A stretch of DNA of 26,963 nucleotides from a virus, in the IMG/VR virus record IMGVR_UViG_3300006805_000128, positions 1 through 26,963 of that record. One strand, given 5' to 3'. The translations under genes and the position numbers were made by a program. Below, one piece after another: positions 1 to 26,963 of the stretch. Below the pieces are notes generated by a model. It made no database searches. It saw nothing but the letters and a program-made list of their open reading frames with translations, and was not told the DNA's origin. Each line of letters starts with the position of its first letter. The first letter of the stretch is position 1.

Positions 1-251
1 ATAGCGGAGTTGTTGAGCCTGTCACTGGTGGCTATAAAGTTCAGTTTGGTTCGTCTAAAGTGCCATATGCTCGCATACAAGAGCTTGGTGGTACTATAAA
101 ACCTAAAAGAGCTAAATTATTAGCATGGAAAGATGGATCAGAATGGCGGTTTGCTAAATCAGTGACTATCAAGGGAACGCATTACTTAGCGAGAGCTGGT
201 GACTCAGTAGCACGAAGCAACAAGTCTAAATACTTCAAAGGCAAAGTATGA
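1..251 (+). CDS. HK97 gp10-like / Mu gpG-like head-tail connector protein (5' truncated)
   Basis: The reading frame is already open at base 3 and ends at TGA 249-251, so the start lies before the window. The visible 82 residues carry the C-terminal signature of the HK97-gp10/Mu-gpG minor head or tail-completion family: Y-A-R-I-Q-E-L-G-G, I-K-P-K-x-A-K-L-L-A-W, F-A-K-S-V and a final T-H-Y-L stretch. In siphophages this protein sits at the neck, between the connector and the tail terminator. The position directly before the tail terminator and major tail genes fits. The GTG at 60 is an internal codon, not a start. The gene overlaps the next by four bases (ATGA at 248). The family call is good; the exact role (connector or stopper) is inferred. 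Confidence 0.75.
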   Translation, partial: SGVVEPVTGGYKVQFGSSKVPYARIQELGGTIKPKRAKLLAWKDGSEWRFAKSVTIKGTHYLARAGDSVARSNKSKYFKGKV

Positions 252-661
252 TCACACTACACGTTCTTAAACTGCTAGAGAATGAGGGCTTTGGAACTAT
301 CGACACAGATTTATTCTGGGAAGATGCTCCACTTGATTCGCAAGGCAACCCTAAAAGTGGTGTTTGGATTGTACCGAGAGGATCGACTTATGGTCGGTTC
401 ATAAAGACCCAAGCCTTTGACATCTACTCTCGGAATGCTAATAAAGTAACAAGCTCTAAAAAGCTTGAAGATATACTTGAGTATCTACAAGAGGCTTATG
501 GGGAGGTTTGCGAACTTCCAACAGTTCCACCTTACTCAACAACTCGATACTATGATGTTCAGATCGTGCCTACTAGCTCAGTTGAGAATGTAGGTGCAGA
601 CGATCAGGACAAAATAGTGAGAGTAATAAGCGGTCAAATTAACTATAAAAAGGAGTCATAA
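248..661 (+). CDS. Tail terminator / tail completion protein
   Basis: A 137-aa protein whose ATG overlaps the preceding stop as ATGA, a sign of translational coupling. Size, position immediately before the major tail gene, and the pattern (helical N-terminus, central D-I-Y-S-R-N-A segment followed by a helix, C-terminal beta strands with I-V-P-T-S-S) match tail terminator proteins of the minor-capsid/gpU-like group. Such proteins cap the growing tail tube as a hexameric ring and later dock to the head connector. No catalytic motif is expected or seen. The assignment rests on gene order and general fold pattern, not on a diagnostic motif. Confidence 0.65.
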   Translation: MITLHVLKLLENEGFGTIDTDLFWEDAPLDSQGNPKSGVWIVPRGSTYGRFIKTQAFDIYSRNANKVTSSKKLEDILEYLQEAYGEVCELPTVPPYSTTRYYDVQIVPTSSVENVGADDQDKIVRVISGQINYKKES

Positions 662-662
662 A

Positions 663-1223
663 ATGGCAACAACATACATGGGAGGAAAAGCTGACGTTTC
701 ACTTAATGGCGTTACTATTCCAGCCCAATACTTAAGCAGTGATGGTGTAACAACCACACTAACAGAGGGAACTAGAGAAGTACCGACTTTAGCTGGTACT
801 TTCAAACAGCCTAGCGGTACATACGATGACACTATGGTTGTATTTAATGTAACTCTACCTAACATGAATTACTTGAAGAATATTCTACCAGATATGTACA
901 CAGCATCAGTAGACCGACCAACCGTAGCTGGTCAAACAGCTTTTGGTGGCGATGAATGTATGCTAAGAGAAAACACACCTCTAGTAGTTCACTATACTTG
1001 CGAACCTAACTCGGACAACGATATATTCGTACCGAATGGCTCAGTACAAGCTAGTGTAGAGATCGTGCAAAACGTAGACGATCCTGTAACTGTAGAGATC
1101 ACTGTTAATGCACAGCCAAGTGACGATCACGATGGTAAGATCGTTATTATTGGAACTGGTAGCCTAACAGAACCTACACTCTGGAACGCTGAAACAGAAG
1201 AATACGAAGCTATTAGCTCGTAA
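663..1223 (+). CDS. Major tail protein
   Basis: A 186-aa, beta-rich, acidic protein with a strong SD (AAAAGGAG) before ATG 663. It lies between the tail terminator and the tail assembly chaperones, the canonical place of the tube subunit. Features typical of siphoviral major tail proteins are the N-terminal G-G-K-A-D-V-S-L-N-G strand, a mid-protein threonine/glycine-rich loop and a C-terminal strand region near V-E-I-T-V-N-A. Many copies stack as hexamers around the tape measure. It is followed by a GC-rich hairpin, as expected where high tube expression must be separated from low chaperone expression. The functional call is from size and synteny. Confidence 0.75.
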   Translation: MATTYMGGKADVSLNGVTIPAQYLSSDGVTTTLTEGTREVPTLAGTFKQPSGTYDDTMVVFNVTLPNMNYLKNILPDMYTASVDRPTVAGQTAFGGDECMLRENTPLVVHYTCEPNSDNDIFVPNGSVQASVEIVQNVDDPVTVEITVNAQPSDDHDGKIVIIGTGSLTEPTLWNAETEEYEAISS

Positions 1224-1227
1224 TTAG

Positions 1228-1248
1228 TGGGGGGTAGAAATGCCCCCA
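1228..1248 (+). terminator. GC-rich hairpin after major tail gene (partial terminator?)
   Basis: TGGGGG (1228-1233) pairs perfectly with CCCCCA (1243-1248) around a 9-nt loop. The sequence after it (TTCTGTTATACTT) is only moderately T-rich, so it is probably a leaky terminator or an mRNA 3'-end stabiliser. It lies between an abundant structural gene and low-abundance chaperones. Confidence 0.55.
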
Positions 1249-1251
1249 TTC

Positions 1252-1260
1252 TGTTATACT
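1252..1260 (+). promoter_or_regulatory. Extended -10 promoter before tail assembly chaperones
   Basis: TG-T-TATACT gives an extended -10 element immediately after the hairpin. No good -35 is visible. The expected start near 1267 would give a 12-nt leader holding the SD AAGGGG (1268-1273) of the chaperone gene at 1279. It resembles the TGnTATAAT elements at 6347, 19996, 23203 and 26014. Confidence 0.4.
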
Positions 1261-1278
1261 TAATAAAAAGGGGAATAA

Positions 1279-1653
1279 ATGGCTACAGAACCAATCAAGA
1301 TCAACACTGGCAAATACAATAAGCAAGGTAAAGTAGATGTTGATGGTAAGATTTGGACTGTTAAGCTTCCCGGTGCAGGAACTGAAATGCGATTAAGCCA
1401 AGCTCAAAGACGCTTAACAATGTTAGACCAAAAAGTGGAAAACAAAACAGCAACAGAAGAAGATCTTGATAAGTATGATTCATACGAACTTGTAGTTTAC
1501 GAAACATTTAAAAGTATGTTCAAAGACAATACTAAGAATAACTCAGAAGTTAGTAAGTGGGTTGAAGAAACGCCACTTGCAATAATGGTTCAAGTTTTCG
1601 AGGACTTAAAAGAGCAAGCTAATGGACGCAAAGACTCGCCAACAACAACTTGA
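1279..1653 (+). CDS. Tail assembly chaperone, upstream ORF (gpG-like)
   Basis: A 124-aa hydrophilic, helical protein with SD AAGGGG before ATG 1279, placed between the major tail and tape measure genes. This is the conserved site of the gpG/gpGT tail assembly chaperones, which coat the tape measure during tail assembly and are absent from the finished particle. The next ORF begins inside its 3' end in another frame (1622), the arrangement that often allows a frameshifted fusion. In the overlap (1610-1653) I see no classic slippery heptamer, so separate translation is also possible. Assignment is by synteny. Confidence 0.7.
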   Translation: MATEPIKINTGKYNKQGKVDVDGKIWTVKLPGAGTEMRLSQAQRRLTMLDQKVENKTATEEDLDKYDSYELVVYETFKSMFKDNTKNNSEVSKWVEETPLAIMVQVFEDLKEQANGRKDSPTTT

Positions 1654-1981
1654 TGATATAAGCCCTGAAGATCTAGCTAAGATCAAAGCACATCAGGCTA
1701 GCACAGAGGGTTCATTTAAGGTAGACAACGAATGGCTGTTAATGACAGAATTTGCAATTATATTCGGCTGGCAAGCATATCTGGACGTTAAGGAAGATAA
1801 AATAGAAACTGCTGAAATGCTAACTTTGATTGAGGCATCAAGAAAACTTAAAGCTAGAGATATGTTCCATGATGCACAATCAGCACTCATTGGAGCTGGT
1901 TCAGCCGCAGCGAAAAAACCATCACAAGCATTTAATACTTTAACTAAAGATCTTATTAAGCAAATGAAAGTAGATGAATAA
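1622..1981 (+). CDS. Tail assembly chaperone, downstream ORF (gpT-like)
   Basis: A 119-aa ORF in the +1 (equivalently -2) frame relative to the preceding chaperone, overlapping it by 32 bases and ending one base into the tape measure start (TAATG at 1979-1983). The segment W-L-L-M-T-E-F-A-I-I-F-G-W-Q-A-Y followed by an E-x-x-x-L-I-E-A-S-R-K helix resembles the second-frame domain of phage tail chaperones. In lambda the T domain recruits tape measure and tube subunits. It may be made from its own ATG at 1622 (weak SD, AGAG) or as a frameshifted extension of the 1279 product. The in-frame stop TAA at 1607-1609 limits any shift site to 1610-1653. Confidence 0.65.
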   Translation: MDAKTRQQQLDDISPEDLAKIKAHQASTEGSFKVDNEWLLMTEFAIIFGWQAYLDVKEDKIETAEMLTLIEASRKLKARDMFHDAQSALIGAGSAAAKKPSQAFNTLTKDLIKQMKVDE

Positions 1982-3969
1982 TGACAACAATTGGAACAGT
2001 AGAGCTGCTAGCCAAAATTGACACCTCAGGATATAAACAAGGTGAAAAAGAGATTGAGCAAGCCAACTCCAGAATGGAATCGTCTGGAACTAAGTCTACA
2101 TCTAGTTTGAATAAAGGGTTTATGTCTGTATCTAAAGTTGGTATTGCAGCTTTGGCAGCAGCTACAGTCGCAGTAACGGCTTTAATTGTTAAGAATGTTG
2201 GTAATGCCGTTAAGCGTATCGACACATTGGTCGCTTTTCCTAGAGTGCTACAAGCATTAGGGGCATCAAGCAAAGAAGCTCAAGATTCTACTCAAAAATT
2301 ATCTAAGTCATTAGAGGGTTTGCCTACATCTTTACAAGATGCGGCAGCAGGTGTTCAGTCATTAGTCGCTGGTGGTGCTGATATAAGCACAGCAACAGAC
2401 GGATTCTTAGCTTTTAATAATGCTATGCTTGCAGCAGGTGTTGAAACTGGAGCAGCTCAAGCTACATTTATACAATTAACTCAGGCACTATCTAGGGGCA
2501 AAATTGAGGGTCAAGAGTGGAACTCCATTACTGCTAATATGCCTACAGCCTTACAAGCTTTAACAAAAGAAACAGGTTTAACCAAAGAGGGATTAAGAGA
2601 ATTATATAGAACTGATCCTCAGAGGTTACTAGATGACCTTATAAGACTAAATAAAGAGGGTGGTGGTGGAATAGCATCACTAGATGAACAGGCTAGACTT
2701 GCGACTGGTGGAATAGGCACATCATTTAGCAACCTTAATAATGCCGTTACTAGAGGTATGGAGGGAATAGTCAGAGCTTTAGGCAATGGTGATCTACAAG
2801 CAGGGCAAGAAAAGATTTCTAATGCTGTATCTAGTTTTGGCTCGGTATTGGAAGTTGGCTTGAATCAAGCTGGTAAGTTCTTTGCATTCATAGCTGATAA
2901 TCAGGTCTTACTATATTCATTAGCTGGCATAATCGGTGGAGTTCTTATAGCTGGACTAGTGGCTTTAGGTACAGTGATCGTTGGATTTGTAACTCCTGCT
3001 ATGGCTGGAATTATCGCAGTATTTGCATTAGTTGGAGCTGCTATAGGCTTAATAAAACAAAATTGGGATTTACTAGAGCCAACAGTTATGAAATTCTGGA
3101 GTGCGATACAACAGGTTGGTAGTTTCTTAGCATCAGTATTCAAACCTGCAATAGACGATATGATTGGCTCATTAAAAGAAGCGTGGGCAGCATTCATGCC
3201 ATTATGGAAACAGATTGATGGTTTTGTTATACCAGCACTAAAAGCTCTAGCAATAGCTTTTGCAGTGGGAATTGTTCTTCCTGCTGCTATAGCTACTGCA
3301 TCACTTATAGCAATAACATTTGCTGTAATAAAAGTTATAAGCTGGTTGAGTAAGGTTTATACTGCAATATTTAATTTTGCTAATGGTGCAATAAAAGCTT
3401 TTCGATCATTTGCTAGTGGTGTTGGAAGTGCAATATCAACAGCTATAAGCTGGGTTGCTAGTTTGCCGGGAAGAATTAAAAATACACTAGGAAATCTTGG
3501 TAGCTTGTTAATTGGTGCTGGTAAAGATTTAATAAACGGATTGATAGCTGGTATAAAAGCTAGTCCCGGCAGGGTTGTCGATGCAATAAAATCTATAGCC
3601 AATGGTGCTAAAGAAGCTTTCAAAGGATTCTTAGGTATCAAATCCCCATCTAAAGTTTTTGCTGGTTATGGTACTAACATCACAGAGGGTCTTGTTGGCG
3701 GTATTTCTGCAGGAATGGGTCAAGTTGATTCAGCAATTGCAGGACTTAGTGCAAATGTTATAAGCCCATCTATAGATGCTAGTTTAAGTTCAGATCAAGG
3801 AAATCAGCAACAATCTTCAAATCCTAACATCAACATAACAATAAACCCAGAGGGCATTATAGCTAGATCACGCTCAGACCTTAGAGATATTGCTAAAGAT
3901 CTAGTTAGATCAATAAATGAAGAACTACAAGCCAAACAACAACCAGTAATCGGAGGGGGCAATATCTAA
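1981..3969 (+). CDS. Tape measure protein
   Basis: A 662-aa protein, the longest gene of the window. The N-terminus (T-V-E-L-L-A-K-I-D-T-S-G-Y) is typical of tape measures. It is followed by a tape-measure N-terminal domain around residues 80-270 (R-I-D-T-L-V-A-F-P-R-V-L, then S-L-E-G-L-P-T-S, then L-S-R-G-K-I-E-G-Q-E-W-N-S). Hydrophobic, probably membrane-active helices lie around residues 310-360 and 420-460. A C-terminal G-I-K-S-P-S-K-V-F-A-G-Y-G region is the conserved S-P-S-R/K segment. At about 0.15 nm per residue it predicts a tail near 100 nm. No peptidase or lysozyme domain is evident. The start is fixed by the TAATG overlap with the chaperone. Confidence 0.9.
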   Translation: MTTIGTVELLAKIDTSGYKQGEKEIEQANSRMESSGTKSTSSLNKGFMSVSKVGIAALAAATVAVTALIVKNVGNAVKRIDTLVAFPRVLQALGASSKEAQDSTQKLSKSLEGLPTSLQDAAAGVQSLVAGGADISTATDGFLAFNNAMLAAGVETGAAQATFIQLTQALSRGKIEGQEWNSITANMPTALQALTKETGLTKEGLRELYRTDPQRLLDDLIRLNKEGGGGIASLDEQARLATGGIGTSFSNLNNAVTRGMEGIVRALGNGDLQAGQEKISNAVSSFGSVLEVGLNQAGKFFAFIADNQVLLYSLAGIIGGVLIAGLVALGTVIVGFVTPAMAGIIAVFALVGAAIGLIKQNWDLLEPTVMKFWSAIQQVGSFLASVFKPAIDDMIGSLKEAWAAFMPLWKQIDGFVIPALKALAIAFAVGIVLPAAIATASLIAITFAVIKVISWLSKVYTAIFNFANGAIKAFRSFASGVGSAISTAISWVASLPGRIKNTLGNLGSLLIGAGKDLINGLIAGIKASPGRVVDAIKSIANGAKEAFKGFLGIKSPSKVFAGYGTNITEGLVGGISAGMGQVDSAIAGLSANVISPSIDASLSSDQGNQQQSSNPNINITINPEGIIARSRSDLRDIAKDLVRSINEELQAKQQPVIGGGNI

Positions 3970-4349
3970 TGGCTATAATAACCGCAACACTTAACGGCTC
4001 GGCTATGCCAACAATCCAGCGTGACTTCTTAAACACGCCAAAAGAAAACGCTACTGACATTCAGACGCTAGACGGCAACCTCTATACTGATTTTGTTTCA
4101 GTTGAGCATTCATGGACATTTAACTACAGAAGCCTTGCACAAGACCAATACAACGCTCTGAGAGCAATATACGACTCACAGTTCACATTATTCGAGTATC
4201 CGTTGTTATCTATCCCATTTTACAGCCTAGAAGATGCACCAGTCAGAATGTACATTAACGAAAAGAATATCTGGTCTAATTGTGGCGATGTTCAGAATGT
4301 TCAGTTAATATTTAGGATTACAGATCAACTAGATAACGGAAGTAGCTGA
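3969..4349 (+). CDS. Distal tail protein-like (Dit-like)
   Basis: A 126-aa protein directly after the tape measure, start overlapping its stop (TAATG), with GGAGGGGG about ten bases upstream. The segment around residues 60-80 (Y-N-A-L-R-A-I-Y-D-S-Q-F) followed by F-E-Y-P and a V-R-M-Y strand resembles short distal-tail proteins that form the hexameric hub linking tail tube to tip. It is shorter than classical Dit proteins (about 200-250 aa), suggesting only the core ring domain is present. The role is inferred from position and size. Confidence 0.55.
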   Translation: MAIITATLNGSAMPTIQRDFLNTPKENATDIQTLDGNLYTDFVSVEHSWTFNYRSLAQDQYNALRAIYDSQFTLFEYPLLSIPFYSLEDAPVRMYINEKNIWSNCGDVQNVQLIFRITDQLDNGSS

Positions 4350-5899
4350 TGCAAACTACAACTGCACAATATGATGCACTTGCTAGTGGTCATGTTAGAC
4401 CTCTGTCATGGCAGTTGCGTATGTCATGGGATAAAACATTTGATCCTAATGTAGAGTTTTTTACTTTAAGTTCAGATGTTACGCCTATGTCATTGCTTGA
4501 TGGGGTAGATGTTCTTGCTCCGTCTGATGATAACCCTATTCAGGAATCTGCTAAATATGACTACAGCTCATTCACTGATCGAGTTATTAGTATGGAGTGG
4601 AGCAGAGAAGAAGAAGTACCATATTCAGTTAATCTTGCTATGGCTGATCTTACATTAAACAACTATGATAATTATTTTACAGTTGGTTCAGGTAGCCCAC
4701 TAGAACCTAATATTTTACCCGGCAGACCTTTAAGGATACTAGCTGGATTCAATAACATTAATTTGCCTCAATTCGTTGGATTGACTACTAAAACTCCACT
4801 GACAGATTACTCAGGTAATACAGCTAAACTTCATGCTACAGACTTTTTGTCTTTCATATTTGGTAAGTACATAGATCAAACAATTATGTTTCAGGATATA
4901 ACAACAACTGAATTACTAGAAGAATTATTTACTCTGATCGGCTTAACTCCTAGCCAATATGATCTAGACACTTCAACTAATGTTATAGCTTTTATATACT
5001 TTGAAAAGGGAACTACCTTTGGCAATGCTATCCGACCTATCATGCAAGCCGAACTTGGTGCTTTATATATGGACGAAGTAGGGGTAATTAGATTTAAGAA
5101 TCGTACTAGAGGCTCTGGCAATTCAGTAATCACATTTAATAAGTCAGAAGTAATTGATCTAACTTTATCTAATGAAGATACAATCATCAATACTGTCGAG
5201 GTTAAATCACAAGTTAGAGAAGTGCAGGGAAGTGAATTAATGTTTGATCTTGCCGAAGCTATTGCAGTATCAGGTAATAGCTCAACTGTCCGTTTCTTTG
5301 ATTTCACCGACCCTGTGACTACCATAGACACGATAACAACCTACACAGGTAATAGTCTTGCAGACGGTTCAGGTACAGATCAAACCTCAGATCTTAGCAT
5401 TACTGATACTGATCTATTTACAACGGCTGTTAAGGTAGAAATTACAAACAGCTCTAGTTCTACAGTGTATCTTACTGATTTATTGATCTATGGAACACCA
5501 GCAAAAGTAACTAAGAATATTTACGTTAAAGAAAGTGATCAAGATTCAATAGACAAGTTTGAGGAAAAGATAATAACAATTGACAATAACTTTGTTCAAA
5601 CAGAAGATATTGCTAGATCTCTGGCACTTACAATTCTTAATTATTATAGCGACTACACAAACACTATTGAGCTAGAACTAAAAGGTAATTATGCTTTGCA
5701 ACTTAACGATATTATGACTGTTAATGTAGATAATCTTAATCAAGAGTATGTCATTAGTAAAATTACTAATATTTTATCTGGTGGCAAGTTTACACAAAGA
5801 TTAGTAGGCAAAGTATTTAACATACCTAACTTCTTTATACTTAGCTCAGACGATACTGCAATGTCAATACTTAATGGATCGGACGTACTAGCACCATGA
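4349..5899 (+). CDS. Tail hub / tail-tip structural protein (Tal- or gp27-like)
   Basis: A 516-aa protein after the distal tail gene. The N-terminal region contains P-Y-S-V-N-L-A-M-A-D followed by L-P-G-R-P-L-R-I, as in baseplate hub proteins with a gp27-like fold. A central E-L-G-A-L-Y-M-D-E-x-G-x-I-R-F stretch and later strands L-N-D-I-M-T-V are typical of siphoviral tip proteins. No peptidoglycan-hydrolase domain is seen. Odd feature: residues 37-58 and the last 22 residues (495-516) are imperfect copies (F-F-x-L-S-S-D-x-T-x-M-S-x-L-x-G-x-D-V-L-A-P). The gene overlaps its neighbours by one and four bases. Expected to form a trimeric tip under the tail tube; exact identity is uncertain. Confidence 0.6.
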   Translation: MQTTTAQYDALASGHVRPLSWQLRMSWDKTFDPNVEFFTLSSDVTPMSLLDGVDVLAPSDDNPIQESAKYDYSSFTDRVISMEWSREEEVPYSVNLAMADLTLNNYDNYFTVGSGSPLEPNILPGRPLRILAGFNNINLPQFVGLTTKTPLTDYSGNTAKLHATDFLSFIFGKYIDQTIMFQDITTTELLEELFTLIGLTPSQYDLDTSTNVIAFIYFEKGTTFGNAIRPIMQAELGALYMDEVGVIRFKNRTRGSGNSVITFNKSEVIDLTLSNEDTIINTVEVKSQVREVQGSELMFDLAEAIAVSGNSSTVRFFDFTDPVTTIDTITTYTGNSLADGSGTDQTSDLSITDTDLFTTAVKVEITNSSSSTVYLTDLLIYGTPAKVTKNIYVKESDQDSIDKFEEKIITIDNNFVQTEDIARSLALTILNYYSDYTNTIELELKGNYALQLNDIMTVNVDNLNQEYVISKITNILSGGKFTQRLVGKVFNIPNFFILSSDDTAMSILNGSDVLAP

Positions 5900-6342
5900 G
5901 CGAATCATATCAATCAACTAAAAAAACTACTACTGACACTGACCCTAGAACTCCGAGAGAATTATTCAGAGATAAGATCACGTTGTCAGGCTTTAATGCT
6001 TTATCAACTGGGTATGGGGTTACTGGCACTTATAGAATAGATACTTTATTAGCGACAAGCATAATACCAGATATTAGAGCTGTACATTATGTTGGCCAGG
6101 GTAGTGGTATCTTCGAGTGGCGTTCTATGCCATATTCAGATAATGATATAAATGGTAACTTGCGAATAAGCACGAAAATAAGTATTGAGAATGTAATTGT
6201 TGGGGGCGGTATTGAGATTATAGACATCAAATTCAACTATTACACCAGAGAAAATAATATTGCCATACGAGATAGTGCATATTACTCACAAGATATTTAT
6301 TTTGTAGTTTATTCAAATGAGATGTTCAATTTAACAGCATAG
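5896..6342 (+). CDS. Unknown tail-region protein
   Basis: 148 aa, ATGA overlap with the tail hub gene, so it is coupled to it and probably part of the tip or an attached fibre. The N-terminus is hydrophilic and disordered-looking (S/T/K/D-rich), followed by a beta-strand-rich remainder with alternating hydrophobic residues and no membrane segment. I recognise no family. It is the last gene before the HNH insertion and the fibre-like gene at 7025, so a tip or receptor-contact role is plausible but unproven. Confidence 0.6.
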   Translation: MSESYQSTKKTTTDTDPRTPRELFRDKITLSGFNALSTGYGVTGTYRIDTLLATSIIPDIRAVHYVGQGSGIFEWRSMPYSDNDINGNLRISTKISIENVIVGGGIEIIDIKFNYYTRENNIAIRDSAYYSQDIYFVVYSNEMFNLTA

Positions 6343-6346
6343 TAAA

Positions 6347-6355
6347 TGTTATAAT
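6347..6355 (+). promoter_or_regulatory. Extended -10 promoter before HNH gene
   Basis: TG-T-TATAAT, a perfect extended -10, begins five bases after the stop of the preceding gene. No convincing -35 lies 16-18 bases upstream. Expected transcription start is near 6362, giving a 44-nt leader that holds a nine-codon ORF and two SD sites. Confidence 0.55.
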
Positions 6356-6376
6356 TAAAGATAGGAGAATAAAATT

Positions 6377-6406
6377 ATGAATATTAAAACAGAGGAGAAT
6401 AAATAA
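6377..6406 (+). CDS. Nine-residue leader peptide before HNH endonuclease
   Basis: ATG 6377 has the SD GGAG (6364-6367) and encodes M-N-I-K-T-E-E-N-K. Its TAA overlaps the ATG of the HNH gene as TAATG. The decamer GGAGAATAAA occurs twice, once before each start (6364-6373 and 6395-6404). This looks like a leader ORF that couples or limits translation of the endonuclease. It could also be a chance product of the duplicated SD. Confidence 0.4.
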   Translation: MNIKTEENK

Positions 6407-7023
6407 TGGCTGGGGTATCTAACAAGAACCACATAAATGTCCGGAAGAATGCTTGCCCACAAGGTCATGCTTATTCTGTTGAAAATACGTCATTTTCTAA
6501 AAATGGTAATAATTCTATTTCTCGTAAATGCAAGGTTTGTGTTGCTGCAAATAAACGGCGATACTACCTTGAAGTTCGCAGGTCAAAAATTGTCAAAAAT
6601 CTCGAATACGAATCACATGGTGATTCTGGTACAAGACTGTACGGCATTTGGAGTAAGATGAAACAACGGTGCCAAAACCCTAAGGATTCAAACTTCAAAG
6701 CTTATGGCGGTAGGGGCATTAAAGTTTGTGCTGAATGGCAGGACTATAGAAACTTTTCGGCTTGGGCTAAGTTGAACGGGTATAGTGATGATTTGACCAT
6801 TGATAGAAAAGATAACGATAAAGGTTACTCTCCAGAAAACTGTCGATGGACAGACGCAAAAGCACAAGCTAATAATAGGAGGAATAATAGGATGGTAACA
6901 TACAAAGGAATAACTCAGACTCTCCAGCAGTGGGCTGATGAGATTGGTATACAAACAGCTACGTTAAGATATAGATTAAACAACTGGTCAAATGATCGTG
7001 CATTGATAGAAAGGATTAAGTAG
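6406..7023 (+). CDS. HNH homing-type endonuclease with N-terminal zinc-binding region
   Basis: 205 aa. Residues 17-47 form a Cys/His cluster (C17, H21, C42, C45) like a small zinc ribbon. Residues 75-160 carry the phage HNH signature: R-L-Y-G-I-W, K-Q-R-C, Y-G-G-R-G-I-K-V-C-x-E-W, then T-I-D-R-K-D-N-D-K-G-Y-x-P-E-N-C-R-W and a Q-x-N-N-R-R-N-N-R tail. The C-terminal 40 residues (T-Y-K-G-I-T-Q-T-L-Q-Q-W-A) form a small DNA-binding repeat seen in NUMOD-type endonucleases. Such enzymes nick or cut DNA and spread themselves to phages lacking them. It stands alone between tail genes with its own promoter and leader, and no flanking split gene is seen, so it is a free-standing endonuclease. Confidence 0.85.
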   Translation: MAGVSNKNHINVRKNACPQGHAYSVENTSFSKNGNNSISRKCKVCVAANKRRYYLEVRRSKIVKNLEYESHGDSGTRLYGIWSKMKQRCQNPKDSNFKAYGGRGIKVCAEWQDYRNFSAWAKLNGYSDDLTIDRKDNDKGYSPENCRWTDAKAQANNRRNNRMVTYKGITQTLQQWADEIGIQTATLRYRLNNWSNDRALIERIK

Positions 7024-7024
7024 T

Positions 7025-7501
7025 ATGTCGCTCCCTGTACCAACCATGGTATTCACACCATTTGACCCACTTCCAGCTAGCGATCTAAATGACATAGTAG
7101 AAAACGTTGAAGCTTTAGCGGCTGGAACTGGTCTTAACGATGCTTCGGTAACAGCAGAAAAAACTGCTTTTGGTGGTGACTACTCAACATCAGAAGTAAA
7201 TACAGGGTTTAAGTGGATTGATGGGAAGACGATATATAAGAAGACCATCAACTTCGGGGCATTGCCGAATAGTACCAATAAGAATGTTGCCCACGGCATA
7301 TCATCTTTAGGGTACGTCATCGACTATTCGATGATGATGGTTAACTCAAGCAATTCGCACCAACCAGTACCGAGGACAAACACGGCTTCTACCAGTGCCC
7401 AGTCTACTATAGCTATAGACAACACATCGATATTAGTCACGACGGCTGATAATTTATCAAGTTATTCAGCATACGCAACCTTACTATACACAAAGACCTA
7501 A
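7025..7501 (+). CDS. Tail fibre / receptor-binding tip protein
   Basis: 158 aa. The N-terminus (V-F-T-P-F-D-P-L-P-A-S-D-L-N-D-I-V-E-N-V-E-A-L) is the kind of short helical anchor found on small phage tail fibres. After residue 55, T-G-F-K-W-I-D-G-K-T-I-Y-K-K-T-I-N-F-G and V-A-H-G-I-S form the beta-rich head domain common to C-terminal domains of siphoviral fibre proteins. It is the last structural gene before the lysis module, fitting an adsorption role. An SD (AAAGGA) lies inside the end of the HNH gene, so the HNH insertion may also supply its translation signal. Receptor unknown. Confidence 0.65.
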   Translation: MSLPVPTMVFTPFDPLPASDLNDIVENVEALAAGTGLNDASVTAEKTAFGGDYSTSEVNTGFKWIDGKTIYKKTINFGALPNSTNKNVAHGISSLGYVIDYSMMMVNSSNSHQPVPRTNTASTSAQSTIAIDNTSILVTTADNLSSYSAYATLLYTKT

Positions 7502-7538
7502 CCATGTCTACTAACACTCGAACACCAGAAAGGAAATA

Positions 7539-7787
7539 ATGGAAGCAGCAATAACATCAGCACTAGGTCAAGCAGGGCTAGGCTTCACGACTGGCGTTAT
7601 GATTCTGCTATTCTTTAAAGAACGTGCCGAGAAGAACAAAGTTACGGAATACGCTAGAGAACAAAACCAACTACGCTATGATGACTTCAAGAAAAACTCC
7701 GAGCTTTTACAAGAGCTTAGTACAACAACAGCCGCTACTTTGAGAAACTTAACGGATGCTATCTATGGTCAAAACAGGAGTAAATAG
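7539..7787 (+). CDS. Small membrane protein, holin candidate with coiled-coil tail
   Basis: 82 aa with SD AAAGGA before ATG 7539. One transmembrane helix near residues 8-26 (L-G-F-T-T-G-V-M-I-L-L-F-F) is followed by a charged helical tail rich in K, E, N and Q. One membrane span plus a cytoplasmic coiled coil in the gene string before an endolysin is the layout of BhlA/XhlA-like holin components, but no diagnostic motif is visible. It could equally be a lysis-accessory protein. Confidence 0.55.
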   Translation: MEAAITSALGQAGLGFTTGVMILLFFKERAEKNKVTEYAREQNQLRYDDFKKNSELLQELSTTTAATLRNLTDAIYGQNRSK

Positions 7788-7788
7788 T

Positions 7789-7989
7789 ATGTTCAACTCT
7801 AAACTAAACGAAGCATTCATACAGAAGCAGATTCAGCGAGAGTTAGAGATGGAACGGCAACGTGAGAAAACCAAGAAGAAGTTTGCCGAAGCTCAAAAAG
7901 CTAACGCCAAACTTAATGAGGCGATACAGGATATAACTACCATGAAGATTTACTGGGCTGTTGGTGGCAAGAATGGAGCGAACTCATGA
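7789..7989 (+). CDS. Small charged coiled-coil protein in lysis module
   Basis: 66 aa. ATG 7789 is chosen because AGGAG lies eight bases upstream; the longer reading from 7756 lacks a comparable SD. Residues 10-45 are almost entirely charged helix (Q-R-E-L-E-M-E-R-Q-R-E-K-T-K-K-K), followed by a short C-terminal hydrophobic patch near K-I-Y-W-A-V. It has no membrane segment and overlaps the next gene as ATGA. Family unknown; its place between two membrane proteins suggests it bridges or regulates them. Confidence 0.55.
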   Translation: MFNSKLNEAFIQKQIQRELEMERQREKTKKKFAEAQKANAKLNEAIQDITTMKIYWAVGGKNGANS

Positions 7990-8390
7990 TACCGTTTTGG
8001 GGTGCAGTCCTAGCTATGACTTTGCTAGTTATTCGTGGTTTATCTTTTCGGTTATTGGCAAGAGTATTTAATCAGCAAGTTCAGCTGTTGAAGCTACCGA
8101 TAGACCCTGATGTTTTTAAGTTGCGTTTGAGACTTCATTATATGGTTATCGGTTCGATAGTGTTTAGTGCTTTACCAGTTATTATAGACATTGCAATTGT
8201 CCTAGGTTTTTTCGGTTGGAGAGAACTTGTTAGCAATATTTTCTTGTGGGCTGGTTATTTAATGAATAACGCCTTGGCAGTTTACTTGTTTGCGTATCTG
8301 ATATACTCCATCTATAGGCTCGCAGACGATAGCGAAGATGAGCTAGAAGTCTTAGAGCGTAGGCAAATCGAAACTAAGAAAAGGAGATAG
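7986..8390 (+). CDS. Polytopic membrane protein, holin candidate
   Basis: 134 aa with GGAG seven bases before ATG 7986. Hydrophobic segments lie near residues 2-20, 52-76, 80-105 and possibly beyond (V-Y-L-F-A-Y-L-I-Y-S-I-Y), ending in a strongly charged tail (E-D-E-L-E-V-L-E-R-R followed by K-K-R-R). Multi-span topology, charged C-terminus and position directly before the endolysin make it the best holin candidate here. No holin family signature was recognised, so the call rests on topology and context. Confidence 0.55.
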   Translation: MIPFWGAVLAMTLLVIRGLSFRLLARVFNQQVQLLKLPIDPDVFKLRLRLHYMVIGSIVFSALPVIIDIAIVLGFFGWRELVSNIFLWAGYLMNNALAVYLFAYLIYSIYRLADDSEDELEVLERRQIETKKRR

Positions 8391-8392
8391 TC

Positions 8393-9190
8393 ATGGCTTA
8401 CCCAGTAACCTCACCGAAGCAGAAAACATCAGGTTGGCGTACTAAGGACAGACCTACTCACACTGGTACAGACTTTGGCTGGTATGTCGGTGGTGTAACT
8501 TACCCTCGAGATGTTTTTGCTATCTCAGACGGTACAGCTAAGACAGGCTCAGAGAGTCGAGCTGGCAATTACGTCAACCTCTACTCAGGCAACAAGCGAT
8601 GGCTCTATGGACACTTAGCTAGTATCTCAGTCAGAAACGGTCAGGCAGTTAAGGCAGGTCAGAAACTAGGTGTTATGGGTCAGACTGGCAATGCACAGGG
8701 AGTGCATCTTCACTTGAGCCTATATATAAACGGTGTAGAATCTAACCCAGAGTTGCATATAACTAACTCACCAGTTAAAAAGGAGGTCAACGTGGGAGTA
8801 ATAACAAAAGAACTAGAGCAAGTCATGGCTATCATAGCTACAGGTGGTAAGCCTGGCAGAAACTACAACTATCGGTTCACAGGTAAAGAAGCCAACCAGA
8901 CAAATGTGCAAGCCTTAGCACAGTTCTGGCAAACTCAGGCTAATGCACCGTCAGGGCTTCAAGGTATCAATAATGGTCTTAAAGCTACATTGTCTGCGAA
9001 AGACAAAGAACTAGCAGCACTCAAAAAAGCAATTGCTGATGATAAGATTGAAGATGCTAAAGTCCTAGCTAAGTTAGCTAAACTCGAGGCTCAGTCGGAC
9101 AAAGCCGAAGCTGATGCTAAAGAGCATGAGAAAGTTAAGAGTGGTTTCGTTGATGCTTTGCTGGATATTTTTAACAAGTTCAAGAAATGA
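8393..9190 (+). CDS. Endolysin: M23-type peptidase with C-terminal helical domain
   Basis: 265 aa; SD AAGGAG six bases before ATG 8393. The N-terminal half is a LytM/M23 zinc metallopeptidase. H23 and D27 form the H-x3-D motif (T-H-T-G-T-D-F-G), H74 lies in L-Y-G-H-L, and H105/H107 form the H-x-H motif (V-H-L-H-L). These enzymes cut peptide cross-bridges or stems of peptidoglycan. There is no signal peptide, so export needs a holin. Residues 134-265 form a second unit whose second half (about 185-255) is a charged coiled coil. A very strong internal SD plus in-frame GTG at 8792 could yield this unit alone. Substrate bond and wall-binding partner are not predictable. Confidence 0.85.
   Translation: MAYPVTSPKQKTSGWRTKDRPTHTGTDFGWYVGGVTYPRDVFAISDGTAKTGSESRAGNYVNLYSGNKRWLYGHLASISVRNGQAVKAGQKLGVMGQTGNAQGVHLHLSLYINGVESNPELHITNSPVKKEVNVGVITKELEQVMAIIATGGKPGRNYNYRFTGKEANQTNVQALAQFWQTQANAPSGLQGINNGLKATLSAKDKELAALKKAIADDKIEDAKVLAKLAKLEAQSDKAEADAKEHEKVKSGFVDALLDIFNKFKK
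8781..8794 (+). promoter_or_regulatory. Internal SD and GTG start inside endolysin
   Basis: AGGAGG (8781-8786), preceded by a run of A, stands five bases before an in-frame GTG (8792-8794, codon 134), exactly after the peptidase domain. It would give a 132-aa product of the C-terminal helical unit. The same bases encode K-K-E, so a chance SD is the alternative. Confidence 0.5.
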
Positions 9191-9240
9191 AGTGGGAAGA
9201 TAGAGTTCGTAATAAGGTATTAAAAAGGAGATGGTTATGA
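9187..9240 (+). CDS. 17-codon micro-ORF bridging endolysin and Acb2-like gene
   Basis: ATG 9187 overlaps the endolysin stop as ATGA, and its own TGA (9238-9240) overlaps the next ATG (9237), again as ATGA. The peptide is basic (ends K-R-R-W-L). Its last codons contain the SD for the next gene. No distinct SD of its own is seen beyond coupling. It may only be a translational bridge. Confidence 0.3.
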   Translation: MKWEDRVRNKVLKRRWL

Positions 9241-9241
9241 G
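9226..9241 (+). repeat. 16-bp direct repeat, copy 1 (SD plus start codon)
   Basis: AGGAGATGGTTATGAG covers the SD and ATG of the Acb2-like gene. An identical copy covers the SD and ATG of the next gene at 9547-9562. The two copies delimit a cassette of 321 bp containing exactly one gene. Confidence 0.8.
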
Positions 9242-9548
9242 GACCAATGTTATATCAGATTTTAAAACAGTAGAGGGTAATCCGACAGGTGGAGAATCGA
9301 AATTACCAGATAGTACAACTATTAAATGGCAAGAAGGTATTGTAGAAGGTCAGCAGAATGGTGCTTTTATTGAAGATGTTATTACTGCTGCAATTCAAAG
9401 ACTAGAGTTTTTTAATAATTCAAAATTTCGATGTCGTGAAAATAGCGTAGTCATTACTAAGCTTGAAGAAGCTTTAATGTGGTTAAATTATCGAACCGCA
9501 AATCGAACTGCTCAAGATGTTGAGAACACATATAAAACACATAAATAG
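9237..9548 (+). CDS. Predicted Acb2/Tad1-like cyclic-nucleotide sponge (anti-CBASS/anti-Thoeris)
   Basis: 103 aa; ATG 9237 is preferred over 9231 because the SD AGGAG abuts 9231. The second half has the signature helical hairpin of the Acb2/Tad1 family: I-E-D-V-I-T-A-A-I-Q-R-L-E-F-F (45-59), then N-S-K-F-R-C-R-E-N-S (61-70), V-I-T-K-L-E-E-A-L-M-W-L (72-83) and N-Y-R-T-A-N-R (84-90). The front half holds the W-Q-E-G-I-V-E strand-turn region that precedes the hairpin in many phage members. Characterised relatives are small oligomers that bind cyclic oligonucleotides (Acb2) or gcADPR (Tad1) and so block CBASS or Thoeris signalling. Family recognition is from memory; ligand and activity are inferred. 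It is a single-gene cassette between direct repeats in the lysis module. Confidence 0.7.
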   Translation: MRTNVISDFKTVEGNPTGGESKLPDSTTIKWQEGIVEGQQNGAFIEDVITAAIQRLEFFNNSKFRCRENSVVITKLEEALMWLNYRTANRTAQDVENTYKTHK

Positions 9549-9562
9549 GAGATGGTTATGAG
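9547..9562 (+). repeat. 16-bp direct repeat, copy 2
   Basis: Identical to 9226-9241, again spanning SD (AGGAG) and ATG, here of the membrane protein at 9558. Recombination between the copies would remove the Acb2-like gene cleanly and leave the downstream gene with the same SD-start unit. Confidence 0.8.
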
Positions 9563-9737
9563 TATTAATTTACCTAGCAAAGTACGGTTCGGGATTTATA
9601 TATTCACTGGTGTTGGTTCGCTTGTAATAGCCTACCTATCAACAGTCGGAGTTATCGGTTCAGCAGAGCTTGAGCTATGGACTGGACTATCGGCTTTTGT
9701 CAATGGATTGGCAGCACTTAACGTACGAGGTGAGTAA
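9558..9737 (+). CDS. Small two-span membrane protein, holin-like
   Basis: 59 aa from ATG 9558 (SD AGGAG six bases upstream; the ATG at 9552 lies against the SD and is rejected). Two hydrophobic segments, about residues 9-29 (F-G-I-Y-I-F-T-G-V-G-S-L-V-I-A-Y-L) and 36-55 (L-W-T-G-L-S-A-F-V-N-G-L-A-A-L-N), flank a short loop with A-E-L-E-L-W. This pattern matches small membrane proteins that follow the endolysin in many actinobacteriophages and are listed as holins there. Together with those at 7539 and 7986 there are three candidates for the membrane-permeabilising step. Confidence 0.6.
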   Translation: MSINLPSKVRFGIYIFTGVGSLVIAYLSTVGVIGSAELELWTGLSAFVNGLAALNVRGE

Positions 9738-9805
9738 TGGAAAACCCAGACGATCAATTAGCTGAGTACATGCAAAATGAGGGCTGGCAACTAAGTTTCG
9801 TATGA
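9737..9805 (+). CDS. 22-aa terminal ORF of rightward late operon
   Basis: Starts at the TAATG overlap with the preceding stop, with GAGG about nine bases upstream. It encodes a short acidic peptide beginning M-E-N-P-D-D-Q-L-A-E-Y and ending at TGA 9803-9805. It runs 15 bases into the 3' end of the convergent gene at 9791, so the two operons meet with overlapping coding ends. Function unknown; small enough that chance cannot be excluded. Confidence 0.4.
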   Translation: MENPDDQLAEYMQNEGWQLSFV

Positions 9806-10159
9806 ACGAGCTTCTTCTAGGGTCAATTCGCCCTCTTTGATACGATCATGAACATCTTTCAGGAACTCAACACGCTCCGACCAATCAACCTTAGTGGGGG
9901 TATTGGTTCTAAGTAGCATCTCAAATTCTAAATCGCCTAGTATTAATTCACGGAACTTATATTTACCGTCTTTACCTTGATCTAATTCGTTATGATGCTT
10001 GCGACACAACGGCACAATACATCTTAAATCGGTAACGGTAGCTGCTGCATGTTGATATAAATGAGCAGGGTCTACATTAGGATTACCGCACTTTACACAG
10101 GGATATAGCTTAATAATAGAGTTGGCTAATTTCTCGGCTTTAGCTCTCAGTTTCTTCAT
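9791..10159 (-). CDS. HNH-like zinc-binding nuclease next to RusA
   Basis: 122 aa when started at ATG 10159, chosen because GGAGG lies 12 bases upstream and overlap with rusA drops to 20 bases. C21-x2-C24 (C-V-K-C-G), V-D-P-A-H33 and C52-R-K-H55-H56 make a zinc-coordinated HNH core, and the D-P-A-H-L and V-P-L-C-R-K-H-H spacing is that of small phage HNH proteins. The last 50 residues are charged helices. Partnership with the resolvase suggests a role in recombination or DNA processing; unlike the other two HNH genes it lacks the Y-G-G-R-G homing signature and shares an operon, so it is probably a resident gene. It is the last gene of the leftward operon. Confidence 0.65.
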   Translation of the reverse strand: MKKLRAKAEKLANSIIKLYPCVKCGNPNVDPAHLYQHAAATVTDLRCIVPLCRKHHNELDQGKDGKYKFRELILGDLEFEMLLRTNTPTKVDWSERVEFLKDVHDRIKEGELTLEEARSYET

Positions 10160-10529
10160 AAGTGATTGAACCCTCCCTAGCCCAGTACTTAGATACACGA
10201 CAATCATAAATCATACAATCATCGGCATCAAACATTTTGAATATTGCATCAAAGAAAGATTTTAGTAAATTATCAACATCAGGCTTCTGCTGGTGTGGCT
10301 CTCCGTCCATCTTATTTTTCTTCTTTTCGCTCCATGACTTAGGCATCGGCATATCAAAACGTATACTGATATTGTTAGTTTTAACACCCCCTTGCCAATC
10401 AGCTCTTAGTTCGTCCGCAAACTCCCTATATCTAACAACAACAGATCGTTTATTCCATTTGTCGCTTTGAGTCTGTCTAGGCTTACCCATTGGTATGATC
10501 TTAATCGTTTGATTCAACGACATTCCCAT
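10140..10529 (-). CDS. rusA: RusA-family Holliday junction resolvase
   Basis: 129 aa. The family pattern is clear: P-M-G-K-P-R-Q-T near residue 13, R-Y-R-E-F-A-D-E-L-R at 33-42, then K-P-D84-V-D86-N-L-L-K-x-x-x-D94-A, giving the acidic residues that bind metal, and a final lysine in V-S-K-Y-W. RusA dimers cleave four-way junctions, here probably resolving concatemers or recombination intermediates produced with the ERF/YqaJ pair of the same operon. AGGTGG lies nine bases before ATG 10529; a second ATG two codons later is possible. It overlaps the upstream transglycosylase by 16 bases and the downstream HNH gene by 20. Confidence 0.88.
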   Translation of the reverse strand: MGMSLNQTIKIIPMGKPRQTQSDKWNKRSVVVRYREFADELRADWQGGVKTNNISIRFDMPMPKSWSEKKKNKMDGEPHQQKPDVDNLLKSFFDAIFKMFDADDCMIYDCRVSKYWAREGSITYEETES

Positions 10530-11026
10530 TCGCTAGCACCACCTACGCTAAATGCATAAGCTGCCACTCTAGCGTTATGATCTGCATTAAAAACATCTAG
10601 TCCACTAAGTCCGGCTTTACGCTGATACCTAGAAAAAGTTTCTGGCAAGAATTGGAAAAGCCCACTCGGATTGCCTCCTCCTGCATAGTAGCCTTTGTTA
10701 ATCGATGATGGATTGAGCGTACTTTCGCAACGTGCGACTCTTAGCATTGTTGCTGGACTTACTCCGTAATGATTAGCCCACTTAACTATTAAACTCTCTA
10801 CAGAACCACTCGCATTACTCGTTTGCGTGTCTTGTGTTGGCTTTTTAGGCTCAGACCTGACAACCTTAGCACTTGCCAATGCAACAGGCTTAAAATCGCC
10901 CTGTTCGATTACTGTAGCCTTTGTCGATGTGCGTTCTAATGGTTGCTCGATTTCCGGTGTTAGTTGTGTTTGTGGAGTTAAGCTAACCGTTAAGGCTAGC
11001 AAAGTTGCTCCGATGATTGTTTTCAT
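10514..11026 (-). CDS. Secreted SLT-type lytic transglycosylase/lysozyme-like protein
   Basis: 170 aa. Residues 1-20 (M-K-T-I-I-G-A-T-L-L-A-L-T-V-S-L) look like a signal peptide, followed by a P/T/Q/K-rich linker to about 73. Residues 74-170 form a goose-lysozyme-like SLT domain: catalytic E101 in V-A-R-C-E-S, N-P-S-S-I-N, then S-G-L-F-Q-F-L-P-E-T-F and a terminal A-A-Y-A-F-S-x-G-G-x-x-E-W-E-C. C100 and C169 could form a disulphide once exported. It cuts glycan strands. It is not in the lysis module but on the opposite strand, in the early operon beside rusA, so it would be exported during infection. No strong SD is visible before ATG 11026. Confidence 0.8.
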   Translation of the reverse strand: MKTIIGATLLALTVSLTPQTQLTPEIEQPLERTSTKATVIEQGDFKPVALASAKVVRSEPKKPTQDTQTSNASGSVESLIVKWANHYGVSPATMLRVARCESTLNPSSINKGYYAGGGNPSGLFQFLPETFSRYQRKAGLSGLDVFNADHNARVAAYAFSVGGASEWECR

Positions 11027-11031
11027 AATGA

Positions 11032-11367
11032 TTATTTAATAGATTTGATAAGCAATGCTATCGCAGCTATTAACGATGCTAAACTTAGCACGTCATTTAA
11101 CGTAAGTCTAGGAATACCGAGGTAAATCGATACTGCTACTAGAGCTATGATTAGTGCTATTGAGCCGAAGCGTATAGCTGTTTGTTTGATGTTTTTTGTA
11201 TTTCGTTTAGTCATTTTATGACCTTTCTTTTTAGTTATTTTTGTTTTAGCTTTTTGAGCTGATTTAATACTATCACGCTTACGTTTAGTTGTCAAGTGTG
11301 ACTTTATATTGAATGGCATTTGCTCGTAAAACAGAGGGTAATTCTCTAAGAACTGTGTGCGTACCAT
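11032..11367 (-). CDS. Membrane protein with basic N-terminal extension; nested start at 11214
   Basis: 111 aa from ATG 11367, whose SD AAGGAG lies five bases upstream at the junction with the preceding gene. Residues 1-60 are basic (K/R runs); residues 66-110 hold two membrane spans (F-G-S-I-A-L-I-I-A-L-V-A-V and L-A-S-L-I-A-A-I-A-L-L). Inside it, ATG 11214 has its own SD (AAGAAAGG) and an internal promoter at 11267-11295, so a 60-aa membrane-only protein (11032-11214) is probably also made. The basic extension could be a real domain or simply translated leader. Function unknown. Confidence 0.55.
   Translation of the reverse strand: MVRTQFLENYPLFYEQMPFNIKSHLTTKRKRDSIKSAQKAKTKITKKKGHKMTKRNTKNIKQTAIRFGSIALIIALVAVSIYLGIPRLTLNDVLSLASLIAAIALLIKSIK
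11267..11295 (-). promoter_or_regulatory. Promoter inside gene 11032-11367
   Basis: On the minus strand TTGACA (11290-11295, perfect -35) is 17 bases from TAGTAT (11267-11272, -10). The expected start near 11260 precedes ATG 11214 with its SD AAGAAAGG. It would drive the short membrane protein, the transglycosylase, rusA and the HNH gene separately from the upstream operon. Confidence 0.6.
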
Positions 11368-11369
11368 GA

Positions 11370-11606
11370 TCACTCCTTATTCAAGTGGATATACCGAAGT
11401 CCTAATCCACCGTTTAATGCGAATAAAATCGTGCCGAAGAACGCATAGCCATCGCCACCATCAAGCAAGATGCCTAGTGTGGCGAACCCTGCTAGGATAA
11501 CTGATAGCCATGAGATTAGCTTTAGTCCGTTCTCAGTCTGCTTGTAGTCTTTACTTGCTCTAATAGCTTTCATTTCTTGTTTCTTGCATACGTTACAGTT
11601 GTTCAT
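11370..11606 (-). CDS. Small membrane protein with N-terminal CxxC
   Basis: 78 aa starting at the ATGA overlap (11606) with the preceding gene. Begins M-N-N-C-N-V-C-K-K, a possible metal-binding or redox pair, then a charged stretch and two hydrophobic segments (about 28-48 and 55-70: G-T-I-L-F-A-L-N-G-G-L-G-L). No family recognised. It is one of four consecutive or nearby leftward genes for tiny membrane proteins, which suggests envelope remodelling or exclusion functions but does not show it. Confidence 0.6.
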   Translation of the reverse strand: MNNCNVCKKQEMKAIRASKDYKQTENGLKLISWLSVILAGFATLGILLDGGDGYAFFGTILFALNGGLGLRYIHLNKE

Positions 11607-11619
11607 AACTCACTCCTTA
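11601..11619 (-). repeat. 19-bp direct repeat (gene junction), copy A
   Basis: On the minus strand TAAGGAGTGAGTTATGAAC: SD, stop and start of the junction between genes 11603-11875 and 11370-11606. Identical to 11964-11982. Confidence 0.75.
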
Positions 11620-11875
11620 ATTGTTTAATACGTTCATCTCTAGCTTTACCTAGATAACTACTAGCTACTAGATTGGCTGAGTGCGTCACTTCGCTGATTA
11701 GTTTCCACTCATCAATCCGAGCCTCATTGATTAGAGATTGAATAGCCTGTTTAGCCTCCATAATATCGAAGTCTGTCATCACTACACCAGTAGGCTTTCC
11801 AGATGGGTTATATGTCTTAGTGTGGTCTGGATTATAGAATATGGTGTCTAGGTTATCTGATTTAAAGCCAGCCAT
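11603..11875 (-). CDS. Unknown 90-aa soluble protein
   Basis: SD AGGAG precedes ATG 11875. The first 35 residues contain N/D/T/P-rich loops; residues 36-80 look helical (M-E-A-K-Q-A-I-Q-S-L-I-N-E-A). It ends in L-R-S-E-L, the same five residues as the product of 11966-12406, because both genes end in the same SD-stop-start unit. No family recognised and no membrane segment. Confidence 0.6.
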   Translation of the reverse strand: MAGFKSDNLDTIFYNPDHTKTYNPSGKPTGVVMTDFDIMEAKQAIQSLINEARIDEWKLISEVTHSANLVASSYLGKARDERIKQLRSEL

Positions 11876-11969
11876 TTTTAACTCCTACTATTGCGAATGT
11901 ACATATAAATATAAGTAGCAACACTACTATCGTCATATGTAGTAGCTCAGGTATATCTTTATCGTTCAT
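11862..11969 (-). CDS. 35-aa single-span membrane peptide
   Basis: ATG 11969 overlaps the upstream stop (ATGA) and has the SD AAGGAG within the 19-bp repeat. A short acidic N-terminus (M-N-D-K-D-I-P-E-L-L) is followed by one strongly hydrophobic segment, about residues 12-30 (M-T-I-V-V-L-L-L-I-F-I-C-T-F-A-I-V-G-V). It ends at TAA 11862-11864, inside the start of the next gene, whose SD lies in its 3' part. SD, coupling and a clean membrane span support a real gene despite the length. Function unknown. Confidence 0.6.
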   Translation of the reverse strand: MNDKDIPELLHMTIVVLLLIFICTFAIVGVKNGWL

Positions 11970-11982
11970 AACTCACTCCTTA
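11964..11982 (-). repeat. 19-bp direct repeat (gene junction), copy B
   Basis: Identical to 11601-11619; forms the SD, stop and start between genes 11966-12406 and 11862-11969. The two copies bracket a two-gene unit of 363 bp. Confidence 0.75.
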
Positions 11983-12406
11983 GTTTTTTAATGGCTTGGT
12001 GTTGCTCCCATTTTGCATGCTCTATTGCAGACCTATAACCACCACACCATTTGCATAATCGTGTTCCTCTGTCGCTTTCAAAATCACACCATATACCCTC
12101 TACCCCACCAATAACAACTTCCTCAACGATACACAGCACCTCATTAACTCTCTTATCGATGTGGGCTTGGATGGCTTGTTCGGCTTCGGCTTCAAGCTTA
12201 GCTTCTCTTACAGCACTCTCTCTGTCTTGGAGTATTAGATTCAGAACAGCATTTACTTGGTTGTCATGCACTGTGCTATCGTTTTCTACTTCTTGTGCAT
12301 TATGTGTATACCAGCAAGTCTTATCATCGTTTTTGCAGACACAAGCACCAATGATATGTTTTATATCTTCTCTAGTTGTATCGTTGTTATTCTTCATTTC
12401 GTTCAT
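11966..12406 (-). CDS. Unknown acidic protein with CxWC motif
   Basis: 146 aa, ATGA overlap with the preceding small membrane gene. The central part (about 60-95) is an E/A/K/Q-rich helix (E-A-K-L-E-A-E-A-E-Q-A-I-Q-A-H). The C-terminal part has G-I-W-C-D-F-E-S-D-R-G-T-R-L-C-K-W-C-G-G, a possible zinc-binding knuckle, and it ends L-R-S-E-L. More cysteines occur near residues 22-31 (C-V-C and T-C-W). A structural zinc site is plausible; no function can be assigned. Confidence 0.6.
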   Translation of the reverse strand: MNEMKNNNDTTREDIKHIIGACVCKNDDKTCWYTHNAQEVENDSTVHDNQVNAVLNLILQDRESAVREAKLEAEAEQAIQAHIDKRVNEVLCIVEEVVIGGVEGIWCDFESDRGTRLCKWCGGYRSAIEHAKWEQHQAIKKLRSEL

Positions 12407-12579
12407 TTTGACCTCTTTGTTGCCATTAAAACTATTGATGTAAGTATCGAGAATAAGCCTATTGTTGCAACTAAAATTACGAATGTGTTAGTTGGGTTTA
12501 AGTATATTAAAACTACCCAGCTAGGTACGGCTAGAAATATAGATATAAAGAATATCCAGATTTTTAATTCATCGCTCAT
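12403..12579 (-). CDS. 58-aa two-span membrane protein
   Basis: ATG 12579 overlaps the upstream stop as TAATG, with SD AAAGAGG upstream; its TGA overlaps the next start. After M-S-D-E-L-K-I-W there are two hydrophobic segments, about residues 7-26 (I-F-F-I-S-I-F-L-A-V-P-S-W-V-V-L-I) and 33-52 (F-V-I-L-V-A-T-I-G-L-F-S-I-L), then a basic tail (A-T-K-R-S-K). Membrane topology and tight spacing argue for a real gene; family not recognised. Confidence 0.6.
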   Translation of the reverse strand: MSDELKIWIFFISIFLAVPSWVVLIYLNPTNTFVILVATIGLFSILTSIVLMATKRSK

Positions 12580-13172
12580 TACTTGTTCACCTCTTTAGGT
12601 ACATCTATACCAAGATGTCTTGCCGTGACAGTCGCCCAGTGTAGATCACCATGACTTATTTCTTGTTTACTTTCATCGGCTCTGTAACGAAACAAGGTAT
12701 ATTCGAATTCTGCGTAATCAAAGTTCCATTTATCACAAAGTTCCATGTGACCTTTTCGAGCTTCTTCGGCACTTGCCCAGCTACGAAAGTCTTGCTCTTC
12801 GCTAGATGCCATTTCGTATGGACAGCACTTGACGTTTGATTTTCTTGCCTTGAAAACCATTGTTTCATATTTACGATTGCCAGCTCCAATATCCTCAAAA
12901 CCATACTTTTTCATATAGGCAGCATCAAAATCATCGCCCTTAAGATGCTGATTTTCTTTATACCAAGTTGTTTTGTAAACGTCACCATGCACTGATGCGT
13001 GGATGCGACGAACTGACTGGTCGCTCCACAATTCGCCAATAGTCGAGACGATATAATCGCCAACATAAGTGTTTAATACGAAGCGACATTTATCGCCCAA
13101 GAGGAAGTGTCCTGCGTGGGGCATCCATACCCAGCTTGATTTTTCTGTGTTTAACTCATCTGGTTTAGTCAT
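12579..13172 (-). CDS. Conserved phage protein of unknown function
   Basis: 197 aa. The opening W-V-W-M-P-H-A-G-H-F-L-L-G-D-K-C-R-F, then N-T-Y-V-G-D-Y-I-V-S-T-I-G-E, and later R-K-Y-E-T-M-V-F-K-A and C-C-P-Y form a pattern I recall from hypothetical proteins of many actinobacterial and other phages, for which no function is known. Conserved His/Cys pairs could bind metal, but this is not established. A further segment, G-H-M-E-L-C-D-K-W, also matches that pattern. It sits in the early leftward operon between a KGG-like protein and a small membrane protein. Confidence 0.6.
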   Translation of the reverse strand: MTKPDELNTEKSSWVWMPHAGHFLLGDKCRFVLNTYVGDYIVSTIGELWSDQSVRRIHASVHGDVYKTTWYKENQHLKGDDFDAAYMKKYGFEDIGAGNRKYETMVFKARKSNVKCCPYEMASSEEQDFRSWASAEEARKGHMELCDKWNFDYAEFEYTLFRYRADESKQEISHGDLHWATVTARHLGIDVPKEVNK

Positions 13173-13443
13173 CGCTTACTTTCTTAGCTGGTCCACGTTT
13201 TGAGATGCGACCACCAAGATAACCAGCTCTACGAGCCAATTCCCTGTTAGCATCGAACCCTCTAGGATTGGCTATACCTTGAGCTTGTCGCTCTCGGTAG
13301 GCTTCAGCACCTCTTGTACCTAGTTTTGAGTAGTAATCTGCTCCGTGTTTTTTCTTATTGTTCAGTGCGGTTAGCTTGCCACCAGTAGCACCGATAATAT
13401 TTCCATCTTCATCATATATATATTCGCCTTTGATTCCTGCCAT
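13165..13443 (-). CDS. Basic KGG-motif-like protein
   Basis: 92 aa with a very strong SD (AGGAGG, eight bases before ATG 13443). Residues 34-50 (G-A-D-Y-Y-S-K-L-G-T-R-G-A-E-A-Y) and 64-82 (A-N-R-E-L-A-R-R-A-G-Y-L-G-G-R) are two degenerate copies of the short K-G-G-type helix repeat seen in stress-response and small phage proteins. The protein is basic and glycine-rich, so nucleic-acid binding is plausible but unproven. It follows the winged-helix gene by one base. Confidence 0.55.
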   Translation of the reverse strand: MAGIKGEYIYDEDGNIIGATGGKLTALNNKKKHGADYYSKLGTRGAEAYRERQAQGIANPRGFDANRELARRAGYLGGRISKRGPAKKVSDD

Positions 13444-13444
13444 G

Positions 13445-13777
13445 TTATAATCCTCCTAATTTTAATTGATCTAATTTATTTAATGTTCCTTTGAACTCTG
13501 GTATTTCTGGTACATAGTTTTCTACAGTTGTCTTGGCTTTCCAAAACTTAACTGTTCTACCGGTATGCCCTTTATCCTTATACGCAACTTCAATCACGCC
13601 AGCCTTGAATAGCTCTCTACTCCTACCAGTCACTTCGTTAATAGGTACTCCAAGCAACTCACTGATTCGCCAGTTGTCTATAGCACCCTCACGCTCAATT
13701 ATGTCTAGGACTGCTTGTTGCTTTGCTCCTAGATGTTCTATTGATTTGTAAGCATTTCTGCTCGTATCTGCGATCAT
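13445..13777 (-). CDS. Winged-helix DNA-binding protein
   Basis: 110 aa, starting at an ATGA overlap. Residues 15-70 read as a winged helix: A-K-Q-Q-A-V-L-D-I-I-E-R-E-G (helix 1), I-S-E-L-L-G-V-P-I-N-E-V-T-G-R-S-R-E-L (helix-turn-helix), then G-V-I-E-V-A-Y with a basic wing (K-D-K-G-H-T-G-R-T). The C-terminal tail is extended. This is a MarR/ArsR-like fold, probably a regulator of phage genes or a host-takeover DNA-binding protein. It is inside the early operon rather than next to a divergent promoter, so it is not an obvious lysogeny repressor. Confidence 0.65.
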   Translation of the reverse strand: MIADTSRNAYKSIEHLGAKQQAVLDIIEREGAIDNWRISELLGVPINEVTGRSRELFKAGVIEVAYKDKGHTGRTVKFWKAKTTVENYVPEIPEFKGTLNKLDQLKLGGL

Positions 13778-14148
13778 TTGTCACCAAACCTTTCATTCTC
13801 ATAATATTTTAATCTTCGACGGATACTTATCATTAAATCTTGAGTGCCTTTAAATACATACAGGCATAGTTCGTATTCTTTTCTGGCTTCGTTAGCATCA
13901 ACTTTGGCGGCTCTTTCACTATCGCCCTGTGACATTTTCTTGCCATCAGCTAGAGTTGTTTCCCGATACTTAAAATATGACTCGTTATCTATACTGGTAG
14001 CCAATCGGTGTAGTGGTGCTATCTTTTCAGCAATCATGTGGTTATAAGTTGCTATTCGTTGTTCAGCAACCATTAATGACTTGATGTCTGACCAATTGAT
14101 CTTATCTCGCTCAGTGTCAATCTTTTCCACTATGTCATTTGGGTACAT
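13774..14148 (-). CDS. Unknown recombination-module protein
   Basis: 124 aa from ATG 14148 (GGAG upstream, 14-base overlap with the exonuclease gene); the longer reading from 14187 has no comparable SD. Predominantly helical and charged, with K-Y-R-E-T-T-L-A-D-G-K-K and A-A-K-V-D-A-N-E-A-R-K-E-Y near the middle and a basic I-R-R-R-L-K-Y-Y-E-N-E end. Proteins of similar size and composition often follow exonuclease and annealase genes in phages, but their function is unknown. A role in DNA recombination is inferred from position only. Confidence 0.55.
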   Translation of the reverse strand: MYPNDIVEKIDTERDKINWSDIKSLMVAEQRIATYNHMIAEKIAPLHRLATSIDNESYFKYRETTLADGKKMSQGDSERAAKVDANEARKEYELCLYVFKGTQDLMISIRRRLKYYENERFGDK

Positions 14149-14764
14149 TAGAAAGCTCCATCGCTCGATCATAGAAATCATTAACATCTTCTAGCAAGTC
14201 TAATGTCTGAGTTTCTATGGCATCAATTCTTTTCTCATCACGTTCATAAGTTACGATTGCAAGCTGTAAGAACTCATCATCTATTAGTGGACTGTAGCTT
14301 ACAAAATCAATCTTCTTAAAGCCTGTGATCCACATTTGGAAGTCCATTTGCTTTTTGTACTTACTATCAATGAAGTTGTCGAGCTTTGCCATTAAATGAA
14401 TATGTGGTAATTGAGTTTTGATCTCTAAACCAAATTCCTCGTTTACAATTCCGTCTGGACTTGCCCCGGCATCATGTTTATCATGCACCCAAAAGCCACT
14501 CTCTCGAACTTTATGACCTGTCTGCATTGAGTACATTAGTCTAGCGACTGGTTCGTTTGCTGTGCCATCGTCCATATAGTCATTAGAATAACCCTCAATC
14601 TCTTTACCTGTGAACTTTTGAGTGGCTAGTTTAGCTCTGTAGCTTTTGTAAGCAATTGTGCTATTGCCAGCCATTATCTGATGGGCGTGCGATGCTGTAG
14701 CTCTTGGTAGTCTAAGCTCGAACCAAGCCTTGCTACCCTGCTCTACATCTATTTCTTTAGCCAT
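14135..14764 (-). CDS. YqaJ / lambda-exonuclease family 5'-3' exonuclease
   Basis: 209 aa from ATG 14764, five bases after the SD AAAGGTGG. The family blocks are present in order: Q-G-S-K-A-W-F-E-L-R (9-18), A-T-A-S (22-25), D-G-T-A-N-E71-P-V-A-R, A-S-P-D104-G-I and L-E114-I-K116. D104 with E114-x-K116 is the PD-(D/E)xK metal centre. These ring-shaped enzymes degrade the 5' strand of dsDNA, loading the annealing protein onto the 3' strand. With the ERF gene two positions upstream it forms a two-component phage recombinase for double-strand-break repair and concatemer formation. Confidence 0.88.
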   Translation of the reverse strand: MAKEIDVEQGSKAWFELRLPRATASHAHQIMAGNSTIAYKSYRAKLATQKFTGKEIEGYSNDYMDDGTANEPVARLMYSMQTGHKVRESGFWVHDKHDAGASPDGIVNEEFGLEIKTQLPHIHLMAKLDNFIDSKYKKQMDFQMWITGFKKIDFVSYSPLIDDEFLQLAIVTYERDEKRIDAIETQTLDLLEDVNDFYDRAMELSNVPK

Positions 14765-15041
14765 TATTGCCACCTTTTTCTATATAATTTCGGATAAGAA
14801 TATCCGCATCTTTAAATCCATAAGCTACAAGCTTGTTGTATACCTTTAAAGCTTCTATGACTATAACCTCATCAGCTAGTAATGCTTTGCCGGATAAATT
14901 TTTGTGCATGATTATCTGCTCTTTATACTCGTTGATATAGTCAAGATTTAGTTCTTTGCCTCTAGCTCTATCTATAAGAACCAAGATTAGACCCTCAAAT
15001 GCTGCCCCTACATCTGATAAATATTTTTTTATACTAGACAT
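14757..15041 (-). CDS. Unknown small helical protein between ERF and exonuclease
   Basis: 94 aa from ATG 15041, which overlaps the ERF gene end by eight bases; the frame is open further upstream to 15092 but without a good SD. Mostly amphipathic helix, beginning M-S-S-I-K-K-Y-L-S-D and ending Y-I-E-K-G-G-N-N-G. No domain recognised. Being wedged with overlaps between annealase and exonuclease genes suggests a factor of the same pathway, without direct evidence. Confidence 0.55.
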   Translation of the reverse strand: MSSIKKYLSDVGAAFEGLILVLIDRARGKELNLDYINEYKEQIIMHKNLSGKALLADEVIVIEALKVYNKLVAYGFKDADILIRNYIEKGGNNG

Positions 15042-15588
15042 TCTTAGCCTCAATCTTTTCTTTGTGAGCTGTGAACATGTCTTGATTATCAATCTTTTGA
15101 TCGGCTGTAAGCTTGTTAAACAAATAAGCCATATCTCTAACTGATGTTGTTAGCTCTAGCTTATCCTTGATTTGTTTGTCAGTTAGTTCAGGTTCGCTAG
15201 TAGAGTTAGTTGTGTCTGCATCTACATTGTCATCTATTGCAAACAGTCCATTAGCTGAGTATTTGCGAGCGTATGAGCTTGTTGAGCCTGTTAGTTGGCT
15301 ATCGTCCATGCCTTTTTTTTGTTCAGGCTCTCTAGCATACCCAGTAGCACTAATCTCATTCTTGCCATCGCTGATTGTTGTAGTGGCTTTAATATAGTGT
15401 CTTGTTCCTACTGCTACCATTTCGTCATTCTGCAACAAAATTATATTGTGCTTTTTAAGTAGTGGCTTAACAGCCGTTAATATATCCTCATTAGACCGGT
15501 AATCAAAACCACCGAATGAGTTATGCTTGCCTTTCAATACAACCAGTGTTTGCTGTATCTCGATTAGCTTTTTATTTAATTCTTCCAT
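15034..15588 (-). CDS. erf: ERF-family single-strand annealing protein
   Basis: 184 aa with leader SD AAGAAAGG (15597-15604) and its own promoter. Characteristic ERF segments: F-D-Y-R-S-N-E-D-I (28-36), V-K-P-L-L (40-44), G-x-D-D-S-Q-L-T-G-S-x-S-S-Y-A-R-K-Y (93-110), then L-F-A-I-D-D-N-x-D-A-D (115-125). ERF/Rad52-like rings bind single-stranded DNA and anneal complementary strands, here probably in tandem with the YqaJ exonuclease at 14135. The last 50 residues are a variable, helical C-terminus possibly contacting the exonuclease or host SSB. Confidence 0.9.
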   Translation of the reverse strand: MEELNKKLIEIQQTLVVLKGKHNSFGGFDYRSNEDILTAVKPLLKKHNIILLQNDEMVAVGTRHYIKATTTISDGKNEISATGYAREPEQKKGMDDSQLTGSTSSYARKYSANGLFAIDDNVDADTTNSTSEPELTDKQIKDKLELTTSVRDMAYLFNKLTADQKIDNQDMFTAHKEKIEAKNV

Positions 15589-15614
15589 TTTTAAACCTTT
15601 CTTAATGTACTTTA

Positions 15615-15643
15615 ATTATAAACGTATGCTAGTTATTATGCAA
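15615..15643 (-). promoter_or_regulatory. Leftward promoter of the recombination operon
   Basis: On the minus strand TTGCAT (15638-15643) is 17 bases from TATAAT (15615-15620), a near-consensus sigma-70-type promoter. The start would fall near 15608, giving a 20-nt leader with the SD AAGAAAGG. It overlaps the 3' end of gene 15636-15767 and resembles the block at 16977-17032. Confidence 0.75.
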
Positions 15644-15767
15644 GTGTTTTGTAGTGATTTTCTATTAACTCCATAATTCGATCTAACTGCTTTTCACTTA
15701 GTAGATAACCGTCTGTTATGTCGCTATGATACTTAGTAACCTGTTTTATTTGGTGGCGTAAGTTCAT
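15636..15767 (-). CDS. 43-aa hydrophilic protein
   Basis: ATG 15767 shares a base with the upstream TAA (TAATG) and the frame ends at TAA 15636-15638, within the -35 of the next promoter. The peptide is hydrophilic and helical (S-E-K-Q-L-D-R-I-M-E-L-I-E-N-H-Y). There is only a weak SD (AGG), so expression would rely on coupling. Otherwise this stretch of 178 bases would be empty, which the rest of the operon never is. Function unknown. Confidence 0.5.
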   Translation of the reverse strand: MNLRHQIKQVTKYHSDITDGYLLSEKQLDRIMELIENHYKTLA

Positions 15768-16081
15768 TAAAACAAACCTATTTCCTTTCCTTGAATAACT
15801 TTCATCATTATATTTTTATTATTACGTCTAACTTTATTCAGGTTCTTTTCTTCAATTCCAGACAATCTCTTGTGTTCTAAGACTTTGCTCAAATATTCAC
15901 TGACAATGTAGGTTTTCTCATCTAAATCAAGTAATTGCTGGCCATCAATCTTAGATAAAAACATATCTGGTGGAAGTCCATGCTGAGTACTAAAAATAAA
16001 CATCTGTTCTGCTAGTATATCTAGCTGTGGACTTCTTTTAGAATATGCCACTAATAATCTGCCAGCTAATTCTTCATCCAT
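15767..16081 (-). CDS. Unknown 104-aa early protein
   Basis: ATG 16081 with GAGGAG seven bases upstream is preferred to the longer reading from 16108. The protein starts M-D-E-E-L-A-G-R-L-L and has alternating helices with a basic C-terminal third (K-N-L-N-K-V-R-R-N-N-K-N). No membrane span or recognised domain. It overlaps its upstream neighbour by eight bases. Confidence 0.55.
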   Translation of the reverse strand: MDEELAGRLLVAYSKRSPQLDILAEQMFIFSTQHGLPPDMFLSKIDGQQLLDLDEKTYIVSEYLSKVLEHKRLSGIEEKNLNKVRRNNKNIMMKVIQGKEIGLF

Positions 16082-16331
16082 AAATCCACTCCTCAATCTT
16101 ATCTTCAATAGTTTTAAACAAAACTTGATGTTCTTGCTGAAATAGGTATTCGCCTTGCGTGTCGTATCTATCCAGCATTAGCTTCACAGAGCCTATTAGA
16201 ACGGCTCGACTGCTTGGCTTGATCTCGTAATCAACTGTATACATTCGTTTGTCTTGTGGGTCGTTAGACGCTTTCATATCAACTTCAAAGCGTTGGTACA
16301 TGATGTCGAACTTAGTTAGGTTGCCTTTCAT
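16074..16331 (-). CDS. Unknown 85-aa early protein
   Basis: ATG 16331 overlaps the upstream stop (ATGA), SD AAGGAG five bases before. Mixed alpha/beta composition: early strands with Y-Q-R-F-E-V-D-M, a central V-D-Y-E-I-K-P-S-S-R-A-V-L-I strand pair, and a final helix E-D-K-I-E-E-W-I-Y. No family recognised. Expressed in the first part of the leftward operon, typical for small host-takeover proteins. Confidence 0.55.
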   Translation of the reverse strand: MKGNLTKFDIMYQRFEVDMKASNDPQDKRMYTVDYEIKPSSRAVLIGSVKLMLDRYDTQGEYLFQQEHQVLFKTIEDKIEEWIYG

Positions 16332-16516
16332 GCTAGCTCCTTAGCAACCTTATTAGCATAATCTCTAGCCTGTTTCTCTGTCGGAAAATACTTACCATGC
16401 ACGTTGATGGATTGATCGCTTTTGATGATGACATCGCCAGCCCATCTATTAGCCCCTGTGATGCCGTATTTAGCCATGTCGGTAACTTGCTTAGTTATTG
16501 TTGCTCTAGCAGCCAT
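16328..16516 (-). CDS. Small DUF2188-like protein (tentative)
   Basis: 62 aa from ATG 16516 (AGG upstream inside the preceding gene). The second half, I-N-V-H-G-K-Y-F-P-T-E-K-Q-A-R-D-Y-A-N-K, has the strand-then-helix pattern (F-x-T-x-x-x-A-x-x-Y-A) of DUF2188-type small proteins, but the first half differs, so I hold this loosely. The start at 16516 reduces overlap with the gene at 16506 to 11 bases. Function unknown. Confidence 0.5.
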   Translation of the reverse strand: MAARATITKQVTDMAKYGITGANRWAGDVIIKSDQSINVHGKYFPTEKQARDYANKVAKELA

Positions 16517-16745
16517 AGTCAGCCTCATTTTCGCCAGTCGGGAAGTTGCCGATTGCTTGATTGTTGCGTGTCGGTATAAAGCTCATAATCTGCGTATCGA
16601 TAGTTTCACGCTTCTTAACGTCTTGATGCCTAGCATTAGCTTGCCGGAACTTCTCCTCTATCCTAGCTGTCTGAGCCTCGTAACTGCCCATCTTACGGAC
16701 TTGGATATGCTTGCTGATTCCTAGTTGTTTGATTGATATTTTCAT
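16506..16745 (-). CDS. Unknown basic 79-aa early protein
   Basis: ATG 16745 is chosen for its SD GAGGAG seven bases upstream. Begins M-K-I-S-I-K-Q-L-G, close at the DNA level to the first bases of the neighbouring gene at 16975. The middle is a charged helix (R-I-E-E-K-F-R-Q-A-N-A-R-H-Q-D-V-K-K-R-E), the end is G/N/E-rich. No family recognised. Confidence 0.5.
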   Translation of the reverse strand: MKISIKQLGISKHIQVRKMGSYEAQTARIEEKFRQANARHQDVKKRETIDTQIMSFIPTRNNQAIGNFPTGENEADYGC

Positions 16746-16786
16746 TGTTGCACTCCTCATTTCATTATTGACCATTATTCGACTGA

Positions 16787-16975
16787 TTAGAACTCTCCTG
16801 CATCTACTACGGCTTCGTCGTAGCTGATTTCGTTACCCTCAGCGTCCGACACGTAATTGTCATATACATTGATTTGGATTTCGTCCATTTTTAGAACACC
16901 GTCGTTCGTCTGCGTGAACCCGGCAGCTTCATAAGCCTCGATGACTTCTTTTTTGATTGTTGTTGATATTTTCAT
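16787..16975 (-). CDS. First gene of leftward early operon, acidic 62-aa protein
   Basis: ATG 16975 is preceded by SD AAGAAAGG (16983-16990) and the promoter at 17004-17032. The protein starts M-K-I-S-T-T-I-K-K-E, then becomes strongly acidic (D-E-I-Q-I-N-V-Y-D-N-Y-V-S-D-A-E, Y-D-E-A-V-V-D-A-G-E). Being first from an early promoter and acidic is typical for host-takeover or DNA-mimic proteins, but no specific function can be read. Confidence 0.6.
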   Translation of the reverse strand: MKISTTIKKEVIEAYEAAGFTQTNDGVLKMDEIQINVYDNYVSDAEGNEISYDEAVVDAGEF

Positions 16976-17003
16976 TATTTAAACCTTTCTTTTATTGTAC
17001 TTT

Positions 17004-17032
17004 AATCTTAACATACGCATAATAGAATGTAA
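17004..17032 (-). promoter_or_regulatory. Leftward early promoter
   Basis: On the minus strand TTTACA (17027-17032) is 17 bases from TAAGAT (17004-17009). The expected start near 16997 gives a 22-nt leader with SD AAGAAAGG. The alignment with the block at 15590-15643 keeps the spacer length, the A-T-T-A-A-A-G-T-A-C-A stretch after the -10 and the SD, which supports the assignment despite the imperfect -10. Confidence 0.6.
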
Positions 17033-17059
17033 ATAGTTTCATCAAAGATTATTTAAAAG

Positions 17060-17068
17060 TTATACACA
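17060..17068 (+). other. DnaA-box match
   Basis: TTATACACA fits the bacterial DnaA-box consensus TTATNCACA exactly and lies in an AT-rich stretch between the divergent promoters. Only one clear box is seen, so it may be a regulatory site, an origin part, or chance. Confidence 0.35.
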
Positions 17069-17075
17069 AGCAAAA

Positions 17076-17131
17076 ATCTACCAGTGGCTTTAGCAGATGA
17101 AAGGTTCAAAATCTTCTGCGTCCTGGTGGAT
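17076..17131. repeat. Nested inverted repeat in control region
   Basis: Arms 17076-17084 (ATCTACCAG) and 17123-17131 (CTGGTGGAT) pair over nine bases with one G-T. Inside, GCAGA (17093-17097) pairs with TCTGC (17115-17119). It can fold as a two-tier hairpin in RNA or single-stranded DNA. No ORF uses it. Confidence 0.5.
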
Positions 17132-17141
17132 CAATCTAGTG

Positions 17142-17154
17142 TATCATATTGATA
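17142..17154. promoter_or_regulatory. Small palindrome, possible operator
   Basis: TATCA-TAT-TGATA, a perfect 5-bp dyad with 3-bp centre, located 30 bases before the -35 of the upstream rightward promoter. Size fits a repressor half-site pair; short enough for chance. Confidence 0.3.
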
Positions 17155-17183
17155 GCCCTATTGAACAAGTTAGAATACCGTAC

Positions 17184-17212
17184 TTGCAAGTCAAAGTTAT
17201 TGTGTATATAAT
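17184..17212 (+). promoter_or_regulatory. Rightward early promoter 1
   Basis: TTGCAA (17184-17189), 17-bp spacer, TATAAT (17207-17212). Expected start near 17219, so the transcript would open with the inverted repeat at 17221-17246 as a 5' hairpin. One of the strongest-looking promoters of the window. Confidence 0.7.
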
Positions 17213-17220
17213 CTGAGTGA

Positions 17221-17246
17221 AGTATCGTCTGTAACAATGCGATACT
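17221..17246. repeat. Inverted repeat at start of rightward transcript
   Basis: AGTATCG (17221-17227) and CGATACT (17240-17246) are perfect 7-bp arms separated by 12 bases. It lies just downstream of promoter 1 and upstream of promoter 2, so it could be a 5' RNA hairpin or an operator controlling both. Confidence 0.6.
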
Positions 17247-17268
17247 CCAACATTATAAAAAATGGGGG

Positions 17269-17296
17269 TTGCATTTAGTAGTCTATTTGCTACAAT
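17269..17296 (+). promoter_or_regulatory. Rightward early promoter 2 (extended -10)
   Basis: TTGCAT (17269-17274), 16-bp spacer, TACAAT (17291-17296) with TG one base before the -10 (TGCTACAAT). The -35 is identical to that of the leftward promoter at 15638. Expected start near 17303, about ten bases before the hairpin. Confidence 0.7.
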
Positions 17297-17313
17297 AATA
17301 GGGTTACAGGCGA

Positions 17314-17352
17314 CCCCCCATAAATGCGAAAGCATGGGGGGATTTTCTTTTA
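17314..17352 (+). terminator. Intrinsic terminator / attenuator before replication operon
   Basis: CCCCCC (17314-17319) pairs with GGGGGG (17336-17341), and an inner ATGC/GCAT stem is closed by a GAAA tetraloop (17324-17335), with four unpaired bases on the 5' side. It is followed at once by ATTTTCTTTTA. This is a rightward intrinsic terminator only about ten bases after the start of promoter 2, so it must be read through or relieved for the replication genes to be expressed. Confidence 0.75.
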
Positions 17353-17426
17353 TGGAAAACATTAAAACAATAGTACCTAGAACAAAACTGGGCAGGCTTT
17401 ATATTGAGAGACTAGAGGCTAAGTAA
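17352..17426 (+). CDS. 24-aa leader peptide of replication operon
   Basis: ATG 17352 follows the terminator T-run directly and the frame closes at TAA 17424-17426, sharing a base with the next start (TAATG). The peptide is basic (M-E-N-I-K-T-I-V-P-R-T-K-L-G-R-L-Y). Its only SD-like sequence is the GGGGGG arm of the hairpin, so opening the hairpin may be needed for translation. Could be a leader ORF or incidental. Confidence 0.4.
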   Translation: MENIKTIVPRTKLGRLYIERLEAK

Positions 17427-17626
17427 TGGAAGATTACGAACTTGAACCAGACAAGATAATAAGCTGGGCAACACAATATGCTTCTTACGAGGAGCTAGAA
17501 TATACAGCAAAACAACTATACGGAGTTTATACCGTATGGCGTAAAAAAGAGTTCCCCGAGCTTGAAAAGAAAGCCAAGAAACACAAACAGCAGTTTAGGA
17601 AAGGGGGCAAACGTGGCAAAGCGTAG
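17426..17626 (+). CDS. Small charged protein upstream of replication initiator
   Basis: 66 aa; start coupled by TAATG, with AGAGG upstream. Acidic N-terminus (M-E-D-Y-E-L-E-P-D-K) and very basic C-terminus (K-K-A-K-K-H-K-Q-Q-F-R-K-G-G-K-R). The basic tail suggests nucleic-acid contact. It overlaps the initiator gene by 14 bases, so both are probably co-expressed. Family not recognised. Confidence 0.55.
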   Translation: MEDYELEPDKIISWATQYASYEELEYTAKQLYGVYTVWRKKEFPELEKKAKKHKQQFRKGGKRGKA

Positions 17627-18422
17627 GATGTTCAACACCGACATAGTGCAGAGTGATGCTTTTGTAGATATGCCATCTTCTTCACAAGCCTTGTATCTTC
17701 ACTTAAATATGTACGCTGACGACGATGGATTTATTGGTAGACCCAAACAAATCGCAAGAATGGTTGGCTCAAACGATGACGACCTAAAGCTACTAATTGC
17801 AAAAAGATTTATACTTAGTTTCGATAATGGTGTATTAGTTGTAAAACATTGGCTTAACCACAATTTAATTCGTGCTGATATGTACAAGGAAACTCAATAT
17901 AAGAACGAAAAATCTATGCTCGGATTGAACGAAAATGGTTCTTACACTGAGTTACGTGACGACGTTGCAGAATTAAAGAAAATAGAAGAACCTAAGTGGC
18001 TAAAAAGGCGAAAAGACAACGCTATAACAGATGACGGTACACAAACGGTACACAAACGTACCGATAACGGCACTCTAGGTAAGGTTAGGTTAGGTAAGGT
18101 TAGGTTAGATAAAGTTAATAAAAAAGCAGAGTCTTTATTATTGGAAATAATCGAAATAGTGAATCCACGAGAAAAGATTACAGTCAATCGAATCAAGCTT
18201 ATCAATCGCAGGTTAAAGGAAAATAGCGAATCCGAAATCCTGCAAGCAGCTCAAAGGTTTTCAAAATCTAAATGGCACATCGAAAATAAGCAGATGTCGA
18301 TAGATAATTTAATCCGTGATAGCAAGTTCGATAAATGGCTAACAGAATCATCGACTAAGAAAATGTCGTTACTAGAAAGAACAATAATGGAAAGGGAAAA
18401 ACAAAATGCGCTTACGAAATGA
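17613..18422 (+). CDS. Replisome-organiser-like replication initiator
   Basis: 269 aa from GTG 17613, with GGAAAGGGGG just upstream. The N-terminal domain (M-A-K-R-R-M-F-N-T-D-I-V-Q-S-D-A-F, then A-L-Y-L-H-L-N-M-Y-A-D-D-D-G-F and I-A-K-R-F-I-L) is the winged-helix domain of phage replisome organisers in Gram-positive phages, which bind origin DNA and help load a helicase. A variable linker (about 140-175) includes T-V-H-K-R-T-D-N-G and repeated L-G-K-V-R, encoded by the tandem DNA repeats. The C-terminal part is helical. The helicase gene two positions downstream supports the role. The origin probably lies inside this gene. Confidence 0.82.
   Translation: MAKRRMFNTDIVQSDAFVDMPSSSQALYLHLNMYADDDGFIGRPKQIARMVGSNDDDLKLLIAKRFILSFDNGVLVVKHWLNHNLIRADMYKETQYKNEKSMLGLNENGSYTELRDDVAELKKIEEPKWLKRRKDNAITDDGTQTVHKRTDNGTLGKVRLGKVRLDKVNKKAESLLLEIIEIVNPREKITVNRIKLINRRLKENSESEILQAAQRFSKSKWHIENKQMSIDNLIRDSKFDKWLTESSTKKMSLLERTIMEREKQNALTK
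18034..18121 (+). repeat. Iteron-like tandem repeats, candidate replication origin
   Basis: ACGGTACACAA occurs twice in tandem (18034-18044, 18045-18055). The second copy's CGGTAC forms an inverted repeat with GTACCG (18058-18063). Then AGGTAAGGTTAGGTT occurs twice in tandem (18077-18091, 18092-18106), followed by a degraded third copy to 18121. AT-rich sequence follows. Placement inside the initiator gene is a common design for phage origins (as in lambda O). Confidence 0.6.
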
Positions 18423-18630
18423 AACAACAGCCGAATATATAAAACACTGCCGAGATTTTATAAAGATTAAGCAGTCGATTATAGGAAACCTAAAAACAGC
18501 TCAGGAGCTTCACAGTCACGACTTTGAATGTGATACGTGCCATTTATACACTGACTGCATAGAACGCAGTCAACAGGCTCTTAAGCGTAATAAAACGCAA
18601 TACAACAAAGCAGTCGGAGGGCAGTCGTGA
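18406..18630 (+). CDS. Small Cys-containing protein between initiator and helicase
   Basis: 74 aa, ATG 18406 inside the end of the initiator gene with AAAGGGA upstream. Helical N-terminal half, then F-E-C-D-T-C-H-L-Y-T-D-C, three cysteines and a histidine that could hold a zinc ion, then a basic end (A-L-K-R-N-K-T-Q-Y-N-K). It overlaps the helicase start by four bases. A helicase-loader or primase-linked role is possible from position only. Confidence 0.55.
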   Translation: MRLRNETTAEYIKHCRDFIKIKQSIIGNLKTAQELHSHDFECDTCHLYTDCIERSQQALKRNKTQYNKAVGGQS

Positions 18631-19487
18631 ACAATATTGACTATTTGAAAGAAAAGCTAGACAAACTCAATCCAAAAGAACGGCAGGAATTAGACGATTA
18701 TCTACTTAACGGAATCTCAAAAGATGCTGACAACGCCAAAAAGAACTATGGCTTGATAACATCCGAGCAATACTTAGAAAAAGCGCAAGAGCTGAAAGAC
18801 AACTGGGGCAAAATGCAAGGGCTGTCATCTGGCTATCCATCAATCGACAAGCTCACTAAAGGCTTCGTAGCTGGCGAACTAATAATTATCGGGGGTGCGA
18901 CCAGTAATGGTAAAACAAGCCTAGCCGTAAATATGGCTCAAAAAATGCTAGCGAGTGGTCAAAGAGTTTTGTTCGTAACAATGGAAATGACACGCACACA
19001 GCTAACCAGCCGAATGATGTTTATCGACGACAACTTTTCAGACCATGCAGCACTGTTGGCTTTTCAACGTAGCGACGAGTTCAACTGGGAAAGTGTTGAC
19101 GGGCTAATAGCGAACGCAGTCCAAGAGTTAGATATAAACCTTGTAATTGTTGATCACTTGCACCACTTCACAAGAGAATTGAACAACGTATCGGAAGATT
19201 TAGGAAGAATTACAAAAGAGTTTCAAAAGAACGCACATCGTCACAACATACCAATCATGGTAATATCGCACACTCGGAAAGGCGAGGGTACAAGCATTGA
19301 TGACTTGCGTGGAAGTTCATACATTGCACAAGATTCAGATATTGTTTTAATGGTTTCACGGCAAGAAGAACATCCAGACTTAATCGGTGTTTCAATCCAA
19401 AAGAACCGAAACAGAGGCTACGACCTAGGCAATAACGAAATAACATTGGGCTTCCATAAGACTAAGATTATCGATCATGGTGAGTAG
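18627..19487 (+). CDS. DnaB-type replicative helicase (RecA-like domain only)
   Basis: 286 aa from GTG 18627 (GGAGG six bases upstream, overlapping the previous stop). Walker A G-A-T-S-N-G-K-T (90-97), catalytic E120 in V-T-M-E-M, Walker B L-V-I-V-D176, and the C-terminal DnaB motif L-R-G-S-S-Y-I-A-Q-D-S-D (227-238) plus Q-K-N-R-N-R are all present. It is an ATP-driven hexameric 5'-3' DNA helicase. Compared with about 450-470 aa for DnaB it lacks the N-terminal primase-binding domain; residues 1-60 are a short helical region instead. No primase gene is visible, so host primase may be used. Confidence 0.88.
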   Translation: MNNIDYLKEKLDKLNPKERQELDDYLLNGISKDADNAKKNYGLITSEQYLEKAQELKDNWGKMQGLSSGYPSIDKLTKGFVAGELIIIGGATSNGKTSLAVNMAQKMLASGQRVLFVTMEMTRTQLTSRMMFIDDNFSDHAALLAFQRSDEFNWESVDGLIANAVQELDINLVIVDHLHHFTRELNNVSEDLGRITKEFQKNAHRHNIPIMVISHTRKGEGTSIDDLRGSSYIAQDSDIVLMVSRQEEHPDLIGVSIQKNRNRGYDLGNNEITLGFHKTKIIDHGE

Positions 19488-19504
19488 TAGGAGAGCAGGG
19501 CTTA

Positions 19505-19774
19505 TTGCCAAAACACTCCACTAAGTGTTATAACTCAGCTATGCAAAAGTGTATCAGTGGGATTATATTTGTATTCAATAAGAACACCGTATTAGTTACC
19601 TATAATAAACAAACAATATGCTTTCACAATTATAATCAGAGTCGCAAAGCCAATTTACAAGACTTTGCTGATGAGATACTATCAAGGCGTATAATAAGAA
19701 TAGACGAAGTGTTTTACATGGCTAGAAATCACAAGATAAACTCACAATTCCGATCGAGTACATTATGCCGATAA
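19505..19774 (+). CDS. Unknown protein following helicase
   Basis: 89 aa from TTG 19505 (AGGAG eleven bases upstream) or 77 aa from ATG 19541, which has no visible SD. Contains a hydrophobic strand region I-S-G-I-I-F-V-F-N-K-N-T-V-L-V-T-Y and a charged helix A-N-L-Q-D-F-A-D-E-I-L-S-R-R. Several cysteines near the N-terminus. No family recognised. It overlaps the next gene by ten bases. Confidence 0.5.
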   Translation: MPKHSTKCYNSAMQKCISGIIFVFNKNTVLVTYNKQTICFHNYNQSRKANLQDFADEILSRRIIRIDEVFYMARNHKINSQFRSSTLCR

Positions 19775-19992
19775 TCATCGCTGTATTCGCTACCTACGCT
19801 CTATCTACCTTATTGGCTCAGTACGATGGACCACTTGGCTTACTAGCTGATATAAGAGAGCTAGGTTTACCAGATTGTGCAGTATGTCTTGCCGTATGGA
19901 TAGCAATACCAATCAGCTTAATCATGGGTGTTAACTTCATGGAATACTTTGCCGTGTTAGGTGGCTCAATAGCATTGTCGAGGGCATTATGA
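19765..19992 (+). CDS. Small DUF1360-like membrane protein
   Basis: 75 aa with three hydrophobic segments (about 2-17, 40-55, 58-73). The loop L-P-D-C-A-V-C-L-A-V-W is the C-x2-C-L-x-V-W pattern of small membrane proteins related to DUF1360, common in phages of Gram-positive bacteria. Function of the group is unknown. The last codons overlap the -35 of the promoter for the HNH-AP2 gene. Confidence 0.6.
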   Translation: MPIIIAVFATYALSTLLAQYDGPLGLLADIRELGLPDCAVCLAVWIAIPISLIMGVNFMEYFAVLGGSIALSRAL

Positions 19993-20004
19993 ACATGGTA
20001 TAAT
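19975..20004 (+). promoter_or_regulatory. Promoter before HNH-AP2 gene
   Basis: TTGTCG (19975-19980), 18-bp spacer, TATAAT (19999-20004) with TG one base upstream (TGGTATAAT). Expected start near 20011, directly before two adjacent hairpins. Confidence 0.65.
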
Positions 20005-20017
20005 TGTAGTAACGAGA

Positions 20018-20058
20018 GGGCAAAAAAGCCCCCTTGTGCGAGATTAAACACAACAAGG
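20018..20058 (+). promoter_or_regulatory. 5' leader hairpins that can hide the SD of the HNH-AP2 gene
   Basis: GGGC (20018-20021) pairs with GCCC (20028-20031) around six A. Immediately after, CCTTGT (20032-20037) pairs with ACAAGG (20053-20058), covering most of the SD AAGGAG (20055-20060). An alternative TTGTG/CACAA stem (20034-20038, 20049-20053) would leave the SD free. This allows switching between translation-off and translation-on forms. Confidence 0.5.
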
Positions 20059-20066
20059 AGACTAAT

Positions 20067-20582
20067 ATGAATTGTAGCATAACAAACTGCGAAAAAGCAG
20101 AAAAAGTAAGAGGTTATTGTCAACACCATTATAGGAAAGAATACTTACAAAAAATACATCCATTATATATTATATGGCAAGGCATTGTTCAAAGATGTGA
20201 AAATAAAAATTGCAAAGCATATGACTATTACGGTGGTAGAGGAATAATAGTTTGCAAACTATGGAGAGAAAATTATAAAGAATTTGAGAACTATATGGGT
20301 GATAGACCATCTTTGAAACATACGGTTGACAGGATAAATACTAATGGAAATTACGAGCCAGGAAATGTTAGGTGGGCTTCTAAACAAGAACAACAGCGCA
20401 ATAGAAAATTAAGAAAAACAAACACTACTGGTATCCATGGGGTTGTATATGATGAAAAGTTTAAGAGATACCGAACGAGAATTAGCTATAATAGTAAAAC
20501 AATATATGGTGGAAGCTTTAAAACACTAGAAGAGGCAAAAGAATGTCGAATCAAATTAGAAAAAATGTACTCAGCGAAATGA
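20067..20582 (+). CDS. HNH endonuclease with C-terminal AP2 domain
   Basis: 171 aa from ATG 20067, six bases after AAGGAG; the GTG at 20034 is rejected. N-terminal zinc knuckle C3, C8, C18, H21 (R-G-Y-C-Q-H-H-Y-R-K). HNH core: Y-Y-G-G-R-G-I-I-V-C-K-L-W (54-66), H-T-V-D-R-I-N-T-N-G-N-Y-E-P-G-N-V-R-W (85-103) and Q-E-Q-Q-R-N-R. AP2-type DNA-binding strands follow (T-G-I-H-G-V-V-Y-D-E, I-Y-G-G-S-F-K-T-L-E-E-A; 121-157). A mobile, free-standing homing-type endonuclease. It is related to the one at 6406 in the core but has different end domains. Inserted between a membrane protein and the glycosyltransferase cluster, with its own promoter and structured leader. Confidence 0.87.
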   Translation: MNCSITNCEKAEKVRGYCQHHYRKEYLQKIHPLYIIWQGIVQRCENKNCKAYDYYGGRGIIVCKLWRENYKEFENYMGDRPSLKHTVDRINTNGNYEPGNVRWASKQEQQRNRKLRKTNTTGIHGVVYDEKFKRYRTRISYNSKTIYGGSFKTLEEAKECRIKLEKMYSAK

Positions 20583-20764
20583 GAACTATAGGCTATTTCC
20601 GTTGTCTCTGCACTACAAAAGATAAACAGCGAGCGAAAGAACTTAGGGGGCAAGGTATTGAAGTGCGAGTTATTAACAGTAAAGCTGCATGGACAACTCG
20701 CATAAAACAAAATAGAACCTTACTACCATTTATGGATGATGGCGAAACAATAACCCGATTATGA
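20543..20764 (+). CDS. Unknown 61-73 aa protein leading the glycosyltransferase cluster
   Basis: Two starts are possible. ATG 20543 has AGAGG seven bases upstream but overlaps the HNH gene by 40 bases. ATG 20579 (ATGA overlap with the HNH stop) gives M-R-T-I-G-Y-F-R-C-L-C and avoids most overlap. I favour 20579 as the ancestral start and regard 20543 as possible since the HNH insertion. It reads as a small alpha/beta protein with a basic middle (K-D-K-Q-R-A-K-E-L-R-G-Q-G-I-E-V-R-V). It overlaps the first glycosyltransferase (ATGA), so a partner role there is plausible. Confidence 0.5.
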   Translation: MSNQIRKNVLSEMRTIGYFRCLCTTKDKQRAKELRGQGIEVRVINSKAAWTTRIKQNRTLLPFMDDGETITRL

Positions 20765-21432
20765 AGCTTCCAATCTTAATTCCATTCAAGCAAACCCACG
20801 ATAACGGTTTAGAGCTAAGATACACACTCAGAGCCTTGAAAAACATCAAACAATGGAACGGCGAAGTAATCCTCTGTGGAGATAAGCCTGACTGGGTGCA
20901 GAACGTAACCCACGTTAAAGCCCGACCGCACCCCAACCGCTATATAGACGCTGAGATGAAGATTAGAGCAGGTCTAGAGGTAGCCCCAGAAACATTTATC
21001 TTCTCCTATGATGACGTATTCTGCCTAGCACCTATCGAGATAAAAAACTGGTACGCTGGTGAACTGAAACAAACAGGTAGAGGACCGCACCAAGCCAACC
21101 GAGATTACACCCGAAAATGGCTACAAAGCCGCAACCTACCAACGCTCGATTACGATATGCACACCCCGATGATTATGGACAGAGATAAGAGCAAGCAAAT
21201 GTCTGACATTATTACGCAAGACCACTCACGAGAGCAGTTTAGAACCCTACTCGCACGATCCCTCTACGGCAGTATGTTTATCACAGACCCAGAGCTACGA
21301 GCAGACCACAAAATAAGGGGTGAAGAGTTTGTGAGCAATGACATCGTGTCTACGAGTATGTTTATGGCTGAATTACACGAATTACTCCCAGAACCATCAC
21401 AGTATGAAAAAGATAAAGGAGTAACATCATGA
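20761..21432 (+). CDS. Glycosyltransferase, GT-A/Stealth-like
   Basis: 223 aa. I-L-I-P-F-K at the start, V-I-L-C-G-D-K-P at 36-43 and F-I-F-S-Y-D84-D85-V-F-C at 79-88 give a nucleotide-sugar-type fold with a D-D metal-site candidate, as in sugar-phosphate (Stealth-like) and other phage transferases. Conserved-looking H-x-A-N-R-D-Y-T and D-Y-D-M-H-T-P-M lie in the acceptor part. It is coupled by overlaps with the genes on both sides. The acceptor (virion protein, host glycan or phage DNA) cannot be read from sequence. Class is moderately certain. Confidence 0.65.
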   Translation: MKLPILIPFKQTHDNGLELRYTLRALKNIKQWNGEVILCGDKPDWVQNVTHVKARPHPNRYIDAEMKIRAGLEVAPETFIFSYDDVFCLAPIEIKNWYAGELKQTGRGPHQANRDYTRKWLQSRNLPTLDYDMHTPMIMDRDKSKQMSDIITQDHSREQFRTLLARSLYGSMFITDPELRADHKIRGEEFVSNDIVSTSMFMAELHELLPEPSQYEKDKGVTS

Positions 21433-22100
21433 CAAAATTAGCCGTCGCAGTACCTTCGAGAGGACGACCACACAACCTCAAAAGGTTAGTCGAAGCACTA
21501 GAGAACACTTGCACAGGTGACTATAAGGTGTTTGCACGGGTTGATATGGACGACCCTGAGCTAAACGGCTATCTAAAGATTAAAAACGCCGAGATTATCG
21601 TAGGCGATAGGCTATTTTTCACAAAGTCGCTTGACGAGCTTGCACAACTCGCATTAGAAAGAGGCTTTACGCACATCGCAATTCTAGGCGATGATGTACT
21701 CCCTGAAACTATCGGCTGGGACGTAAAGATGATACAGGCTCTCAATAACAAGCTAGGTGTTGTCTACGGAAGCGACGGGCTTGAGCATTTACACGGGCAA
21801 GACCTCCCTACTCACGTTGTAGTACCTATTGAAATGTACAAAAAGCTAGGCTGGATTGGACTACCGGGAAGCCGTCACCTATTCTGCGATAACGCCTGGC
21901 GAGAACTAGGAAAGCTAACGCAACTCATTTATTTGAAAGATGTAAAGCTCACTCACCTCCACCGCTGGAACAAAAAAGCACCTAACGACCAGACGTATGA
22001 GGAAGCTAACGATAAAATAAAGCGTGAACTCGATAAGAAAGCCTTTGAAACGTGGCGAGACGGCGAAGGGCTAGAAAAGGCACGAAAGGCGCTCCAGTGA
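21429..22100 (+). CDS. GT-A glycosyltransferase
   Basis: 223 aa with SD AAAGGAG seven bases before ATG 21429. The N-terminus L-A-V-A-V-P-S-R-G-R-P-H-N-L is a typical nucleotide-sugar-binding start. V-F-A-R-V-D-M-D-D-P follows, and I-A-I-L-G-D88-D89-V-L-P (83-92) is the metal-binding DxD equivalent. W-D and a later H-L-H-R-W (near 191-195) resemble the glycosyltransferases found in many mycobacteriophages and related phages, some of which decorate virion proteins. It overlaps neighbours by four bases at both ends, so the three enzymes form one translational unit. Confidence 0.75.
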   Translation: MTKLAVAVPSRGRPHNLKRLVEALENTCTGDYKVFARVDMDDPELNGYLKIKNAEIIVGDRLFFTKSLDELAQLALERGFTHIAILGDDVLPETIGWDVKMIQALNNKLGVVYGSDGLEHLHGQDLPTHVVVPIEMYKKLGWIGLPGSRHLFCDNAWRELGKLTQLIYLKDVKLTHLHRWNKKAPNDQTYEEANDKIKRELDKKAFETWRDGEGLEKARKALQ

Positions 22101-23155
22101 AAACAGTTGTAGCATTATCTCACGGCTATCCTCCAGAGTGGAATATGGGCGGCGAAGTGTCTCTACACCGTACTATGCAGATTGTAGATGGGGCAAAACA
22201 CGTTCTTACTAAGACAGAAAAACCGTATACTTTCGAGGGAGTACAGGTTCAACCAATCGAGGCTTCAAACGTCTTGGATATTCAGACGAACCCACGCCCT
22301 ATATCAAGGCAACTCATGGGGCTAGAAGCTGATGTCGTAATAGGGCAAAACGAACTATCACTCGCTGCGGTTCATTCAGCACGAATGGCTGGAGCAGTAT
22401 CTATCGTTAGTGTTCACACGCCACCACGATACGGGCGTAACATTGTACAAGGACTTAAAGAAGCTGATTATGGCATTTATAACAGTCGAACATCCGCTAT
22501 TGAATGGGGAGAGCCTAACGCTTTAGTCATTCACCCTCCTATCAGCCCACTCCCTAAACAAACATACACAAAGGGTGACGCATATACGCTTCTCTCGTCA
22601 TTAAAAAACAAGGGCGTTGAAACAGTCACTGAACTCGCTAAACTCTACCCGAATAAAAGGTTTATTATTGTACGCTCACCAGCAGAGCCTACGCATGGAC
22701 TTGAAAACATCGAGGAAGCTGTAAAAGATATACCTAACATTGAACTACACCCACGAGTATCACCAGAAGAAGTCGAAAAGTATTTTAAGCAAACCCGAAT
22801 ACTCCTCGTTCCATCACGTTATGAAACCTATGGAATGTCAGCTATTGAAGCGGCAGGGTACGGAATACCAAGCGTACACGTTGACACGCCTCATGTAAGA
22901 GAGGGAATAGGCGAGGGTGCTATTCTTGTTCCCGGTGTTAATGTAGAGGCAACAGCACGGGCAATAGATACTATTGAGGCTAACTACGACTTATACAGCC
23001 TAAACGCTCGTAAACGCGCTGAATGGCTTCACGTAAGACAAGAGATAGAGAGGTTACAGTTCAGGGAGTTCATCGAAAACGCAACACCCCTAAGCCGTCA
23101 AGAGCTAATCAGACGGCGCAACCAAATATCCATGAATACAAGGATATTACGATAA
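22097..23155 (+). CDS. GT4-family (GT-B) glycosyltransferase
   Basis: 352 aa from GTG 22097 (GTGA overlap with the previous stop, AAAGG seven bases upstream); the reading from 22052 would add an R-rich non-homologous leader. The N-terminal Rossmann domain begins M-K-T-V-V-A-L-S-H-G-Y-P-P-E-W-N-M-G-G-E, with the G-G-x-E loop of GT-B enzymes. The C-terminal donor domain has I-L-L-V-P-S-R-Y-E243-T-Y-G-M-S-A-I-E251-A-A-G-Y-G, the E-x7-E motif of family GT4. It should transfer a sugar from a nucleotide donor with retention. The last 40 residues are basic and helical. Last gene of the cluster. Confidence 0.85.
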   Translation: MKTVVALSHGYPPEWNMGGEVSLHRTMQIVDGAKHVLTKTEKPYTFEGVQVQPIEASNVLDIQTNPRPISRQLMGLEADVVIGQNELSLAAVHSARMAGAVSIVSVHTPPRYGRNIVQGLKEADYGIYNSRTSAIEWGEPNALVIHPPISPLPKQTYTKGDAYTLLSSLKNKGVETVTELAKLYPNKRFIIVRSPAEPTHGLENIEEAVKDIPNIELHPRVSPEEVEKYFKQTRILLVPSRYETYGMSAIEAAGYGIPSVHVDTPHVREGIGEGAILVPGVNVEATARAIDTIEANYDLYSLNARKRAEWLHVRQEIERLQFREFIENATPLSRQELIRRRNQISMNTRILR

Positions 23156-23202
23156 ACATATATATTCGAAATACCTAAAGCATTTCAAACCGATTAGATT
23201 AG

Positions 23203-23211
23203 TGGTATAAT
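23203..23211 (+). promoter_or_regulatory. Extended -10 promoter, possibly giving a leaderless mRNA
   Basis: TG-G-TATAAT (TATAAT 23206-23211) after the glycosyltransferase cluster. A weak TTTCAA lies 17 bases upstream (23183-23188). Expected start near 23218, only about three bases before ATG 23221. Confidence 0.6.
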
Positions 23212-23220
23212 GAGAGTAAC

Positions 23221-23304
23221 ATGGACTACTTGCAGAAACACGATCATAAACTTTATCTAAGAGTTATCCGACTCTATGAGGAAGCTTGCAAAGTAAATGG
23301 CTAA
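23221..23304 (+). CDS. 27-aa ORF, possibly leaderless
   Basis: ATG 23221 is the first codon after the promoter at 23203-23211. The frame encodes a basic/amphipathic peptide (M-D-Y-L-Q-K-H-D-H-K-L-Y-L-R-V-I-R-L-Y-E) and its TAA (23302-23304) overlaps the next start at 23297. Its 3' end contains GAGGAAGC, upstream of that start. Supported by promoter position and coupling; function unknown. Confidence 0.5.
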   Translation: MDYLQKHDHKLYLRVIRLYEEACKVNG

Positions 23305-23608
23305 AACATCAGGTCTACCAGAACTAAATAGAGTTTCAGTCTGGAATAATATCAACGTCATCAACGTTGATGTTAGAACCTACTACAACTATGATTTTAT
23401 TAACAGGGGAATAGTGGTTAATACTAAGTCACTTGATAAACCAATCATTAGGTACGCTAAAGACTTCAAAAACTACAGTTTAATACTCATTAGCCATGAG
23501 CCTGACACTAAAAAGATTGAGAAGTTTCTAAAGGCTACAGCAAAGAAGATTAAGTACGATCAGCCAGTTAAGAATTTAATTAGTACGGACTTTTATTATG
23601 AAAACTAA
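23297..23608 (+). CDS. Unknown 103-aa protein
   Basis: ATG 23297 lies inside the end of the small ORF before it. Alternating strands (V-S-V-W-N-N-I-N-V-I-N-V-D-V-R, S-L-I-L-I-S-H-E) and a helix (K-K-I-E-K-F-L-K-A-T-A-K-K) give a mixed alpha/beta, basic protein without membrane segment. No family recognised. It overlaps the exported Cys-rich protein gene by 11 bases. Confidence 0.55.
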   Translation: MAKTSGLPELNRVSVWNNINVINVDVRTYYNYDFINRGIVVNTKSLDKPIIRYAKDFKNYSLILISHEPDTKKIEKFLKATAKKIKYDQPVKNLISTDFYYEN

Positions 23609-23978
23609 GAACGTAACAATTTACATACTAGCTATCCTATTTGCTATAGGTTTATTGGTCTTAACGGCACAGAGCTTATCAGCCGAGTCAATTGTTAATA
23701 GAACTGACCCATCATCTAAATCAATAACACCTGAACCGATATTAACTAAATCAAACGTAATCGAACCGACAACGCCAACTATTGAACGTAAACTGAACGT
23801 AACACAATCAAAGCCAAACGTAGTTGAACCGAAAACAATTAAGACTGAACGGAAAGTAACGGAAAGTAAAGCCGTATCTTGCCCACAAGGAACACGACCA
23901 ACAGGCGGTGGTGGTTGTAAGATAGAACCCACTGGTTGTTATTTAGATGAGCAAACACCATTGGAGGAATGTTTCTAA
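23598..23978 (+). CDS. Exported or membrane-anchored Cys-rich protein
   Basis: 126 aa. Residues 8-30 (I-Y-I-L-A-I-L-F-A-I-G-L-L-V-L-T-A-Q-S-L-S-A-E) form a signal peptide or anchor with a possible cleavage site at S-A-E. Residues 31-92 are a P/T/S/K/E-rich stalk with repeated N-V-x-E-P or T-x-E-R-K units. The last 33 residues carry C-P-Q-G-T-R-P-T-G-G-G-G-C followed by C-Y-L-D-E and a terminal E-E-C-F, four cysteines that can form disulphides outside the cell. The layout is a surface-displayed small domain on a flexible stalk. Possible uses are superinfection exclusion or host-surface modification; unproven. Confidence 0.65.
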   Translation: MKTKNVTIYILAILFAIGLLVLTAQSLSAESIVNRTDPSSKSITPEPILTKSNVIEPTTPTIERKLNVTQSKPNVVEPKTIKTERKVTESKAVSCPQGTRPTGGGGCKIEPTGCYLDEQTPLEECF

Positions 23979-24019
23979 TGGACGGTTGTGAATATTGTGA
24001 AAGAGATAGTAAGGTATAA
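23978..24019 (+). CDS. 13-aa C-x2-C micro-ORF before terminase
   Basis: ATG 23978 overlaps the previous stop (TAATG) and is preceded by GGAGG (23963-23967). It encodes M-D-G-C-E-Y-C-E-R-D-S-K-V. Its TAA overlaps the -10 element TATAAT at 24015-24020. The clear SD suggests translation; the product may be incidental. Confidence 0.4.
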   Translation: MDGCEYCERDSKV

Positions 24020-24020
24020 T
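24015..24020 (+). promoter_or_regulatory. -10 element before terminase small subunit
   Basis: TATAAT seven bases before ATG 24027, so the predicted start coincides with the A of the ATG. TTGTGA at 23995 is too close (14-bp spacer) for a good -35. If used, the terminase message would be leaderless. Confidence 0.4.
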
Positions 24021-24026
24021 AAAATC

Positions 24027-24452
24027 ATGGGTAAAGAAAAACAAACAAAAGAGCTGACACCAAAGCAAGAAAGGTTTTGTCAATTGTATGCTACTGAGGT
24101 AGAGTTTTTTGGAAATGGTACACAAGCATATATAGAAGCATACGACCCAGAAACTAACAGACCTAACTGGTATAAATCTGCTCAAGCATCGGCATCACGC
24201 CTGTTATCAAATGTTATTGTCTACAATCGAATCAATCAGATACTAGAAGAATCGGGCTTTAATGATATAGCCGTAGATAAACAACTCGCTTTTTTGCTAA
24301 CTCAACACACAGACTTGAAATCTAAACTAGGTGCGATAAAAGAGTACAATAAACTTAAAAGTAGAATAACTGAAAAGCAAGAAGTCACTCATAACATAAA
24401 CCCCATCACAGAATTAAGCGTAGAAGAACTCAAAAAACTAGCAGGGAATTAA
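24027..24452 (+). CDS. terS: Terminase small subunit
   Basis: 141 aa from ATG 24027; the GTG at 23988 would add 13 residues and has no SD. The opening L-T-P-K-Q-E-R-F-C-Q-L-Y-A is the signature of the Terminase_2 small-subunit family, followed by a helix-turn-helix-like region (A-Y-I-E-A-Y, then S-A-Q-A-S-A-S-R-L-L-S-N) and an oligomerisation helix. It recognises the phage packaging site and regulates the large subunit. The C-terminal S-V-E-E-L-K-K-L-A resembles the segment that contacts TerL. No SD is apparent within ten bases, in line with a possible leaderless start. Confidence 0.85.
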   Translation: MGKEKQTKELTPKQERFCQLYATEVEFFGNGTQAYIEAYDPETNRPNWYKSAQASASRLLSNVIVYNRINQILEESGFNDIAVDKQLAFLLTQHTDLKSKLGAIKEYNKLKSRITEKQEVTHNINPITELSVEELKKLAGN

Positions 24453-24640
24453 TGAAAAATAATGATATTGGTAAAATAACTATAGGGATTAATACTAGTT
24501 ATAACGGGTTGAACAGAAAGCAATATATAGTCAGATACTACATAGCTGGTTTATTGATTAGATTGTCCGAGAAAATAGCAAGAACAGAAATAAACGTAGA
24601 GGTTGTTAATGAGTCAAATACCAGAGTACGTCAGGCTTGA
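24452..24640 (+). CDS. Small basic protein between terminase genes
   Basis: 62 aa. ATG 24452 shares a base with the TerS stop and AGGGA lies upstream; it overlaps TerL by 32 bases. Composition is basic with alternating hydrophobic residues (N-R-K-Q-Y-I-V-R-Y-Y-I-A-G-L-L-I-R-L-S). No family recognised. The SD and coupling support translation; it may only link the two terminase genes. Confidence 0.5.
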   Translation: MKNNDIGKITIGINTSYNGLNRKQYIVRYYIAGLLIRLSEKIARTEINVEVVNESNTRVRQA

Positions 24641-26006
24641 AGCTCGCAAGGAATTAGCTAGACGATTCTTCTGGGATTTTGAGAAGCTGCTATATCCAGA
24701 ACTTTTCACAGAAGAACGTAAACTGCTAAAGAACGTAGCTGAAACACTACAAGACTTTATAGAAAACAGTGACAAACATTACTTAGTTTTATCATTACCA
24801 CCGGGACACTACAAAAGCTTTACAGCTAAGAACCTGTCTATGTGGTTAATGGGCAAGAACCCACGCAACCGAGTAATTGGTGCATCAAACTCTGGTGACT
24901 TATCAGGCACATTCTCAACTCAGATTAGGGATACGATACTTGGAATTAACTCAGGTAAAGACGGAGTTCCATATCCAGAGATTTTCCCAGATACCAAAAT
25001 TAAACAGGGCTTTGCAACTAAAAGTAAATGGGAGCTAGAGAACAGCGAAGAACCATCTTATAGAGCAACAAGTCCTACAAGTGCATTAACAGGCTCAAGA
25101 GCTGACTACTTCATTATTGATGATATTATTAAGAACCACGTTGATGCTATGAATGCTAGAGTGCATGAAGCTAACTTTGATTGGTTCCGGAACACGCTAT
25201 TTAGTCGTGCTGATGGCGATAACTATAAGTTTATATTTGTTATGCAGAGATGGGCTAAAGCTGATCTATCAGGTCGTGTAATAGACTTTTACGGTGATGA
25301 TGTTGTTTCAATAGACTTCCCTGCTATGAATGACAAAGATGAAATGCTAGAGCCGACCATTATGAGCAAAGAAAAGCTAATAGAAGCTAAGCGAACATTA
25401 AGACCAGAAGTATTCAAAGCAAACTACCTACAGAAGCCAATGGACGTTGAGGGTAGACTATATAAAGGCTTTTCTGAATGGGATAGCTTGCCAGATGTAC
25501 CCATTCAGAAAAACAATACTGACATAGCAGATCAAGGAAAAGATAATGTTTGTTCTATTAACTGGTGTGAAAAAGATGGCAAAGTTTATATTACAGATGT
25601 TTATTATTCGCCAGAGAAAGCAGAGATAACAGAGCCTAAAGTTGCCAAGATGATTAACAGTGGTGAAGTTACCGAAGCAGAGTTTGAGAGCAATAATGGC
25701 GGTAAAGGCTATGCTCGAAACATTGAAAGAGAACTGAAAGACTTAGGTAATATAAAAACTGTCGTTAAGTGGACACCCCAGAACTCTAACAAAGAAGCTA
25801 GGATACTAACATCAAGTGCATGGGTGCAGAATAATGTCTACATGCCGCCTAACTGGACTAGCAAATATCCAGAGTTCGCACAGGAAGTGTTAGGTTATGT
25901 TGCTGGTTCAAAGAATGAACATGATGATGGAGTAGATACTTTAGCAACTATTTATGAGAGAACAGCTAACAATCAAGTCGTAGATTATAGCTGGTCAGTA
26001 CGCTAA
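24609..26006 (+). CDS. terL: Terminase large subunit
   Basis: 465 aa from ATG 24609 (AGAGG six bases upstream). ATPase: Walker A-like S-L-P-P-G-H-Y-K-S (62-70), coupling region G-A-S-N-S (91-95), Walker B Y-F-I-I-D-D (167-172). Nuclease (RNase H-like): D in T-D-I-A-D-Q-G (304-310), D330 in V-Y-I-T-D, and D439/D440 in E-H-D-D-G-V-D. It packages DNA into proheads through the portal and cuts concatemers. Walker A carries Tyr where the usual P-P-R-H-G-K-S has Gly, a mild deviation. Length fits compact terminases. It is followed directly by a small membrane protein and the portal. Confidence 0.93.
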   Translation: MSQIPEYVRLEARKELARRFFWDFEKLLYPELFTEERKLLKNVAETLQDFIENSDKHYLVLSLPPGHYKSFTAKNLSMWLMGKNPRNRVIGASNSGDLSGTFSTQIRDTILGINSGKDGVPYPEIFPDTKIKQGFATKSKWELENSEEPSYRATSPTSALTGSRADYFIIDDIIKNHVDAMNARVHEANFDWFRNTLFSRADGDNYKFIFVMQRWAKADLSGRVIDFYGDDVVSIDFPAMNDKDEMLEPTIMSKEKLIEAKRTLRPEVFKANYLQKPMDVEGRLYKGFSEWDSLPDVPIQKNNTDIADQGKDNVCSINWCEKDGKVYITDVYYSPEKAEITEPKVAKMINSGEVTEAEFESNNGGKGYARNIERELKDLGNIKTVVKWTPQNSNKEARILTSSAWVQNNVYMPPNWTSKYPEFAQEVLGYVAGSKNEHDDGVDTLATIYERTANNQVVDYSWSVR

Positions 26007-26013
26007 CACTATC

Positions 26014-26022
26014 TGCTATAAT
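26014..26022 (+). promoter_or_regulatory. Extended -10 promoter before head genes
   Basis: TG-C-TATAAT, seven bases after the terminase stop. No -35 is visible at the expected distance. Start near 26029 would give a 22-nt leader to TTG 26051. It would add transcription for portal and the head module. Confidence 0.5.
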
Positions 26023-26050
26023 TAGTAGTATATAAGCAGAGACTAATATA

Positions 26051-26236
26051 TTGCACCAAATCAAAAAAGCCATAGCTAAAATTAAGTCTAATGCAACAGA
26101 GCTGTATCTAGCATTTCTTTTATTCGTAGGACTTCCATACGTTGCACAACTTTATTTAGGCTGGAAAGCATTTATCGCAGTTAGTATCATCGCTCAAACA
26201 ACAATAGTAATTCTAAATGTAAGGAAATCTAACTAA
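26051..26236 (+). CDS. Small two-span membrane protein between terminase and portal
   Basis: 61 aa starting at TTG 26051; no ATG exists in frame near the start, and the SD (AGAG near 26039) is weak, so expression may be low. Hydrophobic segments at about 17-33 (L-Y-L-A-F-L-L-F-V-G-L-P-Y-V-A) and 37-55 (W-K-A-F-I-A-V-S-I-I-A-Q-T-T-I-V-I-L). The basic start (K-K-A-I-A-K-I-K) suggests an N-in orientation. Membrane proteins are unusual at this point of the packaging cluster. Function unknown. Confidence 0.5.
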   Translation: MHQIKKAIAKIKSNATELYLAFLLFVGLPYVAQLYLGWKAFIAVSIIAQTTIVILNVRKSN

Positions 26237-26963
26237 TGGGAGTAATCACAGGAGCGTTCACTAACAAGAGTCTAAAGATGGATCATAACTATATTGGTGC
26301 ACCGTCATTCGCTCAACAGAATCCCGGCTATTCATTACTAAACTGCTATCAGTCCGATGCATACGCTTCAATCTATCCTAGCGTTAAAGCTATATCTTAT
26401 GAGTTCAAAAAGATCATGCCATTTGCTATTGATGGTAATGGTAAACCGCAAAAGAACGTGCCAACAATTAACGCTCTATACCACCCGAACCAATTAGACA
26501 GTTCAGTAGCATTCTTCGAAAAGCTAGCAGTCAGTAGCTTAGTTCATAGAAAAACGTATGTTCTAGTCTGGCGTAAAGAGGGCAGAGAGTCTAAACCCGG
26601 TGGTGAGATCACACCTCAGAACATTGGCGGCTTTACATTTCTTGAACGTCCTGCGATTACAAGGCGTGACGGCAAGACCTATTACAATATAGGCAGTCAA
26701 GAGTTTACTGAGAATGAAGTCATGGTTATACCGGGTGGCGTTGATCCTAACAATCTATATGCTGGCTATGCACCTGGCGAAGCTTCACGAGCATGGGCTA
26801 CACTAGACGATTACATAGCTGACTACCAAAAAGGCTTCTTTGAAAATGGTGCAATCCCTGCTGGACAATTCCTAATAACGGCTGCAACTAATAAAGACTT
26901 CAACGATACTGTCGATGCCATGCAAGCTAAGCATAGAGGTGCTGGCAAGAATAACAACGTAAC
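26236..26963 (+). CDS. Portal protein, HK97-like (3' truncated)
   Basis: Open from ATG 26236 (TAATG overlap, AAGGA about ten bases upstream) to the window end, 242 codons visible. Typical HK97-type portal features: Y-P-S-V-K-A-I-S-Y-E-F near residue 48, N-A-L-Y-H-P-N-Q (78-85), then F-F-E-K-L-A-V-S-S-L-V-H-R-K-T-Y and V-M-V-I-P-G-G-V-D-P, then a G-x-x-P-A-G-Q-F stretch. The dodecameric portal forms the DNA channel and motor platform. Roughly half of a usual portal is present, and the rest lies outside the window. Confidence 0.85.
   Translation, partial: MGVITGAFTNKSLKMDHNYIGAPSFAQQNPGYSLLNCYQSDAYASIYPSVKAISYEFKKIMPFAIDGNGKPQKNVPTINALYHPNQLDSSVAFFEKLAVSSLVHRKTYVLVWRKEGRESKPGGEITPQNIGGFTFLERPAITRRDGKTYYNIGSQEFTENEVMVIPGGVDPNNLYAGYAPGEASRAWATLDDYIADYQKGFFENGAIPAGQFLITAATNKDFNDTVDAMQAKHRGAGKNNNV

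Follow-up and report, generated by a model that had tools for sequence, protein, structure and literature searches.

What does the small gene behind the endolysin gene of this phage encode, and which defence signals, in which host, might its product intercept? A first, sequence-only reading had predicted a cyclic-nucleotide sponge of the Acb2/Tad1 family that sequesters CBASS or Thoeris signal molecules, in a phage whose host could be an ultrasmall epibiont. The window, i.e., the whole stretch of DNA analysed here (26,963 bases), is an entire IMG/VR record (G000) and corresponds to a fragment of a tailed phage. Three aspects are considered below: the family and fold of the protein, the position of its gene, and the presence of suitable targets in the presumed host.

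Family membership and predicted fold

The gene (9237–9548, + strand) is an open reading frame for 103 amino acids, as predicted. Its ATG at 9237 is placed 6 nt downstream of an AGGAG ribosome site, while an alternative in-frame ATG at 9231 abuts the AGGAG itself, which makes 9237 the better start. The motifs that had drawn attention to the protein are present, namely NSKFRCREN (from residue 61), ITKLEEALMWL (73–83) and RTANR (86–90). The Pfam hairpin profile (PF24729, Acb2_Tad1_hairpin) recognises the protein (E 6.8e-6), though with 26.6 bits it remains 0.4 bits under the Pfam cut-off of 27; it matches 48 of the 49 homologues at E up to 0.01. NCBIfam gave no match to the protein, and no Tad1 homologues were found on plasmids. 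A match to PHROG family phrog_2428 has an E-value of 8.2e-22, and 57 records of annotated phages are found at E<0.01, some with genes annotated as Tad1. Among them the validated anti-Thoeris gene product SBSphiJ7 Tad1 is 52 % identical over residues 27–100. When PDB sequences were searched with phmmer, CmTad1 (8kbb), CbTad1 (7uav) and gp184 (8y6v) were matched at 8.1e-14, 3.5e-9 and 6e-4, respectively; the family profile (A2) reached 2e-37 for solved Tad1 and 2.5e-11 for the phiKZ-type gp184. Such values are far beyond chance, and the family assignment holds.

Within the family the placement can be narrowed to Tad1. Acb2 was considered as the closest family and set aside, no Acb2 chain being matched in the PDB at E up to 1 by either the sequence or the family profile. 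Homology to Tad1 proteins (SBSphiJ7 Tad1; CbTad1, 7uav and 8smd; CmTad1, 8kbb; phiKZ Tad1/gp184) extends over residues 20–100 and comprises the same helical hairpin, a WQ/FQxG strand motif, an NG turn, and the CREN, KLEEALMWL and RTxxR motifs. With Acb2, including T4 Vs.4, the protein has the Pfam hairpin domain (scored just under the cut-off) in common, but the Acb2 N-terminus is a short helix without strands (PMC12043709).

An AlphaFold model built with the 49 homologues contains two helices (residues 45–60 and 67–92, pLDDT about 98) that form a C-terminal antiparallel hairpin. The N-terminal part is modelled at pLDDT 41–68 with only two strands (20–22 and 28–30), both of low confidence. All of the 20 Foldseek matches below E 0.001 are Tad1 chains and the next match has an E-value of 1.5, so that no other PDB chain matches strongly. 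VIA-align superposes the model on CbTad1 with a Z of 9.4 and an rmsd of 2.3–2.4 over 87 residues. T4 Vs.4 (7uq2), which we take to be an Acb2 relative, superposes on the hairpin with a Z of 5.4 over 57 residues. Apart from this, the fold lists contain Acb2 relatives weakly or not at all, which by itself excludes nothing. The model of a close relative, L003, is better defined at the N-terminus (pLDDT mostly 84–91, three strands); its hairpin can be fitted to that of Tad1 (rmsd about 1.1, 61 residues), but the strands of L003 fail to superpose on those of Tad1. An N-terminal helix of the Acb2 type is absent from both models, the window protein being modelled there at low confidence. Of the outcomes that would have spoken against the first reading, neither the lack of a profile match nor a fold devoid of the antiparallel hairpin was observed. 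The protein very probably belongs to the Acb2/Tad1 hairpin superfamily, as a divergent representative closer to Tad1.

Scanning viral contigs yielded 79 homologous loci. Since the peptide KLEEALMW was one of the search patterns, its invariance among the homologues carries no weight. In the family tree the window protein groups with eight others, all from IMG/VR phages (L002, L003, L004, L008, L011, L012, L016 and L019), in a clade with a short N-terminus (support 100/98) and the signature GNPxGG...I-WQxG...NGAFxE. The members of this subgroup can be aligned with the window protein over the full length at 41–50 % identity. Among them the window protein diverges most, lacking the GPLGRGxxRxEP insertion as well as an R and a G of the tail. 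Its N-terminal strand region, initially described as longer, in fact comprises 44 residues ahead of helix 1 compared with about 65 in CbTad1, and is longer only than that of Acb2. The region is thus about 20 residues shorter than in Tad1, with DFKTVEGNPTGGE in place of the Tad1 strands YTxVxHE...APHxF.

Despite a long branch (1.53), the positions that characterise the family are mostly in place. G42, R86 and R90 are invariant across the 49 homologues, and R55, R67, N69 and T74 are almost invariant; the window protein has kept all seven, as well as F59. Branch length and the loss of several subgroup-consensus residues could also betray a decaying, inactive Tad1 copy, but the intact reading frame, the well-placed ribosome site, and the preservation of the hairpin core and of most conserved positions make this very improbable.

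In the C-terminal tail, RGVEGT of Tad1 becomes QDVENT. Two of the substitutions, R93Q and G97N, affect positions that are R and G in 96 % of the 49 homologues. The Tad1 tail helps to line the pocket for gcADPR and cyclic dinucleotides, while the trinucleotide sites are separate from this pocket and independent of it (PMC12043709). Because the two substitutions fall within this tail, the ligand range of the window protein is possibly shifted. One can therefore envisage a protein of the same fold whose gcADPR/dinucleotide pocket is impaired or retuned while the cyclic-trinucleotide sites persist, i.e., a specialist directed against CBASS systems signalling through cA3 or cAAG. This would be a refinement of the sponge explanation rather than its opposite. 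Residues F82, N92, R109 and R113 of CbTad1, which we take to contact gcADPR, nevertheless align to the conserved F59, N69, R86 and R90, and such a specialisation appears possible but rather doubtful.

A presumably late gene next to the endolysin

The Tad1-type gene does lie in the lysis module, as had been claimed. Head-tail and tail genes (0.06–7.5 kb) are followed by this module (7.5–9.7 kb), by leftward genes that include the recombination genes RusA, ERF and YqaJ (within 9.8–17 kb), by replication and glycosyltransferase-like genes, and finally by the terminase gene (24.6–26.0 kb). The lysis module, transcribed from the + strand, comprises a hydrophobic membrane-type protein without family match (7986–8390), an endolysin of the M23 peptidase family directly upstream of the Tad1-type gene (8393–9190; PF01551, E 1.9e-17) and, downstream of it, a membrane-type ORF of 61 amino acids (9552–9737), which is the final gene before the strand switch. 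Both membrane-type proteins are holin candidates from their position only.

Several other features of the window deserve mention in their own right. Three consecutive glycosyltransferase-like ORFs (20761–23155), the third of which, a GT4, weakly matches a “GT4-conflict” model, perhaps serve surface or DNA glycosylation. Two related putative HNH homing-type endonucleases are encoded between the tail genes (6406–7023) and in the replication region (20034–20582), with a third relative in another contig (L088, 3543–4124). On the − strand, positions 13165–13443 encode a protein of 92 amino acids (RGAEAYRERQAQGIANPRGF...); its DNA is found again in about 10 of 270 Saccharimonadia genomes, long contigs included.

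The ribosome site and start of the Tad1-type gene lie within a 16-bp sequence, AGGAGATGGTTATGAG (9226–9241, + strand), that is repeated exactly where the next ORF starts (9547–9562, + strand). These are the only two copies in the window and they are 321 bp apart. Since deletion of one repeat together with the gene would leave the next gene intact, the gene has the appearance of a cassette. Its GC3 of 0.18 is below that of its lysis neighbours (0.38–0.39), but composition is weak evidence by itself, the tape measure gene having a similar value (0.22). A search of viral contigs for relatives of the endolysin and of the genes at 7986–8390 and 9791–10207, with cassette gain or loss in mind, found none. 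Nor was Tad1 found in the closest related phage records (G001–G003), which are fragments or have no recognisable syntenic lysis region. One of these, G002 (35,267 bases), has a terminase of 85 % identity and several head-tail genes in common with the window. It looks circular and complete because a gene common to both wraps around its ends, and the comparison suggests that about 8 kb are absent from the window.

The vicinity of the endolysin raises the question whether the hairpin has been reused in a virion or lysis-associated structural protein that does not bind nucleotides. “Putative structural protein” is the annotation given to some homologues (P59 and CM1), and the solved PDB entry 8y6v includes the homologue gp184 among its chains. 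The phiKZ phage encodes a Tad1 that is reportedly injected with the virion; the injected protein is reported to block both CBASS and Thoeris, and presence in the virion is therefore compatible with a role as a sponge (PMC13282480). A review lists orf184 as a CBASS-blocking Tad1 (PMC12043709). L028 (4034–5222), a prophage-like contig that otherwise differs from the window, shows the same arrangement, with a classic Tad1 gene immediately after an M23 endolysin of 27 % identity to that of the window, but this adjacency was not seen in the other subgroup members inspected, which occur in other phages without a common endolysin link. The site is thus more likely a common insertion place than the sign of a functional link to lysis. 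As the charged hairpin positions R86 and R90 are also kept, in agreement with a ligand site, a purely structural role is improbable, and a sponge of the Tad1 type remains the preferred reading.

The presumed host

Three genes of the window point to Saccharibacteria. A genome scan with an alignment of the terminase large subunit (24603–26006, + strand) returned 80 loci, the best four of which include three Saccharibacteria contigs. The TerL tree unites these three Saccharibacteria terminases with those of the window, G002 and L083 (100/98), apart from 80 mainly Bacillota rows. The class concerned is Saccharimonadia, to which the Candidatus Saccharibacteria genome of L095 belongs. The putative major tail protein, so called from position and synteny (663–1223, + strand), has relatives in 2 of 295 Saccharimonadia genomes (best E 2.5e-46) compared with 1 of 245 Clostridia genomes (best E 4e-5). 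The best of these, G187, has a 17-kb phage contig whose head-tail genes are collinear with those of the window. It also has a chromosomal contig on which a 90-residue relic of the major tail protein (L180, 15356–15628) persists, flanked on both sides by type IV pilus ATPase-like genes. Lastly, a tail protein identified by position (7025–7501, + strand) is 47 % identical over 107 amino acids to a protein from a prophage of another Saccharimonadia genome than G187.

Other parts of the window are less informative. The replication gene (17562–18422) has its nearest relatives in Clostridia. Matches at the DNA level to positions 1–19900 occur in 31 of 270 Saccharimonadia and 46 of 265 Clostridia genomes, which are larger, and do not discriminate between the two. 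No clear CRISPR spacer matching the window was seen, and contig G006 reads as N beyond the terminase region. One Saccharimonadia genome contains a prophage that encodes terminase, portal and major head proteins (L248, with flanks L249 and L250); the two tRNA-Thr(GGT) genes on either side of it are 86 % identical and separated by 32.6 kb. The proposal of an ultrasmall epibiont as host is hence moderately supported: terminase phylogeny, major tail protein and tail protein favour it while the replication gene leans towards Clostridia, and on balance a host among the Saccharibacteria seems fairly probable.

Targets and proposed function

In line with the expectation that the host or its relatives use cyclic-nucleotide defences, the Saccharimonadia do encode CBASS and Thoeris genes. 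SMODS (CBASS-type) cyclases are encoded in 19 of 295 genomes and ThsB in 7 of 295, so that plausible targets for a sponge exist in this class. A CBASS-type operon consists of NucC followed by a CD-NTase (L215, 3946–5932). At two loci (L223, 4197–5620; L226, 4124–5588) a SLATT 2TM effector accompanies the CD-NTase, and as each of these lies on one contig (1.10 Mb and 1.16 Mb, respectively), mis-binning is argued against. Elsewhere a 4TM effector adjoins a cyclase match (L227, 3452–5234), and SLATT_4 and a cyclase are found within a type I restriction locus (L221, 3524–5250). The one complete Thoeris operon, ThsB-ThsA(Macro)-ThsB, is carried by a Saccharimonadia bin (L211, 4380–6222, − strand).

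ThsA-Macro systems reportedly use His-ADPR (work by Sabonis and colleagues from 2025), a molecule that Tad1 is not known to bind. CBASS, above all of the NucC type, is a likelier target than Thoeris of this kind. The same inventory lends some weight to the trinucleotide specialist discussed above, the NucC operon being of the classical cA3 type and cyclases outnumbering ThsB. That no Tad1 was found in the 295 Saccharimonadia genomes, on the other hand, counts against the sponge reading.

Taken together, the window protein is likely a late-expressed Tad1-type sponge that sequesters CBASS and/or Thoeris signals. The protein would be small and oligomeric, with a short strand region at its N-terminus ahead of the C-terminal antiparallel hairpin, presumably assembled into a hexamer (a trimer of dimers) by analogy with CbTad1, CmTad1 and phiKZ Tad1. 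Expressed from the late rightward operon directly after the endolysin, it would bind TIR-made gcADPR and the cyclic di- and trinucleotides of CBASS tightly without degrading them. NucC, 2TM/4TM pores or ThsA effectors would then stay off, and the infected cell would survive long enough for phage release. More tentative is the fuller proposition of a Saccharibacteria phage with a short-subgroup Tad1 sponge whose retuned pocket gives it a ligand range unlike that of the characterised Tad1 proteins.

The interest of this new Tad1 member is mainly its host context. CPR bacteria carry many diverse defence systems (PMC12259885) and Tad1 itself is already known, hence the surprise is moderate. A text search of the literature for a connection between Saccharibacteria or Patescibacteria and CBASS found none except for one paper with passing mentions. 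If correct, this would be the first case in which a counter-defence protein is linked to CBASS or Thoeris of ultrasmall epibionts, and nucleotide-signal sequestration would extend to phages of the Candidate Phyla Radiation. Epibionts with genomes of about 1 Mb would use CBASS- or Thoeris-type signalling and face attack through such signalling. The window protein and the NucC- or pore-type CBASS operons of the same bacterial class form a concrete pair in this respect, and the short subgroup would be a natural system in which to see what region of Tad1 determines the choice of ligand.
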